Source: a virus
Strand: one strand, 5' to 3'
Length of the DNA: 52,775 nucleotides
IMG/VR virus record: IMGVR_UViG_3300049733_000520
Location: 1-52,775 of that record
The position numbers and the translations under genes were made by a program. The notes beneath the pieces are model-generated. The model saw only the letters and a program-made list of their open reading frames with translations. It was not told where the DNA came from and searched no databases. This document shows, piece after piece, positions 1 through 52,775 of the stretch; positions within the stretch are counted from its first letter, which is position 1; the number at the start of each line of letters is the position of its first letter.

Positions 1-1202
1 AGGCGCGGCAATGGAAGCGCGCCAGCGGCTGCGGCGGCTGGCGCCACGGTCGTCGGCGCCGCCGGCACCGAGAACGTCTCGCCGTATTCGGTTGGAGTAC
101 CAGCGAGTCCCGGGGCGCCGGGCACCTCCTCGGCCAGCGCGCGGCGCAGGTCCTCATCGAGCAGGCGGAAGACGAGCCCGAGGTTGGCCTGCTGCCAGGG
201 CGCGTCGAGCGGGTCGACCAGCTTCTCCGGCAGCCCCGTCGGCGAGGCGCTCGTCTTGAGCAGGTGCCGGCGATTCTGCGGGTCGGTGAATGGACGCAGG
301 TAGAGGACGAAGTGCTCGCGGCCCTGGTCGTCGGCTTCCTTCCCCATCTCGTAGACGTTGCCGAACCAGGCACTGGCTTCGTCGGTGGCGGCGCGCCCGG
401 GCAGCTTGGCGCCGACGATCGGCAGCCCGCCCTCGTCGGTCGCTTCCATGCTGAGGGCGGTGAAGACCGGCCCCTCGACCAGGTGCGGAATGCTCAGCGA
501 GTTGTTGACGAACTGCTGCCCGCGCGTCTGGCCGAAGCCGACGTCCGCGCGGTTGTTGCCTCCGAGCTTGATCGAGCCGCTGACCACCACGCCGCCGAAG
601 GCCGGCTTCTCGCCGCCGATCAGCCCCTGGCCGCGACTGTGATCCATGTGCTCCATCACCACGCCCGTCATGCTCGTCAAGCCGTCGAAGGCGACGCCGC
701 CGACCGCCTCGAAGCCCCTGGTGCGGTGGACGTCCTCGACGACCGTCAGCTCGCCGAGCGCGTGCAGCGTCTTGCACGTCGCGCAGTAGGTCGGCCCGAC
801 CTGCGCCCGCAGCGGCAGCTGCGCCAGCGGCGTGCCCGACTTGCTGCAGAGGACGCGGTAGACGGTGGTGACGGGCGGGATCAGGTCGACGGCCGGCGAG
901 GTCTCCCCCGTCTCGACGTTGATGGTGCGCGGCCAGTAGCCCTTGCTGGCGAGGTAGAGCGTCTCGATGCCCAGGCTCTCGGCGCTGCGCGTCCGCGCGC
1001 GCCAGAAGCGAATCAGCCCCTGCTTCATCAGCTTCTGCAGCTCGGTCGGGATGGCGCCGCCGTCCCACGAGTAGAGCAGCAGCACGCGGCTGTAGGTCTC
1101 CCACAGGTACTGCGCGAAGCTGGCCAGGAGCGAGGTCTTGCCGGCGCCTGGTACTCCAAGGATCAGCGTGGCGGTGAAGATGCGACGGAGCGCGTCGGAC
1201 AT
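1..1202 (-). CDS. P-loop ATPase, RecA/AAA type, C-terminus cut by window edge
   Basis: The reading frame opens at an ATG at 1202 and stays open to the left edge, so the product (at least 400 aa) is partial. A Walker A motif GVPGAGKT lies about residues 13-20, right after a short beta-strand-like start, as in RecA/RAD55-like and AAA_24 (Sak4-like) phage ATPases. A CATC pair near residue 130 could bind a metal. It sits downstream of the nuclease and zinc-ribbon genes in one minus-strand operon, which fits a recombination or replication role. A Sak4-like annealing ATPase is an inference; another small phage ATPase is possible. The tail end is Ala/Pro-rich. Confidence 0.7.
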   Translation of the reverse strand, partial: MSDALRRIFTATLILGVPGAGKTSLLASFAQYLWETYSRVLLLYSWDGGAIPTELQKLMKQGLIRFWRARTRSAESLGIETLYLASKGYWPRTINVETGETSPAVDLIPPVTTVYRVLCSKSGTPLAQLPLRAQVGPTYCATCKTLHALGELTVVEDVHRTRGFEAVGGVAFDGLTSMTGVVMEHMDHSRGQGLIGGEKPAFGGVVVSGSIKLGGNNRADVGFGQTRGQQFVNNSLSIPHLVEGPVFTALSMEATDEGGLPIVGAKLPGRAATDEASAWFGNVYEMGKEADDQGREHFVLYLRPFTDPQNRRHLLKTSASPTGLPEKLVDPLDAPWQQANLGLVFRLLDEDLRRALAEEVPGAPGLAGTPTEYGETFSVPAAPTTVAPAAAAAGALPLPR

Positions 1203-1212
1203 GACAGCAGCC

Positions 1213-1725
1213 TCAGACGCCGGACGCCATCGGCGGCGCCGGGGGTTGTGCGCTGATGTGCGCGATTAAGTCGTTGACTTCCTCCGGCGAGCACCACTCG
1301 CCGCTCTCGACCGCCTCGGGCATATCCGCCAGAATGCGGTTGCGAAACAGCTCCAGCGCGGCGATGAGCGTGCGCTGCACCTTGCCGGCGGGATCGAAGA
1401 CCTCGCGGCTGTCGCGGCGGCGGGTCTGCTGCAGCAGGGCCGCACGGGCGGCGTCGATGCCGGCGGCGTAGCCGGCGGTGAAGGCCTCCTCGATGGAGGC
1501 CTCGGGGTGCGCGTCGAGCCAGCGGCTGGCGAGCGAGGCGCTGAAGGACCCGGGCGACTCCCCTGCCGGGGGCGGCGGTGGCAGCTCGGCGCGGCGTCCC
1601 GGCTGGCCGGCGCCGCAGCTGCTGCAGCCCTGGCCGAGCGGCCCGGCGTTCTCCGCGCCACAGGCCGGGCAGTTCCAGCCGACCAGATCCTGTGTGGCGT
1701 AGTGGCGCGACCCACCGACTGGCAT
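1213..1725 (-). CDS. Zinc-ribbon protein of unknown function
   Basis: 170 aa beginning MPVGGSRHY. Two CxxC knuckles (CPAC near residue 19 and CSSC near residue 33) form a short zinc ribbon, followed by a Pro-rich linker and a helical C-terminal half. The ATG overlaps the TAA stop of the upstream gene (TAATG), so translation is probably coupled. A longer upstream reading of the same frame is Arg-rich and lacks a sensible start. Role unknown; its position between nuclease and ATPase genes suggests an accessory DNA-metabolism or regulatory protein. Confidence 0.65.
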   Translation of the reverse strand: MPVGGSRHYATQDLVGWNCPACGAENAGPLGQGCSSCGAGQPGRRAELPPPPPAGESPGSFSASLASRWLDAHPEASIEEAFTAGYAAGIDAARAALLQQTRRRDSREVFDPAGKVQRTLIAALELFRNRILADMPEAVESGEWCSPEEVNDLIAHISAQPPAPPMASGV

Positions 1726-1904
1726 TACGGCTTCTCCTCGACGACGCGCGCGTTGTCCTGATCCTCGAACCAGTCTTCGATCGCCTGCTGGATCGCCAGC
1801 GCCAGGGACCGCACGCGTTCGGGGGGAGCCGGCGGCGTTTCCTCTGCGAGGAAGACCCTGGCAAGGTCCGCAGATCGCGGGTCGTAGGTCGTCACCACAG
1901 TCAT
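1725..1904 (-). CDS. Small hypothetical protein (59 aa)
   Basis: 59 aa starting MTVVTTYDP, preceded by a purine-rich GAGGAGGACGAACG leader that gives a good ribosome-binding site. The start overlaps the stop of the nuclease gene by 4 nt (ATGA) and its own stop overlaps the next start (TAATG), so it is a link in a coupled operon. Mostly helical and acidic toward the C-terminus. No family recognised. Confidence 0.6.
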   Translation of the reverse strand: MTVVTTYDPRSADLARVFLAEETPPAPPERVRSLALAIQQAIEDWFEDQDNARVVEEKP

Positions 1905-3355
1905 CGTTCGTCCTCCTCGTCGACTTCCGCCGCTTCCGCCGGCAGCAGCCCGCGTGCGATCGCCTGCTGCAGCTCGGGCGCGTGGTGCGGCAGGCGCGGC
2001 TGGTAGTGGCCACTGCCGATCGGGTCCTCCCAGCCGGTGTGGCGGTGACAGATCGGCACGAACTCGCACTGGTGGTCGCGACCAAACGGTCGGCAGGCCC
2101 AGCTCGCCGGCACGAGGTGATCGAGCAGCGCCTGGAAGCGCGGGTCGGCCCAGGCGAGGCCCTGCATCTGCTGCGCCTCGTAGAGCGCCCAGAGGGTCTC
2201 CTGCCAGCTGTGCTCCTCGCCGAGGAGCCCGCGGCGCAGCGACTGCAGCTGGGCGTCCTGGCGGTTCATCGGGCCGAGGATGAAGCAGGTCTTCTCCAGC
2301 AGGCTCCCGGGCAGGAAGCGCACCCAGAACTCCTCGGGCGTCATGTCCGGGTCCTGCGTGTGGTAGGCGCGCCAGATCGGCCAGTCACTCTCCGCCAGCT
2401 CCCAGACGCCGGTGCGCCGGTGCGCCCGGCTCTTGCGCTTGACCTCCCCGTCGTCGGTCACCCACTCGTAGCTCGGGAGCCAGTCCTCGGGCTGCATCGG
2501 CGGATTGCCCGGCCGGCGGTAGCCGTAGCAGAGCGGCGACTGCTGGCGCTTCCTGAGCGGGTCGTCCTCGTCGTACTTGTCGCGCTTGCGGCTGCCCTTG
2601 CTGAGGCCGACGATGTACAGCTCGGTGACCTCGCGGCCCCAGAGCGGCTCGGCGTCGAGCGTGCCGAGCCCGAGCTGCGGGTCGGTCTCCCACTGCTCGA
2701 CCCAGGCGTCGCTCTCCCAGCCGGTGGTCTTGCACTCGAAGTAGGCGAGGCTGCCGCTGCTGCGGTGCTCGGCCAGCAGGTCGGTGCGGATCTGCAGCGC
2801 CGTGCCGGTGCAGCCGCGCCGGAGGTGTTCGGCGGCGTCGAGCGGCGGCGCGCCGCAGCCGCATTCGAGGAAGTGCAGGCGCTCCTCCTCGACCACCCGC
2901 ACGCGGTAGCGCTCCAGCAGCCAGGGGAAGAACTTCAGGCGCAGCGCCCAGAGCAGCCCGACGATGAGCGAGCGCTGTTCGAGGATGGTCTCTTCGGTCT
3001 GCGCGCTGCCGAGGATGCCGCGGTAGCCGCGCGCCTCGACGCGGGTGACATACCCGTCGCAGACCGCCTGGATGATCGCGCGCGTCTCGTTCAGGTCGGG
3101 GAGGCGGTCGTGCTGCGCCGCGATGCGGCTGAAGCCTTCCAGGCCCTGGTGCGCGGCGATCCCCGTGACCAGCGGCAGCGATTCGCGCCGAGCGGTGAGC
3201 CCGTAGCCGGTGGGGCCCGCGTGATAGGTGAGGTAGCGGGCGCGCTTGCAGCGACTGGCGCCGAGCTTGAAGCGGCTGCGGTCGGTGTACCACAGCAGGG
3301 GCGCCGGTGCGCGAGGAGATAGAGCTGCCGCCGTCGGTGACGTCATTGTGACCAT
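1901..3355 (-). CDS. PD-(D/E)XK nuclease, Cas4/RecB-like with probable Fe-S cluster
   Basis: 484 aa. The core shows H69 in a helix (IAAHQG), D192 (IRTDLLAE) and E207-C-K209 (YFECKTT), the H...D...ExK layout of RecB/Cas4-family PD-(D/E)XK nucleases. C36 near the N-terminus plus C421, C430 and C436 near the C-terminus match the one-plus-three cysteine plan of the 4Fe-4S cluster in Cas4 and AddB. Such phage enzymes process DNA ends in recombination or replication. It is followed by a zinc ribbon and a P-loop ATPase in the same operon. Start at 3355 has a GGAGG only about 2 nt away; the ATG three codons later (MTSPTA) is an equally good start. Confidence 0.8.
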   Translation of the reverse strand: MVTMTSPTAAALSPRAPAPLLWYTDRSRFKLGASRCKRARYLTYHAGPTGYGLTARRESLPLVTGIAAHQGLEGFSRIAAQHDRLPDLNETRAIIQAVCDGYVTRVEARGYRGILGSAQTEETILEQRSLIVGLLWALRLKFFPWLLERYRVRVVEEERLHFLECGCGAPPLDAAEHLRRGCTGTALQIRTDLLAEHRSSGSLAYFECKTTGWESDAWVEQWETDPQLGLGTLDAEPLWGREVTELYIVGLSKGSRKRDKYDEDDPLRKRQQSPLCYGYRRPGNPPMQPEDWLPSYEWVTDDGEVKRKSRAHRRTGVWELAESDWPIWRAYHTQDPDMTPEEFWVRFLPGSLLEKTCFILGPMNRQDAQLQSLRRGLLGEEHSWQETLWALYEAQQMQGLAWADPRFQALLDHLVPASWACRPFGRDHQCEFVPICHRHTGWEDPIGSGHYQPRLPHHAPELQQAIARGLLPAEAAEVDEEDER

Positions 3356-3480
3356 CGCCTCCGTCGTCGTGATCGTTGTGGTCGCGAACCCCTAACCCGT
3401 CGATCGTTCCCTGGGCGAACCGGACACAGTTCGCCGCGTCTGGTACGCCGCCAAGACTGGGACGCCTCGGCGGAGCGAGC

Positions 3481-3509
3481 ATCAGACTGCCGTGTGACGA
3501 TCTTGTCAA
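3481..3509 (-). promoter_or_regulatory. Sigma70-type promoter candidate for the nuclease operon
   Basis: On the minus strand a perfect TTGACA (3509-3504) is followed after 17 nt by TCTGAT (3486-3481), four of six matches to TATAAT. This puts a transcript start about 120 nt before the nuclease ATG. Confidence 0.45.
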
Positions 3510-3564
3510 GCGGTCGTGCCCCTGAGATGTCTGCGGGTGTCTGGGGGTGTCAGGAGTACCAAGC

Positions 3565-3577
3565 GATTTTGCCGGCA
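3565..3577. promoter_or_regulatory. Candidate operator GATTTTGCCGGCA (copy 1)
   Basis: The 13-mer contains the palindrome TGCCGGCA and recurs exactly at 5176-5188, the only other intergenic place I noticed it. It lies about 55 bp upstream of the TTGACA of the nuclease promoter. Confidence 0.35.
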
Positions 3578-3595
3578 GGTTATTCAGGAGGGATT

Positions 3596-3617
3596 CGGGC
3601 CGGACTGAGCCGGCCCG
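3596..3617 (-). terminator. GC-rich hairpin downstream of the 3708 gene
   Basis: Perfect 8-bp stem CGGGCCGG / CCGGCCCG with a 6-nt loop, about 90 nt past the stop of the minus-strand gene ending at 3708. There is no U-tract on the minus strand, so it may be a non-canonical terminator or an RNA-processing stem. Confidence 0.35.
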
Positions 3618-3707
3618 ATGAGCTGGATTGCGCCGAATTACCGGTTATGGTGGACTCGTGCGCGGTGCTCCTGTAGTTCTACGACGCCTCGTGCGCCTTG
3701 CTGCGCG

Positions 3708-4109
3708 CTACTGCGCCTTCGGCGGCAGGGTCCAGACCGCGGCGAACGCGCGCCCCTTGGACTTGGCGCCCAGGTTCTGCAGGCGCAGCCGTAGCGTCTT
3801 CGGCATCCACAGGCGCTGCGCCTTGAGCCGCGCCTTCAGGTCGCGCACGGTCTGCGGGCCTTCGAGCAGCGCCTCGCGCAGCGCCGCGTCCAGGCGATCG
3901 GAGTCGCGCACGATGGGCGTCCGCTTCGTCGGCTTCGTCGCCGTCGTCTGCCCGCGCATCCGCGTCGCGGCGCGCAGCTTCCCGTTGAAGCTCGCCTGCG
4001 CCCGCGCACCCTGGTCCTCCTCCAGCACCGCCGCCGCCAGCTCCAGGCCCTCGGCCTTCTTCCGGTACTCCGCCGCCTTCAGTCGCAGGCGTTCGCCCAT
4101 CGTCGTCAT
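3708..4109 (-). CDS. Hypothetical protein, coiled coil plus possible winged helix
   Basis: 133 aa. Residues 5-40 form an Ala/Glu/Lys-rich helix likely to coil. Residues about 70-125 (SDRLDAALREALLEGPQTV then DLKARL) look like a winged-helix-type segment similar to H-NS-like or Lsr2-like small phage DNA-binding proteins, but no signature is clear. The start has the CGACGACGACG leader common to minus-strand genes here. Nearest upstream gene ends at 4166. Function unknown. Confidence 0.6.
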   Translation of the reverse strand: MTTMGERLRLKAAEYRKKAEGLELAAAVLEEDQGARAQASFNGKLRAATRMRGQTTATKPTKRTPIVRDSDRLDAALREALLEGPQTVRDLKARLKAQRLWMPKTLRLRLQNLGAKSKGRAFAAVWTLPPKAQ

Positions 4110-4165
4110 CGTCGTCGTCCCTCCTCTCCTGGCCTCTCCTGTCTCAGTGTCTCAGTCTCAGTGTC

Positions 4166-4615
4166 TCAGGCTCGTCGCCGCCGACCTCTGGCGTCCTGGT
4201 CGCGCTCGCGCTCGCGCCGCAGCTGTCGCGCCTTGTAGGTGTCGAAGGTCACCAGCTCCGGCCGCCCGGCGCCGTTGACCTCGGCGTGCTTCTTCGCGTA
4301 GCTCTCCAGCGGCGAGGTGCCGCCGATGCCGCGCGCCTCGAACGCCGCGCCGAGCACCGCGATCGCCACCACCCCCAGGTGCGGCAGCGCCAGCTCCTGC
4401 GGCGAGACCTCCTCGTAGAGCTGTTTGAGGTTGCGGACCTTCAGGGCCTTGACGGCATGCGTGAGCAGCCGCGCCGCGTGGAAGTTGAAGCAGTCGACGT
4501 GGGCGAGATCGGCGCGGGTGAAGCGGTCGGAGCCGATCTCCAAGACCGGGAGCTTGGCCGCAGCCTGCAGCTCCCGAACGGTCGTGGTCCCGAGGATGGT
4601 TGTCGCCAGATTCAT
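4166..4615 (-). CDS. Hypothetical protein (149 aa)
   Basis: 149 aa with well-mixed composition, ending in an Arg-rich basic tail (residues 130-149) that could contact nucleic acid. No catalytic motif is evident. Its ATG overlaps the stop of the upstream gene by 4 nt (ATGA), so the two are coupled. A different-frame reading of the same DNA is Arg/Gly-rich shadow and was discarded. Confidence 0.65.
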   Translation of the reverse strand: MNLATTILGTTTVRELQAAAKLPVLEIGSDRFTRADLAHVDCFNFHAARLLTHAVKALKVRNLKQLYEEVSPQELALPHLGVVAIAVLGAAFEARGIGGTSPLESYAKKHAEVNGAGRPELVTFDTYKARQLRRERERDQDARGRRRRA

Positions 4616-5016
4616 GCTGTCTCCTCTTCAACGTCTACAGCCCCAGGCGGCGAGCCGGTGGGGTCGGGCTCCCCGGCGGCGCCCTTGAGTGCCCCCATCA
4701 CGCCCAGGACTCCGACGTGGGTAATGCGGTCGAAGAACAACCGCAGCGCATCACGCAGTTGATAGGCTTCCTCCGGTGTCTCACACTCCAACATCCAATG
4801 CACGGCCGGCCAGGAGCGGTACTGCCCGATGCGCTTGGCCGGCGAGGCGGACTCGTCGTCGGTCGCCGCGCGGCCACGCGGGCCGGCGCCCGGCGTGACC
4901 ATGCGCAGGATGGCGGGGTGAACACGAATACGGATCGGTTTCCCGGGCCGCTCGGCCCAGGCTTCGCGGATCGGTCGGTTCGGATCGGCGAGGTCGCGCA
5001 CAAAGGCGCTCTTCAT
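4612..5016 (-). CDS. Hypothetical protein (134 aa)
   Basis: 134 aa starting MKSAFVRDL. I prefer this ATG at 5016 over one eight codons upstream because GGAGGACACCCCT precedes it at proper spacing. The C-terminal third is acidic. No family recognised. It is the first gene of a minus-strand operon fed by the promoter candidate at 5073-5102. Confidence 0.6.
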   Translation of the reverse strand: MKSAFVRDLADPNRPIREAWAERPGKPIRIRVHPAILRMVTPGAGPRGRAATDDESASPAKRIGQYRSWPAVHWMLECETPEEAYQLRDALRLFFDRITHVGVLGVMGALKGAAGEPDPTGSPPGAVDVEEETA

Positions 5017-5072
5017 AGGGGTGTCCTCCTGGGCTCCCACTGCCCAACACTCGATCGGGCGTGCCGGCGTTC

Positions 5073-5102
5073 ACCCTATGCACAACGATGGCTAGTTGTC
5101 AA
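5073..5102 (-). promoter_or_regulatory. Sigma70-type promoter candidate (minus)
   Basis: Perfect TTGACA (5102-5097) followed after 18 nt by TAGGGT (5078-5073). It would start transcription roughly 50 nt before the ATG at 5016. Confidence 0.45.
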
Positions 5103-5173
5103 GCAGGCTCGGCAGGAGTCTCGGGCGGGGTCTAGTGGTCGAGTCGGTCGACGCTACTAGATGCGGGGGAGGC

Positions 5174-5203
5174 TTGATTTTGCCGGCAAAGTGGGTGTAG
5201 AAG
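5174..5203 (+). promoter_or_regulatory. Plus promoter candidate with operator palindrome in the spacer
   Basis: TTGATT (5174-5179) and TAGAAG (5198-5203) are 18 nt apart. The spacer carries a perfect 12-bp palindrome TTTGCCGGCAAA (5179-5190), sharing GATTTTGCCGGCA with 3565-3577. The position suits a repressor site controlling the helicase gene. Confidence 0.4.
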
Positions 5204-5399
5204 AGGCCGCTTCCGCTCGGTAACGGGGGGATGACGGCTGCCTGAACCCGGGCACCTGGAGGTGACCAATCCCCAGGTACCCGGTGCGTGACGACAACCA
5301 TCCGAACCCAAACGCGGAACAGACGACGACGACGACGATCACGACGACGGGTTGAGTTGGAGGCCCAGACTCGTCCTTCTGCAGATCGGAGTCGTCCCT

Positions 5400-6362
5400 A
5401 TGAGCAATACGACACTTGCGTCAGGTTGTCAACTCCCCACCCTCCTCGACCCCCTCCTCGATCCCCTCCCCGACATCATCCCGGCCGGTGGCATCTCCCT
5501 CCTGGCTGGTGCGCCTGGGGTCGGCAAGACGGCCCTGCTGGCCGCCCTGGCCCGGGACTTCCGCGACGGCCGGCCGATCTTCGGCCACCAGCCGACGGCG
5601 ATCCCGGCGATTGGCGTCGTCAATGCCGACCGCGGCTGGGCGCGCGGCGCCGGCTGCTGGTTTGCGCGGGTCGGGTTCCCCGACGTCCGCTACTACTCGA
5701 TGACCGACGATCCGACCTTCGACCCCCGCATCCTGCGGCGCAAGTTCGAACGGACGGCGCGGCTCTTCGAGTTCGTCGACCGCCTGCAGCTGCCGCCGGG
5801 CAGCCTCCTCTTCGTCGACCCCATCGCGCTCTTCCTGGGCGGGAACCTGCTGGACTACGATACCTGCGCGGTCGCCTGCCTGGAGATTCGGACGCTGCTG
5901 CGCCAGCGCGCCCTCACGCTGATCGCCGCCGTCCACGCCGGCAAGATCAAGGCGGCCAAGCAGGAGCGCTACCTGCGGCTGCAGGACCAGATCCTCGGCT
6001 CCACCGCGATCTTCGGCTTCAGTGACACCCAGCTCTATCTCGCCTCGCCCGAGGAGCTGAAGCGCTCCTACTACGGATTCCTCTGGCAGAGCCATCTGGT
6101 ACCCCCGGAGACGTTCGCCCTGGAGCGGGACGCCCACGGGTTGTTCCAGCTCTGGACCGGGGCCGACCGGGGGAACCAAGCCAAGGTGCTCGCCCTGTTC
6201 CCCGAGAACGGGGACGAGATCACCTTCGGGGCGCTGCTGGAGCTGGCCGAGGGCGTGCCCCTCTCGCGCAAGACGCTGCAGCGGACCCTGGAGGCCCTGG
6301 TCGAGAGCGAGCAGGTGGTCAAGGTCCGACACGGCGTCTACCGGCGTGTCGTCCGCCACTGA
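5400..6362 (+). CDS. RepA/RecA-type (AAA_25) replicative helicase-like ATPase
   Basis: 320 aa from the ATG at 5400, chosen because GGAG (5388-5391) sits 8 nt ahead; a start 16 codons upstream lacks this. Walker A GAPGVGKT at 37-44, Walker B LLFVDP with D140, then AAVHAGK and the QILGSTAIFGF segment typical of RepA-like hexameric ATPases (AAA_25). Residues about 265-320 look like a winged helix. Plasmid RepA and phage relatives unwind DNA at origins. It is the only plus-strand gene in the left block, flanked by palindromic and inverted-repeat DNA that could be an origin. Confidence 0.8.
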   Translation: MSNTTLASGCQLPTLLDPLLDPLPDIIPAGGISLLAGAPGVGKTALLAALARDFRDGRPIFGHQPTAIPAIGVVNADRGWARGAGCWFARVGFPDVRYYSMTDDPTFDPRILRRKFERTARLFEFVDRLQLPPGSLLFVDPIALFLGGNLLDYDTCAVACLEIRTLLRQRALTLIAAVHAGKIKAAKQERYLRLQDQILGSTAIFGFSDTQLYLASPEELKRSYYGFLWQSHLVPPETFALERDAHGLFQLWTGADRGNQAKVLALFPENGDEITFGALLELAEGVPLSRKTLQRTLEALVESEQVVKVRHGVYRRVVRH

Positions 6363-6655
6363 TCGCCCGGAGCCCCTACCGACTTCACCGACCGACTTTC
6401 GCCCCCCGCCTGGTACGTACGGGAGGGGGCGAAGAAACGGTGCCCCGTTGGGGGGTGGATCGGTGGCCTTTTGTGTTCCCGTAGTACATATAGTGTCCGA
6501 GAAAGGGTCAGCAGAATTGTAAGTGACCCTTTCAGCCGGTAGGGTCAGTAAAGGGCCAGGGGGGTCGAGCCTTTATAACCTCTTTCCGTTCTGTGGGTTA
6601 CTGGCGAAAAGGTCACCCTTCTCCCCCTCTGCCGGGCACCTTCTCTTCGCCTGGG
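6363..6655. other. Convergent intergenic region with inverted and direct repeats
   Basis: No gene. It has a GTACGTAC palindrome (6413-6420), an AT-rich patch around 6478-6495, a perfect 10-bp inverted repeat (6501-6533), a further GGGTCA copy at 6542-6547 and a related GGTCACC at about 6613. It lies just after the helicase gene, which makes an origin plausible; a bidirectional terminator is the alternative. Confidence 0.45.
6501..6533. repeat. Perfect inverted repeat GAAAGGGTCA / TGACCCTTTC
   Basis: Arms 6501-6510 and 6524-6533 are exactly complementary with a 13-nt loop. No T-tract follows on either strand, so it is not a standard intrinsic terminator. Confidence 0.7.
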
Positions 6656-7210
6656 CTAGATCTCCTCCGGTTTGGGCGGGACTTTCGCCTCCTCGCCCCA
6701 GGTCTGCGAGGCCATCCCATGCACCGGGCACTCGGGCACCGGCAGCCCGATGTCCGGGCAGCTGCAGGGCTGGTCGACCGCGAGGTTGACCGGCTCGCCC
6801 CCGGCTCGCCCCGCCGCGAGTTCCTTCTGCGCGAACCAGCCGCCGGCCGCCCGGCGGATCTCGGCCCACTGCCGCTTGCTCGGCAGGGTATCGGGCGGCG
6901 CCTTGGTGATCCGCCACATACCCCACTTCACCGGGTAGAGGACGAGCCCCGCAATGTAGGTGCGCTCGCAGTAGGGGCAGACCAGCCGCTGGCTGTAGGG
7001 ATTCCACTTCAGCTTCCAGATCGAGGCGGCCAGACGCGCCTCCTTGGCCTTGTCGCGGCGCTTGGACATGGAGTGCGCCATGTAGGGCGGAACGAGGCGG
7101 GCATCGCTGCTGGTGTGAATCATCCGCCCACAGGACGGACACTCGCATTCGAAGCGGTCGAGGCGAGCGAAGAACCGGGTCGAGGGGGGCATTGTCGGAA
7201 CGTGCGGCAT
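6656..7210 (-). CDS. Multi-zinc-knuckle protein of unknown function
   Basis: 184 aa starting MPHVPTM. AAGGAGG lies 11 nt before this ATG at 7210, favouring it over an ATG 13 codons upstream. Cysteine pairs CPSC (about 25-28), CPYC (about 78-81) and a C-terminal CSCPD...CPVHG cluster suggest two or three zinc sites. The middle is basic and aromatic. Phages encode many such small zinc proteins; the role is unknown. Its promoter region (7211-7411) carries CCAGTAG repeats. Confidence 0.65.
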   Translation of the reverse strand: MPHVPTMPPSTRFFARLDRFECECPSCGRMIHTSSDARLVPPYMAHSMSKRRDKAKEARLAASIWKLKWNPYSQRLVCPYCERTYIAGLVLYPVKWGMWRITKAPPDTLPSKRQWAEIRRAAGGWFAQKELAAGRAGGEPVNLAVDQPCSCPDIGLPVPECPVHGMASQTWGEEAKVPPKPEEI

Positions 7211-7411
7211 GGCGTGCAGAGCCTCCTTCGCGCGCCAGTGTAGCGCCACCTGCCGCCATCGCCACGGGCCTGGGGCACAACTTGCCTCGCAGTCGACCCA
7301 ATAAGCCAGTAGGAGCGGTAGACCCAGTAGACCAGTAGGTGCGCGTACGTACGCTCCTGGCCTGTAGAGCCAGTAGGCGTACGTACGGTACTCGCCGGTG
7401 GGCCGGTGGGG
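7211..7411. repeat. Intergenic CCAGTAG repeats with CGTACGTACG palindromes
   Basis: CCAGTAG occurs at 7307-7313, 7325-7331, 7333-7339 and 7371-7377, with a TCAGTAG at 7413. Between them lie GCGTACGTACGC (7344-7355) and CGTACGTACG (7379-7388), both palindromic. It is upstream of the zinc-knuckle gene. Confidence 0.6.
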
Positions 7412-7855
7412 TCAGTAGGCGCGGGGGCGGTAGCTGGTGGCGACGTCGAGGGTGCGGCGCAGGGATTGGTAGGCCGCGTCAGCTTGTTGGAGTACCAACC
7501 AGCGGCTGCGCGGCAGGGCCGCCTCGGCCGGCATGTGGGTGTCGAAGTGGGTGCAGCCGAAGGGCGCGACCGGGTGGATCGTGCAGCGGTCGGAGGCGTC
7601 GAGGAACACGCAGCGGCCGTGGCGGAGCTTGGGCGTGATGGTGCCGACACGGGCGGTCTGGCCCGTGCGGCTGTTGGCGATGAGGGCGCCCGGGCTGGCC
7701 CAGAACCTCGCCAGGACCGTACGCACGGGCTGAGCGAGGTAGGCGGCGATGCGTTCGACGTCGCCGGGGGCGCAGCTGCCGGGTTGGGAGTGACAACAGG
7801 CCACGCAGTCGGGGCAGGCGCAGCTCGGAGTGCGCTCGAAGGGAGGGGCGCTCAT
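7412..7855 (-). CDS. YkgJ-family cysteine-cluster protein
   Basis: 147 aa starting at 7855 (MSAPPFERT). The N-terminus carries the YkgJ pattern: C12, C14, C17, C20-C21 and C28, followed by a helix (DVERIAAYL) and a further cysteine region CVFLDASDRCTIH. YkgJ proteins are thought to bind zinc or an Fe-S cluster; their reaction is not established. The start overlaps the stop of the upstream membrane-protein gene by 4 nt. The ORF extends far upstream in frame but as Arg/Pro-rich shadow. Confidence 0.75.
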   Translation of the reverse strand: MSAPPFERTPSCACPDCVACCHSQPGSCAPGDVERIAAYLAQPVRTVLARFWASPGALIANSRTGQTARVGTITPKLRHGRCVFLDASDRCTIHPVAPFGCTHFDTHMPAEAALPRSRWLVLQQADAAYQSLRRTLDVATSYRPRAY

Positions 7856-8007
7856 AGCTGGCTCCACAGGATCCAGAGGTAGGTGGCGACGAGGAAGCCG
7901 GTGTGGATCGCCGTTGTCGTCTTGAGCGTGTGCAGCTCGCGCGAGAGCCGGCCTAGCTCGCGCTGGACGTCGCGCCACTCCTCGCGGTCGAAGGGCGGGG
8001 CGCTCAT
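7852..8007 (-). CDS. Small membrane protein, coiled coil plus C-terminal helix (51 aa)
   Basis: 51 aa (MSAPPFDREEW...). Residues 7-27 form a charged amphipathic helix and residues 30-49 a hydrophobic segment ending WILWSQL, likely C-tail anchored. The first six residues (MSAPPF) equal those of the next gene, so the translation starts are duplicated. Layout and C-terminal sequence resemble the 70-aa protein at 28234-28446. A lysis-accessory role is possible but unproven. Confidence 0.6.
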   Translation of the reverse strand: MSAPPFDREEWRDVQRELGRLSRELHTLKTTTAIHTGFLVATYLWILWSQL

Positions 8008-8348
8008 GCCCAGCCCCCGCAGCCGCAGCGGGCCTTGCGGCACCGGCCGGCGACGTGGAAGCGGCGCAGGTGGCCACAGGTGCGGCACTCCTGCAGATCG
8101 GCCGTGTCGAAGAGGCCCTGGGCGGCGCGGCGGAGGCCGGGGGTCGCCTCGGCGAGGGTGGCCGCGTCGTCGCGGGCGCCGGCTGCCGCCTCCTGCTGGT
8201 CGCGGGCGATGGAGCCCAGGACACGCAGCAGCGAGTCGGCCAGGGCCTGGACCTCGGGGAGGCCCAGGCTGAAGGTGCAGGAGTCCACGGTCAGGCGGAA
8301 GCGCCCGGGGACGCCCAGGACGCGCTCGATGCGGGGCGGGGTGCTCAT
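8004..8348 (-). CDS. Hypothetical protein with C-terminal zinc knuckles (114 aa)
   Basis: 114 aa. A helical N-terminal domain (residues 25-80) precedes a short cysteine-rich tail (CRTCGHLRRFH then CRKARCGCGG) that should chelate one zinc ion. Start and stop both overlap neighbours by 4 nt. Function unknown. Confidence 0.65.
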   Translation of the reverse strand: MSTPPRIERVLGVPGRFRLTVDSCTFSLGLPEVQALADSLLRVLGSIARDQQEAAAGARDDAATLAEATPGLRRAAQGLFDTADLQECRTCGHLRRFHVAGRCRKARCGCGGWA

Positions 8349-8566
8349 GGCGTGGCCTCGTCGTCTACGACGGTGTAGCCGTGGGCTTCGGCCCAGGCAC
8401 GAGCGTCGGCCAGGGCGGCCTGAGTGAAGCCGTAGGGCCGGATGCCGGTCGTGTGCAGCGGCGCGTGCCCCCTGGTGGTGACCACCTGCGCGCAGGTGCC
8501 GAAGCGCTGGCCGACCTCACAGATACACAGGCGCACCGTTCTCGTCTTGGTCGTCTTGGTCGTCAT
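8345..8566 (-). CDS. Hypothetical protein (73 aa)
   Basis: 73 aa with a GAGGAGCGAACG leader before the ATG. The C-terminal half (residues 45-70, AALADARAWAEAHGYTVVDD) has the helix-strand look of small alpha/beta proteins. Three cysteines near residues 14-25 could bind metal. ATGA overlaps join it to both neighbours. Confidence 0.6.
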   Translation of the reverse strand: MTTKTTKTRTVRLCICEVGQRFGTCAQVVTTRGHAPLHTTGIRPYGFTQAALADARAWAEAHGYTVVDDEATP

Positions 8567-8814
8567 CGTTCGCTCCTCTCGTCGTCAGTGTCGGCCGCAC
8601 GCGGGTTCAGCGCCGCCCAGGCGGCCACATCCTTGTGCCCCTGGGTGTCCCAGTCGGCCGGCCAGCGGAACGTCTCCCAGCTGCAGCGCCGGCCGTCGCG
8701 GTAGCGGAAGCTGCAGGCGAGGTAGTCCTCGCCCTTCCGCCCGTAGTGGAAGAGCACCGTGCGCCGGCTGCACGACGGGCAGCGCGTGTAGTCGCGCGCG
8801 GGGCGGCCGGTCAT
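8563..8814 (-). CDS. Zinc-ribbon protein (83 aa)
   Basis: 83 aa from MTGRPARDYT. CPSC at 12-15 and a later Cys pair (CSF and RRCSW) fit a rubredoxin-like or topoisomerase-type zinc ribbon. The ATG at 8814 overlaps the upstream stop (ATGA). The acidic C-terminus ends DDERSER. Function unknown. Confidence 0.65.
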   Translation of the reverse strand: MTGRPARDYTRCPSCSRRTVLFHYGRKGEDYLACSFRYRDGRRCSWETFRWPADWDTQGHKDVAAWAALNPRAADTDDERSER

Positions 8815-9236
8815 GGCTGCTCCTTCCGTACGATGCGGTAGCCGGCCTTGTGGGCCGCCCGCGCGAAGTCGCCCGCGCAGCGATGCGTGCAGAAGTGCGT
8901 CGAGCGTACGTGGTAGGTGCCCTCGAAGACGCGCCGCACCAGCTTGGTCCGGCTCGTCGTGCGGTCGTAGATCGATTCGACCGACGGCACCAGCGGCTTG
9001 TTGCAGAACGCGCAGCGGGGCCGCTCTGCGATGGGCGGCAGCCCCTCGATGGGCGGCCGCCGGTTGTGCGGGTCGGTGATGCGGCGCAGCTCGCTGCGCG
9101 GCAGCAGGACCTTGCGGTCGGGATCCCCATCGAGCTGGATCTCGGCTTGGTCCCGCCACAGGTCACACACGCGGCCGATGCTGCCGTCGGCCGTCTTGAC
9201 CCAGTGTCCGTAGCTCAGGGGCTTCGGTTGGCTCAT
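8811..9236 (-). CDS. Zinc-binding protein, N-terminal SH3-like segment (141 aa)
   Basis: 141 aa. Residues 8-50 (GHWVKTADGSIGRVCDLW...) read like a small beta barrel of the KOW/SH3 kind; residues 75-125 hold CAFC and a later C..HRC pair that together could bind zinc. First gene after a structured intergenic element (9237-9355). Role unknown. Confidence 0.65.
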   Translation of the reverse strand: MSQPKPLSYGHWVKTADGSIGRVCDLWRDQAEIQLDGDPDRKVLLPRSELRRITDPHNRRPPIEGLPPIAERPRCAFCNKPLVPSVESIYDRTTSRTKLVRRVFEGTYHVRSTHFCTHRCAGDFARAAHKAGYRIVRKEQP

Positions 9237-9355
9237 GGTCTGCTCCGTTCGTGGTCGTGGTCGTCGTGGGTCGTCGGTCGTTGGAGTCGCAAGCGCTCCA
9301 CAGCCGGCCCGCCCTGGGGCTCCAGGCGCGGGCCGGGTCGTGCAACGCTCCGGCC
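9237..9355 (-). promoter_or_regulatory. Structured intergenic leader, family copy 1
   Basis: Minus-strand order from the upstream stop: GAGCGTTGC (9350-9342), CGACCCGGC, a GC stem (GGCCCGC / GCGGGCC), GGAGCGCT (from 9299) closing with CTCC, then GACGAC-rich leader and the ATG at 9236. Two other copies are at 10201 and 10638. Confidence 0.6.
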
Positions 9356-9553
9356 CTACCGCCGTCGGCCGCGCAGGCGCCTCGCCAGGGCGGCGCGCTC
9401 GCGGGTGTCATGGTAGGCCTGCTCCTGGCACTCCGATCGCCCACACGTCACGCTGTAGCCCTTGGGGCGCGGTCTGAGGCAGTAGCGGCACAGGCCGTTC
9501 ACTTGGTGGCAGACGTCGGTCGAGGTCGGCCGGGTGTAGCCCCAGTCGTTCAC
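9356..9553 (-). CDS. Zinc-finger protein (65 aa), GTG start
   Basis: 65 aa beginning at GTG (9553), overlapping the upstream TGA as GTGA. Cysteines in CHQVNGLCRYC and VTCGRSEC form a probable C4 zinc site, followed by a basic C-terminus ending RRLRGRRR that could bind nucleic acid. The longer ATG frame upstream is shadow sequence of the neighbouring gene. Confidence 0.6.
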   Translation of the reverse strand: MNDWGYTRPTSTDVCHQVNGLCRYCLRPRPKGYSVTCGRSECQEQAYHDTRERAALARRLRGRRR

Positions 9554-10200
9554 GACTGCACCTCGGCCTCGGTCGCCTCGGGCTCGCCCGCCGGCAGCTC
9601 CAGGCGCGCGGCCGGCTTGGGCTGCGCCTCCTGCTGCCACTGCCAGATCCGCGTGTGGACCGCGTTGACCCCTGACCCGATGTCGTACCAATCCCACCGC
9701 GCCGAGTCGTACCTGCGCTCGCCCGGTTTGCGCTCGACCGCGATCCCGTCACAGTGGAGCGCCTCGGCCACCCGTCCGCAGTACTCCGCGAAGCTCCGGC
9801 AGTACCCGCGTTGGTTCTCGATGCGCGCCAGGGCCTTGTCGAGCGCCTCCAGCGTCCGCACCATGCGGCGCGCGGCCGCCAGGCCGATCGACGGCGTGTA
9901 GTCCTCGTACAGCGTGTGCCAGCCGTACACCGGGCCGCTCTCGCCGGCCTCGCTGCCGCGCAGCTGGCTGCGCTCGTCGCCCTGGCAGCTGACGCGGAGG
10001 CCGCTGAAGAGCGGGCCGTCCCCGTAGTGGTCGTCAATCCCGTAGGGCAGGTAGCCGTGCTGGTTCTCCTGGTCGAAGCGCTGGGTGGTGACTCTGCCCT
10101 TCAAGTGGAAGTAGCCGTACTCGCGGCTCTCGGTGATCACGAGGTAGCGCGGCTCGCGCGCCTCGTCGCTGCTGCTGATCCCTGGTCGTCGTCTCGCCAT
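9550..10200 (-). CDS. Hypothetical protein (216 aa)
   Basis: 216 aa starting MARRRPGISS, with GGAGGACGACC before the ATG at 10200. Composition is balanced, rich in Tyr and Trp in the first half (YGYFHLKGRV, GYLPYGIDD, WHTLYEDYT), with an acidic end. No family recognised. A 40-residue extension upstream is low-complexity and covers the structured leader, so I exclude it. Confidence 0.65.
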   Translation of the reverse strand: MARRRPGISSSDEAREPRYLVITESREYGYFHLKGRVTTQRFDQENQHGYLPYGIDDHYGDGPLFSGLRVSCQGDERSQLRGSEAGESGPVYGWHTLYEDYTPSIGLAAARRMVRTLEALDKALARIENQRGYCRSFAEYCGRVAEALHCDGIAVERKPGERRYDSARWDWYDIGSGVNAVHTRIWQWQQEAQPKPAARLELPAGEPEATEAEVQS

Positions 10201-10329
10201 GGTCGTCCTCCCTGGTCGTGGTGGTGGTGGTCGTCGTCGTTCGTGGTCGTCGTCGCCTGGAGCTGGAAAGCGCTCCGCGAGAGGCACCGGCCGTGGTCGA
10301 GGCCGGCGCCCTCCGCGCAATGCTCGCCC
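10201..10329 (-). promoter_or_regulatory. Structured intergenic leader, family copy 2
   Basis: Same order as the copy at 9237: GAGCATTGC (10325-10317), GCGC, a long GC stem with sequence different from copy 1, GGAGCGCT (from 10276) closing with GCTCC, then GACGAC-rich leader to the ATG at 10200. Confidence 0.6.
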
Positions 10330-10536
10330 CTACTGCCGGCGCGGCTCGCCGGCCGCCTGGATCGTGTCCCGGTCTGGGATGCGGGCCCTGGCGCCGTCGA
10401 CGCCGGCCCGGGCGCGCCCGATGTACTGCACCGCGAGGTGCGTGTGCGTGTGCTCGTCCACCTTCAGCAGCTGCCGGGCGGCCGCCTGGAGCTGGCGCGC
10501 CGCGTCGTGCAGCACCTTGACGTCGGCGGCCGTCAC
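10330..10536 (-). CDS. Small helical protein (68 aa), GTG start
   Basis: 68 aa from a GTG at 10536 that overlaps the TGA of the preceding 34-aa ORF (GTGA). Residues 5-30 form an Ala/Gln/Leu-rich amphipathic helix, then HTHTHL and an Arg/Asp-rich tail. No motif recognised. Confidence 0.5.
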   Translation of the reverse strand: MTAADVKVLHDAARQLQAAARQLLKVDEHTHTHLAVQYIGRARAGVDGARARIPDRDTIQAAGEPRRQ

Positions 10537-10637
10537 AGGGCACCGCCGTAGAGCTGCTGGAGCACACGCAGCGCGCCGGCCAGGGCCACCGCGCCCAGGG
10601 CCAGCGTGAGCCAGTCGATCAAGTGTCGGGTCGTCAT
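10533..10637 (-). CDS. Tiny single-pass membrane protein (34 aa)
   Basis: 34 aa: MTTRHLIDWL, then a hydrophobic stretch TLALGAVALAGAL and a short tail ending LYGGAL. GAGAGGACGACGACCCC precedes the ATG, and the stop overlaps the next start (GTGA). A real gene is supported by coupling and by following the third copy of the structured leader. Possibly a holin-like or membrane-regulatory peptide; function unknown. Confidence 0.5.
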   Translation of the reverse strand: MTTRHLIDWLTLALGAVALAGALRVLQQLYGGAL

Positions 10638-10730
10638 GGGGTCGTCGTCCTCTCGGTTCCAGGGAGCCTGAGCGCTCCGCCGCCGGCAGGGACGGCCGCC
10701 GCCCCTGCCGGGTCGCGCAATGCTCAGAGT
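10638..10730 (-). promoter_or_regulatory. Structured intergenic leader, family copy 3
   Basis: GAGCATTGC (10725-10717), GCGACCC, stem GGCAGGG / TCCCTGCC, GGAGCGCT (from 10678) closing with GGCTCC, then leader and the ATG at 10637. It occupies the whole gap from the upstream TAG stop. Confidence 0.6.
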
Positions 10731-11474
10731 CTAGAACGGGTCCGCGACCGCGATCGACGCCAGGGCCACCGCCGCCGGCCGGCGCCGCGCGGCCGCCACC
10801 GGCACCGCCACCGGGACGGGCACCGGCAGCCCGGCGCTGGGCGCCTGCGGGGCCGGCTTCGGCGTGCGGGGGACCTTGGACCCGCCCGACCCGCCGCTCG
10901 TCGTTCCTGGGGCCGCCTGCGCGGCCGGCGGGGCCTCCTGGGCCGGAGCGCTCGCCTGCGTCGCCTCGACATCCTTGGCCGCGTCGCGCCGGGCGGCCGC
11001 CAGGGCCCGGAGCAGTCGCTGCGTCTCGGCCAGCCGGCGCAGCGCGCCGTCACTGATGCCGGCGGCCGCCACCGCGTGGTTGACCGCGTCGGCGCCCGCG
11101 TCCAGGGCCTCATCCGGCAGCGTGAACGTGACGTCACTGGCGAGCACATACCGGAGCGCCCGGGTGCCGTAGGCCGTCCAGCCCTCGGACGGGTCGCGCG
11201 GCGCGAAGTGGGGCGTGATGGGGCGGCCGAGGCCGCCGGCCGGCTTCGGGGCCTGGACGGGCGCCGAGGCCTGGACGGCCACCGGGGCGGCCTGGACGGG
11301 CGCAGGCGCGGCGATCGGCGCGGGGGTCGGCTGCAGGGCCGGGCAGTCGGCCGCGTCCGCGTGGCGGGGCTTCTGGCCCTGCTGCCACTCGATCATGGTG
11401 CCGGCGGGGAACGCCCGGCGGCACGCCGAGCAGTAGCCTGGGAACCGGGCGGGAAGGGTGCGGGTCGTCGTCAT
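10731..11474 (-). CDS. Protein with N-terminal zinc finger and Pro/Ala-rich linkers (247 aa)
   Basis: 247 aa. Residues 9-45 (FPGYCSACRRAF, then H and DC) make a compact zinc-binding unit of the kind seen at the N-terminus of several actinophage-like proteins. A Pro/Ala/Val linker (50-80), a mixed globular part (80-165) and a second low-complexity tail follow. It may act as a DNA-binding protein; no enzyme motif is visible. GAGGAGACGACGACA precedes the ATG. Confidence 0.6.
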   Translation of the reverse strand: MTTTRTLPARFPGYCSACRRAFPAGTMIEWQQGQKPRHADAADCPALQPTPAPIAAPAPVQAAPVAVQASAPVQAPKPAGGLGRPITPHFAPRDPSEGWTAYGTRALRYVLASDVTFTLPDEALDAGADAVNHAVAAAGISDGALRRLAETQRLLRALAAARRDAAKDVEATQASAPAQEAPPAAQAAPGTTSGGSGGSKVPRTPKPAPQAPSAGLPVPVPVAVPVAAARRRPAAVALASIAVADPF

Positions 11475-11591
11475 TGTCGTCGTCTCCTCGCGTTTCGTAC
11501 GCCGGTGGTCGGCCGGCGCCTCGTCAGGCCTGTCGATTCAGGCGACGCGCGGCGAGCCAGGGGCGGGGGTGCCCCTGACCCGCCTGGGGCC

Positions 11592-12614
11592 TCAGGCGGC
11601 CACCAGCTGGCGCGCCAGGGTGAACGCCTGCGCCTTCAGCGTCGCGTTCCCGCCGAAGATCGCGCTCTCGTTCGCCCGGTCGCGCCCGGCCGCCGACTTG
11701 GCTTCCCCCGGCCGGACGTGGTCGAAGTACTCGACCACGGCGTTATAGGCCGCCCAGGCCGAGGCCTCGCCCGCGCGGACGTTCACCAGCTGATTCGCCA
11801 TGTCGGCGCCCTTGCCGGCAAAGGTGAGCTGCGCGACCGCGTCCCGGCGCGCCAGGATGACCGGGGCGATCGGCTTGCCGGCGGCCTCGGTGTTCGGGAT
11901 GGCGGCCTCGATGTACGCCGCCAGCTGCTTGGCGTTCATGGGGTGCTGCGCGAGCCGCGCGAAGGTGTCGCCGGTGGCCTTGAGCGCCTGGGTGAGCTTG
12001 GCCAGGATGGCGGCCGCGTCATCGAGCCGCTGGGAGGCCGAGGCCGTGTGCCGGATGGTGAACCACGCCTTGCCCTGGGCGGCGCCCACGGCCATGCCGA
12101 GGGTGTTCTGACAGACCACCCGGATCAACGTGCCCAACCCGATGATCCCGGTTGAGCCGTCGTGCGACCAGTGCAGGAGAAAGTAGCCGTTGACGTCGTC
12201 GCCGTCCACTGGCGTGATGCGCCCGACGCCGGCCGGCATCCGCAGCAGCATCCAGCACCGTTCCCCGTGGCCCAGGGCGCCCATCGCCGCCGGCCGGCAG
12301 CCCATGCCGAGCAGGGGGTCGAGGATGGCGCAGGCCTCGGCGTTCTGGACGGGGGTGTAGGTGCTGCCGACGACGCCGAGCTGCACCTGCCGGCCGCCCT
12401 CCTGGCGCACGGTGGCGCGGTGGTCGCGCACCTTGGTGCCGTCGGCGAAGTAGAGATCCACCAGCTGGACGAGGTAATCGAGGTTCCCCATCCGCAGGGC
12501 GTCGGCGACGGTCGAGACGTCGACGGTGATGCGGGTGCCGAGCTTGTGCCAGGGGGTCTGGCCCTGATACGCCATGGCGACCTGTCCGTTGATGACTGCG
12601 AGGTTGTGTGCCAT
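11592..12614 (-). CDS. DUF932 family protein
   Basis: 340 aa beginning MAHNLAVINGQVAMAYQGQTPWHKLG, the typical opening of DUF932 phage/plasmid proteins (TIGR03299). The middle (LGVVGSTYTPVQN, GRITPVDGDDVNGYFLLHWSHDGS, RVVCQNTL) also matches that family. Function is unknown; members are common in plasmids and phages and often sit near early genes. It is the first gene of the left minus block, with ACAGGAG before the ATG. Confidence 0.85.
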   Translation of the reverse strand: MAHNLAVINGQVAMAYQGQTPWHKLGTRITVDVSTVADALRMGNLDYLVQLVDLYFADGTKVRDHRATVRQEGGRQVQLGVVGSTYTPVQNAEACAILDPLLGMGCRPAAMGALGHGERCWMLLRMPAGVGRITPVDGDDVNGYFLLHWSHDGSTGIIGLGTLIRVVCQNTLGMAVGAAQGKAWFTIRHTASASQRLDDAAAILAKLTQALKATGDTFARLAQHPMNAKQLAAYIEAAIPNTEAAGKPIAPVILARRDAVAQLTFAGKGADMANQLVNVRAGEASAWAAYNAVVEYFDHVRPGEAKSAAGRDRANESAIFGGNATLKAQAFTLARQLVAA

Positions 12615-12750
12615 TGGTCTGCTCCTGTCGTCTGTCGTTCTGTCGGTTGCGTCTGGTGGCGCCGGGTCAGGGCGCCAGTGGGTGTCGTGTCGTCGAATTG
12701 AGAGTTTTTGGCTGCCGCCTCTGCCATACCCGTGCCAAAGTGAATGAGAC

Positions 12751-12770
12751 GCTATCAGGCGCTATCAGAC
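12751..12770. repeat. Tandem 10-bp repeat GCTATCAGRC x2
   Basis: Two adjacent copies lie between the DUF932 start and the TGACA inverted repeat, a layout typical of regulator sites. Confidence 0.55.
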
Positions 12771-13203
12771 GCCATGAACACGGTGACAGGTTGTCAGCGT
12801 GTCAAAACTACCGTGTAAGGCAGAGAAAAGTGTCCGTTTGCGCGACAGGCGGCGACTTCCCAGGCGGCCGCCGGCCTCGGACTCTGGTTAACATAACCGA
12901 GCTTATGCGACTCCAGGCCGCTAAGTCCTTTAGAATCAGTAGTTAGCGAGCCGAGCCCAGGCGAAAGTAGAGGCGAAGCGCGCCGGCAGCCCGGGGCGCC
13001 GGCCGTCCAGGCCTCCCGGCCGCCGGCAGCCTGGGGCGCGCTCGACGCCTGGGGGCCCGGGCGGGGCGGCGCGCCTGGGGCCTGGGGCGCGGCGCCTGGG
13101 GCGGCAGGGCGGCGCATTGTCCGCGAGGCCGGCGGCCGGCAGAGTGTCTTCGCCTGCGCCCGATCTCACCGATCTTCAAATTTTTTCGACCTTGAATTTT
13201 TCG

Positions 13204-13219
13204 CTAGCGGGGTCTAGAC
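13204..13219 (+). promoter_or_regulatory. GGGG-TCTAGAC element, copy 1
   Basis: CTAGCGGGGTCTAGAC ends 35 nt before the ATG at 13254. A TTGAAT (13192-13197) and TAGACA (13215-13220) 17 nt apart could also be a sigma70 promoter. Confidence 0.45.
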
Positions 13220-13253
13220 AGACGCCCACGCCCTCCCCCACCCTGGCGCGGTC

Positions 13254-13976
13254 ATGCTCGACCCCTCGCGCCAGCGCGGCGCGCTCGCCGAACTGCTCGT
13301 CGCCTACCGCTTTCTCGAATCCGGCCGCCTCGTCAGCTGGCCGCTCACGCCCTGCGCCTACGATCTGGTCGTCGATACCGGCGACCGCCTCGTGCGCGTC
13401 CAGGTCAAGCAGGCACACGAGCACCAAGGCGCCGATCGCCACTTCGGGCACTGGATCGCGCGGCTCACCAAGCGGCGCACCGGCGGGCGCGATCGGGCGC
13501 TGGCGGCCGCCGATGTCGACTACATCGCCGTCGTCTGCCGGCCGGAGGAGGTCTACGTCATTCCGGCGCCGGTCTGCACCTCGCAACAGGACGCACGCTG
13601 GATCAAGGCACGGCTGGTCATCGGGCCTGAGAGCCACTATCGCGTGTTCCTGAATCTCTTCTCGCTTGGCAACGGCAGCAGTGGCGAAGTCGCCGCGTCG
13701 CCGATCGCGCCCCTGCGCAAAGCCGGGCGCTGGGCGGCCGGACCACGTCGCGAGCGGGGGCAGCGCAAGCCGTATCGACGCCTCACCGAGGACCAGATTG
13801 CGCAAATTGTCCAGATGCCGGTGCGGTGGTACCGCCGACAACCGCCCGAGGGCCTGATCCCGCTGGAGGATCTGGCCCGGCAGTTCGACGTCTGCCCGGC
13901 GACCTTGCGCAATCTCGTCCTGCGCCGGTCTCGCCTCGACCTCCTGGCCAGGGACGCGAGCCCCGAATCGCCTTAG
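13254..13976 (+). CDS. PD-(D/E)XK endonuclease with C-terminal HTH
   Basis: 240 aa. E13 (GALAEL), D37 (YDLVVD) and Q50-V-K52 (VRVQVKQ) give the E...D...QxK layout of the PDDEXK_5 / archaeal-resolvase-like endonuclease family. Residues about 200-230 (PLEDLARQFDVCPATLRNLV) form a helix-turn-helix. First gene of the late-strand block and five genes before the terminases, so it may act in packaging-site recognition or be a homing-type nuclease; both are inference. The next element overlaps its stop codon. Confidence 0.7.
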   Translation: MLDPSRQRGALAELLVAYRFLESGRLVSWPLTPCAYDLVVDTGDRLVRVQVKQAHEHQGADRHFGHWIARLTKRRTGGRDRALAAADVDYIAVVCRPEEVYVIPAPVCTSQQDARWIKARLVIGPESHYRVFLNLFSLGNGSSGEVAASPIAPLRKAGRWAAGPRRERGQRKPYRRLTEDQIAQIVQMPVRWYRRQPPEGLIPLEDLARQFDVCPATLRNLVLRRSRLDLLARDASPESP

Positions 13977-13989
13977 GGGGATCTAGACA
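13971..13989 (+). promoter_or_regulatory. GGGGGATCTAGAC element, copy 2
   Basis: CTTAGGGGGATCTAGAC (13972-13988) overlaps the TAG stop of the nuclease gene and ends 33 nt before the ATG at 14021. Confidence 0.5.
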
Positions 13990-14002
13990 ACCTGCTACCG
14001 CC

Positions 14003-14386
14003 ATGCTTCGCTCAGCAGCGATGCGTCTGGCCAATCGCCTCGCTGGCGCGCTGCTCTTCCGCCGCCTCGCGCGCTCGCTCGACCGCCTCGCCGAGGCGAT
14101 CGAGGGGCAGCAGACGCTCCTCCTGCGTCTCGTAGACCATCTCGCACCCAACCCCGCCCCGCCCGAGCGCGACGTGCTGCGCGCCGACACCGGCCTCAGC
14201 TATCTCGACGACGAAGAAGCGGGCCAGGCGCTCGCCTTCATCGAGCGCACGCGCGCCGCCACCGGCCACACGCCCGACGACGAGGAGGTCATCATCCACC
14301 TCGCCGACGAGAAAACGCAGAACCTGGCCGAACGGCTCTCGGTGCGCGAGGCCGAACTGGCGCGCCTGGCGGAGTCGCGCCTGTGA
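14003..14386 (+). CDS. Hypothetical helical protein (127 or 121 aa)
   Basis: Reads MLRSAAMRLANRLAG. The second Met (14021) is an attractive start because the upstream GGGGGATCTAGAC element then stands 33 nt away, as at other copies. Residues 20-45 form a basic amphipathic helix; the C-terminal part (YLDDEEAGQALAFIERT) is acidic and helical. GTGA overlap with the next gene. No family recognised. Confidence 0.6.
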   Translation: MLRSAAMRLANRLAGALLFRRLARSLDRLAEAIEGQQTLLLRLVDHLAPNPAPPERDVLRADTGLSYLDDEEAGQALAFIERTRAATGHTPDDEEVIIHLADEKTQNLAERLSVREAELARLAESRL

Positions 14387-14682
14387 GCGTGCCCAAGCCG
14401 CCCCAGATCACCGCCTGGGAGCAGCTGCCGATCGTGCTCCTGGTGCCCGAACTCGCGCTGCTGCTGCGCCGCTCGCCCGGGACCATCCTGCGCGACTGCC
14501 GCCGCGGGACGATCGAGCCGAAGCCGTTCGCCGGTCGGCCCTGGCGCTGGAACCGCGACGGCGTGCGCGCGCATCTCGATCGCCTCCACCGCCTGGCCGA
14601 GGCGCGCGCGACGTCGCGCCCGCGGGTGAACGAGTCGGAGTCGCCCCTGGCGCCGCGCCTGGTGCTGGAGGCGCGTCGGTGA
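14383..14682 (+). CDS. Excisionase/MerR-like helix-turn-helix protein (99 aa)
   Basis: 99 aa from GTG. Residues 18-58 (LLVPELALLLRRSPGTILRD, then GTIEPKPFAGRPWRWNRDGV) match the HTH_17 / excisionase-type winged helix. Located just ahead of the terminase genes, it could be a DNA-binding packaging or regulatory factor. Both ends overlap neighbours by GTGA. Confidence 0.65.
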   Translation: MSVPKPPQITAWEQLPIVLLVPELALLLRRSPGTILRDCRRGTIEPKPFAGRPWRWNRDGVRAHLDRLHRLAEARATSRPRVNESESPLAPRLVLEARR

Positions 14683-14894
14683 GCGACGGGGCGCGTCTCG
14701 CGGTGAAGCGCCGTCGGCGTCCGCGGCGCCTCATCGTCGCCCCCCTGGCTGCTGACGCCTCCGAGCAGGCGCGCTTCCTGCGCGAGCAGCCGCCCGAAGA
14801 AGTGGTACGGCACAGCCCGCCGCCGCCGCGCACCGACTATGCGGCGCTCCAGCTCCTGGGGCACCGCCTCGTCACCCGCGATCGGCGGGAGTAG
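14679..14894 (+). CDS. Small basic protein (71 aa)
   Basis: 71 aa from GTG, with an Arg/Lys-rich segment (KRRRRPRRL) at residues 10-18 and an Ala/Glu-rich helix after it. Coupled to the upstream HTH gene by a GTGA overlap. Possible nucleic-acid binder; no family recognised. Confidence 0.5.
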   Translation: MSDGARLAVKRRRRPRRLIVAPLAADASEQARFLREQPPEEVVRHSPPPPRTDYAALQLLGHRLVTRDRRE

Positions 14895-14917
14895 AGGGTT
14901 TTCCGAAGAGGTCCGCT

Positions 14918-15844
14918 GTGGCGATTACCGTCAATCCCTCGCGCAAGCGCCGCTACAGCGGCCAGGCCGCGCTCATTCCCGCGGCGGTGACCGCCGGTCG
15001 GACCTCACCCAAGCGCCGGCAGCTCCTCGCCGAGGAGTCCGCCCTGCAGCACGCCGACGCGATCGCCTCTTTCGTCGATCGGCTCGGGGGCCGCGAGCGG
15101 CTCGCCGAGGCGCTGGCCATCGCCGAGACCGCCCCGGAGTGCGAAGCGCTCGTCCAGCACCTGCTCGACCCGCGCTTCCGCCTCTGGTCGCTCCCGAAGG
15201 TCTGCGCGCTGGCCGGCTTCACCGTCGCCGATCTCTTCCAGGCCTACCGCAAGGCGACGCTCCTGCGCGCGCACATCGAGGCGACGCACCGCATCGCCGC
15301 CAAGCTGGCCCCGATCGTCGAGGACGTGATGGCCCGGGCGCTGCCGCGCATGGAGACCTGCCTCCTCTGCAAGGGGAAGAAGACGCGCCTGCGCGTCGCG
15401 GCCGACGGCACTCGCACCCAGATCCGCTGTCCGCAGTGCCGCGGAGTGGGCGAGCGCCGCGTCGAGCCCAGCGCCGACCACCAGAAACTGGCGCTCGAAC
15501 TCGGCCAGCTCACCGCGCAGAAAGGCGGGGGCACCGGGGTGATCGTCAACCAGCAGAACATCACCGCAGGCGCCGCCGCCGCCCAGGCGAATGCGGCCTC
15601 GGCCGGCCCGCTCGAACAGCTCCAGCAGGCGGTCGGCCAGCTGCTCTTCTCGCCCGACCGCCAGCGCGCCTCCGCGACGGTCGACGCCGGGTCGGTGGTC
15701 GAGGCACAGACCGTTGAACCTCCAACGACCACCATCGGCGACCCGCCGCCCCCCGAGCCCACCGACCCGCCCGAGGAGCGCGAGCGCGACGAGCCCGACG
15801 ACGAGCCGGACGACCCGGTCGGCCCGCCGCGAGGAGACCACTGA
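14918..15844 (+). CDS. Probable terminase small subunit / DNA-binding protein with zinc site
   Basis: 308 aa from GTG. Residues 85-120 (LWSLPKVCALAGFTVADLFQ) form an HTH like those in small terminase subunits and LuxR-type proteins. A DnaJ-type zinc centre follows (CLLCKGKK near 148 and CPQCRGVG near 172). The Asn/Gln/Ala-rich centre (NQQNITAG) and acidic tail are common in phage small terminases. Its place two genes before TerL supports this role, though the zinc centre is unusual. Confidence 0.6.
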   Translation: MAITVNPSRKRRYSGQAALIPAAVTAGRTSPKRRQLLAEESALQHADAIASFVDRLGGRERLAEALAIAETAPECEALVQHLLDPRFRLWSLPKVCALAGFTVADLFQAYRKATLLRAHIEATHRIAAKLAPIVEDVMARALPRMETCLLCKGKKTRLRVAADGTRTQIRCPQCRGVGERRVEPSADHQKLALELGQLTAQKGGGTGVIVNQQNITAGAAAAQANAASAGPLEQLQQAVGQLLFSPDRQRASATVDAGSVVEAQTVEPPTTTIGDPPPPEPTDPPEERERDEPDDEPDDPVGPPRGDH

Positions 15845-16254
15845 TGGGCCAGCTGATGCCGATGCTCAACCTCGCCGGGGCCGCCCAGTCGCGCCAGCGG
15901 ATGCAGCCCGGGATGTCGCCCGGGATGCCGATGCGCCCGGGAATGCCCCCGATGCCGCAGCCGGCGATGCGCCCCTCGACCTCCCCGCCCGCGACGCAGA
16001 ACCAGCCGCAGCTCCAGCTGCACGACCAGCGCGTCCGCAATCCCGGCGAGCGCCTGCGCGGCCAGCTCAGTGGCGTCTTCGCGCCCTTCCGCGGCGGGCC
16101 GCCGCTGCCGCCCTCCAACCAGCTGCTGCAGCCGATGCAGCCCCAGGCGATGCAGCCGCAGCAGGGGCCGGCGATGCCCTCGATCACCGGCCCGGGCCAG
16201 CAGCAGGCGGCCTTCCCCTTCGGCGGCGAGGACTCCACGAAGTCCTTCTACTGA
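15844..16254 (+). CDS. Met/Pro/Gln-rich low-complexity protein (136 aa)
   Basis: 136 aa dominated by PGMPMRPGMPPMPQP-type repeats and a Gln-rich second half, ending KSFY. The ATG overlaps the stop of the small-terminase candidate (TGATG). Such disordered proteins occur beside head genes in other phages; role unknown. Confidence 0.6.
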   Translation: MGQLMPMLNLAGAAQSRQRMQPGMSPGMPMRPGMPPMPQPAMRPSTSPPATQNQPQLQLHDQRVRNPGERLRGQLSGVFAPFRGGPPLPPSNQLLQPMQPQAMQPQQGPAMPSITGPGQQQAAFPFGGEDSTKSFY

Positions 16255-16269
16255 GTTGAGGCCTCTGGC

Positions 16270-18579
16270 GTGTATCACCCCGACCTGATCGCCGAAGACG
16301 AAGCGGAGATCGTGCGCACCTTCCCGACCGTCTTCCCCTCGGGCGTCTTCCCGACCTACTCGGTCGAGGACTCCGCCGCGCTCACCGCCTCGGCGATGCA
16401 GGCCTACGACGACCTCGGCCGCAGCCGCCGCCCGCTCACCGCCGAGGAGAACGCCTTCGTCAGCCACGCCAAGCTGCGCGTCATCTTCGACTTCCCGTGG
16501 TTCGCCGAGCGCTTCGTCTGGATCGACGAAGAAGGCCACGGCCTGCGGCGCCTCACGCCCTTCTGGGAGTCGCAGCAGATGGTCCTCGACCAGCTGGCGC
16601 GCCTCGAACTGGCGCGCGTCAAGGACGGCAGCCGCGACGGCCTGCTCCTGAACATCCTCAAGGCGCGACAGCTCGGCGTCTCGACCCTCTCCGAAGCGCT
16701 CATCGCGCACCGCCTGGTGACCCGCCCGCACATCCGCGCGCTCAGCGGCGCCGACGTCGAGGAGCAGGCGGGCTATCTCTTCCGCATGGTCGTGCGCATC
16801 TACGACCAGCTGCCCTGGTTCCTCAAGCCCGACCGCCTCTACTTCACGAAGAACCGCGAGCTGACCCTCGCCAACTCCTGCTTCCTCAAGACCGCCTGGG
16901 GCAAGTCGACCCGCGGCGCGCTCCAGTCCATCTCCGGGGCGGAAGGCTCCAAAGGCGCCATCGGCCGCGGGCAGACCTACTCCTGCGTCCACATCTCCGA
17001 ACTTCCCACCTGGGAGAACCCCGAGCAGCTCGACACCGCGCTCCTCCCGGCGATCCCGGTCAGCGCCGACACGCTCGTCCTCTACGAGGCGACCGCCGAG
17101 TACGCGGGCGACTGGTGGCACCAGCACTGGCTGGCGACCGCCGAGGGCGTCGGGCGCTTCAGGAACGTCTTCATCCCCTGGTCCGCGGAGCCGCGCAAGT
17201 ACTCCCTCCCGCCGCCTCCGGGCTGGGTCCCCCTGGCCTCGACCCTCGCCCACGCCGAGAAGTGCGAGCGCGACTCCCCGAAGTGGTACGGCGGTCGCAC
17301 GGTGCGCCTCACCGCGCCGCAGCTCTACTGGTACGAGCAGACGCGCGCCTTCTACGAGAAGAAGGGACAGCTCTACAAGTTCCTCAAGGAGTATCCGGCC
17401 GACGATCACGAGTGCTTCCAGTACGCCGGCCGCTCCATCTTCACGCTCGACCAGCTCGAAGCGATCGACCGCGCCGGCAGCCGCCGGCCGCTCAAGGACG
17501 TCTGGGCGGTGGAGCCGGCCAGCGAGATCGCCGCGCTCAAGCGCCTGGAGTTCCCAGCGGATGCGGCGCAGACCAGCTCCCTCGACCGCGGCCGCGCGCG
17601 CGTCCCGCTCGCCCCGCGCGTCCCGGGCACCGCCTCACCCTTAGCGCCCCTCACGCACCACGTCCCCCCGGGCTACGGCTTCCGCCGCCTCTCCCCCGAG
17701 CAGCTGCGCGAGATGCCGAGCCTGCGCAAGTCCGCCCTGGCCATCTGGGAGTATCCGCGCCTGCGCGGCTCGCGCCGCTACGTCCTCGGGGTCGACGTCG
17801 CCGACGGCCTCGGCCAGGACTACTCGATCATCGACGTCATCCGCCAGCCGACCATCGAAGAGCCGGCCGAGCAGGTCGCGCAGTACTGCTCCAACGTCGT
17901 CGACGCCAAGGCGCTCGCCTTCATCTGCGACGCCATCGGCCGCTACTACTGCGACGGGGACGGCATCGAGGCGCTGGCGGCGATCGAGACCAACAACCAC
18001 GGCCTGGCGACCCAGGACACGCTGCAGCTGCACCTCGGCTACGGCCACTTCTACCGCTGGGAGTACGCCGACGCCGCCGAGATGGACCGCCGCTACTCGA
18101 CCCGCATCGGCTGGATGACCTCCCCGCGCACGCGCCCGATGCTCCTGGCCTACTTCCACGGCGCCGTCACCAGCTTCGACCCGATCACGACACTCCCCGA
18201 CTTCGTGCTCAACTCCCCGATCACGCGCAGCGAGCTGCGGCACCTGGTCACCGAGACCACCCTCGGCGAGGCGGAGGCCGCGCGCGGCCAGCACGACGAC
18301 GCGATCATGGCCGGCGCCATCGGCTACTACGTCGCCTGGCGCATGGCCGGCGGCGAGACCGAGCCGATCGCCGACCGGCGCCGCCGCAAAGCGGCCCTCG
18401 ACCAGCTCGCCGCCAAGGGCGAGCAGCCCGTCGCCGACTGGCGCAACTCCCCGGCGACCTCTCTGGAAACCGACGACCTGGAGGAGATCGATCATGGCGG
18501 CACCGTCAGCGACGACGTCAGCTACGCGCTCAGCGACGAGCCCGACGGGCTCTTCTTCGACGACCGCAGCCGCGCATGA
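16270..18579 (+). CDS. terL: Terminase large subunit
   Basis: 769 aa from GTG. ATPase: Walker A variant KARQLGVST near 131-139, Walker B-like region HISELPTW near 241. Nuclease: GVDVADG (D near 509), ETNNHG near 573, and HDDAIMAGAIG near 675 give the three acidic sites of the RNase H-like domain. The enzyme cuts concatemers and drives packaging through the portal. A ~45-residue Pro/Arg-rich insert (about 435-475) separates the domains. At 769 aa it is longer than many TerL proteins. The following gene starts inside its 3' end. Confidence 0.95.
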   Translation: MYHPDLIAEDEAEIVRTFPTVFPSGVFPTYSVEDSAALTASAMQAYDDLGRSRRPLTAEENAFVSHAKLRVIFDFPWFAERFVWIDEEGHGLRRLTPFWESQQMVLDQLARLELARVKDGSRDGLLLNILKARQLGVSTLSEALIAHRLVTRPHIRALSGADVEEQAGYLFRMVVRIYDQLPWFLKPDRLYFTKNRELTLANSCFLKTAWGKSTRGALQSISGAEGSKGAIGRGQTYSCVHISELPTWENPEQLDTALLPAIPVSADTLVLYEATAEYAGDWWHQHWLATAEGVGRFRNVFIPWSAEPRKYSLPPPPGWVPLASTLAHAEKCERDSPKWYGGRTVRLTAPQLYWYEQTRAFYEKKGQLYKFLKEYPADDHECFQYAGRSIFTLDQLEAIDRAGSRRPLKDVWAVEPASEIAALKRLEFPADAAQTSSLDRGRARVPLAPRVPGTASPLAPLTHHVPPGYGFRRLSPEQLREMPSLRKSALAIWEYPRLRGSRRYVLGVDVADGLGQDYSIIDVIRQPTIEEPAEQVAQYCSNVVDAKALAFICDAIGRYYCDGDGIEALAAIETNNHGLATQDTLQLHLGYGHFYRWEYADAAEMDRRYSTRIGWMTSPRTRPMLLAYFHGAVTSFDPITTLPDFVLNSPITRSELRHLVTETTLGEAEAARGQHDDAIMAGAIGYYVAWRMAGGETEPIADRRRRKAALDQLAAKGEQPVADWRNSPATSLETDDLEEIDHGGTVSDDVSYALSDEPDGLFFDDRSRA

Positions 18580-19105
18580 GACGCTGGCGCAGACGCCAGC
18601 GTCGGTCGGACGGTCGACCGCGTCGGCCGCGCATGAGCGGACGGCCGCGCCCGCGCCGGTGCGCGTGCGGCGCCTGCAGCCGGCGCTGCTGGCCAGTCGT
18701 CTCAAGGCGCCCGAGGCCATCGAACTGCCCGACGGCCGCACCGTCCTCGGCGCCACCGGCGACTGGCGCGTCTACCGCGGCACGACCACCCTCGACCTGG
18801 TCCCGCCGACCCGCTTCCCCAAGGACTACGAGCTGATCCCGGAGGTCGGCCTGACCCTCAGCCCGAGCGACTGCACGCGCCTGGAGCAGACGACCGGCCT
18901 GGGGACGACCCAGATCCCGATCACCTTCATCAGCGCGGTCGAGCAGCTGGCGTCGCTCTCGATCGGCGACGTCCGCCTGGAGTTCACGCCCGGCCAGCTC
19001 GCCGAGCTGCACCACCGCGCCAGCAAGCGCGGGCGCTCGATCGAACTGGAGATCAAGGCGGTGGTCGATCGCATCCGCGACGAGATCTTCCACAAGGGGG
19101 GCTAG
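18494..19105 (+). CDS. Hypothetical head-region protein, overlaps terL by 86 nt
   Basis: 203 aa. GGAGGAG at 18480-18486 is well spaced to the ATG at 18494, which lies inside terL in another frame. The first 50 residues are Ser/Thr/Ala-rich and dictated by the overlap; residues 65-200 look like a folded domain (IELPDGRTVLGATGDWRVYRG...) with a basic C-terminal helix. No family recognised. A later GTG start near 18659 is possible and would remove the overlap. Confidence 0.6.
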   Translation: MAAPSATTSATRSATSPTGSSSTTAAAHETLAQTPASVGRSTASAAHERTAAPAPVRVRRLQPALLASRLKAPEAIELPDGRTVLGATGDWRVYRGTTTLDLVPPTRFPKDYELIPEVGLTLSPSDCTRLEQTTGLGTTQIPITFISAVEQLASLSIGDVRLEFTPGQLAELHHRASKRGRSIELEIKAVVDRIRDEIFHKGG

Positions 19106-19182
19106 GGAGGCCCGTGGCCAGACAGATGGCCTGGTACCCCGGGCCTCCCCCGAACAGGGCGACACCGACAAGGAGCAGAGCG

Positions 19183-19431
19183 ATGCAGATCACACCGGAG
19201 ATGCTCGAATACTCGTGGCAGCGGTTCGACGCGCTCGCCACCTCGCTGCACATCACGATCGGCTATCAGACGGACCCGATCGTCTCCGATCCGAAGCGGG
19301 CGTGCGAGAAGGCGGTCGGCCTCGACGAGTACAGCCACATCGCCGATCCCATCGAGCGGGTCGAGGCGGTGATCACGACCGAGTACGTCCCCGCCTACGA
19401 GAAGCGGGCGGCGTCCGAGGCGGCTGGCTGA
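19183..19431 (+). CDS. Hypothetical protein (82 aa)
   Basis: 82 aa from MQITPEMLEY. AGGAG at 19171 fits this ATG; an in-frame GTG 23 codons upstream is less likely. Helical, acidic. The gene ends in TGATG, coupled to the next. No family recognised. Confidence 0.6.
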   Translation: MQITPEMLEYSWQRFDALATSLHITIGYQTDPIVSDPKRACEKAVGLDEYSHIADPIERVEAVITTEYVPAYEKRAASEAAG

Positions 19432-19640
19432 TGGCCTGGTCGCCGGCCGACTGGACGCGCGCCTTCGGCCTCGCCCTGGCGATCGTCGTGGCGGGCGTGC
19501 TCGTCGCGCTCCTGCTGCAGCGGACCACGGCGCCGCTCACCGTGCCGCCGGAGGACCTGTTCCTGCTGCGCTGCACGCAGCAGGTGCGTCCCGGCCTCGA
19601 CGCGATCTGGTTCCTCTGTCATCAGGTCGAGGAGAAGTAG
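19431..19640 (+). CDS. Single-pass membrane protein (69 aa), MAW start
   Basis: 69 aa: MAWSPADWTRAF then a hydrophobic helix at 13-31 (LALAIVVAGVLVALLL), followed by a soluble tail with two cysteines. N-out or N-in topology cannot be told. Lies between terL and portal with two other tiny proteins; a holin or spanin-like role is possible but unproven. Starts with the ATGGCCTGG shared by neighbours. Confidence 0.6.
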   Translation: MAWSPADWTRAFGLALAIVVAGVLVALLLQRTTAPLTVPPEDLFLLRCTQQVRPGLDAIWFLCHQVEEK

Positions 19641-19642
19641 CC

Positions 19643-19750
19643 GTGAGCGACCGGCGCCGGTACGACTTCGAGGCGTGGCCCACGGACGGCAACGAACTGA
19701 CCGTCCGCTTGTTCAACTGGTTCTCCCGCAACTACTGGCTGGTGGTGTGA
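19643..19750 (+). CDS. Tiny hypothetical protein (35 aa), GTG start
   Basis: 35 aa (MSDRRRYDFEAW...NYWLVV) between two membrane-protein genes. GGAG of the previous gene end lies at usable spacing to the GTG, and the stop overlaps the next ATG (TGATG). Aromatic-rich. Too small to classify. Confidence 0.45.
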   Translation: MSDRRRYDFEAWPTDGNELTVRLFNWFSRNYWLVV

Positions 19751-19857
19751 TGGCCTGGTGGGACGCGCTCACGCTGCCGCAGGTGCTGCTGGTGCTCGGG
19801 CTGCTCTTCCTCGGGCTGCTCTTCGTCGTCGCGCGCGCGTGGTTCGAGAACCAGTAG
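19750..19857 (+). CDS. Tiny single-pass membrane protein (35 aa), MAW start
   Basis: 35 aa: MAWWDALTLPQ, hydrophobic helix 12-28 (LLVLGLLFLGLLFVVA), then RAWFENQ. ATG overlaps the upstream TGA. The pattern of a short one-helix protein next to another one-helix protein is seen in phage lysis modules, but no endolysin gene is adjacent. Confidence 0.55.
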   Translation: MAWWDALTLPQVLLVLGLLFLGLLFVVARAWFENQ

Positions 19858-19869
19858 GAGGTCCAACCA

Positions 19870-20214
19870 GTGGCATGGCATGACTTCTGGGGTTCCTCAC
19901 GGCTCTCGCTGGCGCCCGGTGCCTGGCCCGAGCGGGATGAGGTCGCGCTGCTGGCCGATCCTGGCCTCCCCGATCTCCCGCACCGGGTGGCGCGGGCGGG
20001 CGTGGTCTACCTGGGACTCGGCGGCGTCGAGCGCATCTGGCGCGGCAGCCCGACGGCGGAGGCGCGAGCCAACCTCGTGCGCGGGCAGCAGCGTCGCCGG
20101 GAGCGCGAGCACATGGGCGCCGCACGGGAGGACAGGAGCTGGATCACCCCGGAGATCGAGGCACGGATCGAGGCGGCCGTCCGCGATCGGCTCGCCCGCA
20201 TGGGGAGGGCGTGA
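19870..20214 (+). CDS. Hypothetical protein (114 aa), MAWHDFW start
   Basis: 114 aa from GTG with AGGAGGTCCAACCA before it. Opens MAWHDFWGSS, the same seven residues as the next gene. The C-terminal half is a basic helix (RGQQRRREREHMGAAREDR) typical of a coiled or DNA-binding helix. Unknown function. Confidence 0.55.
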   Translation: MAWHDFWGSSRLSLAPGAWPERDEVALLADPGLPDLPHRVARAGVVYLGLGGVERIWRGSPTAEARANLVRGQQRRREREHMGAAREDRSWITPEIEARIEAAVRDRLARMGRA

Positions 20215-20708
20215 TGGCCTGGCATGACTTCTGGTGTCAGCTCTGCGGGCAGGTGCTCGTCAACGTCGACGTCCCGGCCGCGATCGGCGCCCGCCTCGGT
20301 GCGCCGCTGCACTGCGGCCAGCCGACCAGCTGGCTCCCGGCCGTCGGCCGCATGGACGCCTCCTCCGGTCCCGGCTTCGAGGCCTTCGACGCCTACGACG
20401 GGCAGAACCGCCCGGTGCGCGTCGACTCCCTCAAAAAACTCCGCGACATCGAGCGCCAGTCGGAGGTCGACGCGCGCAACGGGCTCGGCCAGCCGATCGT
20501 CTGGCGGCGCTTCAGCCAGGACCGCTCCAACCACGACGTCCACAGCCTCGCGCCGACCTTCCACCAGGAGCGGCCCGACCCGGCCTACGTCAAGAAGTTC
20601 GCCCCGGCCATCAAGCGCGACGGCGCCGAGGCGCCCGACGCCGCCTACGGCCCCGGCATCTCCGACGCGACGCCCAGTGCGCTCGACACCCTCGACTGGA
20701 AAGGCTGA
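20214..20708 (+). CDS. Zinc-ribbon head-region protein (164 aa), MAWHDFW start
   Basis: 164 aa from the ATG at 20214, overlapping the upstream TGA. N-terminal CQLCG and HCGQP form an FmdB-like zinc ribbon. The rest is polar with the segment RPVRVDSLKKLRDIERQSE, reminiscent of phage proteins annotated FmdB-type near portal genes. Ends 4 nt before a reverse-strand gene. Confidence 0.6.
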   Translation: MAWHDFWCQLCGQVLVNVDVPAAIGARLGAPLHCGQPTSWLPAVGRMDASSGPGFEAFDAYDGQNRPVRVDSLKKLRDIERQSEVDARNGLGQPIVWRRFSQDRSNHDVHSLAPTFHQERPDPAYVKKFAPAIKRDGAEAPDAAYGPGISDATPSALDTLDWKG

Positions 20709-20711
20709 AGG

Positions 20712-20954
20712 CTAGAACCAGATGAAGGTCGTCTCCACCCAGTTGACCTCGCGCCCCTGCGAGGAGAGCACCGCGAGGAAGTGCGCGTACGCGCCGGCTT
20801 GGGCACCGTACTCGAACAGCAGGCGCAGCCCGTCCTCGCTTTCCCATTCGGCGGTGGTGAGCCCCCAGCGGCGCGTATGTTTCGGGTCCGGTTCTCCCGG
20901 GAGGATCCCGGCGCGGACCTCCCAGGCGCAGCGTCCAGCAACAGGTGGTGTCAT
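20712..20954 (-). CDS. Reverse-oriented small gene between head genes (80 aa)
   Basis: 80 aa on the minus strand with natural composition (MTPPVAGRCAWEVRAGILPG, then FEYGAQAGAYAHFLAVLSSQ), unlike the Arg/Ala-rich shadows common here; the plus-strand frame over the same DNA is Ser/Arg-rich. It is inserted between a zinc-ribbon gene and the portal gene, like a moron. No promoter or family recognised. Confidence 0.55.
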   Translation of the reverse strand: MTPPVAGRCAWEVRAGILPGEPDPKHTRRWGLTTAEWESEDGLRLLFEYGAQAGAYAHFLAVLSSQGREVNWVETTFIWF

Positions 20955-20974
20955 AGGCCGAGGAGTGTAGACCA

Positions 20975-23128
20975 GTGGCTGACTTCTCTCCCAGTGGCGT
21001 CCTCGACCTCCCGCGCACCTCCGCCGAGTCGCTCCTCCAGGGCGACCCGCGCGTCCTCAGTTGGCTGCGCGAGTGGGTGCAGGAAGGCGACTTCATCAAT
21101 CGCCAGGACCCGTCCTACGACCTCATCTCGCGCTCGCAGGACTACATCGTCGGCCAGCAACTATCTCCCGAAGCGTGCAAGCTGAAATACCTCCCGCAGG
21201 TCACCATCAACGAGACGCGCAAGGCGATGCAGGCGCACGTCTCGGCGATCACCGACCTCAAGCCGGTGGCCGGCTGGAAGACCAATCCCGAGTACCAGGT
21301 CCAGGCCAACATGCTCAACCAGTACCTCATGGCCGAGTGGGTCACGACCATGATGGACCTGGACCTCGGCGACTGCGTCAAGTACGCCCTGGCCGGCGGG
21401 ACCGGCGACCTCGTCGTCGACTGGGACCCGCACGTCCCGCTCGGCGGCGCGCACCAGCTCACCGCCCGCGACCCACGCGACACGCTCCCCCTGCGCCCCT
21501 CCTTCGGCCGCAGCTCCCAGCTCTGGGAGGGCGTCTGCTTCCGCGAGGAGCACACCGTCAACGTCCTGCGCGGCATGTACCCGACCCGCGCGCACCTCTT
21601 CAAGGCCAGCAGCGACAACCTCCTCGGCCAGGTCATGGGCCGCTTCCGCACCGGCCTCAACCGCCTGATCTCCCCCGCTGACCCGCTCGACTCGATCGCC
21701 TGGCCGGGCACCGCCGGCACCGCGCGCAAGGCGCGCGCCGGCTCGCTCGTCCTCTACCGCGCCTACTTCACCGACCGCACGCGCAACCTCACCGGCAAGC
21801 CGATCCCCATGGGCACGCCCGGCACCAACTGGGCCTACGTCGTCGAGCCCAACCAACCCCTCTACCCGCGCAAGCGCCTGCTGGTCGCCACCGAAGACGC
21901 GATCATCTACGACGGCCCGAACACCTACTGGCACGGCATGTTCCCGTTCTGCCGCCTCAAGCTCTGGTCGGTCCCCTGGCAGTTCCTCGGCATCCCGCTC
22001 TTCAACGATCTGCTCCCCCTCCAGGACGCCATCAACGACACGATGCACGACGTCCGCCTGGCGATGCGGCAGTGGACCAACCCCGACATCACCTACAACA
22101 GGAACGCGGTCTCCGAAGCGACGATGAAGCTGATGGACCCGCGCCGCCCGGGCAAGCGCGTGAAGATCGCGCCGGGCTTCGGGGACCCGTGGAAGAAGGA
22201 AGACGGCCCGGCGCCGCAGATCATCCAGCTCGGGATCGAGCTGTGGCAGCAGCTCACGCAGAAGTTCGCCGACCTCAGTGGCACCGCCAACCTCTCGGCC
22301 CTGCTCCAGCTGCGCCAGATGCCCTCGGCCGACACCATCCAGAAGTACTACGAGGCGCTCACCCCCGAGATCCGCCAGGAGGCGCGCCAGGTCGAACTCT
22401 TCCTGCGCGACTTCTCGGAGATGGTCAAGATCAACTACTTCCAGTTCCTCTCTCAATCGAAGCGCGTCTCGATCCTCGGCACCGGCGGCCAGACGCTCGA
22501 CGAGTTCGACTTCGACCCCGACATGCTCGTCCCCGCGCTCGTCCCCGGGCAGCCCGGCTACACCCCGGAGCTGGACGCGACCCTCACCAGCCGCGACCAG
22601 CGCGCGCAGTACTTCCACAAGCAGTTCGTCTTCATCGTCGCGCCCAACTCGGTCCTGGCGATGGACGCCACCGAGCGCAAGATGATGCGGGTCCAACTGG
22701 CGAGGATGGGCTACTACGACTTCTGGTCGCTGCACGAGACGCTCGAAACTCCAAACGTCGGCGCCCCGCCGGCCATCCCGCTGCCGCCGCTCTCGCCGCC
22801 GCCCGCCGCGGTCCTCCCGATGATGCTGCAGTCGGCGATGGCCTTGCCGAACGGCCTCGGCATGATGGCGGCCGGCGCGATGCCCCTGCCCCAGTACACC
22901 GACCCGGCCTCGGGGCGCACCTTCACCCTCGACATGGGCAGCGGGCAGATCCTCGAAGTGCGCGTGCCAGTCACGGTGACCGAACGGTTGCAGGCCCAAG
23001 CACTCCTCGGCATCGGGCAGACCGTCTCGCCGGCCGGGCGGAAGGCCAGCGGGCAGGCGCCGCCGCAGGGCGAGACGAAGAACGACGAGCCGGGCGGGCG
23101 GCAGACGATCACCGAGTCGGAGAAGTAG
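20975..23128 (+). CDS. Portal protein, P22-type podovirus class
   Basis: 717 aa from GTG. Long N-terminal wing, SRSQDYIVGQQLSP, INETRKAMQAHVSAITDLKP, and a helical stem region (PLFNDLLPLQDAINDTMHDV) followed by ALTPEIRQEARQVELFL fit a phage portal of the large podovirus kind. Residues 600-640 are a Pro-rich linker. The dodecameric portal sits at one capsid vertex and receives DNA from TerL. Length is close to P22 gp1. Confidence 0.85.
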   Translation: MADFSPSGVLDLPRTSAESLLQGDPRVLSWLREWVQEGDFINRQDPSYDLISRSQDYIVGQQLSPEACKLKYLPQVTINETRKAMQAHVSAITDLKPVAGWKTNPEYQVQANMLNQYLMAEWVTTMMDLDLGDCVKYALAGGTGDLVVDWDPHVPLGGAHQLTARDPRDTLPLRPSFGRSSQLWEGVCFREEHTVNVLRGMYPTRAHLFKASSDNLLGQVMGRFRTGLNRLISPADPLDSIAWPGTAGTARKARAGSLVLYRAYFTDRTRNLTGKPIPMGTPGTNWAYVVEPNQPLYPRKRLLVATEDAIIYDGPNTYWHGMFPFCRLKLWSVPWQFLGIPLFNDLLPLQDAINDTMHDVRLAMRQWTNPDITYNRNAVSEATMKLMDPRRPGKRVKIAPGFGDPWKKEDGPAPQIIQLGIELWQQLTQKFADLSGTANLSALLQLRQMPSADTIQKYYEALTPEIRQEARQVELFLRDFSEMVKINYFQFLSQSKRVSILGTGGQTLDEFDFDPDMLVPALVPGQPGYTPELDATLTSRDQRAQYFHKQFVFIVAPNSVLAMDATERKMMRVQLARMGYYDFWSLHETLETPNVGAPPAIPLPPLSPPPAAVLPMMLQSAMALPNGLGMMAAGAMPLPQYTDPASGRTFTLDMGSGQILEVRVPVTVTERLQAQALLGIGQTVSPAGRKASGQAPPQGETKNDEPGGRQTITESEK

Positions 23129-23141
23129 AACTAACGTAGAT

Positions 23142-23519
23142 ATGTCCGATAAGAAGCCGTCGCTGCGCGCGCTGCTCTCCGGGCTCGACCCGCGCACTGC
23201 GCGGCTCGCGCGGCGGCTGCTCGAAACGACCCTGCTGCCGCCCGGCGACGAGGCGGCATTCCAGCGCTGGGCGCGCGAGAACCAGCTCCGCGACGTCGAC
23301 CACCCCGATAGCTTCTACGACTACCGCGGCTACTGGCAGTCCTCCGGCGGCCCGCCGCAACCGCCCGGCGCGCACTTCCCCGACACCTACAAGCAGTTCG
23401 GCCACCCGAGCTTCTCCGTCGAGTCGCAGTACGCCCAGCCCGGAGAAGGCGGCACCTGGATCGGCGAGACGCTGCTGCCGCAGCCGCCGCTGGCCGTCTC
23501 GCACCGGTCGGAGAAGTAG
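23142..23519 (+). CDS. Conserved virion-associated protein (125 aa)
   Basis: 125 aa. Contains DYRGYW (about 67) and HFPDTYKQFGHPSFSVES near residue 82, a signature widely shared by phage structural or internal virion proteins of unknown function, often fused to larger ones. It follows the portal directly. Confidence 0.65.
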   Translation: MSDKKPSLRALLSGLDPRTARLARRLLETTLLPPGDEAAFQRWARENQLRDVDHPDSFYDYRGYWQSSGGPPQPPGAHFPDTYKQFGHPSFSVESQYAQPGEGGTWIGETLLPQPPLAVSHRSEK

Positions 23520-23530
23520 AGTAGGCAGCC

Positions 23531-24922
23531 ATGGCAGGCCAGAAGGCCGTCGTCGCCGATCCGTTCCGCGCGCCCACCGCGCCCGCCTGGCTCGGCAGGC
23601 TGCGCGACTGGGTCGATCAGCCCCGCCCGCCCGACTGGTGGACCACCCCGGTCGAGTTCCCCGGCAAGGCACTCGCGACCGAGGCCGCGCGCAGCGCGCT
23701 CCAGTGGCTGACCAACCCGCAGACCGCCGTTGACGCCCTCGCCACCACCGGCGTCCCGGGCGGCCCCCCGCGCCCGCCCGGCGTACGCGCTTTTCACGGC
23801 AGCCCGCACGACTTCGACCGCTTCGACTTCTCTCGAATCGGCAGCGGCCAGGGCGCGCAGACCTACGGCCACGGGCTCTACTTCGCCGAGCGCGAGCCGG
23901 TGGCGCGCACCTACCGCAACGATCTCTCGCCGCGCCCCGAGGTGCTCGTCGGCGGAGAGCCGCTCGACCAGTTCGGCTACATCCGCGGGGGCCAGCGTGT
24001 CCACGACCCGATCGCCGCTGTCGTCGGTGGGCGCCTCTCCTACGCTGCGAACCGGGAGCGGCAGTTCGGCCGCACGCCGGACGTGGCGACCCTCGTGCAA
24101 AACCTCCGCAACGAGATCGCCGCGGCCACGCACAATGCCTCGCTCGCCACCTACAACCAGCTGGAGGATCAGCGCCTCATGCTGGACCGGATGATGGAGC
24201 GGGGGATTACCCTGACCGACCCGGGCCGCATGTACGAGGTGAACCTCGGCATCGACCCCGCTCGCCTCCTCGACTACGACCGCCGCCTCGGCGAGCAGCC
24301 GCACGTCATCGAGGCGCTGCGCAAGCTCGGGCTCCAGGACCTCTACGGCGGCGAGGCGCTCGGCTTCCCGCTGCGCGACCCGCGCAAGGCGATCGAGTTT
24401 CCACTGGAGGCGACCGGCGGGCAGGCCTACGTCAATCTCGCGCGCGCGCAGGCGCCGCCGCTGCCGCCCGCCCTGCGCGACTCGATCCTCGCCGACCGCA
24501 TCCCCGCTGACGAGCGTGCCGCCTCCGCCGCGCTGGCGCGCACCGGCATCCCGGGCCTGCGCTACCTCGATCAGTATTCGCGCGGCAGCGCGCCCGAGGT
24601 CGAGGCGATGCGTCGTCGGCTCGGCGATCTCCAGGAGAACCTGACCGCCTTCGATCGTCTGGTCGCGGCCGGCCAGGCGCGGCCCTCCGCGCCGCAGCGT
24701 CAGCACTTCCAGACACAGATCGACCTGCTCACCACGCGCCTGGCTCAGCTCCAGGAGCCGACGCGTAACTACGTCATCTGGGATCCCTCGGTCTCGATCG
24801 ACATCCTCCGCAAGTACGGCCTGCTCGCCCCGCTCCTCGGCGGCGGCACCCTCGCCGGCCGCCAGCCGCAGCCGTCCTCCTCGCGCTCTTCGCCGCCGCC
24901 GGTCCTCGCGCCGTCGCACTAA
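23531..24922 (+). CDS. ADP-ribosyltransferase-like (ART-PolyVal type) protein
   Basis: 463 aa. Residues 89-120 (HGSPHDFDRFD, IGSGQGAQTYGHGLYFAE) are the hallmark of the ART domain found in phage polyvalent proteins and some MuF-type toxins. Later, residues near 335-350 (IPGLRYLDQYSRG) and YVIWDP also recur in that family. Such proteins may be injected to modify host targets by ADP-ribosylation, or be structural; activity is inferred only. Low-complexity Ser/Pro tail. Plus-strand head genes pause here for the reverse cassette block. Confidence 0.7.
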   Translation: MAGQKAVVADPFRAPTAPAWLGRLRDWVDQPRPPDWWTTPVEFPGKALATEAARSALQWLTNPQTAVDALATTGVPGGPPRPPGVRAFHGSPHDFDRFDFSRIGSGQGAQTYGHGLYFAEREPVARTYRNDLSPRPEVLVGGEPLDQFGYIRGGQRVHDPIAAVVGGRLSYAANRERQFGRTPDVATLVQNLRNEIAAATHNASLATYNQLEDQRLMLDRMMERGITLTDPGRMYEVNLGIDPARLLDYDRRLGEQPHVIEALRKLGLQDLYGGEALGFPLRDPRKAIEFPLEATGGQAYVNLARAQAPPLPPALRDSILADRIPADERAASAALARTGIPGLRYLDQYSRGSAPEVEAMRRRLGDLQENLTAFDRLVAAGQARPSAPQRQHFQTQIDLLTTRLAQLQEPTRNYVIWDPSVSIDILRKYGLLAPLLGGGTLAGRQPQPSSSRSSPPPVLAPSH

Positions 24923-24931
24923 AAGCGGCGC

Positions 24932-24961
24932 TCAGCGGCGCTCATCGGCGGCGGCGCCGTC
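24932..24961. repeat. Cassette repeat, copy 1 (degenerate, array terminus)
   Basis: A 30-bp variant with one extra GCC codon and GAG in place of GAC. Its internal ATG (24945) opens only an eight-codon frame (MSAAERRF, stop at 24919-24921), so no further gene follows. It ends the array. Confidence 0.7.
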
Positions 24962-25141
24962 CGCGGCGTCTCGGCGCTCGGCGAGCACCGCCTCGATCAG
25001 GCGGAGCCGGCCGTTACAGAAGTCGCGATCGGCCCCGCATTCGCGGTCGAGGAGGAAGGCCTGCTGCAGCAGGTACAGCTCCCGCGTGCGCATGGTGCCG
25101 TACACCAGGCGGAGGTCCGCGCCGGGGTCAGCGGCGGTCAT
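24932..25141 (-). CDS. Cassette gene 1 (69 aa), MTAAD start
   Basis: 69 aa. The N-terminus MTAAD is encoded by the repeat at 25128-25157 and the C-terminus GAAADERR by a diverged copy at 24932-24961. The unique middle is helical (TRELYLLQQAFLLD, CGADRDFCNG). Last gene of the minus-strand array. Unknown function. Confidence 0.6.
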   Translation of the reverse strand: MTAADPGADLRLVYGTMRTRELYLLQQAFLLDRECGADRDFCNGRLRLIEAVLAERRDAADGAAADERR

Positions 25142-25157
25142 CGGCGGCGCCCGTCAC
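25128..25157. repeat. Cassette repeat, copy 2
   Basis: Full 30-bp repeat containing the invariant core GCGGCGGTCATCGGCGGC. On the minus strand it carries the start of cassette 1; cassette 2 is in another frame and stops at its first TGA. Confidence 0.8.
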
Positions 25158-25315
25158 TTCGAGTCGATCCAGCACTGCTCGCATAACACCTCTCCCGGTA
25201 CGATCATCTCGAAGCGTTCGCACCACGCGCAGCGGCCCAACCGGAAATACCGCCAGCCACCGGTCAGCCACAGCCAGAGTACGCGGCACGGGTGAACAGC
25301 GTCAGCGGCGGTCAT
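25154..25315 (-). CDS. Cassette gene 2 (53 aa), zinc finger
   Basis: 53 aa (MTAADAVHPCRVLW...). CAWC and CEQC make a likely C4 zinc site; WLWLTGGWRYFRL is aromatic. Unlike its neighbours it enters the repeat in a different frame and stops at the TGA in GTGACG, so it ends in DSK rather than GAADDRR. Too short to show in a 60-residue ORF scan. Confidence 0.55.
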   Translation of the reverse strand: MTAADAVHPCRVLWLWLTGGWRYFRLGRCAWCERFEMIVPGEVLCEQCWIDSK

Positions 25316-25330
25316 CGGCGGCGCCCGTCC
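25302..25330. repeat. Cassette repeat, copy 3
   Basis: Same core as the other copies; encodes the GAADDRR end of cassette 3 and the MTAAD start of cassette 2, overlapping by 14 nt. Confidence 0.8.
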
Positions 25331-25532
25331 CTCTATTCGCGGCGCGCCACTCGTTCACGAAGCAGAGAGCGCACACAGGCTGATTGAGATCAGGCGCGTC
25401 ATGGAACCTGATCGTTCCGCCGATGTGGTCTTCGCACATGACGACCTGCCGGCACAGGCGACAGCGCACGAGCAGCCCGGCCTCTGCGAGCGTCTTGCCG
25501 CAGGTCACGCAGGCGAGGTCAGCGGCGGTCAT
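25302..25532 (-). CDS. Cassette gene 3 (76 aa), treble zinc knuckle
   Basis: 76 aa: MTAADLACVTCGKTL, CRLCRQVVMCEDH, then CALCF give three or four CxxC pairs, consistent with two zinc ions in a FYVE/RING-like or split zinc ribbon. Ends TGAADDRR from the repeat. Function unknown; protein or RNA binding is plausible. Confidence 0.6.
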   Translation of the reverse strand: MTAADLACVTCGKTLAEAGLLVRCRLCRQVVMCEDHIGGTIRFHDAPDLNQPVCALCFVNEWRAANRGTGAADDRR

Positions 25533-25546
25533 CGGCGGCGCCCTCC
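25519..25546. repeat. Cassette repeat, copy 4
   Basis: Core identical; diverges after GCGCCC (CTCC instead of GTCAC). Joins cassettes 3 and 4. Confidence 0.8.
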
Positions 25547-25707
25547 GCAGGCGTGAACGTGACGCCGCCCTCGCGCAGCAGGCACTCGATAATCTCTTTC
25601 ACCGTCGTCAGCAACTTGCCGCTCGCGTCGTAGTGCTTCGTACCACGGGCGAGCGCCTCGGTGATCTCGCGCAGCAGGATGCGCGCGTTCTCATCAGCGG
25701 CGGTCAT
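25519..25707 (-). CDS. Cassette gene 4 (62 aa), helical
   Basis: 62 aa: MTAAD, then a helical body (ARILLREITEALARGTKHYD, TTVKEIIECLL) and GAADDRR. No cysteine cluster, unlike its neighbours, so the array is not one zinc family. Both ends come from repeat copies. Confidence 0.6.
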   Translation of the reverse strand: MTAADENARILLREITEALARGTKHYDASGKLLTTVKEIIECLLREGGVTFTPAEGAADDRR

Positions 25708-25723
25708 CGGCGGCGCCCGTCAC
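25694..25723. repeat. Cassette repeat, copy 5
   Basis: Full-length 30-bp copy, identical to copy 2 over its length. Joins cassettes 4 and 5. Confidence 0.8.
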
Positions 25724-25957
25724 CTTCACCGGATACCCTGCTGCATCGTAGCTACGCGGGTCCGGGTAGTAGGCTTTCCCCAACGTCGAGAGCGTCTTGC
25801 GCCACTCCTTCTCGTAGTAGCACGCAGCCCCGCAGACGGCCTGATCGAACCCGTGCCATGTGCGGTTCACGGTGGCGGCGTAGGTCACGCCGCAGATGCA
25901 ACAGAACAACGGCATCTCAGAATAGAGGGACATGGTCGTCCGGTCAGCGGCGGTCAT
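25694..25957 (-). CDS. Cassette gene 5 (87 aa), zinc finger
   Basis: 87 aa from the repeat-encoded MTAAD at 25957. CCICG and CGAACYY pairs suggest a zinc site; the C-terminal half (YYPDPRSYDAAGYPVKVTG) runs into GAADDRR. An ATG ten codons upstream lies outside the pattern shared by the array and is not used. Function unknown. Confidence 0.6.
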   Translation of the reverse strand: MTAADRTTMSLYSEMPLFCCICGVTYAATVNRTWHGFDQAVCGAACYYEKEWRKTLSTLGKAYYPDPRSYDAAGYPVKVTGAADDRR

Positions 25958-25971
25958 CGGCGGCGCCCTTC
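25944..25971. repeat. Cassette repeat, copy 6
   Basis: Core identical; flank differs (CCCTTCC). Joins cassettes 5 and 6. Confidence 0.8.
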
Positions 25972-26111
25972 CATCCGTTCGCGGCAAGCCACTGCGCCAA
26001 GTCGATGATCAGCAGCGCAACCTCCTGCGGCGTCAACGCGCATTCTGGCGAGTAGGGCCAGCGGTAGAGCGGCTCCGGTGGCCGTTCGTCTTTGCGCTTA
26101 GCGGCGGTCAT
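25944..26111 (-). CDS. Cassette gene 6 (55 aa)
   Basis: 55 aa: MTAAKRKDERPPEPLYRW, a helical core (LTPQEVALLIIDLAQWLAAN) and GWKGAADDRR. It starts in repeat copy 7 and ends in copy 6. The amphipathic helix resembles small dimerising phage proteins, but no family is clear. Shorter than 60 aa. Confidence 0.55.
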   Translation of the reverse strand: MTAAKRKDERPPEPLYRWPYSPECALTPQEVALLIIDLAQWLAANGWKGAADDRR

Positions 26112-26127
26112 CGGCGGCGCCCGTCAC
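26098..26127. repeat. Cassette repeat, copy 7
   Basis: Core identical; stop codon is TAA here rather than TGA. Joins cassettes 6 and 7 and gives MTAAK instead of MTAAD. Confidence 0.8.
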
Positions 26128-26337
26128 CATGAAGTCGTGCGCCCAGTCCTGCCGATACGTGCAGTCCTCACAGACCCAGCCAGCGGGCGTCGCGACCAGC
26201 ACGCGGTGCCGCGAATCTGTGCCGCAGGTGAACGGGTGGACCCGTCCGTTATGCTGCCACCGATTCAGGGCGTCGATCTGTTCAGGCGTGAACGGTGCTC
26301 GAATGTGCATGTCGTGTGCTCTCTTAGCGGCGGTCAT
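26098..26337 (-). CDS. Cassette gene 7 (79 aa), phage-type zinc protein
   Basis: 79 aa. APFTPEQIDALNRWQ, HPFTCG, CEDC and RQDWAHDFM form a pattern I recognise from many phage proteins of about 60-70 aa that carry a C..H..CxxC zinc site. In this protein the repeat adds the extra tail TGAADDRR after the usual DFM end, showing the tail is an add-on. Function unknown. Confidence 0.65.
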   Translation of the reverse strand: MTAAKRAHDMHIRAPFTPEQIDALNRWQHNGRVHPFTCGTDSRHRVLVATPAGWVCEDCTYRQDWAHDFMVTGAADDRR

Positions 26338-26353
26338 CGGCGGCGCCCGTCAC
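26324..26353. repeat. Cassette repeat, copy 8
   Basis: Full-length copy with a TAA stop. Last copy of this family; the next junctions use a different 18-bp repeat. Confidence 0.8.
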
Positions 26354-26539
26354 GTAGTCGCGGCATTCTTGGCAGTCGCACGCCTTCCCGGTGCGCTCGC
26401 CACGAACATAGGCATTGCGCCCGTGGCATCGGTGTTCAAACGGCGCGCGAACGTTGCACCCGTCGCAGATGATCGACGGCCGCGTCATCTCATATTCCTT
26501 GTAGCCTTGCCCCTTGTCGTGGTCTGTGGTGATGTCCAT
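26324..26539 (-). CDS. Cassette gene 8 (71 aa), zinc finger
   Basis: 71 aa from MDITTDHDKG with TTGGAGGCAAGG ahead of the ATG at 26539. CDGCN, CHG and CDCQEC are likely metal ligands; ends TGAADDRR. A start seven codons upstream at 26560 is encoded in the 18-bp repeat and is the analogue of the start used by the next gene, so 26560 is a real alternative. Confidence 0.6.
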   Translation of the reverse strand: MDITTDHDKGQGYKEYEMTRPSIICDGCNVRAPFEHRCHGRNAYVRGERTGKACDCQECRDYVTGAADDRR

Positions 26540-26556
26540 GCCTTGCCTCCAAGGTC

Positions 26557-26574
26557 GCATAACCGTGATTACGT
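26557..26574. repeat. Second junction repeat, copy 1 (18 bp)
   Basis: GCATAACCGTGATTACGT, exact copy at 26904-26921. On the minus strand it supplies the TAA stop of one gene and, 8 nt on, an ATG for the next. Confidence 0.75.
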
Positions 26575-26907
26575 TTCCTTCGGCTCGATCAGTTTGAAGT
26601 CGCCGTCAACGAACTTCCGCAACGCCGCCTCTGCGGATCGGGCGCGGAGGATCGCCGCTTGTTCGACCGCGTGATGCGCTGCCATGGCTTCCGTCAGCCG
26701 CGCCACCTCGCGCTCCAGCTGCTCGATCTCCGCGACGAAGCTCTCCAGCAGCTTGTACGCTGCGTAGGTGTCCGCGCCGTAGATCGTGCCGCCCGCGATC
26801 GGGTTGATGCCGGTGTCGCTGAGCAGCCCGACGACCTCCCCGCGCCCCTTCTCCAGGATCGCCTTCGCCCGCTGCAGGTCTTCTTCAATCGTGTCGTAGT
26901 AGGGCAT
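26569..26907 (-). CDS. Coiled-coil protein (112 aa)
   Basis: 112 aa starting in the 18-bp repeat (26907). Heptad-like helices at 8-30 and 55-100 (LLESFVAEIEQLEREVARLT) indicate a coiled coil. Shares the LEREVARL stretch with the next upstream protein, so part may be duplicated. Unknown role. Confidence 0.65.
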   Translation of the reverse strand: MPYYDTIEEDLQRAKAILEKGRGEVVGLLSDTGINPIAGGTIYGADTYAAYKLLESFVAEIEQLEREVARLTEAMAAHHAVEQAAILRARSAEAALRKFVDGDFKLIEPKET

Positions 26908-26921
26908 AACCGTGATTACGT
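26904..26921. repeat. Second junction repeat, copy 2 (18 bp)
   Basis: Exact copy of 26557-26574; joins the 112-aa and 287-aa coiled-coil genes with stop and start 8 nt apart. Confidence 0.75.
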
Positions 26922-27779
26922 CAACGAGTCCGGTGGCGCTTTACAGGTGCAAGTGGCGAACGCCAGATCGCAATCCGCTTCGTGTTCGCGTGAACACAAC
27001 GAGCACCCGTTCGGCACCTGCGGATTGACCATCGTCAGCTTGAGCAGCCGCGCCACCTCGCGCTCCAGTTCCTGCACCCGTTCATGCGCCTCGTTCCACA
27101 GCGTCTGCCAGTCGTTGGCCCGGGTGTGCTCCTCGCCCGCCTTCTTGTCCCAGAAGTCGCGGTCCTCGGTCAGCCGCTCCACCTCGGCCTCCAGGTCCAC
27201 GACGTCCGCGAACGGGACCATGCCCCCGACGGCCGCTTCGAGTTCGCTCAGTCGGGCGAGGTAGCGGTCGCCTTCGCGCGTCAGCGCCGCGACCTGTTCC
27301 CCGTACTGCGCCTGCATCGCTTTCATGGCGACCCAGTAGTTGTGTTGGTTGTCGACCAGTGCGACCTGCGCCTCGCTTAGCTTCTTCTGCAGCCCGTCGG
27401 CGGCGGCGTGGTAGGTGTCGGCCATGTGCGCGAGATCGTGCTCCAGCTCCGCGACCCGCGCCTGCCACTTCGCATCACACTTGGCGAGGTAGTTGTCGAG
27501 GTCTCTGGCGTGGTCGCGCTCCAGGTCCGCGACGCGCGCCTCCGCCGCCCGCGCCCGCTCGATCCAGTCCAGCCGCGTCCCCGCATACGACTGTTCGCCA
27601 ATGGCGGCGTGGTACTCCGCCGTGAGCTGCAGGACCGCCTGCTCCAGCTCCGCGATGCGCGTCTGGAGCGTCGTGTCGAGCGCCTCCATCTCGCCGCGCT
27701 TCACATAGTGCGCCTCGAAGTCCTCGTCGCAGGTGAGGCACTCGCCGTTGTGATCGGGCTTGAAGTCGCTGCAGGCCAT
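26916..27779 (-). CDS. Long coiled-coil protein with zinc-type ends (287 aa)
   Basis: 287 aa starting MACSDFKPDHNG at 27779, after GAGGACGACGACG. CLTCDEDF near the N-terminus and CSLC plus CTC near the C-terminus flank about 200 residues of heptad-rich helix (TRIAELEQAVLQLTAEYH, VADLERDHARDLDN, LEAEVERLTEDRDFWDK). Resembles phage coiled-coil proteins that form filaments or scaffolds; function unknown. Confidence 0.65.
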   Translation of the reverse strand: MACSDFKPDHNGECLTCDEDFEAHYVKRGEMEALDTTLQTRIAELEQAVLQLTAEYHAAIGEQSYAGTRLDWIERARAAEARVADLERDHARDLDNYLAKCDAKWQARVAELEHDLAHMADTYHAAADGLQKKLSEAQVALVDNQHNYWVAMKAMQAQYGEQVAALTREGDRYLARLSELEAAVGGMVPFADVVDLEAEVERLTEDRDFWDKKAGEEHTRANDWQTLWNEAHERVQELEREVARLLKLTMVNPQVPNGCSLCSREHEADCDLAFATCTCKAPPDSLT

Positions 27780-27790
27780 CGTCGTCGTCC

Positions 27791-28033
27791 TCACCGTCGC
27801 GGCTGGCGTGCCTTGAACGCGGCCAGCTGCACCGCGATCACGACATCGGCGAGGATCTCCTCGGCCGGCAGGTCCTGCCAGATCGCGAGCAGCCCCTCGT
27901 GCCGAGCGATGCGTAGCCGATCGACCTGGTCCCAGTCCAGGAGCGGCCCCGGGTGAACCGGACAGCCGCTCGTGCTGGTCGAGCGGTACTGGCCGTTGAC
28001 GATGATGCAGGTGCAGTCGGGGTGGTGGGCCAT
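27791..28033 (-). CDS. Hypothetical protein with N-terminal Cys/His site (80 aa)
   Basis: 80 aa (MAHHPDCTCIIVNGQY...). CTC and GCPVH could form a zinc site like the CPVHG end of the 6656-7210 protein. A helical C-terminus follows. Its ATG overlaps the TGA of the upstream gene (TGATG). Function unknown. Confidence 0.6.
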   Translation of the reverse strand: MAHHPDCTCIIVNGQYRSTSTSGCPVHPGPLLDWDQVDRLRIARHEGLLAIWQDLPAEEILADVVIAVQLAAFKARQPRR

Positions 28034-28209
28034 CAGCTCGGCCTGATCAACTCGTTGGTGATCTGCATCATCTCTTCCAGGATGGCGTGCATCCGCGACA
28101 CGTTGGCGATCGACGCCTTGAGGCGTTCGATCTCGTCGCCCTGGGCCTTGAAGAGTTCCTGTTGAAATTCGTAGTGCTTGCGGATGAGGGCCTTCTCGTG
28201 TTCGGTCAT
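28033..28209 (-). CDS. Small coiled-coil protein (58 aa)
   Basis: 58 aa (MTEHEKALIRKHYEFQQELF...), almost wholly one charged helix with heptad spacing (LKASIANVSRMHAILEEM). GAGGACGACGACG precedes the ATG. Below the length of most ORF scans. Unknown function. Confidence 0.55.
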   Translation of the reverse strand: MTEHEKALIRKHYEFQQELFKAQGDEIERLKASIANVSRMHAILEEMMQITNELIRPS

Positions 28210-28233
28210 CGTCGTCGTCCTCGTCCTCCCCGG

Positions 28234-28446
28234 CTACTGCGGCAGGCGCGACAGGTTCCACAACAGCCAGAAGATGCCGATGGTCAAGCCGGTCTGGATG
28301 ACGAGCGTGCTCTTGATGACGGCGAGGTCGCGCTTCATGCTCGCCAGGTCGTCGAGCGAGGCGGCTTCCCTGGCTTCGGCCTCAGTCGCGGTGGGGACCC
28401 GTTTGAGCAGGTCGTAGAGCGCCATGTTCATCGTCTTGATCGGCAT
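28234..28446 (-). CDS. Small membrane protein, coiled coil plus C-terminal helix (70 aa)
   Basis: 70 aa. Charged helix (residues 20-45) then a hydrophobic helix 46-65 (STLVIQTGLTIGIFWLLWNL). The end (KST.VIQTG...FWLLW) resembles the 51-aa protein at 7852-8007 (KTTTAIHTG...LWILW), suggesting paralogues. First gene of the minus cassette operon, with the GAGGACGACGACG leader. A lysis or membrane-association role is only a guess. Confidence 0.6.
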   Translation of the reverse strand: MPIKTMNMALYDLLKRVPTATEAEAREAASLDDLASMKRDLAVIKSTLVIQTGLTIGIFWLLWNLSRLPQ

Positions 28447-28505
28447 CGTCGTCGTCCTCCGCGTCGTCGTCCCCCGCTAGCCTACCACCACCGCCCGCCC
28501 TCCCG

Positions 28506-28524
28506 CTTAGGGGGATCTTGACGA
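28506..28524 (+). promoter_or_regulatory. GGGGGATCTTGAC element, copy 3
   Basis: CTTAGGGGGATCTTGAC (28506-28522) is identical to the copy at 13972 except A to T, and ends 33 nt before the ATG at 28555. It lies between the minus array and the plus capsid block. Confidence 0.5.
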
Positions 28525-28554
28525 CCCCCCGATCTGCCCCGACGCTTCCAGACC

Positions 28555-28713
28555 ATGCCGCTCACCGACTCCGGCTCCAAGGTCCTCCGCTCGATGACCT
28601 CGCAGTACGGCGCGGAGAAGGGCAAGCGCGTCTTCTACGCCACGGCGAATAAGAAACCAGGACTTGGGAAGAAGTGGCACGCCAAACGGGCAATGAGCAG
28701 CGGCCGGCGTTAA
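28555..28713 (+). CDS. Small conserved phage protein (52 aa)
   Basis: 52 aa: MPLTDSGSKVLRSMTSQYGA, EKGKRVFYATANKKPG and a basic tail. This resembles a family of 45-60-aa proteins common near capsid genes of diverse phages, of unknown role. It is the first gene after the late-type element at 28506. Confidence 0.65.
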   Translation: MPLTDSGSKVLRSMTSQYGAEKGKRVFYATANKKPGLGKKWHAKRAMSSGRR

Positions 28714-28792
28714 CGGTTGAACTACCGCGCACGGTATCGCGCGGCGTAAGCAGCTCCTCGGCGGTGACCCGACGGTCGCCAGGGTTCGGGCC

Positions 28793-28957
28793 ATGGCAGC
28801 GTTCGGCGGCAAGCAGGCGCCGCCCTTCGGGAAGAAGGGCGCAGGCGCACGCAAATCCAGCAAGGGTCGGAAGCCGACCAAGGACGAACGAGGCGGCTCG
28901 CCCGCCAGTAAGGCCTTGCGCCAGCCCCGTTCGATGCGGGGCGGAGGGCGCTACTGA
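28793..28957 (+). CDS. Small basic protein (54 aa)
   Basis: 54 aa rich in Lys, Arg and Gly (FGKKGAGARKSSKGRK). Stop overlaps the next start (TGATG). A nucleic-acid-binding or head-associated role is possible; 80 nt before it contain no other gene. Confidence 0.5.
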   Translation: MAAFGGKQAPPFGKKGAGARKSSKGRKPTKDERGGSPASKALRQPRSMRGGGRY

Positions 28958-29361
28958 TGTGGCCCCCGGCCGGCACCGGCTTCCCGGGCATGGGCCCGTC
29001 CTCTGGCGCCAGCGCGCTCGACATGCCGCCGCCGTCTCCCACGCCGATGGGCGGCAGCCCGCTCGACCCGCTCAGCCCGCGCGGCCTCGTCCCGCCCGGC
29101 CCGGTCCCGTCGCAGCAGATGCCGCCCGAGATCCTCACCGGTATCACGCAGTCGGCGCAGGCGATCTCCGACACCTTCGACGCCTGGAGCCAGGTGACGC
29201 CCAACCGCGCCGCCCAGCTCGCGCTCATCAAGGACATGCTCCAGCAATACCTCGCCGACGTGATGGCTGACGGCGCTGGACCGACGACTCCGACTGCCAG
29301 TGGTCCGGCGTTCCCTGGCGGCGGCATCGACCGCGGCATGGCAGGTGCCGGGGCGATCTAA
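28957..29361 (+). CDS. Head-region protein, Pro/Gly-rich N-terminus (134 aa)
   Basis: 134 aa with a disordered Pro/Gly/Met first half and a helical second half (PEILTGITQSAQAISDTFDA, ALIKDMLQQYLADVM). Similar layout to proteins between small head genes and the scaffold in other podoviruses. Function unknown. Confidence 0.55.
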   Translation: MWPPAGTGFPGMGPSSGASALDMPPPSPTPMGGSPLDPLSPRGLVPPGPVPSQQMPPEILTGITQSAQAISDTFDAWSQVTPNRAAQLALIKDMLQQYLADVMADGAGPTTPTASGPAFPGGGIDRGMAGAGAI

Positions 29362-29472
29362 CTGAAACACGCCACTTACCGACGACCGTGCTGAGAGGTG
29401 TCCCGGCTGCCCTTGCCCGCTCCCGCGGAGGGGTCCGCCTGGCCGCTTGCCTCGTGCGGAAGGAGTAGGTCG

Positions 29473-30300
29473 ATGGGTGCATTCGAGTCCGGTCAATCGT
29501 TCCTCGCTGGCGTGCTCGCCAAGCTCCCGCCGGAGCTGCGCGCACAGGCGGAGACGGTCTTCAGCGGAGACCTCGCGAAGGAGGCCGTCACCCTCGCCGG
29601 GGATGGCGTGCTGGCCCGCAGCGACTACAGCCGCAACATGGATCTGCTGCGCGAGAAAGAACGCGAGCTGACGCAGTACTACGAGCGCCTCAATGGTTGG
29701 TACTCCGACAACCGCACCGCGCTCGATCGCGCGCGCGAGCTGGAGACCGCCGCCGGTAACGGGAATGGTAACGGGAATCCGAATCCCAATCCCGCGCCTG
29801 CGCCCGGCCCGGCCCCCGCGCCCGCGCCGACTGGTGTCCTCTCGGCCGCCGACATCCGCCGCATCGCGGACGAAGCGGTCAACGACGCCGGCCGCGACTA
29901 CATCGCCGTCACCGCCTTCCTCGCCACGCAGGGCGCCCGGCACTCGCACCTGTTCGGTGAGCCACTCGACATGACCGAGCTGGTCGCCAATCCCAAGCTC
30001 GGCAAACCCGTCTACGGCGACCCGTCGCGAGTGTTCTCGCTGCAGGACGCCTACATCGAGAAGTACGGGGAGCGGCTCACGGCCAAGCACAAGGAGATCG
30101 AAGACAAACGGTTCAACGACGAGGTCGATCGTCGCCTGCAGGAACGGCTGAAAGCCACCACCTCCACGCATCCGTTCCCGCTGCGCGCCGAGTCCTCGCC
30201 CCTCGATGTGCTCTCGACCAAGGAAGGTCCCGCCGCCCACACGCTCGATTCGGCCGTCGCCGAGTACGAGCGCCTGCAGGCCGCGCGCGGGGTCGCCTAG
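29473..30300 (+). CDS. Capsid scaffolding protein (probable)
   Basis: 275 aa from MGAFESGQSF; AAGGAG sits 8 nt before this ATG, so a longer in-frame start is rejected. Highly helical and charged, with an Asn/Gly/Pro hinge at 98-122 (NGNGNGNPNPNP), and located directly before the capsid gene: the classic scaffold arrangement. The C-terminal basic segment could bind coat protein. Confidence 0.65.
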   Translation: MGAFESGQSFLAGVLAKLPPELRAQAETVFSGDLAKEAVTLAGDGVLARSDYSRNMDLLREKERELTQYYERLNGWYSDNRTALDRARELETAAGNGNGNGNPNPNPAPAPGPAPAPAPTGVLSAADIRRIADEAVNDAGRDYIAVTAFLATQGARHSHLFGEPLDMTELVANPKLGKPVYGDPSRVFSLQDAYIEKYGERLTAKHKEIEDKRFNDEVDRRLQERLKATTSTHPFPLRAESSPLDVLSTKEGPAAHTLDSAVAEYERLQAARGVA

Positions 30301-30332
30301 CCCGGGTCTGGTGAGCCGCCACAGGAGGTCTC

Positions 30333-31385
30333 GTGGCCATACAGCTCGACGACGTCAACACCACCGTCACGAAGGAAATCGAACCCGGTGTCGTTGACGG
30401 CTACTTCAAGGCCGGTCCCTTCATCGCGATGGCGAAGTCGCGCTTCAATCGCAAGTGGATCGGCCCGCAGATTCAAGAAAATTTCATGTACAAGCCGATG
30501 AAGGGCGGCGCCTACAAGAAGGGCGCCAGCTTCGACATCACGCGGCGGCAGACCCGCACGGGCCTGCTCTTCGGGCCGCGCTACTACCAGGTCGGCGTGA
30601 CCGAGTTCCTCGAAGACATCGAAGTCGAGATGGCCGGTCCGCGCGCCGCCTTCAGCGTCATCCGCACCGACATGGCGCAGGCCTCGCTCACCATGTCCGC
30701 GATCCTGGAGATCGCCGCCTTCCATCACGGCCAGGCGATCCCGGGTGACGATCGCTCCGCGGAGATCAACGGGCTCGAAGAGGCCTACGGCAGCGCCGCG
30801 ACCGCCTCCTGGGCGGGGAACCTCTTCCCCTCCTACGGCGGCCAGACGCGCGCCGACGTCAGCCCCGCGCTCGACGCGCCCACGGGCCTCATCCCGGCCA
30901 ACCTCAACGGCCAGCCGATCTCCTACCGCGTGCTGCGCCATTCGTACTTCAGCTGCATCATCGGCAACGAAGCGCCCACCATCGGCATCACCACGAACCG
31001 CTGCATGGGCTTCATCGCTGAGAACTTCCTGCCCCACCAGATCATCGACACGACCCAGCCCGAGATCAACTGGCCGGGCATGAAGTTCGACAAGGCGACG
31101 ATCACGATGTCGCAGTACTGCCCGGGGGCCGACGGCGTCAACGACGAGGACCTCGGCAACTACTACGCGCCCTACGAGACCTTCTGGTGGCTGAACTTCG
31201 GCCCGCCTGGAGACGACGCCTACATCCGCCTCTACATCGCGCAGTCGCGGAAGTTCGCCTTCGGCTTCACCGGCTTCAAGGGCGCGCGCCAGGACAACCA
31301 GGTCGCCGGCCAGATCCTCTTCGGCGGCAATCTCACCGTGAAGGCGCTGCGGCTGTCGCGCGTGATCCACGGCATCGGCAGCTAA
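30333..31385 (+). CDS. Major capsid protein
   Basis: 350 aa from GTG with ACAGGAGG ahead. The order portal, scaffold, this gene, decoration protein, adaptors supports the call. Sequence resembles phage coat proteins that open with an N-terminal helix (VTKEIEPGVVDGYF) and a beta-rich segment (QENFMYKPMKGG, FDITRRQTRTG). An HK97-type fold is expected but not shown. Confidence 0.75.
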   Translation: MAIQLDDVNTTVTKEIEPGVVDGYFKAGPFIAMAKSRFNRKWIGPQIQENFMYKPMKGGAYKKGASFDITRRQTRTGLLFGPRYYQVGVTEFLEDIEVEMAGPRAAFSVIRTDMAQASLTMSAILEIAAFHHGQAIPGDDRSAEINGLEEAYGSAATASWAGNLFPSYGGQTRADVSPALDAPTGLIPANLNGQPISYRVLRHSYFSCIIGNEAPTIGITTNRCMGFIAENFLPHQIIDTTQPEINWPGMKFDKATITMSQYCPGADGVNDEDLGNYYAPYETFWWLNFGPPGDDAYIRLYIAQSRKFAFGFTGFKGARQDNQVAGQILFGGNLTVKALRLSRVIHGIGS

Positions 31386-31419
31386 GTCGAGGCTCGTTGC
31401 AGCTTCAAGGAGATTCGTC

Positions 31420-31986
31420 ATGCCCAGCGTCCTCGAACAGAATGCCGTCTACATCCAGAGCGGCAACCCGTACACGGAAGACGCCCCGGTCGACAACTAC
31501 CCCGGGACCCTCGGGGCGCGCTTCACGATGATGCATCCGGTCAGCCGCGCCAGCGGCGCCCCGGCCCCGCGCGCCAAGCGCTTCCAGCGCGTCATCGTCG
31601 ACGCCGCCGCCGCCGCCGCGCCCAAGGTCGGGCAGCCGGTCTACTGGTCCGACCGCGCGGCCTACAAGGTCACGACCGCCGGGGGCACCACGCTCAACCA
31701 GCTCGCCGGGGTGATCAACAATGCGGCCACGCGCGGCAACGTCACCATCATCCAGACCGGTGGGCCGTGCATGGTGCGCGCCTCGGACGCGAACGTCGCC
31801 GCCGCGGTGGCCGGAGCCGACACCCTCGTCGGCGGGGCGGCCGACCTGGCGGTCCTCGTCGCGGCCGGCACCGCGCCGGGCACTCTCCCGCTCGGCGTCG
31901 TCTCGACGCCGAAGCTCACCGACACCACGGGCGGCACGGGCAACCACAAGATCCAGGTCGACCTCAACATCGACCCGGCGCTCTAG
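31420..31986 (+). CDS. Capsid decoration/stabilisation-like protein
   Basis: 188 aa, Ala/Gly/Val-rich with short strands (VIVDAAAAAAPKVGQPVYWS, AVLVAAGTAPGTLPLGVV), as in head-decoration proteins that cap capsomers. Directly after the capsid gene. No exact family named. Confidence 0.5.
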   Translation: MPSVLEQNAVYIQSGNPYTEDAPVDNYPGTLGARFTMMHPVSRASGAPAPRAKRFQRVIVDAAAAAAPKVGQPVYWSDRAAYKVTTAGGTTLNQLAGVINNAATRGNVTIIQTGGPCMVRASDANVAAAVAGADTLVGGAADLAVLVAAGTAPGTLPLGVVSTPKLTDTTGGTGNHKIQVDLNIDPAL

Positions 31987-32001
31987 CGGAGGAGGGCACC
32001 C

Positions 32002-32322
32002 ATGCCGATCGATCGCACTATCGGGAACTACTTCGACAGCTCGTCGAGCTTCCTGCGGCGCGTCGCCAAGTGGAGCGGCCCGGCGAGCTACAGCACCGGC
32101 GGCGAGGCGGTCGATGCCTCGACCTTCGGGCTGGGGAAGATCATCGCCTTCCTCACCGGCCCCGCGGTCGATGCGGCGGGCGCCGTCCGCACGCTGGTCT
32201 ACAACCCGACCACCGGCAAGATCGTCTGGTATGTCTACGACGGGACCAACGGCATCACCGAGGTCACCGCGTTGACCAACCTCTCGACCTTCAGTGCGCC
32301 CTTCGAGGTGATCGGCCAGTAG
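32002..32322 (+). CDS. Small structural protein (106 aa)
   Basis: 106 aa, beta-rich, starting MPIDRTIGNYFDS. Its tandem position with the decoration protein and GGAGGAGGG ahead of the ATG suggest a second head or decoration component. Function unknown. Confidence 0.55.
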   Translation: MPIDRTIGNYFDSSSSFLRRVAKWSGPASYSTGGEAVDASTFGLGKIIAFLTGPAVDAAGAVRTLVYNPTTGKIVWYVYDGTNGITEVTALTNLSTFSAPFEVIGQ

Positions 32323-32341
32323 CCCTGGCCGACCCCGCCCC

Positions 32342-33070
32342 ATGCCGGCGATGACCTACGGCGACGTCTGGCGGACGGTGCGGCTCTACTGCCCGTCCGC
32401 CCCGACCTTCCTCGCGCGCGAGTGGGTCAACGTCGCCTGGAAGCAGCTCCTCGCCGCGCGCCGCTGGGGCTTCATGCGCGGCGACCTCACGGTCACGCCG
32501 CTCCCCGGCGACACGCACCTCACCGTCCCCGCCGACTTCGCCAGCTTCAAGGTGGTGGTCGACGAGTCGCGCCAGGTGCGCATCTCGACCACGCACAGCC
32601 TCGACGAGCTGGGCTGCACCGACCCGGCGCTCACCGCCGCCGGCCCGGTCACCGCGCTCATCGCCACGACGCCCTCGACCGACCCGGCCACCCTCGGCCG
32701 CGCGCGCTATCTCTACTACCCGACCGGCTCGGTCTCCACCCTGCGCGCGATCTACCACCGCCAGGGCGGGCGCCTCGCCGATGGCGACGTCTTCCCGGGT
32801 GTCCTCGCCGACGGCGGCGAGGTCCTCACGGCCGGCGCGCTCGCCCAGGCGGCCCTCTGGCCCGGCACCGGCGAACGCCCGAATCCGTACTTCAACGCGA
32901 CGCTCGCGCAGTCGAAGGCCGCCGAGTTCGCGCACGGCATCCAGATGCTCAGCCTGCGCGACGACGAGCAATACCCCGACGACCTGTGGGACAGCTGGGA
33001 CGTCTGCGACTGCGGCCTCGGCGGCGGCGACCCGCGCACGACCGACGCCTCCGTGCTGACCTTCTACTAG
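32342..33070 (+). CDS. Head-tail adaptor-like protein (242 aa)
   Basis: 242 aa. N-terminus (MTYGDVWRTVRLYCPSAPTF, WKQLLAARRWGFMRG) resembles podovirus connector/adaptor proteins that bind below the portal; the C-terminus ends in a compact Asp/Gly-rich tail. Paralogous in layout to the genes at 37975 and 38728. Confidence 0.6.
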   Translation: MPAMTYGDVWRTVRLYCPSAPTFLAREWVNVAWKQLLAARRWGFMRGDLTVTPLPGDTHLTVPADFASFKVVVDESRQVRISTTHSLDELGCTDPALTAAGPVTALIATTPSTDPATLGRARYLYYPTGSVSTLRAIYHRQGGRLADGDVFPGVLADGGEVLTAGALAQAALWPGTGERPNPYFNATLAQSKAAEFAHGIQMLSLRDDEQYPDDLWDSWDVCDCGLGGGDPRTTDASVLTFY

Positions 33071-33090
33071 GAGTACCAAGGAGTTATCCG

Positions 33091-33384
33091 ATGGCAGACA
33101 TCAAGACCTTCTGGCCCGACCCCGGGATGCCGACCTCGACCGACCTCGGCGGCGACGGCGTCACCAGCTCCGGCACCGACCCGCAGGTCGACCTCGCCGA
33201 CGGCAAGCCGCAGGCCTGCGATCCCCTCTGGCCGAACTTCCCCGTCCCGTACTTCGGTGGGCAGGAAGACGCCAACTCGGTCAGCGGGCTGCCCGCGCAG
33301 CCGAACCGCTTCGAGCCGACCGAGCAGCCGCCCGGGCCGCCCTCGCTGCAGGACCGCCGGCCGGGCACGATCGACCAGCAGTAG
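33091..33384 (+). CDS. Disordered hypothetical protein (97 aa)
   Basis: 97 aa, Pro/Asp/Gly-rich, no predicted helices. AAGGAG sits 6 nt before the ATG at 33091. Probably a minor virion or linker component; no family. Confidence 0.5.
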   Translation: MADIKTFWPDPGMPTSTDLGGDGVTSSGTDPQVDLADGKPQACDPLWPNFPVPYFGGQEDANSVSGLPAQPNRFEPTEQPPGPPSLQDRRPGTIDQQ

Positions 33385-33397
33385 GAGGCGAGCCGGC

Positions 33398-34405
33398 GTG
33401 CCGAGTGCCTACGCGCACCGCGTGTTCGTCGACGGCGCCGTCGCCTATTGGCGGCTCGGGGAGATCTCCGGCACGACGGCGCGCGAGGAGATCGGGAGCT
33501 TCCACGGCACCATCAGTGGTGCGGTGACGCCGAATCAGCCGGGCGCGCTCTCGGACGGCAACCGGGCGATGACTTTCAATCCAGCGGGCGCGGCCGATGG
33601 CTACATCACGGTGCCCGTGGGCAGTTACAGTGCCGTCGGCACGGGACCGGCCACCCTGGAGGCCTGGATTCGCGTGCGGTCGATTGCCCCGTCGGTCTAC
33701 CTCGCGACCGCGCACCTGAATGCCACAGGTCTGATCGCCTATGTGTCCACCCCGTCCAATCTCCGCGTTCGGTGCTACGGACCCGCCAGCATCGTGGCGG
33801 AACCGAACGTCTCGGTGCCCGCCCTCCTCGACGGCAACTGGCACCATGTCGTGCATGTGCTCCGGCGCGGCAGTCCGAACGACACGATCGAAACGTGGGT
33901 CGATGGCACGCTGATGAACTCGCTGACCTTCGCGACGGGCGTCAACTTCACGTCAGTCAACCCGACGTTCATCGGGGCGAGTCTGGCCGCCAATGAGTTT
34001 CTGGGTGACATCGACGAGTGCGCCCTCTACAAGACCGCCCTGACCCCCGCGCAGATCGCCAACCACTACGCGGCCGCATCCCAGTCTGGAGGCGTCATGC
34101 CGATTCGCTCGTTTCAGCTCGTCCTCTCCGGCACGCCGAAGCGGCTCTCCGACGTCTACGGCCTCGGCGGCGAGATGGCCAACATCCCCTACCGCCAGCT
34201 CACCTTCCAGGTCGAAGGCGCCGACGCCTATCTCGGGGACTCGACCGCCGTCTCCACGACCAACTACGGCGTGAAGTTCCCCGCCGCCGGCAGCGCCGAC
34301 CCGCTCGGCCGCCTCGGCCCCTACGAGGCCGGCCCGCTCAAGCTCTCCGACTTCTACGCCGTCGGGGCGGGCGCCACGCTGCACATCCTCGGCGTGCCCT
34401 TCTGA
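33398..34405 (+). CDS. LamG-like surface protein (335 aa)
   Basis: 335 aa from GTG with GGAGGCGAGC ahead. Residues 1-205 form a concanavalin A-like LamG domain (VAYWRLGEISGTTA, TLEAWIRVRS, WHHVVHVLRR, DIDECALYKTALTPAQIANH). Residues 210-335 are a separate domain. Lam-G domains bind glycans and occur on phage fibres and capsid surfaces. Base use in the LamG part is less GC-biased than its neighbours. Confidence 0.7.
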   Translation: MPSAYAHRVFVDGAVAYWRLGEISGTTAREEIGSFHGTISGAVTPNQPGALSDGNRAMTFNPAGAADGYITVPVGSYSAVGTGPATLEAWIRVRSIAPSVYLATAHLNATGLIAYVSTPSNLRVRCYGPASIVAEPNVSVPALLDGNWHHVVHVLRRGSPNDTIETWVDGTLMNSLTFATGVNFTSVNPTFIGASLAANEFLGDIDECALYKTALTPAQIANHYAAASQSGGVMPIRSFQLVLSGTPKRLSDVYGLGGEMANIPYRQLTFQVEGADAYLGDSTAVSTTNYGVKFPAAGSADPLGRLGPYEAGPLKLSDFYAVGAGATLHILGVPF

Positions 34406-34426
34406 GTCGGCGAGGCGAGGCGGCAG

Positions 34427-35560
34427 ATGCTCCTCTTCATGGACGGCGTCGGGCACTACGACTCCTCAGGCATCGGGGCGAAGTACTCGACCGTGGACGT
34501 GGCGAACTGCACCTGGACCGTCACGACCGAGGGGCGCTTCGGCAACTGCCTCAAGCGCGCTGCGACAGGCTCCTCCACCGCCTTCGTCGGCCATCTCGTC
34601 GTCGCGCCGCTGACCACGCGGCTCGCCCCGTGGTCCCCGCCCACCGGTGGCGTCTGCGGCTTCGCCATCAGGGTCGACAATCTCGCCCGCACCAACTATG
34701 CCCTCACCGCGGGGTACGACAACACCGACTTCTTCAGCGTGCGCGAAGGCGCGGGCTTCCACGTCAGCGCCGCGCTGAACAAAGACGGCACCTTCACGCT
34801 GATTCGCAACGAGACCGGTGTGGGGGGCAGCCTCGTCGTCCTCGCGCAGAGCAGCGAGGGCCTCACCAGCAACGCCTGGGCCTACGTCGAGTTCCGCTGG
34901 ACGATCGACATCGCCGCGGGCACCTTCGACATCCGCGTCAACGGCGTCCCCGTCCTCACCTACACCGGGCGCACACGCTCGAACAATGTCCTCCATAGCA
35001 ACCTCGGCGTGTGGAACGCCGTGCATCTGCTCGGCGCCGCCTCGGAGCCCTCGCCCTTCGCCGTCATGCGCATGTGCGATCTCTATCTCGCCGACCTCGC
35101 CTCGGCCGACCCCGACGACGTCAGCGACTTCCTCGGCGACGGCGTGATCCAGACCATCCTCCCGAACGGCGCGGGCGCCAGCTCCCTCTGGAGCCCGTCC
35201 TCGGGCGCCAACTGGGAGTGCGTCGACGATCGCCCCGCGCCCGACGGCGACGGCACGACCATCTCGGCCACCGCCACCGCCACTAAGGACACCTACCCCT
35301 TCGAGGACATCCCACCGGTCTCCGTCGTCAAGGGCATTCACGTCAACATCCTGGCGCGCAAGGAAGAAGAAGGCAGTGCCGTCCTCGCCCCCGTCGTGCG
35401 CCAGTCCGGCACCGACTACCTCGGCACGCCACAGGGGGTCGCCGGCATCACCTACGATCGCTACCTCACGCAGGCCTGGGACCTCAACCCGGCGACCAAC
35501 GAGAAGTTCACCGCCGCCGAGGTCAACGGCGGCGAGTTCGGCGTCGTCAAAACCTTCTAG
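34427..35560 (+). CDS. LamG-like structural protein (377 aa)
   Basis: 377 aa. Jelly-roll type segments (RFGNCLKRA, FAIRVDNLARTN, WAYVEFRWTID) and the end part (LADLASADPDDVSDFLGDGV, PFEDIPPVSVVKGIHVN) match a family of phage surface proteins. The 338-aa protein at 35982 shares this plan and several motifs (DGVGHYD/DSFDHYT, PNGVGA, EEGFANLAP), so the two are paralogues. Confidence 0.65.
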   Translation: MLLFMDGVGHYDSSGIGAKYSTVDVANCTWTVTTEGRFGNCLKRAATGSSTAFVGHLVVAPLTTRLAPWSPPTGGVCGFAIRVDNLARTNYALTAGYDNTDFFSVREGAGFHVSAALNKDGTFTLIRNETGVGGSLVVLAQSSEGLTSNAWAYVEFRWTIDIAAGTFDIRVNGVPVLTYTGRTRSNNVLHSNLGVWNAVHLLGAASEPSPFAVMRMCDLYLADLASADPDDVSDFLGDGVIQTILPNGAGASSLWSPSSGANWECVDDRPAPDGDGTTISATATATKDTYPFEDIPPVSVVKGIHVNILARKEEEGSAVLAPVVRQSGTDYLGTPQGVAGITYDRYLTQAWDLNPATNEKFTAAEVNGGEFGVVKTF

Positions 35561-35575
35561 CGGGGCGCGCGTGCG

Positions 35576-35956
35576 GTGAAGAGCATCGTCACGCAGCTCG
35601 CCGCCGAAGCCTTCACCGCCGCCCCCGCGGCGACCCGCACGACCCAGCTCGCCACCGAGATCTTCCAGTCCCGTCCTACGGCCGCGCGCGCCACCCAGCT
35701 CGCCGTCGAGGTCTTCGTCCCGCGCCCGGTCCTGGCGCGCGCGACGCACGCGCTCGTGGAGGTCTACCAGGCGCGGGCGGCCTCCCTCGCCGCCACCTCC
35801 ATCGCCGTCGAGGTCTTCGTCCCCGCGAGCGATCTGATCGGGGGGCTGCTGCCGCCGACCGTCTGCGACGGCGCGCTGCCGATCGACGCCGAGCCGCCAG
35901 GGGGGTCTTGCCCGCCCGCCTTCTTCGACCCAGACTCCGACGAGAACTGGAGCTAG
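35576..35956 (+). CDS. Short repeat protein with TQLAxExF units (126 aa)
   Basis: 126 aa from GTG. About five degenerate units of 17-19 aa (TQLAAEAF, TQLATEIF, TQLAVEVF, ALVEVY, SIAVEVF) separated by RP/RA turns, then a Pro/Cys tail. The same unit recurs three times at the end of the 37010 protein. Probably a fibre or surface attachment module. Confidence 0.55.
   Translation: MKSIVTQLAAEAFTAAPAATRTTQLATEIFQSRPTAARATQLAVEVFVPRPVLARATHALVEVYQARAASLAATSIAVEVFVPASDLIGGLLPPTVCDGALPIDAEPPGGSCPPAFFDPDSDENWS
35897..35912 (+). promoter_or_regulatory. GGGGGGTCTTGCC variant inside a coding region
   Basis: Diverged copy of the element at 37924-37941, but inside the end of the 126-aa gene, 70 nt before the next start. 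Probably not active or a relic of module duplication. Confidence 0.25.
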
Positions 35957-35981
35957 GAGCCAGGAGCCAGGAGGTCTCGCC

Positions 35982-36998
35982 GTGGCGCTGCTCTTCCTCG
36001 ATAGCTTCGACCACTACACCACCGCGCAGCTCACCGACAAGTGGACCAGCGGGAGCGGCACCATCACGGCCGGTCGCCACGGCAACGGGATCAACAGCCC
36101 GGACTGCAACGTCTCCACGTTCACCCCCGCGAGCGGGCGCGTGCTGTTGGGCGTGGCGTTCAACCCGAATAACACCTTCGAGCAGCTCTTTCGGATCGGG
36201 GCGCTCAACGGGCCGGAACTCTTCACGCTCCGCACGCGCAACGACGGCGGCCTCGAATTCGGCGCGGCCAGTGGCAGCGCGTTCTCGCCGGGAGCGGGCC
36301 TCATCTTCCTCACCCAGTGGCACTACATCGAGCTGGACGTCACCTTCGTCGTGACCTTCAGCACGCCCTACTACACCGTCACCGCCTCTGCGGTGAAGGC
36401 CTACGTGGACGGCGCGCTCTCGCTCGACGATGCCAGCGGGCTGCACACGGGAGTGCTGGAAGCGATCCCGACCTACGGCTGGAACAGCGTCGGCCTGGGC
36501 TCCAACTTCACCTCCAGCACGTTTGACGACTTCTACCTGTGCGACGGCAGCGGCCCGGCGCCGTGGAACGCCCCGCTCGGCGACGTCCGCATCTCCGTCA
36601 TCCGGCCCAACGGTGTGGGCGCCGCGACCGCCTGGACGCCGATCGGCGCGGCCACCAACTACGGCGCCTGCGCCGACCTCACGCCCGACGACGACACCAC
36701 CAAGGTCACTGCCGCGACCGCCGGCCTCTCCGACCTCTACCAGATGGAAGACCTCAACACCGACAACACGATCATCGGCGCGCAGCTGCTCGTCGCCTCC
36801 CGGCGCACCGAGGAAGGCTTTGCGAACCTGGCGCCGCTCCTCCGCCACGCGGGGGTGACCACGGCCCTGCCGGCGCGCGCGATCTCGCCGACCTACTTCT
36901 ACCGCAACCGCGACTGCTTCGTGACGATGCCGAACGGCGACCCGCTCACCGACGCCAACGTCAACGCGCTGCAGGCTGGCGTGCGCAGGACCTCCTAG
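35982..36998 (+). CDS. LamG-like structural protein (338 aa), paralogue of 34427
   Basis: 338 aa from GTG, with GGAGGTCTC ahead. Begins MALLFLDSFDHYTTAQL, with beta-rich LamG-like segments (NGINSPDCNV, ELFTLRTRNDGGLEFG, AVKAYVDGAL) and ends with the EEGFANLAPLLRHAG block also present in the 34427 protein. Surface or tail protein that may bind sugars. Confidence 0.65.
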   Translation: MALLFLDSFDHYTTAQLTDKWTSGSGTITAGRHGNGINSPDCNVSTFTPASGRVLLGVAFNPNNTFEQLFRIGALNGPELFTLRTRNDGGLEFGAASGSAFSPGAGLIFLTQWHYIELDVTFVVTFSTPYYTVTASAVKAYVDGALSLDDASGLHTGVLEAIPTYGWNSVGLGSNFTSSTFDDFYLCDGSGPAPWNAPLGDVRISVIRPNGVGAATAWTPIGAATNYGACADLTPDDDTTKVTAATAGLSDLYQMEDLNTDNTIIGAQLLVASRRTEEGFANLAPLLRHAGVTTALPARAISPTYFYRNRDCFVTMPNGDPLTDANVNALQAGVRRTS

Positions 36999-37009
36999 GA
37001 TCGGCACGA

Positions 37010-37915
37010 GTGGCGTTCGCGCGTGTCCAGGCGGCGCCCAAGGTGACCGGGGGGTCGGCGACCTCGATTCCCATCACCTTCTCGACGCCGCCCACGGTCG
37101 GCAACGGCATCATCGTCCCGGTCGTCACCTGGGGCGGCAATCTGACCGGCACGACCTGCGCCGACAATCGCGGCAACAGCTACAACGTCGCCGTCGCCTT
37201 CAAGCACACCGGCTCCGCCCCCGGCGTCGTCATCGCCTACTGCCCGAAGCTCGTCGCGACCGGCGGCCCGTTCACGATCACCGTCACCGTGGCGGCGGGT
37301 ATCTACTGGGTCGGGACGGCTATCGAGGTCAGCGGCGTCGGGTCGGGGCTCAACGTCGATCGCACCGTCACGCGCCAGGACAACAGCGGTACGACGTTCC
37401 TCACCGACTCCACCGCCGCGCTCTTCAACGATGAGGTCTTCGCGTGCGCCGTCGTCTCCCTCGGCAGCGGGCAGGGCTCGCTCACCGTCGAGGGCGTCTC
37501 CCCGGCGTGGACGCAGGAAGTCGAAGACCTTTCCTTCACCTGGAGCGTCGGCGAGGTCGACACACGCGTCCTCACCGGCGTCGTCGGCACGCCGCAGAGC
37601 TGCAGCTGGGCGGGCACGACGGGCACGACCTCGGCGACGGCGCTCGCCTGCTTCTCGGCGGGCGTCGTCGTCGCTGCCGAGGTCGCTGTCACGCAGGTCC
37701 CGCTCGAAGTCGCCGCTCGCCTCCCGACCGACCTCGCCGTCACGCAGCTCCTCGTCGAGGCCGCCTGGCAGACCCGCGTCCTCCCCGCCACCCTCGACGC
37801 CACGCAGCTCCTCATCGAGATCCTCCACTACGACCTCGGCGAGCCGCCGACCCCGCCGCGTCCGCCGCGGACCTCCGCCTGTCCGAAGACCCTGCCGCTC
37901 GACCGCGAGCGATAG
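37010..37915 (+). CDS. Beta-rich surface protein with VTQL repeat tail (301 aa)
   Basis: 301 aa from GTG. The first 220 residues are Ser/Thr/Gly/Val-rich, immunoglobulin-like or adhesin-like in appearance. The tail has three units (VTQVPLEVAA, VTQLLVEAAW, ATQLLIEILH) homologous to those at 35576. A Pro-rich end with CPKT follows. Confidence 0.55.
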   Translation: MAFARVQAAPKVTGGSATSIPITFSTPPTVGNGIIVPVVTWGGNLTGTTCADNRGNSYNVAVAFKHTGSAPGVVIAYCPKLVATGGPFTITVTVAAGIYWVGTAIEVSGVGSGLNVDRTVTRQDNSGTTFLTDSTAALFNDEVFACAVVSLGSGQGSLTVEGVSPAWTQEVEDLSFTWSVGEVDTRVLTGVVGTPQSCSWAGTTGTTSATALACFSAGVVVAAEVAVTQVPLEVAARLPTDLAVTQLLVEAAWQTRVLPATLDATQLLIEILHYDLGEPPTPPRPPRTSACPKTLPLDRER

Positions 37916-37923
37916 CCGCAGCG

Positions 37924-37941
37924 CCTTAGGGGGGTCTTGCC
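37924..37941 (+). promoter_or_regulatory. GGGGGGTCTTGCC element, copy 4
   Basis: CTTAGGGGGGTCTTGCC (37925-37941) ends 34 nt before the GTG start at 37975, the same distance as for copies at 13204, 13971 and 28506. Confidence 0.5.
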
Positions 37942-37974
37942 GCCCGCCCCACCGCCTCACATCCTTCCTCCGAG

Positions 37975-38721
37975 GTGCCCTACTCGACCACCACGCTCGC
38001 CGACCTCCAGGCGCACATGGCGCAGCGCTGGGACCAGGTGGTCTTCTGGACGCCGCTCGAAGCGCGCCTGGCGCTCAACGAGGCGCTGCGCGACTGGAAC
38101 CTCCTGACCGGCCGCTGGCGTACGCGCGTCGCGCTCGACGTCCTCGGCCCCGACCCGGAGATCGCGCTCCCCAGCCTCCTCAGCTACTCGATGCGCGTCA
38201 CCACCGTCGCCGGCAGCCCGCTCATCCCGACCTCGCTCTCCGAACTCGATCTCGGGCGCCCCTCCTGGCGCCTGGAGACCATCACCTCCGGCGGCGACGT
38301 CCCGACCGTCCCGACGCTCTGGGCGCCGGTGTCCCTGACCCGCATCGCCATCTGGCCGACCTACCCGGTCCTCAACGCCCTGGCGCTCCGCGCCGACGGC
38401 GTCCTCCGCACGCCGGTCCTCCTCGCCGGCAGCGACCTGGTCGACCTCGGCGAAGAGATCATCGACGTCATCGTCGACATGGCGCTGCACGTCGCCGCCT
38501 TCAAGGAGGGCGGCACGCGCTGGCGCGCCACCCGGCCTTACTACGAAGCGTTCCTGCAGGCGGCCGCCGAGGAGAACAGCCTCCTGAAGCAGCACCAGGC
38601 CTACCGCCGCTGGGCCGGCCTCGACCGCCGCCGCGACCTCCAGCCCTCGACCGGCGCGCCGACCCAGCTCACTGGTCTGGCGACGCAGTTCTCCTCCCAC
38701 GACACCGGCGCGGAGGAGTAG
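37975..38721 (+). CDS. Head-tail adaptor-like protein (248 aa)
   Basis: 248 aa from GTG. The order LADLQAHMAQRWDQVVFWTP, EARLALNEALRDWNLLTGRW is typical of phage adaptor/connector proteins (first helix bundle). The C-terminal region is Gln/Pro/Ser-rich. Lies before another adaptor-like gene. Confidence 0.6.
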   Translation: MPYSTTTLADLQAHMAQRWDQVVFWTPLEARLALNEALRDWNLLTGRWRTRVALDVLGPDPEIALPSLLSYSMRVTTVAGSPLIPTSLSELDLGRPSWRLETITSGGDVPTVPTLWAPVSLTRIAIWPTYPVLNALALRADGVLRTPVLLAGSDLVDLGEEIIDVIVDMALHVAAFKEGGTRWRATRPYYEAFLQAAAEENSLLKQHQAYRRWAGLDRRRDLQPSTGAPTQLTGLATQFSSHDTGAEE

Positions 38722-38727
38722 CCAGCG

Positions 38728-39366
38728 ATGCTCGACCGCGACCTCCTCGGCGAACTGCAGCTCGTGCTCATCGAGCCCTACGACGGTGGCGACACCTGGC
38801 CCTCGCTCATCTGGACGCGCGAGGAAGTCGTCGACGCGGTCAACGCCGGCATCCGCGCGCTCGTCCGCGCCGTCCACCTCGACGTCGCCCGCACCGAGCT
38901 GCCCGTCGCGGCGCTCGCCACTTCGGTTGCACTTCCAACTGATTGGCTGGCCTCGGCCGCGCTCGTCTGGCGCGACGCGGCGACCGCCGTCCGCACGCCG
39001 CTCGGCCCGGTCGACAGCTTCGAGGGCGACCTCGCGCTCCCCGGCTGGGAGAGCACGCCCGGCCTGCCGCTCGGCTACGCCGACCTCGACGCGGCGACCC
39101 TGACCCTGCGCCTGGTCCCGACGCCCGCGGCCGCCGGCCTCCTCGAACTGCTCTACATCCGCGTGCCGCCGCTCGCGACCGGCGTCGCCCCCGGCGCCGA
39201 CCTCCCCGTCGCCGAGGAGTTCGTCTCCGCGGTGAAGTACTCCGCGCTCGGGGCGCTCCTGCGCAAGGTCGGCCGCCTGCTCGATCCCGAGCGCGCCGCC
39301 TACTGCGAGCGCCGCACCGAACTCGCCGACGCGGCTGCCGCGATCCTCCTCGGAGGCTGGGCCTGA
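38728..39366 (+). CDS. Adaptor-like protein (212 aa)
   Basis: 212 aa. LGELQLVLIEPYDGGDTWPS, WTREEVVDAVNAGIRALVRA resembles the preceding protein in plan and fits head-tail joining proteins. Stop overlaps the next start (TGATG). Confidence 0.6.
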   Translation: MLDRDLLGELQLVLIEPYDGGDTWPSLIWTREEVVDAVNAGIRALVRAVHLDVARTELPVAALATSVALPTDWLASAALVWRDAATAVRTPLGPVDSFEGDLALPGWESTPGLPLGYADLDAATLTLRLVPTPAAAGLLELLYIRVPPLATGVAPGADLPVAEEFVSAVKYSALGALLRKVGRLLDPERAAYCERRTELADAAAAILLGGWA

Positions 39367-39524
39367 TGCGCTACCACTGCCACTTCTGTGGAAAGTCGGT
39401 TACGTCCGAGCTGCCGGACGACACCGTCATCCGCGCGATCCTCGTCTGCCCCGAGTGCATCGAGGACAAGCGAATCGTCATCCCGGAGCCGGCTGAACTG
39501 CCGACGCTGGACGAGCTGTTCTGA
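39366..39524 (+). CDS. Small zinc-ribbon protein (52 aa)
   Basis: 52 aa: CHFCGK and CPECIEDK make a compact C4 zinc ribbon, then an acidic tail PELPTLDELF-like. TGATG overlaps join it to both neighbours. Conserved small zinc proteins in late operons are common in phages; role unknown. Confidence 0.6.
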   Translation: MRYHCHFCGKSVTSELPDDTVIRAILVCPECIEDKRIVIPEPAELPTLDELF

Positions 39525-42500
39525 TGGCCGAACAGATCTCCCGTCGATCGAACCCCGTCACCAGCGCCGGCTTCGAGCAGCCCTTCGAGACCCAGCCGGT
39601 GCGCTTCGGCAGCGGCACGCTCAACCTCAAAGACAGCCTCGATGCGATGGAGGGGTGGACGCGCCTCACCAACGTCTGGCACGAGAACGAAGGCGAGGCG
39701 ACCGCCCGCCCGGGCCAGGACTCCATCGCCAGCCACGCCGGCTCCGGCCCCGTCTCCGCCGTCCGCAAGCTGCGCGACCCGGACTCCTCGACCTACACGC
39801 GCTTCTGGGGCGTCGGCGACACGCTGCAGCGCGGCGGCGAGGGCGCGACCACCGTGGTCGCTTCCGGCTTGAGCGGCCAGCCGCTCGCGCTGGTCCCGCA
39901 CCGCCCGACCCTCAGCGGCGAGCCGTGGATGTTTGTCGGCGACAAGTCGAAGATGCTCAAGGTGCGCGCCGACGGGCTCGCCCTCCCCATCGGCCTGCCG
40001 ATCCCGACCGCCCCGCCGACCCTCGCGCTCGCGCCCGAGTACCGCACCGCGATGGCGCAGTTCGAGTCGGCCGACGGCTCGCAGGCCTCGGCCTGGACCG
40101 GCACCGCCGGCACCAACCGCAAGGGCTACGCGTCCGGCATCCCGATCACCGTCGACGACACGACCGGCTACCAGGACGGCGCGGGCGCCGTGCGCTTCCG
40201 CACCACCGACAGCCCCCTGATGGAGACCGGCCTCACCTACGACAGCTGGTGGGGCATGGCGCGCTCGCTCAACCTCAACACCCTCACCCAGGTCGGCGGC
40301 TCGGCCACCACGCCTGGCTCTGACGACGACCACATCCACCTCTGGCTGCTCGTCAGCCACCCGCACACGATCGAAGAGGTCCGCCTCTACTTCGTCGTCA
40401 GCGACGACTTCAACCCGACCGTCCTCCCCGGCACCTCGTACATGGACTCGGTCACCGGCGCGGCCAACACCAACGCCTACGTCAAGAGCTTCCGCAAGTC
40501 CGACTGGACGGCCTACCAGCAGGGGCGCGCCGACCAGATCGAGGCAGCCGAGGCCGACCGCGTCCACCGGATGCGCACCGTGCCCGGCTACCGCTACGCC
40601 CCCGATTACCAGGATCTGCGCGACGTCGCCTACAGCATCTGGAAGTCGCGCCTCGATGCGGTCGATGCCAGCCGCACCGCCTCGCTCGAACTGCGCGGCG
40701 GCGCGCACCAGTGGCAGGAGTTCGGGTCGATCGGCGTGCCGCTGCGGCGCGGTGACTTCCAGCGCCTCGGCGAATCGCTCGACCGCGGCTGGGGCACCAT
40801 CACCGGGATCATCGTCTACGTGCGCGTCACCCCGACGCTCGCTGACCGCGTCCTGGAGATCGGCCTCGACGGCCTGTGGCTGACCGGCGGCTCCGGCCCC
40901 GACTCCACCGAGCCGGGCAACCAGCCCTACGACTACCGCGTCACCAACTACGACCCGCGCACCGGCGCCGAGTCCAACGGCAACAAAGTCCCCGACCCGC
41001 TCGTCACCATCGACAGCGTCCGCCGCGGGATCGTCGTCGACCCGCCGGCCTACGGCGACGCCGCCGTGCGCCAACGCTTCTACCGGCGCGGCGGCTCGGT
41101 CAACGAGGACTGGTTCTTCGTCGGCCAGAACGACTCCGACGGCGGCGCGTTCACCGACTCCGCCGAGGACGTCGAGGCGGCGACCGCCGGGGTCATCCCG
41201 ACCGACCACTACCAGCCCGTCCCGACCCTCGACCCCGACACCGGCGAGGAGATCCTCGCCCAGCCGCTCCCGGCGCTCTGGGGCCCGCTCGAAGGGATGC
41301 TCCTCGGCTGCGGCGATCCGAACCGCCCCGGGCATCTCTACTACTGTCTCGCCGGGCAGCCCGATCACTGGTCCGCCACTGGCAACGTCGAAGTGTGCGC
41401 GCCCTCCGAGGAGCTGATGAACGGCGGCCTTATCGGCCACCAGGGCTTCGTCTTCAGCCGCGCGCGCCTCTACCTCACCTATCCGAATCTCTCCGGTGGC
41501 CAGGGCGTCACCGCCACGCCCTCGCTCTGCACGCGCGGCCTCCTGGGCCGCTGGAGCTTCTGCTGCGGCCCAGGCGGCATCGTCTACTTCGTCGCCGAGG
41601 ACGGCGTCTTCGCGACCAGTGGCGGCCCCGAGGAGTGGCTCTCTGAGGTCATCAACCCGCTCTTCTACGGCACCGCCGTCAACGGCTACCAGCCGATCGA
41701 CAAGGCCGAGACGCACCTGATCCGCCTCACCGTCTGGGAGAACGATCTCTTCTTCCTCTACCCGGACACCGCGGGCGACATGCAGGTGCTGGTCTACTCG
41801 ATCCTGCAGCGCCACTGGCGCCACTACCACTTCGCCAAGGAGCCCTCGGTCGTCCAGGGCGAGGACGAAGACATCCTCATCCTCGGCGGCCGCTCGACCT
41901 CCACGAGCTACACGCACGAAGGCCGCTCGGACGACGGCGAGGCGATCGCCTGCGTCATGCGCACCGGCTCGGTCAGTGGCGGCCGGCGCGAGGAGAAGCT
42001 CTTCGGCGACGTCTTCCTCGACGCCGACACCGACGACATCGACCTCACGCTGCAGATCTTCCTGAACGAGGAGACGCACGCCAACGTCGAGGAGCTGATC
42101 GCCGCCGACCTCGGACGCCGCCGCTTCCTCATCCACGCCTTCGGCACCAACCCGCAGAAGGCGCACTCCATCGCCTTCGAGATGCGCTGGTCTTCCGCCG
42201 AGCGCGCGCCGATCCTCTACCAGGCCGGCATCGCCGTCACGCTGCAGCCCGACCTCACCAACACGCGCGTCACCAACTGGGACGACCTCGGGTCGCCGGA
42301 CGAGGTCTGGCTGACCGGTGTCACGCTCGACTGCGACACCGGCGGGGCGGCCAAGACGATCCTCATCGAGCGCGACTTCGACGGCAGCCGCTCAACCGTG
42401 GCGACCTTCGACGTCACCGCGTCGAACCGGCACAAGTTCAAGTTCTCCTGGCCGGCGGTGCCCGCCAACCAGGTGCGCATCCGCCCGGACCCCAGCGACT

Positions 42501-43573
42501 GCGCGCCGTGGCTGCTCTACCGCGCCGACTGGATCTACGTTCAGGAGCCGCCGCGCATCGCCAAGTGGGACATCCACTTCGAGAACCGCTGGGACCAGTA
42601 CTACACGGGCCTCGATCTCTACTGCGACACGCGCGGCCAGGAGAAGCGCATCGAGGTCTGGGTCGACGAGACGCGCCTCACGCATCCGCACACCGGCGAG
42701 CCGTTCTGGCGCGTCACCGCCGCCGGCCGGCGCACGGTCCACCTCACGCTCCCCTGGGGACGCGGCCACGTCTTCCGCTTCCTCGCCATCGACGAGCACC
42801 CGGGGCTGCTCTACACGCACCGCTGGCACCTGCAGGAGGAGCCGAGCGAGCAGTCGAACTGGAACCAGAACTTCAGCATCTACAACACGCACGCCGACAA
42901 GTGGCTGAAGGCGGTCATCTTCGAGTGCGACACCTTCGACCAGCCGAAGGCCGTCCAGGTGGAAGTCGACGGTCAGGTCGTCGAGACGCTCACCGTGCGC
43001 GCCAACGGCCGCAAGGTCGTGCAGCTCGCGCTCAGCCAGCAGGCGCTCGGGCGCGTCTGGCGCCTCTTCCCGGTCGACGCCGCGCCGGGGCGCCTCTACT
43101 CCGCCGAGCCGGTCTTCGACGAAGAGCCGTTCCAGCTCAATCGCTGGGAGACCCAGGAGACCAACCACAACCTCCCCGGCTGGTTCTACCCGCTCTACGC
43201 GCACATCACGCTCAAGTCCTCGGCGACCGTGACCCTCACCACGATCATCCAGCACAACCAGGTCGGCGGCACGACGACCCACAGCTACACCATCCCCTCG
43301 ACCAGTGGGCAGAAGCAGCGGCGCTTCCTGCACGGCTTCCGCGCCACCAAGGGCGTGCTGATCAAGTACCTCCTCACCAGCCCGGAGCCCTTCTGGCTGT
43401 ACCGCGAGGAGACCTCGATCGCCATCCAGCCGTGGGGCGCCTACGAGGCGATCCTCGTCCGCCCGTTCGGCAACGACGACCTCGACCCATCCCGCACGAT
43501 GACGCACGCGGTCCTCGCCGCCGCCGCGACCGGCGGGGCCGTCCCGACCGCCTCCCCGGGTGAGGCGCCATGA
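39524..43573 (+). CDS. Large tail/nozzle-like protein (1349 aa)
   Basis: 1349 aa, beta-rich throughout. The opening (RRSNPVTSAGFEQPFETQPV, LKDSLDAMEGWTRLTNVW, TARPGQ) and repeated propeller-like blades (YTRFWGVGDTLQRGG, EPWMFVGDKSKMLKV) resemble P22 gp10 / T7 gp12-type tail nozzle (packaged-DNA-stabilising) proteins, though far longer. The C-terminal half has several similar beta modules (WDIHFENRWDQYYTGLDLYC; WNQNFSIYNTHADKWLKAVI). A very long antisense frame opposite it is a codon-bias shadow. Confidence 0.6.
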   Translation: MAEQISRRSNPVTSAGFEQPFETQPVRFGSGTLNLKDSLDAMEGWTRLTNVWHENEGEATARPGQDSIASHAGSGPVSAVRKLRDPDSSTYTRFWGVGDTLQRGGEGATTVVASGLSGQPLALVPHRPTLSGEPWMFVGDKSKMLKVRADGLALPIGLPIPTAPPTLALAPEYRTAMAQFESADGSQASAWTGTAGTNRKGYASGIPITVDDTTGYQDGAGAVRFRTTDSPLMETGLTYDSWWGMARSLNLNTLTQVGGSATTPGSDDDHIHLWLLVSHPHTIEEVRLYFVVSDDFNPTVLPGTSYMDSVTGAANTNAYVKSFRKSDWTAYQQGRADQIEAAEADRVHRMRTVPGYRYAPDYQDLRDVAYSIWKSRLDAVDASRTASLELRGGAHQWQEFGSIGVPLRRGDFQRLGESLDRGWGTITGIIVYVRVTPTLADRVLEIGLDGLWLTGGSGPDSTEPGNQPYDYRVTNYDPRTGAESNGNKVPDPLVTIDSVRRGIVVDPPAYGDAAVRQRFYRRGGSVNEDWFFVGQNDSDGGAFTDSAEDVEAATAGVIPTDHYQPVPTLDPDTGEEILAQPLPALWGPLEGMLLGCGDPNRPGHLYYCLAGQPDHWSATGNVEVCAPSEELMNGGLIGHQGFVFSRARLYLTYPNLSGGQGVTATPSLCTRGLLGRWSFCCGPGGIVYFVAEDGVFATSGGPEEWLSEVINPLFYGTAVNGYQPIDKAETHLIRLTVWENDLFFLYPDTAGDMQVLVYSILQRHWRHYHFAKEPSVVQGEDEDILILGGRSTSTSYTHEGRSDDGEAIACVMRTGSVSGGRREEKLFGDVFLDADTDDIDLTLQIFLNEETHANVEELIAADLGRRRFLIHAFGTNPQKAHSIAFEMRWSSAERAPILYQAGIAVTLQPDLTNTRVTNWDDLGSPDEVWLTGVTLDCDTGGAAKTILIERDFDGSRSTVATFDVTASNRHKFKFSWPAVPANQVRIRPDPSDCAPWLLYRADWIYVQEPPRIAKWDIHFENRWDQYYTGLDLYCDTRGQEKRIEVWVDETRLTHPHTGEPFWRVTAAGRRTVHLTLPWGRGHVFRFLAIDEHPGLLYTHRWHLQEEPSEQSNWNQNFSIYNTHADKWLKAVIFECDTFDQPKAVQVEVDGQVVETLTVRANGRKVVQLALSQQALGRVWRLFPVDAAPGRLYSAEPVFDEEPFQLNRWETQETNHNLPGWFYPLYAHITLKSSATVTLTTIIQHNQVGGTTTHSYTIPSTSGQKQRRFLHGFRATKGVLIKYLLTSPEPFWLYREETSIAIQPWGAYEAILVRPFGNDDLDPSRTMTHAVLAAAATGGAVPTASPGEAP

Positions 43574-46500
43574 GTCCAGTCGACGAACGCACCGTCCCGC
43601 CGCTCAAGCGGCAGTATCCGCACGTCGACACGATCGAAGATTGGCGTGCCAAGCAATCGATCCGCCTGCTCTGGGACCGCGTCTTCGATCTCGAAGGGCG
43701 CCTGCAGGGGACCGAGGCCTCCGCCGACGCGCTCATCACCGCCGCCAACGAGCACGAGACGCGGATCGATCAGAACGCGCTCGCCGCGGGCGACGCGCTC
43801 GCGCGCGCGCAGACCCCGGCCGTCGCGCCAGGCGCGGGTGGCGGCGGGGGCGGGGGCGGCGGCGGGGGCGGAGGCGACGGCGGCTCGACCGACCCGCACG
43901 CCGAGACGCACGAAGAGGGCGGCGCCGATCCGATCGACGTGACCGAGCTGGAGGGCTACACCGGCTCCACCACCGACTTCCTCCGCGCCGACGGCACCTT
44001 CGCCGCCCCGCCCACGGGAGGCGGTGGCGGCCCGCACGCCGCGACGCACGAGACCGGCGGCGGCGACGTGGTGACGATCACCGATCTCGGGGGGTTCCCC
44101 GGCGGCACGAGCGACTTCCTCCGCGCCGATGGGACGTTTGCGACCCCGCCCGGCGGCGGCGGGGGCGGTGCCCCGGCGGCGCACCACACGACGCACGAGC
44201 CGGGCGGCAGCGACGCGATCGTCAACCTCTCGGCGACCGTGCTCACCAGCGGGACGCTCCCCGACGCGCGCCTCAGCGCCAACGTCCTGCAGTACAGCGG
44301 CGGCTATCCCGGCGGCACCACCACGTACCTCCGCGCCGACGGCACCTTCGGCACGCCGCCTGGCACGACCGCCCCCGGCGGCGCGACGACGCAGATCCAG
44401 TTCAACGACGCGGGTGCCTTCGGCGGCTCCGCCAACCTGATCTTCGACAAGACGACCGGGAGCGTCCACGCCCTCTCACCTGGCTACCATGCCTTCGGCC
44501 CGAGTCGTGACCAGGCGTATGCCCTCTGGCTGAACGGCGTCCATGCGCCTACAGCCGGGGCGTCCTCGCAGGCTCTCAGGCTGACGACCGAGATTCGCCC
44601 GCCAGCGGGAGCGAACGCGCGCGGCCTGGTGCTGCAGCCGACGTTTGTCAAGGCGGCGAGCGGCACGCACACCGCGGTGTCCACGCTGTATGTTGGGGAG
44701 CCGATCTTCACGGGTGCGGGTGCGGCGACGGTCACTGACGCGATTGCGCTTGAGGTAGGCGCGACGCCGACAGGCGGTGTGAACAATCTGGCCTTGCGGG
44801 TCGGAGGCACCGTCCACGTCACCACACCCAGCTACCACGCCTTCGGCCCGACCCGCACCGAGAACTACGCCTTCTACTTGAACGGCATCCACGCCCCGAC
44901 GAGCGGTGGCGCACAGGGCTTCCGCGTGGAGTACGACCTGCGCCCGACCGTCAGTCTGAATGCCCACGGCTCGGTCCTCGCGGCCACGGTGACGAAGGCG
45001 GCGAGCGGCACGCACGCCACAGTGACCTCGCTCTACGTGGCGCAGCCGACGATCACCGGGGGCGCGGCCACGGTCACCGAAGCGACGACGCTGTACGTGT
45101 CCGGGGCGCCCACGGGCGCGGCGACCAACTACGGGATGCACGTCTTCGGCGCGGCCTGGTTCGAGAACGAGATCATCACCGGCGGCGTGCTCCGCCGCAA
45201 CACGGCCTCCGGCTCCGACACGCTCGGCAATGCGCTGTGGGGCGGTGGGGCCACCGGGGCCGCGCGTGGCGCCGGCATCACCTGCTACGGCGTCAACGCC
45301 GCCGGCCCGCCGGGCTTCGTCGACATCGAGATGGGCAACGTCAGCACCTCGATGTTCCGCCTCTGGCGCAGCGGGGGCGTGCTGTCGTTCCAGATCCGGG
45401 GCAGTGACGGAGGCGCCGGGTTCATCAGCTCCGCCATGGACGTCCTCGGGCTGAACAGCACCCATGCCAACGGCGGCTACCTGTCCCTTCAGCGCAGCGG
45501 GGTGGTCAAGGGCTACCTCGGGATTGGCGCGGCGCTGGGCATGGGCACCGCTGATGACCTGAGTCTGCGGGCGGAGTCCATCTTGTATTTGAGAGCCGCC
45601 ACAGGGACGTACATCCTGCGGAGTGACAACGTCACCGCGTTCTATGTGCGGAGCAGCGACGGCTTCGTGTCGATGGCGTCCTCGACCGCCAACATCACCT
45701 ACTTCGACAGCACGGCGAGCACGGGCGGCTACGTGACCTTCCTGCGTAGCGCCGTGGCCAAAGCCTACATCGGGTCAGGTGCGGCACTCGGGGCGGGCAC
45801 CAACGATGACTTGATGGTGCGGTCGGAGTACACCCTCAGTCTGCGCGGGGCGACGGCTGTCAATCTGTTGAAGAGCGACTACGCCACCGCACTTCAAGTG
45901 CGCGGCAGCGATGGCTATATCCAGATGCCGCTCGCGGTGGGTGTGAGCACAGGTGGCCCGCTCTCCCTTGGCGGTACTCTTTACGTCACGAATGGTGCCG
46001 TCGTCCTCGGTGGCAGCGGCACGAACAACTACCTGCTCACGAACACGACGGCCGGGACCGACAACGCGAACATCGGCCTTCATGCTCATACCGCTGGCTG
46101 GGTCAGTCAAGGGCGTGGCCCGTCCCTGATTATGGGCGGCAATCAGGCAGGGTCCGTTGCTGGTTCGGTGGGCTTCTGGCTGGGCACTGCCACTGGAGCC
46201 AATTTCTTCATCTACGGAGCCGCCGCATCTCCCACTTTCGACCACCGGGCGAGCGACGGCTACACGATCTTCCGGTCGAGCTATACGACGAACGCGTGGC
46301 TGTTTCACAGCACCAATGCCGAGCAAGGCTACATGCAGTTCTCCAACGCGGGGTACAACATCGGCTTCATCGGGAATGCGAAGCAGCTGGCCGCGCTCGG
46401 CGGGGCCGCAGACGGATTCTGTCTGCTGGCCCAAGATAAGCTGGTGTTCGCGTCGAACGTCAATCTCATCTACGCCCCTCCGGTCTATAACTCCACCGAC

Positions 46501-46827
46501 ACGGCGGCGGTGAACGTCACCGTCAACTCCAGCGGCCTCGTCCGTCGCTCGACCTCCTCGCGCCGCTACAAGACCGACATCGCCCCGTTCGGCGCCGCCG
46601 ACCGCGCGCGGCTCTTGCAGTTGCAACCGGTGACGTTCCGGTCGGCGGTCAGCGGGCTGCCCTACATGGGCTTCGTCGCGGAGGAGGTCGCGGCGATCGA
46701 GCCCCGCCTCGCCGTCACCGGCCCGAACGGCCCGGACGAAGTCGCCTACACGCACCTGACCGCCGGCCTGCTCTCGCTGATTCAAGACCTCTACGCGCGC
46801 GTCGCCGCGCTGGAAGGGAGCCACTGA
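43570..46827 (+). CDS. Tail spike/fibre with S74 intramolecular chaperone (1085 aa)
   Basis: 1085 aa; ATGA overlap with the preceding gene. N-terminal coiled-coil-like segment, a Gly-rich linker (about 90-103), three HATTHEPGG/FLRADGTF repeats (110-275), two tandem domains beginning YHAFGP (about 304 and 420), two tandem GAALGxGTxDDL domains (about 630 and 710), and a Peptidase_S74 chaperone (SSRRYKTDI at about 996 to the end) that trims itself after folding. The tip region (about 45450-46500) is less GC-biased, as expected for exchanged host-range DNA. Confidence 0.85.
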   Translation: MSPVDERTVPPLKRQYPHVDTIEDWRAKQSIRLLWDRVFDLEGRLQGTEASADALITAANEHETRIDQNALAAGDALARAQTPAVAPGAGGGGGGGGGGGGGDGGSTDPHAETHEEGGADPIDVTELEGYTGSTTDFLRADGTFAAPPTGGGGGPHAATHETGGGDVVTITDLGGFPGGTSDFLRADGTFATPPGGGGGGAPAAHHTTHEPGGSDAIVNLSATVLTSGTLPDARLSANVLQYSGGYPGGTTTYLRADGTFGTPPGTTAPGGATTQIQFNDAGAFGGSANLIFDKTTGSVHALSPGYHAFGPSRDQAYALWLNGVHAPTAGASSQALRLTTEIRPPAGANARGLVLQPTFVKAASGTHTAVSTLYVGEPIFTGAGAATVTDAIALEVGATPTGGVNNLALRVGGTVHVTTPSYHAFGPTRTENYAFYLNGIHAPTSGGAQGFRVEYDLRPTVSLNAHGSVLAATVTKAASGTHATVTSLYVAQPTITGGAATVTEATTLYVSGAPTGAATNYGMHVFGAAWFENEIITGGVLRRNTASGSDTLGNALWGGGATGAARGAGITCYGVNAAGPPGFVDIEMGNVSTSMFRLWRSGGVLSFQIRGSDGGAGFISSAMDVLGLNSTHANGGYLSLQRSGVVKGYLGIGAALGMGTADDLSLRAESILYLRAATGTYILRSDNVTAFYVRSSDGFVSMASSTANITYFDSTASTGGYVTFLRSAVAKAYIGSGAALGAGTNDDLMVRSEYTLSLRGATAVNLLKSDYATALQVRGSDGYIQMPLAVGVSTGGPLSLGGTLYVTNGAVVLGGSGTNNYLLTNTTAGTDNANIGLHAHTAGWVSQGRGPSLIMGGNQAGSVAGSVGFWLGTATGANFFIYGAAASPTFDHRASDGYTIFRSSYTTNAWLFHSTNAEQGYMQFSNAGYNIGFIGNAKQLAALGGAADGFCLLAQDKLVFASNVNLIYAPPVYNSTDTAAVNVTVNSSGLVRRSTSSRRYKTDIAPFGAADRARLLQLQPVTFRSAVSGLPYMGFVAEEVAAIEPRLAVTGPNGPDEVAYTHLTAGLLSLIQDLYARVAALEGSH

Positions 46828-46828
46828 G

Positions 46829-47176
46829 ATGCCGATGACCCTCAGTCACACGCAGCACCTCCTCGGCCGCGACCAGGTGTTCATCTCCCGCTGCAAGGTG
46901 CAGCTGCTCGACGTCGCCGATGACGTGCTGACCGAGACGAACGTGCCGCACCACCCGGCGCGCGCCAACTATGCCCGCAGCGTGGTGATGAACCCGGATG
47001 GCATCGCGGCGCAGGCGGCGCAGTACCTCGCCCGCTCGACCAACGTCACCGCCGCCGGCATCGACATGACCGACCAGGGGCCGCTCGCCAAGATCGACGA
47101 CGCCGGCCTGCTCTCCCAGGTCAGTTCCTCGTGGAACATCCTGGCGGGCATCGACGAAGGGACCGGCCCCGCATGA
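46829..47176 (+). CDS. Hypothetical tail-region protein (115 aa)
   Basis: 115 aa with balanced composition (LSHTQHLLGRDQVFISRCKV). It follows the spike closely, and its stop overlaps the next ATG. May be a spike assembly factor or internal protein; no family recognised. Confidence 0.55.
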   Translation: MPMTLSHTQHLLGRDQVFISRCKVQLLDVADDVLTETNVPHHPARANYARSVVMNPDGIAAQAAQYLARSTNVTAAGIDMTDQGPLAKIDDAGLLSQVSSSWNILAGIDEGTGPA

Positions 47177-47436
47177 CCTCGCCCTCGCCCGCGTCGCCCA
47201 CGCCGACGCAGCTCGACCCGCCCGACTACTGGCAGCTCCGCGCCCTCAGCGCCGACCTCGACCGCGAGCAGACCGCCCTCGCCCTCGTGCAGACGCGCCT
47301 GGAGGCCCTCCGCACGCGGCGCGAGGCGCTCTGGAAGACCCTCGTCGAGAAGTACGGGCTCGACCCGACCGCGCCCTACGCCGCGCGCGACGAGGACTGC
47401 TCGCTCACCCCCTCGTCGCCAGGAGGCCCGTCGTGA
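47173..47436 (+). CDS. Helical hypothetical protein (87 aa)
   Basis: 87 aa from the ATG at 47173. Residues 25-58 form a heptad-like helix (LDREQTALALVQTRLEALRT). Coupled to both neighbours by 4-nt overlaps. Unknown function. Confidence 0.55.
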   Translation: MTSPSPASPTPTQLDPPDYWQLRALSADLDREQTALALVQTRLEALRTRREALWKTLVEKYGLDPTAPYAARDEDCSLTPSSPGGPS

Positions 47437-47870
47437 GTCCACCGCCCACTGTGCGCGAGCTGCCGCCCGAGGAATGGCCCCGCCTGGCGGCCTACGAGCC
47501 GTTCGCTACGGGGGGCTTGCCCTCGGCCGGGCACTGGCGCATCCTCGTCGCCGAAGTGGGTCCCGACCTCGTCGCCTTCGTCTGCTTGTTCGACGCCGTC
47601 CACCTCGAACCGCTCTGGGTGGCGCCCGAGTATCGCCTCCGCCCGAAGACCTTCGGCCACCTCCTCCAGGCGCTCTGGGCCGAGGCGCACCAGCTCCTCA
47701 CCGACCTGGGCGTCGGCGCGGTGTTCGCCACGGTCGACCAGTCGAACCTGCCGCGCGGCGGGCGCTTCCTCGAACACCTGGGGTTCCACCCCGCGCCCGC
47801 GCGTCTCTACGTCGCGACCGTCCCCGACCGACAGCCGGTCCCCGAACGCGCAGCAGCAGAAGGAGCCTGA
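47433..47870 (+). CDS. GNAT-like acetyltransferase-fold protein (145 aa)
   Basis: 145 aa from GTG. The run HLEPLWVAPEYRLRPK, then a helix and ATVDQSNLPRGGRFLEHLGF has the strand-loop-helix order of GNAT N-acetyltransferases, including the late N..G..LGF feature. Similar proteins sit beside ejection genes in other podoviruses. Catalysis is unproven. Confidence 0.6.
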   Translation: MSPPPTVRELPPEEWPRLAAYEPFATGGLPSAGHWRILVAEVGPDLVAFVCLFDAVHLEPLWVAPEYRLRPKTFGHLLQALWAEAHQLLTDLGVGAVFATVDQSNLPRGGRFLEHLGFHPAPARLYVATVPDRQPVPERAAAEGA

Positions 47871-47873
47871 GCC

Positions 47874-48827
47874 ATGAGTATGGTCGTCCCGTTCTTGCCG
47901 CTCATCGCCCAGGGCGCCGGCCTCGTCGCAGGCGGCATCGCCGGCCGCAAGGCGCAGCGCGACGCCGAGAAGCGCAGCCTCGAAGAGCAGCAGGCGCTCG
48001 CCGCCGCGCGCGGCATCGGCGGCACCCTCGGCAGCTACGGCGGCCAGTTCCTCCAGACCGGCCAGCAGGCCCTGGCCGGCCCGCAGCGCTACTACGAGAC
48101 GCTCCTGCACGGCAACCGCGCGGCGATGACCCAGGCGGTCGCGCCCGAGGTCGCGCAGATCACCGCCGCCAGTCGCGGCAGCGAACGCAACCTCGATCGC
48201 ACCGGCGTGCGCGGCGCGGCGCGCGAGCAGGCGAATGTCGAAGCGGCGCGTCAGCAGCAGGCGGCGGTCGCCGCGTTGATGGGCGCCGTGCGTCCGCGCG
48301 CGGCCGAAGCGCTGGCCGGCATCGGTGAGAGCATGATCGGCCAGGGCGCCTACGCCAGCGCGCAGGCCGGCAACCTGCAGTCCTCACTCCTGAGCGAGGG
48401 CTTCGCGAACCGGCAGTACGCGCGCGACGAGGGGCGACGCACCAGCGAAGCGATCGGCCGCTTCGTCCGCGAGATCATCCCGAACATTCCGAAGCGGCAG
48501 CCGCGCCCGCCGGGACCCTACACCGTGATGGACGAGAACACCGGGCTGCCGCGTCGCACCGACATCTCGGGGCCGCCGGTGACCCCGCCGCCAACCGGCT
48601 ACGGGCCGCCGGTGACGCCGCCTCCGACGGCGCGCGCGCAGCCGTACGCCTACGCGACCGCGGGGCAGCAGGCGGCAGTCTCGCCCCGCCCCTATCGGAG
48701 CCTCTTCGGCACGCCCCCGCTGCCCCAGGCGCCAGGTGCGCGACCGAACGTCTCGACCTACACGAGCTTCCTGCCCACCAACCAGCAGCGGCTGCCGATA
48801 AGCCCGCTCTATCCGGGTCCCTACTGA
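47874..48827 (+). CDS. Internal virion / ejection-type protein (317 aa)
   Basis: 317 aa. Starts with a hydrophobic helix (FLPLIAQGAGLVAGGIAG), then long Ala/Gln/Arg helices (60-180) and a Pro-rich C-terminus. This layout, with its place after the tail genes and before the transglycosylase protein, fits T7 gp14/P22 ejection proteins that form a channel across the cell wall. Confidence 0.55.
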   Translation: MSMVVPFLPLIAQGAGLVAGGIAGRKAQRDAEKRSLEEQQALAAARGIGGTLGSYGGQFLQTGQQALAGPQRYYETLLHGNRAAMTQAVAPEVAQITAASRGSERNLDRTGVRGAAREQANVEAARQQQAAVAALMGAVRPRAAEALAGIGESMIGQGAYASAQAGNLQSSLLSEGFANRQYARDEGRRTSEAIGRFVREIIPNIPKRQPRPPGPYTVMDENTGLPRRTDISGPPVTPPPTGYGPPVTPPPTARAQPYAYATAGQQAAVSPRPYRSLFGTPPLPQAPGARPNVSTYTSFLPTNQQRLPISPLYPGPY

Positions 48828-48839
48828 CGGTCTGCGATC

Positions 48840-50774
48840 ATGGCCTGGCTCGAAGGCTTGCTCACCGGCTGGTCCGACGCCAGCCGCGACATCCGCCAGG
48901 AGGAGTTCCGCCGCGCGGAGCTGCAGAACCAGCGCGAGGAGAAGCTCTACTACACGCTGCTCAACTCGCCCGACCCGGAGATCCAGGCGCTCGCGGCGAC
49001 CGGCCTCCTGCAGTCCTCGCAGCTGCCGAAGTGGAAGGGGAGCCTCGGGCGCATCCTGGCGGAGACCGAGCAGAACCCGGCCTACGCGCAGATCCTCGCC
49101 TCACTCCAACGCCCGCGCACCGTCACCGAGCGCACCTACACGAAGGTCCCGGGCCTGCCGTCGCGCCAGGGCTTCGGCGCCACGCCGACGCCGACGCTGC
49201 CGGCGCCGAACAACCCGGCCGGCATGATCGACACGCCGCCCGACCAGACCGGCTCGGCCGCCTTGCCCGCGAACTCGCCGACCGAAGTCGGGGCGCCGCC
49301 GCCGACGCCGGTCGAGCCGATGCCGCTGGCCTCGCCGGGTCTCTCGCCGTTCAGGATGCCGCCGCCGCGCCCGCCGTTCTACCCAGCCACAGGGCAGGTC
49401 GCAACCGAGGCGCCGATCAGTCGCAGCGCACTCTTCGCGCCGTCGGAGACCGAGCCCGGGCTTGCGCCGCAGCCGACCTTCCGCAGCAGCGAGACCGCCT
49501 TCGAGCCGGAGCCGGCGCCCGAGCCGGTCGCGCCCCCGGCGCCGCCGCCACCGCCGCCCTTCGCCTTCCGAGATGTTGCAGCTCCAACCGTCGGCCGGGT
49601 CGACGTCGGCGAGCGCACCGTCTCGCGCCTCCCGCGCGCGTTCCCGACGGCCGAGGACCTCGCCGCGTCGCAGACACGCGGGCGCGGCCTCGGCGAGTAC
49701 GAGTACCTGGTCGAGATGTACCGCCGCGTGGGCGATCCCGACCCGGAGGCCGCCGCAGCCAAGCTGCTGGAGAGTAAGATCGACAGCGACGCCGGGATCC
49801 TGCGCGGCAACGTCATCCCCGATCCCGACAATCCCGGCGCGTACCTGCAGCAGATCCTCAGTCGCTCGACGGGACAGGTCCTCCGCACGATCCCGGCTGC
49901 GGCCCCAGGGGCGCCCGGGGCGGCCGCGCCGCAGCTGCGCGACCTGATCGCCGCGCGCCGCTACGGCCAGCCCAACGAAGACCCGCGCGTCATCCTGCGC
50001 TCCGGCCGTCTCACGCCGAAACAGCTCGACCTCGTCTTCGAGGAGGAGCGGCAGGAACTCGCCCTGCGTGCGCTGGAGCGGGCGAAGGCGGTGTCCGGGG
50101 TGGGGCTCAGCACCTACCAGAAGTTCCAGGCGACCGAGGCGATGAGCGGCCGCTGGACTGCGCTGAACCGCCCGGTGCGCGACATGGAGCGTGCCTACGG
50201 CGAGATGACCGTCGGGCTCGATCGCTTCACCTCGGATCCGATCGGGGCCTCACAGGCGATCCTGGTCACCTTCCAGAAGATCCTCGACCCGACCTCGGTG
50301 GTGCGCGAGGGCGAGTACGATCGCTCGCCCGCGGGCCTCTCCATCCTCGCCCGCATCCAGGGGATGTACCAGCGCTACATCGGGCAGTGGGACCCGGTGG
50401 CGCAGCGCTGGACTGGTGGCGGCGCTGGCGTCCCGATCGCCGAGCTGAAAGAGATGACCGAGACGGCGCGCCAGTTCCTGGCCGGGCTCAAGGACTTCAA
50501 CGAGAACGAGCGGCAGCGGCTCATCGGGCGCGCCGCCGCGCTGGACGTCGCTCCGGCTGACATTCTCGGCCCGAACCTCGGGGTGATCACCGTCCCGCCG
50601 CCCTACGGCCAGATCGTCGCGACGCCACCACCGCCGCCAGTGACTCCGCCTCCTGGCGGTGGTGGAGCCGGGCGTGCTGGAGCCGGGGGTGGTGGAGCCG
50701 GGGGTGGTGGAGGCGTCACGCTCGACACGCCGATCGTCGTCAACCCGGACGGCACCTACACCGTCAGACCCTGA
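48840..50774 (+). CDS. Internal virion / ejection-type protein (644 aa)
   Basis: 644 aa, opening MAWLEGLLTGWSDASRD. Long Pro/Glu-rich central region (90-260) between helical ends, and a Gly-rich C-terminus with repeated GAGGGGAGG units. Probably another ejection or core protein. No enzyme motif seen. Confidence 0.5.
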   Translation: MAWLEGLLTGWSDASRDIRQEEFRRAELQNQREEKLYYTLLNSPDPEIQALAATGLLQSSQLPKWKGSLGRILAETEQNPAYAQILASLQRPRTVTERTYTKVPGLPSRQGFGATPTPTLPAPNNPAGMIDTPPDQTGSAALPANSPTEVGAPPPTPVEPMPLASPGLSPFRMPPPRPPFYPATGQVATEAPISRSALFAPSETEPGLAPQPTFRSSETAFEPEPAPEPVAPPAPPPPPPFAFRDVAAPTVGRVDVGERTVSRLPRAFPTAEDLAASQTRGRGLGEYEYLVEMYRRVGDPDPEAAAAKLLESKIDSDAGILRGNVIPDPDNPGAYLQQILSRSTGQVLRTIPAAAPGAPGAAAPQLRDLIAARRYGQPNEDPRVILRSGRLTPKQLDLVFEEERQELALRALERAKAVSGVGLSTYQKFQATEAMSGRWTALNRPVRDMERAYGEMTVGLDRFTSDPIGASQAILVTFQKILDPTSVVREGEYDRSPAGLSILARIQGMYQRYIGQWDPVAQRWTGGGAGVPIAELKEMTETARQFLAGLKDFNENERQRLIGRAAALDVAPADILGPNLGVITVPPPYGQIVATPPPPPVTPPPGGGGAGRAGAGGGGAGGGGGVTLDTPIVVNPDGTYTVRP

Positions 50775-50777
50775 GCC

Positions 50778-52775
50778 ATGCCGCCGCAGACCCTCCGTGA
50801 CTACGTCCGCGAGCAGGCCGCGCGCTGGCGCGTCCCGGAGGACCTCGCCTTCGCCGTGATCGAGCAGGAGTCCGGTGGCACGCACCAGCCGGCCGGGGGC
50901 GACGTCACGACCTCGTCGCAGCGCGCCCGCGGGCTCTTCCAGCTGCTGCCCGAGACCGCCCGCGGCGAGTTCAATCTCAACGCCGACGACCCGCTGGAGA
51001 ACGTGGAGGCGGGCATCCGCTACCTGCGTCAGGGGCTCGACCGCAACGCGGGCGACGTTGACCGCGCGCTCGCCTATTATCACGGCGGCCCGAACCTCCA
51101 GCAGCACGGGCCGAACACGCAGGCCTACACGCGGGCGGTCAAGGAGAAGTTCCTCGCGCGGCTGCAGCAGACGAAGGCGCCGGCAGCGCGCGCCCCACTT
51201 GCCGCCGCCGTCAATCCCGTCGGCGCGCCGCTGGCGGCGGCCCGCGGCAACATCGGGGTGCCACTGGTGCGTGCGGTCGAGCAGGGCGGGCCGCCGCCGC
51301 CGCCTGGCGTCTGGGATCGCATCAAGGCCTTCGGCGGCGAGCTGCAGTCGATCGACCCACGGCCCGCCTACCGGATGGCGGTCGACGCCACCCAAGCCCT
51401 CATCGACGATCCGAAGGCCGCCTTCGGCAAGGTGCCCGAGATCGCCCAGGCGATCGCCGCCGGCATGATGGAGAGCAGCGGCCAGGAGTACCAGAAGATG
51501 GTCGAGCGCTATCAGCGTGGCGACTACTTCGGGGCGGCGCTCCAGGCGAAGAACTACCTTCTCTCCGGCATCGGCGTCGGCCAGCGTCTCCGCGCGGCCG
51601 AGGAGTACATGGGCCAGGGCGACTACACGCGCGGCCTCGGCGCGACCGCCGACGTTGCTCTGATGGGCCTGCCGAGTCGCCTCGCCCAGGCGGGACAGGT
51701 GCGGGTCACGCCGAGACTGCGCACGCGGCTCCCGCCCGAGAAGGCCGCCGCGGTGGAGTTCGGGCTGCGCCACGACATCCCGGTCGATCTCGGCACGGCG
51801 ACCGGCGGCCGGTGGGTCCGGCGCTTCGGCTCCGCCATGGAGAACACGCCCCTCGGAGCGCCGGTGCGCCTTGGCGCGGAGCTGCAGCGCGGACGGCGCA
51901 TCCCGGAAGTCGGGCGCGAGCTGGCCGGGCGGCTCTATCCGCAGGGGGTGACGGCCGAGGCGGCCGGGTCGGGCGTGCGCGAGTCGCTGGAAGACCTCAT
52001 CACGCAGCGCCATCAGCGCGCCAACGTCAACTACGACCGTCTGCGTCGCATCGAGGCGCTGCCCGCCAACACGCAGTCGATCCAGACCGGCACGCGGCAG
52101 GTGCCCATTCTGGGCGCGAACGGCCAGCCGCTCCTCGACGCCTTCGGCAACCCGCTGCCACCGCGTATCGTGCCGATCATCGAGCAGATCCAGCTGCCCG
52201 TGGACCTTCGTGTCCCCAAGCAGCGGCTCCGTCCGATGTACGACCGCCTGCGCCGCCAGCTCGCCATCACGCAGCAGCAGGCCTCGCCGGGCCTCCGCGC
52301 GCTGGAGAACCTCATGGACGGCCCCGACTTCGCGCCCGCCACGCAGGTCGACGCCGACCTGAGCGTTATCAAGTCGCTCGCTCGCGGTGCCGATCTCCCC
52401 GAGCTGCGCGACGTCAGCCAGGGGATTGCCGCACGCGGCGTCGAGGCGCTCAGTACCGCGGTCGACCAAGCGGTCGCTCGTGCCGGCCCCCGAGCTGTCC
52501 GCGCACTCGAACAGGGTCGGCGCGCGACGCGCCTCAAGTACGCCACCGCCGAGGTCCTCGATCTGCTGCGCGAGGAGCCGGTGGGCGCCTTCCAGCAGCT
52601 GACGCAGCGCGGCGACACGCGGATCAACTTCCTGCGTGACATCGCCGCACAGACCCCGCAGGACATGCCGCGCGTGGCGCGCGCGGTGCTTGACGAGCTG
52701 ATGGACACGGGCACGCAGCGTGGCGGCTACGAGAGTGCGGCGACGATCGCCAACCGGTGGGAACGCCTCGGCCCG
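50778..52775 (+). CDS. Ejection protein with lytic transglycosylase domain, cut by window edge
   Basis: At least 666 aa from the ATG at 50778, open to the right edge. Residues 10-110 are an SLT/lysozyme-like domain: E31 (IEQESGG) as probable catalytic acid, RGLFQLLP, NVEAGIRYL and ALAYYHGG. Downstream residues are long helices, as in T7 gp16-type ejection proteins that digest peptidoglycan during DNA entry. No stop within the window. Confidence 0.8.
   Translation, partial: MPPQTLRDYVREQAARWRVPEDLAFAVIEQESGGTHQPAGGDVTTSSQRARGLFQLLPETARGEFNLNADDPLENVEAGIRYLRQGLDRNAGDVDRALAYYHGGPNLQQHGPNTQAYTRAVKEKFLARLQQTKAPAARAPLAAAVNPVGAPLAAARGNIGVPLVRAVEQGGPPPPPGVWDRIKAFGGELQSIDPRPAYRMAVDATQALIDDPKAAFGKVPEIAQAIAAGMMESSGQEYQKMVERYQRGDYFGAALQAKNYLLSGIGVGQRLRAAEEYMGQGDYTRGLGATADVALMGLPSRLAQAGQVRVTPRLRTRLPPEKAAAVEFGLRHDIPVDLGTATGGRWVRRFGSAMENTPLGAPVRLGAELQRGRRIPEVGRELAGRLYPQGVTAEAAGSGVRESLEDLITQRHQRANVNYDRLRRIEALPANTQSIQTGTRQVPILGANGQPLLDAFGNPLPPRIVPIIEQIQLPVDLRVPKQRLRPMYDRLRRQLAITQQQASPGLRALENLMDGPDFAPATQVDADLSVIKSLARGADLPELRDVSQGIAARGVEALSTAVDQAVARAGPRAVRALEQGRRATRLKYATAEVLDLLREEPVGAFQQLTQRGDTRINFLRDIAAQTPQDMPRVARAVLDELMDTGTQRGGYESAATIANRWERLGP

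Follow-up and report, generated by a model that had tools for sequence, protein, structure and literature searches.

A candidate cis-acting RNA hairpin element before single cistrons of phage and integrative-element operons

In phage T7, intercistronic RNase III sites are hairpins that lie between the genes of an operon and occur several times per transcript. Translational attenuators and coupling switches have competing hairpins with one arm near a stop codon. The attC sites of integrons carry fixed core and inverse core sequences at their ends. The SAS and ESAS elements of the cluster K mycobacteriophages are present in many copies per phage and adjoin the translation starts of a subset of nonstructural genes (PMC3203893). 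SAS is a fixed 13-mer (GGGATAGGAGCCC), about half of the copies have imperfect inverted repeats upstream, the ESAS arms have a consensus sequence and the function is given as unknown (PMC3203893).

The element analyzed here was found in a window of 52,775 nucleotides, the whole stretch of viral DNA under study. In layout it comes nearest to SAS/ESAS, with multiple copies per phage by translation starts, but its arms are variable and covary, unlike the ESAS arms. Identity with SAS/ESAS was rejected, because the 13-bp repeat GGGATAGGAGCCC has no match in the window with up to two mismatches. Covariance model R1 of the element (see below) gave no match in phage TM4, where its first look passed no candidate. 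Like the T7 sites, the element consists of intergenic operon hairpins, several per transcript, but it has fixed GGAGC/GCUCC letters and a second, exclusive predicted fold. It shares competing hairpins and an arm near a stop codon with translational attenuators and differs from them in a ribosome-binding site without predicted change and in leader copies without an upstream gene. In contrast to the fixed ends of attC, the outer ends (P1 arms) differ widely between copies.

The families of Rfam 15 are the same kind of object, namely conserved structures in bacterial or phage mRNA. At the gathering score, no family matched the window and eight loci with copies yielded one tRNA only; the region of the three gaps gave no match up to E = 1. 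No title in the searched literature, which left most subscription papers outside, describes the element. The suggestion of the initial annotation that it may be new is therefore supported as far as Rfam 15 and the papers searched reach.

Three gaps in the window and the shared plan

Three gaps on the minus strand (9237-9355, 10201-10329 and 10638-10730) each span the distance from a stop codon to the next start on one plan, as the initial annotation had it, and a TAG stop precedes each of them (9356-9358, 10330-10332 and 10731-10733, minus strand). The sequence GAGCRTTGCRC, which it had named as common to the gaps, has exactly three matches in the window, all on the minus strand, and its reversed control has none. 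The pattern GGAGCGCT-N0-10-CTCC has four matches where 0.67 are expected; three are the gaps, and the fourth (6053-6068) is without the remaining architecture. Each gap RNA folds into one long hairpin (z of -3.7, -2.7 and -2.8 against dinucleotide shuffles), in which the 5' GAGC(R)UU arm pairs with a GCGCUY segment. A compensated change is seen inside the window, with CAC/GUG in copy E1 versus CGC/GCG in copies E2 and E3 (Table 1).

The GC stem and the GGAGCGCT...CTCC hairpin were earlier described as separate, but the GAGCRTTGC arm pairs with GGAGCGCTY, and folding predicts that stem and hairpin are either one long hairpin or two exclusive alternatives. The GACGAC leader is found in the gaps of this phage but is not part of the wider family, and the relatives widely keep only the TTGC of GAGCRTTGCRC, the rest covarying with its partner. 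R1 returned exactly E1, E2 and E3 from the window, all of which belonged to its training set, and the next match had an E-value of 0.8. Window positions 3688-17107 (13,420 bases) match a segment of IMGVR_UViG_3300045927_000329 (71,617 bases) without a difference; both records therefore probably represent one virus, the window being the shorter assembly. Elsewhere in the window, short repeats, CTACTGG/CTACTGGC and GTACGTACG, lie in an intergenic gap (7290-7400, minus strand).

Table 1. Element copies, their parts and the surrounding genes in the window
Feature	Position	Strand	Details
Copy E1	9283..9354	minus	fold, sequence, covariance model E 9.1e-7
E1, P1 5' arm	9354-9346	minus
E1, TTGC	9345-9342	minus
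E1, P2 region	9341-9300	minus
E1, GGAGC	9299-9295	minus	followed by the P1 partner
E1, CTCC	9286-9283	minus	follows the P1 partner
Copy E2	10259..10329	minus	fold, sequence, covariance model E 3.5e-9
E2, P1 5' arm	10329-10321	minus
E2, TTGC	10320-10317	minus
E2, P2 region	10316-10277	minus
E2, GGAGC to GCTCC	10276-10259	minus
Copy E3	10663..10729	minus	fold, sequence, covariance model E 1.6e-6
E3, P1 5' arm	10729-10721	minus
E3, TTGC	10720-10717	minus
E3, P2 region	10716-10679	minus
E3, GGAGC to GCTCC	10678-10663	minus
Spacer, E1 to next start	9237..9282	minus	GACGAC/CACGAC-rich leader; ribosome-binding motif GGAG 6 nt before start
Spacer, E2 to next start	10201..10258	minus	GACGAC/CCACCACC-rich leader with GGAGG motif
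Spacer, E3 to next start	10638..10662	minus	AGGA motif, from sequence
ORF downstream of E1	8811..9236	minus	141 aa; without clear family
ORF downstream of E2	9550..10200	minus	216 aa; no family match found
Small ORF downstream of E3	10533..10637	minus	34 aa
ORF upstream of E3	10731..11474	minus	247 aa; PHROG phrog_1581, E 1.2e-6
DUF932 gene upstream of cluster	11592..12614	minus	Pfam PF06067, E 1.2e-41

The plan shared by all copies consists of a P1 arm adjoining the upstream stop codon, UUGC, a variable stem (P2), GGAGC, the P1 partner and (G)CUCC. The P1 arm, which adjoins or contains the stop codon, finds its partner in the loop of GGAGC-N-GCTCC; its pairings in relatives include CGGGAU/AUCCCG, CUGAC/GUCAG, GCGGUC/GACCGC and CCUGAU/AUCAGG. 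By pattern scans of IMG/VR and R1, 67 copies were found in 27 virus records at E <= 0.001, with one to six copies per record, on a single strand within each record and mostly within a few kilobases. Several of the 27 records are related, and copies in related records are not independent.

The IMG/VR scan with the exact motif of the initial annotation returned 23 stretches, of which folding shows the architecture only in the window's own virus (L022) and in L020; in the second copy of L020, the outer arm differs yet pairs (GGUUGC/GCAAUU). Addition of the CTCC end led to L030 and L031, freeing of the first arm led to L036 and L046, and two broader scans and a custom scanner that required a P1 score gave many more copies. 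Since the scan patterns prescribed TTGC, GGAGC and CTCC, part of the constancy of these segments comes from selection. R1 was built on an alignment of 30 copies (A2) and run on the window, 75 loci and 27 whole records. Before the sequences of A2 were chosen, seven matches scoring >= 31 were removed by hand, and 30 of the copies known at that point were aligned. L045 was considered and left out of the counts, L020b, whose shifted P1 the scanner missed, was added by hand, and L036c (around 8036-8052 of L036), found by eye, is in none of the counts. A set of 64 copies was used for positional and folding statistics; it comprises 66 rows of >= 34.5 bits minus five duplicates (three of L114, one of L115 and one of L150) plus the three window copies, and 12 weaker rows lie outside its counts.

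The genes of the records suggest that part of them are actinobacterial. A genome scan with P1 fixed as GAGC, a pattern blind to any other P1, returned 14 stretches, none with the architecture. With a freer pattern, 27 of 296 genomes from the class of a Streptomyces had a match, no returned locus showed the architecture in a gene-gap context, and the reversed control pattern matched at least as often. R1 gave no match in 197 genomes of the Streptomyces order, but this run scored no more than 25 first-look candidates out of many thousands per genome and carries no weight. It gave none in 15 further sequences either, namely twelve named phages (TM4 and eleven picked for a DUF932 relative) and three L136-like plasmids. 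The stretches of L046, L030, L136 and L143 have no DNA similarity in INPHARED, and that of L089 matches only phage Kozie (two records).

Two further features were observed in these records. In L046, the minus-strand gaps near 3225-3190, 1875-1835, 1700-1665, 1240-1205 and 930-900 carry a second, simple hairpin type (GCGTCCCGYC...GRCGGGACGC) without GGAGC/GCTCC. In L036, about 400 bases without an obvious gene (7620-8060) precede a variant copy (GGAGTGCTTCCACTCC); the stretch could be a non-coding RNA, and a search against Rfam up to E = 1 gave only a sub-threshold chance match.

Covarying stems and a constant small hairpin

In A2, 81.7% of the cells of the long hairpin are paired, compared with 69.6% in shuffles, and 46 cells are changed on both sides, compared with 21.9 +- 3.8 in shuffles (reached by 0 of 500). 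The covariation score is 0.298 versus 0.135 for the shuffled alignments (again 0 of 500) and falls to 0.07-0.12 when the partners are slid by one to three columns. Measures that count pairs and pair types are less extreme and were reached by 52 and 47 of 500 shuffles. RNAalifold predicts only the GGAGC:GCUCC hairpin from A2, and this hairpin lends no covariation support of its own because it is nearly invariant.

A test free of P1 selection used 152 distinct pattern matches, 30 of which have a stop and a start rightly placed; two of these 30 rows are second registers of counted copies (L046 and L179). P2, tested as hairpin presence and on its first pairs, forms a single hairpin in 30/30 of the in-context matches versus 54/122 of the others. 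Complementarity of the P1 arms reaches 12.0 with their own loops, compared with 9.02 +- 0.67 when loops of other copies are assigned to them (best value among 500 shuffles, 11.25). GC-rich inverted repeats that arose by chance and have no function might explain why only L022 and L020 folded into the architecture among the exact-motif stretches, but the E-values of R1, the covariation and the P2 contrast make this explanation practically negligible. The proposal that stem changes with kept pairing reflect selected RNA structure is supported by the double changes and by a covariation above all shuffles and slid controls. The 30 copies covary and are not recent identical duplications, and the element is very probably a selected cis-acting RNA. 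The suggestion of the initial annotation that it may be a cis-regulatory RNA or a processing site is likewise supported, the results being compatible with either.

Compared with dinucleotide shuffles, all 64 copies have a folding z below -2. In 63 of them the sense strand forms a more stable structure than the antisense strand, which argues that the element works as an RNA of the coding strand, although part of this bias may come from the scan patterns, whose orientation was fixed. An element acting as DNA, such as an attC-like recombination site or a repressor site, would fit the position at gene boundaries and a pair of records (L166 and L177) in which the same 5' half stands before different 3' halves and genes. 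This strand difference and the freedom of the P1 and P2 letters to covary, which no DNA-binding core would allow, render it highly improbable.

P1 and P2 covary, and GGAGC/GCUCC are constant. The small hairpin was given other letters in two control scans. The natural GGAGC/GCTCC pattern gave 83 distinct matches with 18 full members (gene-gap context, P1 and P2), the compensated GGGGC/GCCCC control gave 72 with no member, and the broken GGAGC/GCCCC control gave 55 with one doubtful case (L449). R1 found nothing at E 0.01 in 97 loci of the control scans. GGAGC and GCUCC are therefore kept as letters and not only as pairing. Variants outside the scan patterns were recognized by the model or by eye and comprise CUGC, GUGC or AUGC in place of UUGC (L136 6265, L278 10911, L260 6897 and L248 11041), GCUCU ends (L205 8757 and L260 5127) and one compensated GGAGU/ACUCC (L036). 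The doubtful locus, on the minus strand of L449 between a stop and a start, has an 8-bp P1 and GGAGC, with GCCCC for GCTCC; its P2 is poor, R1 gives no match there, and it is possibly a variant of the element.

Gene context of the copies

Copies lie between a stop codon and the ribosome-binding site of the next gene or in the 5' leader of an operon. Upstream of 52 of the 64 copies there is an ORF of at least 40 codons. In 46 of these 52 cases the distance from its stop to TTGC is 0-10 nt, and in 35 of the 52 the stop overlaps the P1 arm; for E3, the TAG of the upstream ORF is 10 nt before TTGC. A start with a Shine-Dalgarno-like motif follows in 59/64 copies at a median distance of 24 nt. For seven copies, most of which open their cluster, no clear ORF is seen upstream, and the preceding stretch looks non-coding; the element is therefore associated with the cistron that follows it. 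Ahead of the first copy in L136, L191 and L227, the non-coding sequence carries repeated TTAACCC motifs and is perhaps involved in control or replication.

HU-like genes lie downstream of many copies, and the L136 stretch resembles genes of actinomycete plasmids. The DUF932 gene of the window lies two genes upstream of the gene downstream of E3; in records G004 and G323, element copies flank a DUF932 gene. For the ORF downstream of E1, the PHROG match is weak (E 0.0014) and contains no stretch that passes. An all-against-all ORF comparison of the stretches, which are partial for many records, revealed groups of related records and no trans-acting gene common to the compared stretches. In this comparison, proteins in common with the window occur only in G004, G322 and G323, and the ORF with the widest distribution reaches nine other records. 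L166 (632-692) and L177 (2456-2517) have the same upstream gene end and element 5' half, followed by a different 3' half and downstream gene, with P1 pairing kept in another register; going by these sequences, genes seem to have been exchanged at the elements.

A strong GC-rich hairpin after a stop codon would also be expected of a transcription attenuator or an intrinsic terminator. No U-tract follows CTCC (mean of 0.83 and at most three T within 10 nt), no terminator-like site is present in the window from 8300 to 13200, and the leader copies precede genes, so termination is a very improbable function. Readthrough of the stop codon was rejected; all three gaps of the window begin with TAG, and in two of them the frame continues into the following gene, but TGA and TAA also serve as stops in relatives.

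The stop positions 0-10 nt before TTGC or over P1 would suit a translation-coupling switch. There, P1 would be covered by the ribosome that terminates upstream, which would allow the GGAGC:GCUCC hairpin to form and a ribosome-binding site held by CUCC to be released. Blocking of P1 was modeled by folding for 53 copies, the other 11 of 64 being without a usable stop or start. Upon blocking, the probability of the small hairpin exceeds 0.5 in 38 of the 53 copies, up from nine. The predicted accessibility of the Shine-Dalgarno motif, however, is unchanged (mean 0.49 to 0.50), rising by more than 0.2 in five copies and falling by more than 0.2 in six. CTCC pairs appreciably with the next Shine-Dalgarno motif in about six of the first 15 copies, and the leader copies without an upstream ORF retain P1. 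Such a switch is distinctly unlikely, and ribosome-gated release of the Shine-Dalgarno motif was rejected as a general mechanism given the unchanged accessibility and the leader copies without a stop codon.

Two predicted folds and a proposed role

Two mutually exclusive folds are predicted for the element. The long hairpin combines P1:P1', GUUGC/GGAGC and P2, and the alternative combines P2 with the small GGAGC:GCUCC hairpin; the RNA is likely to have two states, as far as these folding models go. A pseudoknot between P1 and the GGAGC:GCUCC hairpin was rejected on geometric grounds, as no linker nucleotides would be left.

In operons of phages and mobile elements, the element would mark single cistrons at their 5' side and control them post-transcriptionally. 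Something presumably reads GGAGC and GCUCC, since their conservation extends to the letters and is not limited to pairing. The likeliest readers would be a host RNA-binding protein or host endonuclease, or the ribosome; GGAG and CUCC are the letters of the Shine-Dalgarno and anti-Shine-Dalgarno sequences. The likeliest outcome would be processing or stabilization of the mRNA that gives each downstream cistron its own protected, translatable 5' end, and the alternative fold would set whether the site is open. That GGAGC, UUGC and GCUCC form such a factor-read element for the processing or stability of single-cistron mRNAs is tentatively favored here and may quite plausibly be correct.

A site of the RNase III type, at which the long hairpin is cut to set the ends of single-cistron mRNAs, overlaps with this proposal. 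The long, nearly continuous helix with its conserved G.G-containing interruption and the intercistronic or leader position with several copies per operon are consistent with it; the letters GGAGC/GCUCC are fixed here, and RNase III sites are not known to need them, which leaves this variant unlikely. A further role, possible though less probable than the favored one, is that of a bistable module common to largely unrelated phages and integrative elements, which would couple the expression of a cistron to an event on its 5' side by strand exchange. GUUGC of the 5' arm would then be a weakened copy of GCUCC, both would compete for GGAGC, and the trigger might be the arrival of a terminating ribosome or the binding of an unknown factor to GGAG/CUCC.

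Small genes without known function are numerous in the operons of phages and integrative elements, and little is understood of how the dose of each is set. The element sits before single cistrons of such operons, including the first. The records in which it occurs have few detectable proteins in common within the compared stretches, which suggests that it uses a host function. The covariance model provides a handle for finding such operons and the factor that reads the element.

Follow-up and report, generated by a model that had tools for sequence, protein, structure and literature searches.

Array of small genes and its repeat

The window, which is the whole stretch of viral DNA analysed (52,775 nucleotides), contains on its minus strand, from position 26560 to 24932, eight small ORFs (c1-c8) of 53-87 amino acids. 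Eight copies of one repeat are located within 24934-26347 of this strand, of which seven are exact and one has two mismatches. The positions of the genes and the repeats are summarized in Table 1. The sequence GGCGCCGCCGATGACCGCCGCT is exact in seven of the eight copies and reaches 23 bp when the preceding G is counted. Likewise, GGGCGCCGCCGATGACCGCCGCT is identical at seven junctions, and the copy with two mismatches is located 3' of c8. A longer 30-bp form, starting with GTGACG, is common to four junctions. The copies are 154-250 bp apart, and all of them are in one orientation at the starts of unrelated genes. The repeat spans the ATG codon and extends 9 nt inside the downstream gene, and is coding on both sides of the start. 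When the dinucleotides are shuffled, a mean of 0.01 copies is expected, as compared to the seven exact copies present.

Table 1. Positions of the small genes, the junction repeats and the surrounding island in the window
Feature	Positions	Strand	Description
Island	24932..28446	-	12 small genes; G+C 0.658 (window 0.702); relatives lack it at this site
c1	26324..26560	-	78 aa, Cys-rich; opened by ACGTAATCACGGTTATG, GAADDRR tail
c2	26098..26337	-	79 aa, Cys-containing; MTAA...GAADDRR
c3	25944..26111	-	55 aa; MTAA...GAADDRR
c4	25694..25957	-	87 aa, CCxCG...VCxxxC family; native start 25933; repeat-less homologues L144, L018, L147, L148, L033
c5	25519..25707	-	62 aa, not Cys-rich; MTAA...GAADDRR
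c6	25302..25532	-	76 aa, Cys-rich; MTAA...GAADDRR
c7	25154..25315	-	53 aa, Cys-rich; opens with MTAA, stops at 25156 (TGA), tail-less
c8	24932..25141	-	69 aa; MTAA...GAAADERR
R1	26326..26347	-	c1/c2 junction
R2	26100..26121	-	c2/c3 junction
R3	25946..25967	-	c3/c4 junction
R4	25696..25717	-	c4/c5 junction
R5	25521..25542	-	c5/c6 junction
R6	25304..25325	-	c6/c7 junction
R7	25130..25151	-	c7/c8 junction
R8	24934..24955	-	degenerate, 2 mismatches; opens only MSAAERRF*
ACGTAATCACGGTTATG	26558..26574	-	second junction repeat, copy before c1
ACGTAATCACGGTTATG	26905..26921	-	copy before the 112-aa gene (26569-26907)

The sequence GAADDRR terminates six of the eight genes (c1-c6), whereas c8 ends with the degenerate form GAAADERR and c7, which ends with WIDSK*, has no tail. 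The stop codon and the next ATG codon overlap by 14 nt in seven of the eight genes, in such a way that the stop starts 11 nt after the A of ATG. In c7, the stop instead stands 15 nt ahead of the following ATG. The R8 copy opens only a remnant of eight codons. Pairwise comparison of the eight bodies gives no mutual similarity above that of shuffled sequences. The c1-c8 proteins have no significant match in Pfam, PHROGs or PADLOC, and neither c2 nor c6 has a close relative outside its own phage.

A preliminary description of this DNA reported eight copies of the repeat, 150-250 bp apart, seven of them with an identical 23-bp core, and unrelated bodies between them, all of which is confirmed. It also stated that each copy ends one gene with VTGAADDRR and, 14 nt back, begins the next one with MTAA. 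The former statement is correct in full for c1, c2 and c4, and in its GAADDRR part for c3, c5 and c6, but not for c7 and c8; the 14-nt geometry applies to all genes except c7, and the MTAA start to R1-R7, but not to R8. Because c7 is tail-less and yet its junction DNA is identical, the junction DNA or RNA, rather than the tail peptide, is the common unit.

The core contains CCGCCG twice, 10 bp apart. Its invariant part, GGGCGCCGCCG, does not contain an AGGAG Shine-Dalgarno sequence. The predicted Shine-Dalgarno pairing of the seven repeat starts, taken as a group, is nevertheless similar to that of other genes (p = 0.43), and the idea that these starts lack Shine-Dalgarno sequences was dropped for this lack of statistical support. 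An RNA structure common to the junctions is not detected, and the core folds with only −5.3 kcal/mol. A sigma-70-like promoter is not found in the region 24700-29000. Past the repeat, the ends of c6 (25301-25351) and c3 (25943-25993) agree at about 20 of 26 positions, so that some junction copies may have longer flanks in common. TAAG is common to the neighbouring junctions before c2 and c3.

Island containing the array

The array is part of the minus-strand island. The gap between the 463-aa gene (end at 24922) and the 52-aa gene (28555) is 3,632 nt long in the window, but only about 46 nt long in the relatives L018 and L043. The G+C content of the island and its third-position G+C content are both lower than those of the structural genes. 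None of the isolate phages searched by DNA contains the island. The first gene of the array, c1, opens not at the array repeat but at ACGTAATCACGGTTATG, which occurs twice and is common to c1 and the preceding gene (start at 26907). A further sequence, GGACGACGACGATG, is present at three other gene starts of the island (27779, 28209 and 28446, minus strand); it is partly of low complexity and also occurs at some gene starts in relatives. Thus, there are three types of junction in the island, arranged as three blocks. A paralogue of its gene at 28234-28446 is found towards the right end of this phage's genome (L086, 7204-7359, minus strand). The 463-aa gene (23531-24922, plus strand), located beside the portal gene, shows a weak match, below the curated cutoff, to ART-PolyVal, the ADP-ribosyltransferase domain of polyvalent proteins.

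Insertion of the c4 body between two repeat copies

The c4 body is the only one of the eight with known homologues, so that grafting of a body is documented once. These homologues are 84% (L144) and 72% (L018/L043) identical to c4, and others are found in L147, L148 and L033. Outside the phage itself, they have their own start and stop and contain neither MTAA nor GAADDRR. The DNA alignment of c4 with L144 extends from 25933, which is an internal ATG of c4 and the native start, to 25725, leaving 2 nt to the extended 30-bp repeat, which begins at 25723. The upstream repeat and a 10-nt linker provide c4 with MTAADRTT, and the downstream repeat stands in for the native stop. As the homology starts precisely with the native ATG and stops 2 nt short of the repeat, c4 was clearly grafted between two repeat copies. 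The dN and dS values between c4 and L144 are 0.12 and 0.85 respectively, indicating that the c4 body is a selected protein-coding gene. L144 does not belong to the relatives recovered by their portal. The predicted fold of c4 (mean pLDDT of 58) is too weak for use. As judged from these alignments, the splice of c4 at the repeats is the strongest evidence suggesting that the bodies were placed between repeats, instead of having diverged from one ancestor.

Phage, probable host and distribution of the array

A 71.6-kb contig from metagenome 3300045927 matches the window over its full length with one mismatch in 52,775 positions. The array is identical in the two contigs, which both represent the same phage. 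Search for the portal gives 58 loci, some of which are the same phage. Several near-complete related records are 67-72 kb long, and identity reaches 91-96% for the major capsid proteins that match best. Among isolate phages, a related portal is found only in those infecting Tunturiibacter, and the only bacterial genome that matches the phage is one Acidobacteria MAG. These matches suggest that the host of this soil phage is probably an acidobacterium (Acidobacteriota).

The array repeat is absent from the relatives, both in the region downstream of the portal and in 50 whole records, except for one chance match with three mismatches. When viral contigs were scanned with a degenerate pattern, the repeat was detected in only one other contig, which is the same phage. 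Six other exact 19-mer matches exist in viral contigs; the two inspected are both fortuitous, being situated within long genes. None of the contigs examined shows an intermediate or another order of the cassettes. The preliminary description proposed that genes could be gained, lost or shuffled at the junctions. Gain is supported for one cassette, c4, which has received the repeat at both ends and not only the tail that had been described as an extension of a phage zinc family; the island as a whole is absent at this site in relatives. In contrast, no loss, shuffling or exchange is seen in related phages, and no other genome among the relatives and viral contigs searched shows exchange at these junctions. 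Because of this, recombination at the repeat is treated here as a hypothesis. The same description named two kinds of counter-evidence, relatives that have the genes but not the repeats, and a lack of exchange at these junctions in other genomes, and each applies in part. Repeat-less relatives are found for one gene, c4; its other surroundings in them argue for grafting. An integrase or annealase is not recognised among the phage proteins scanned, most of which have no family match. A DUF932 protein was considered as an annealase candidate, but dropped, as it has no PDB sequence match.

Start-linked repeats and a C-terminal tag in relatives

Some relatives have start-linked repeats of their own: GAGGGAAACGCTGATG in L050 (8237-8593, plus strand; three copies), GGTGCTCTGATGGC in L113 (17749-18333, minus strand; three copies) and GGAGAGAGCGATGG in L100 (278-2663, minus strand; four copies). 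Their sequences differ, and they have purine-rich, Shine-Dalgarno-like parts. The repeats of G023 were rejected as junctions, as they are collagen-like coding repeats; L124 (100-1700), from this relative, has a long collagen-like repeat gene of the Gly-X-Y type.

On the plus strand, small unrelated proteins encoded between the portal and scaffold-like genes have a common C-terminal tag, [RK]-[STA]-[LMF]-x-(G)G-[KR]-R. The tagged region is present in the window (28555-28713 and 28793-28957) and in most portal relatives, such as L019, L026, L028 and L050. The strict pattern is found in 35 of the 81 proteins in this region, as compared to 4 of the 646 proteins elsewhere, and a looser pattern is found in 22 sequence clusters. 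As the Ser and Arg codons of the tag vary, it is the protein sequence that is kept, in contrast to the minus-strand repeat. An encapsulin targeting peptide has the sequence PLTVGSLRRGG (PMC7925596). The plus-strand tag could be a capsid-targeting tag, for which its likeness to encapsulin targeting peptides provides a lead only.

Comparison with known systems

In integron gene-cassette arrays, unrelated ORFs are separated by repeated sequences. The array repeat differs from them in that it is asymmetric, 23-30 bp long and without an attC-sized site, and in that it is translated and fused to the genes. Among the proteins scanned, most of which have no family match, an integrase is not recognised. 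The mobile regulatory cassettes or PeSL elements of T4-type phages are repeated inter-gene elements proposed for the shuffling of small genes, and consist of a promoter and a terminator stem-loop in non-coding gaps. In contrast, the array repeat is coding, and the region has neither a promoter-like site nor a shared junction hairpin. The studies on these elements, Arbiol 2010 and Comeau 2014, are cited in PMC4503421. Tandem gene duplication requires homologous units, whereas the array bodies are not similar above shuffles.

Nearest to the array repeat are the start-associated sequences (SAS/ESAS) of Cluster K mycobacteriophages, together with motifs of this sort from Microbacterium phage clusters EC, EF, EG and EI (PMC3203893, PMC7302621). 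SAS are located upstream of ATG, contain AGGAG, mostly follow gaps of >50 bp and are conserved cluster-wide. Like SAS, the array repeat is short, well conserved, in a single orientation and tied to the starts of unrelated small phage genes. However, it includes the ATG, while SAS stand a few bp upstream of it; its core lacks AGGAG; the genes overlap at seven junctions, or end 15 nt before ATG at c7, instead of being separated by gaps; and it is confined to one array in one phage. Because position, Shine-Dalgarno content, spacing and conservation differ, the repeat is classed as a new form of phage gene-junction repeat and not as a member of SAS. In archaeal viruses, anti-defence genes are preceded by conserved early promoters (PMC11065993). 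These are similar to the array repeat in that one common sequence serves many unrelated small viral genes, but they are promoters and not stop/start junctions.

Interpretation of the array

The array is interpreted as a moron-like island of co-directional small genes among tailed-phage head genes, built by repeated capture at a copied stop/start junction, with a probability of roughly 0.5. The reading frames of the junction suggest how such capture might operate. When the core is translated in three frames, it gives GRRR-stop (TGA of CGATGA), GAADDRR-stop, and APPMTAAD, which is open into the next gene. An incoming ORF without a stop is thus closed by the core in two of the three frames, and the distance from either stop to the next start is no more than about 15 nt. 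The junction sequence GGGCGCCGCCGATGACCGCCGCTRA would then serve as a frame-tolerant adaptor: an ORF entering it in one frame would be read as GAADDRR-stop, an ORF in the second frame would be ended by the TGA within CGATGA or, in those copies that contain GTGA, by this earlier stop, and only the third frame would fuse the upstream ORF to the next gene. Judging from the geometry, ribosomes terminating at either stop would restart at the junction ATG, and the array genes would be coupled by termination and reinitiation. Because the adaptor closes the frame and supplies the ATG, a captured body needs no stop or start signals of its own. GAADDRR tails and MTAA heads would be mainly by-products of joining to the adaptor. 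The route of capture would be recombination between repeat copies, and the repeat would have been amplified recently. The complete scheme, in which a new small gene is captured in a single step, recombination is guided by homologous ends, two of the three frames are closed, translation is handed on and the array grows without native regulatory signals, is possible, but tentative. The tail frame is used by seven of the eight genes (binomial p of about 0.035, given no fusion), which hints at a possible preference for this frame, such that GAADDRR may not be neutral. The tail is not required, however, because c7 is tail-less.

The repeat may instead be a functional element associated with starts, in a role similar to that of SAS, which would be kept identical because it is recognised at each start, be it by the ribosome or by a factor of the host or the phage, with no special part for recombination. 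The start codon at every copy, the paired CCGCCG, which could be a protein site, the two other start-linked repeats of the island (ACGTAATCACGGTTATG twice and GGACGACGACGATG three times) and those of L050, L113 and L100 are consistent with this explanation. It is less likely all the same, as the array repeat is not kept in any relative, predicted Shine-Dalgarno pairing is no different from that of other genes and the identical stretch covers coding sequence to either side of the start codon. GAADDRR could also be a C-terminal targeting or stability tag on unrelated small proteins, like the plus-strand tail [RK]S[LMF]xGG[KR]R. This phage family does put a common C-terminal peptide on many unrelated small proteins, and the tail frame is kept in seven of the eight cassettes; but c7 is tail-less despite identical junction DNA, the tail of c8 is a variant, and GAADDRR is identical at the nucleotide level, whereas the codons of the plus-strand tag vary. 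A peptide tag is therefore unlikely.

An origin in which a single ancestral gene was duplicated in tandem together with its junction, and the bodies then diverged, would account for junctions that are copies, for the several Cys-rich bodies, for TAAG before c2 and c3 and for the extended likeness of the c3 and c6 ends. It is improbable, because the bodies show no similarity above shuffles and c4, bounded exactly by repeats, has a homologous gene in other phages. Chance, codon bias of GC-rich low-complexity sequence or an assembly artefact is refuted: the phage genome does have many GC-rich codons for alanine and arginine, but only 0.01 copies are expected and the second contig contains the same array.

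The origin of phage operons of tiny unrelated genes is an old question. In the array, what was copied seems to be the junction itself, which codes in two frames, and the splice points of c4 are located with a precision of two nucleotides. Should the adaptor reading be true, it would provide a testable mechanism by which a phage gains small genes while keeping their expression, and identical dual-coding stop/start overlaps would be a signature with which gene-capture arrays may be searched for elsewhere.
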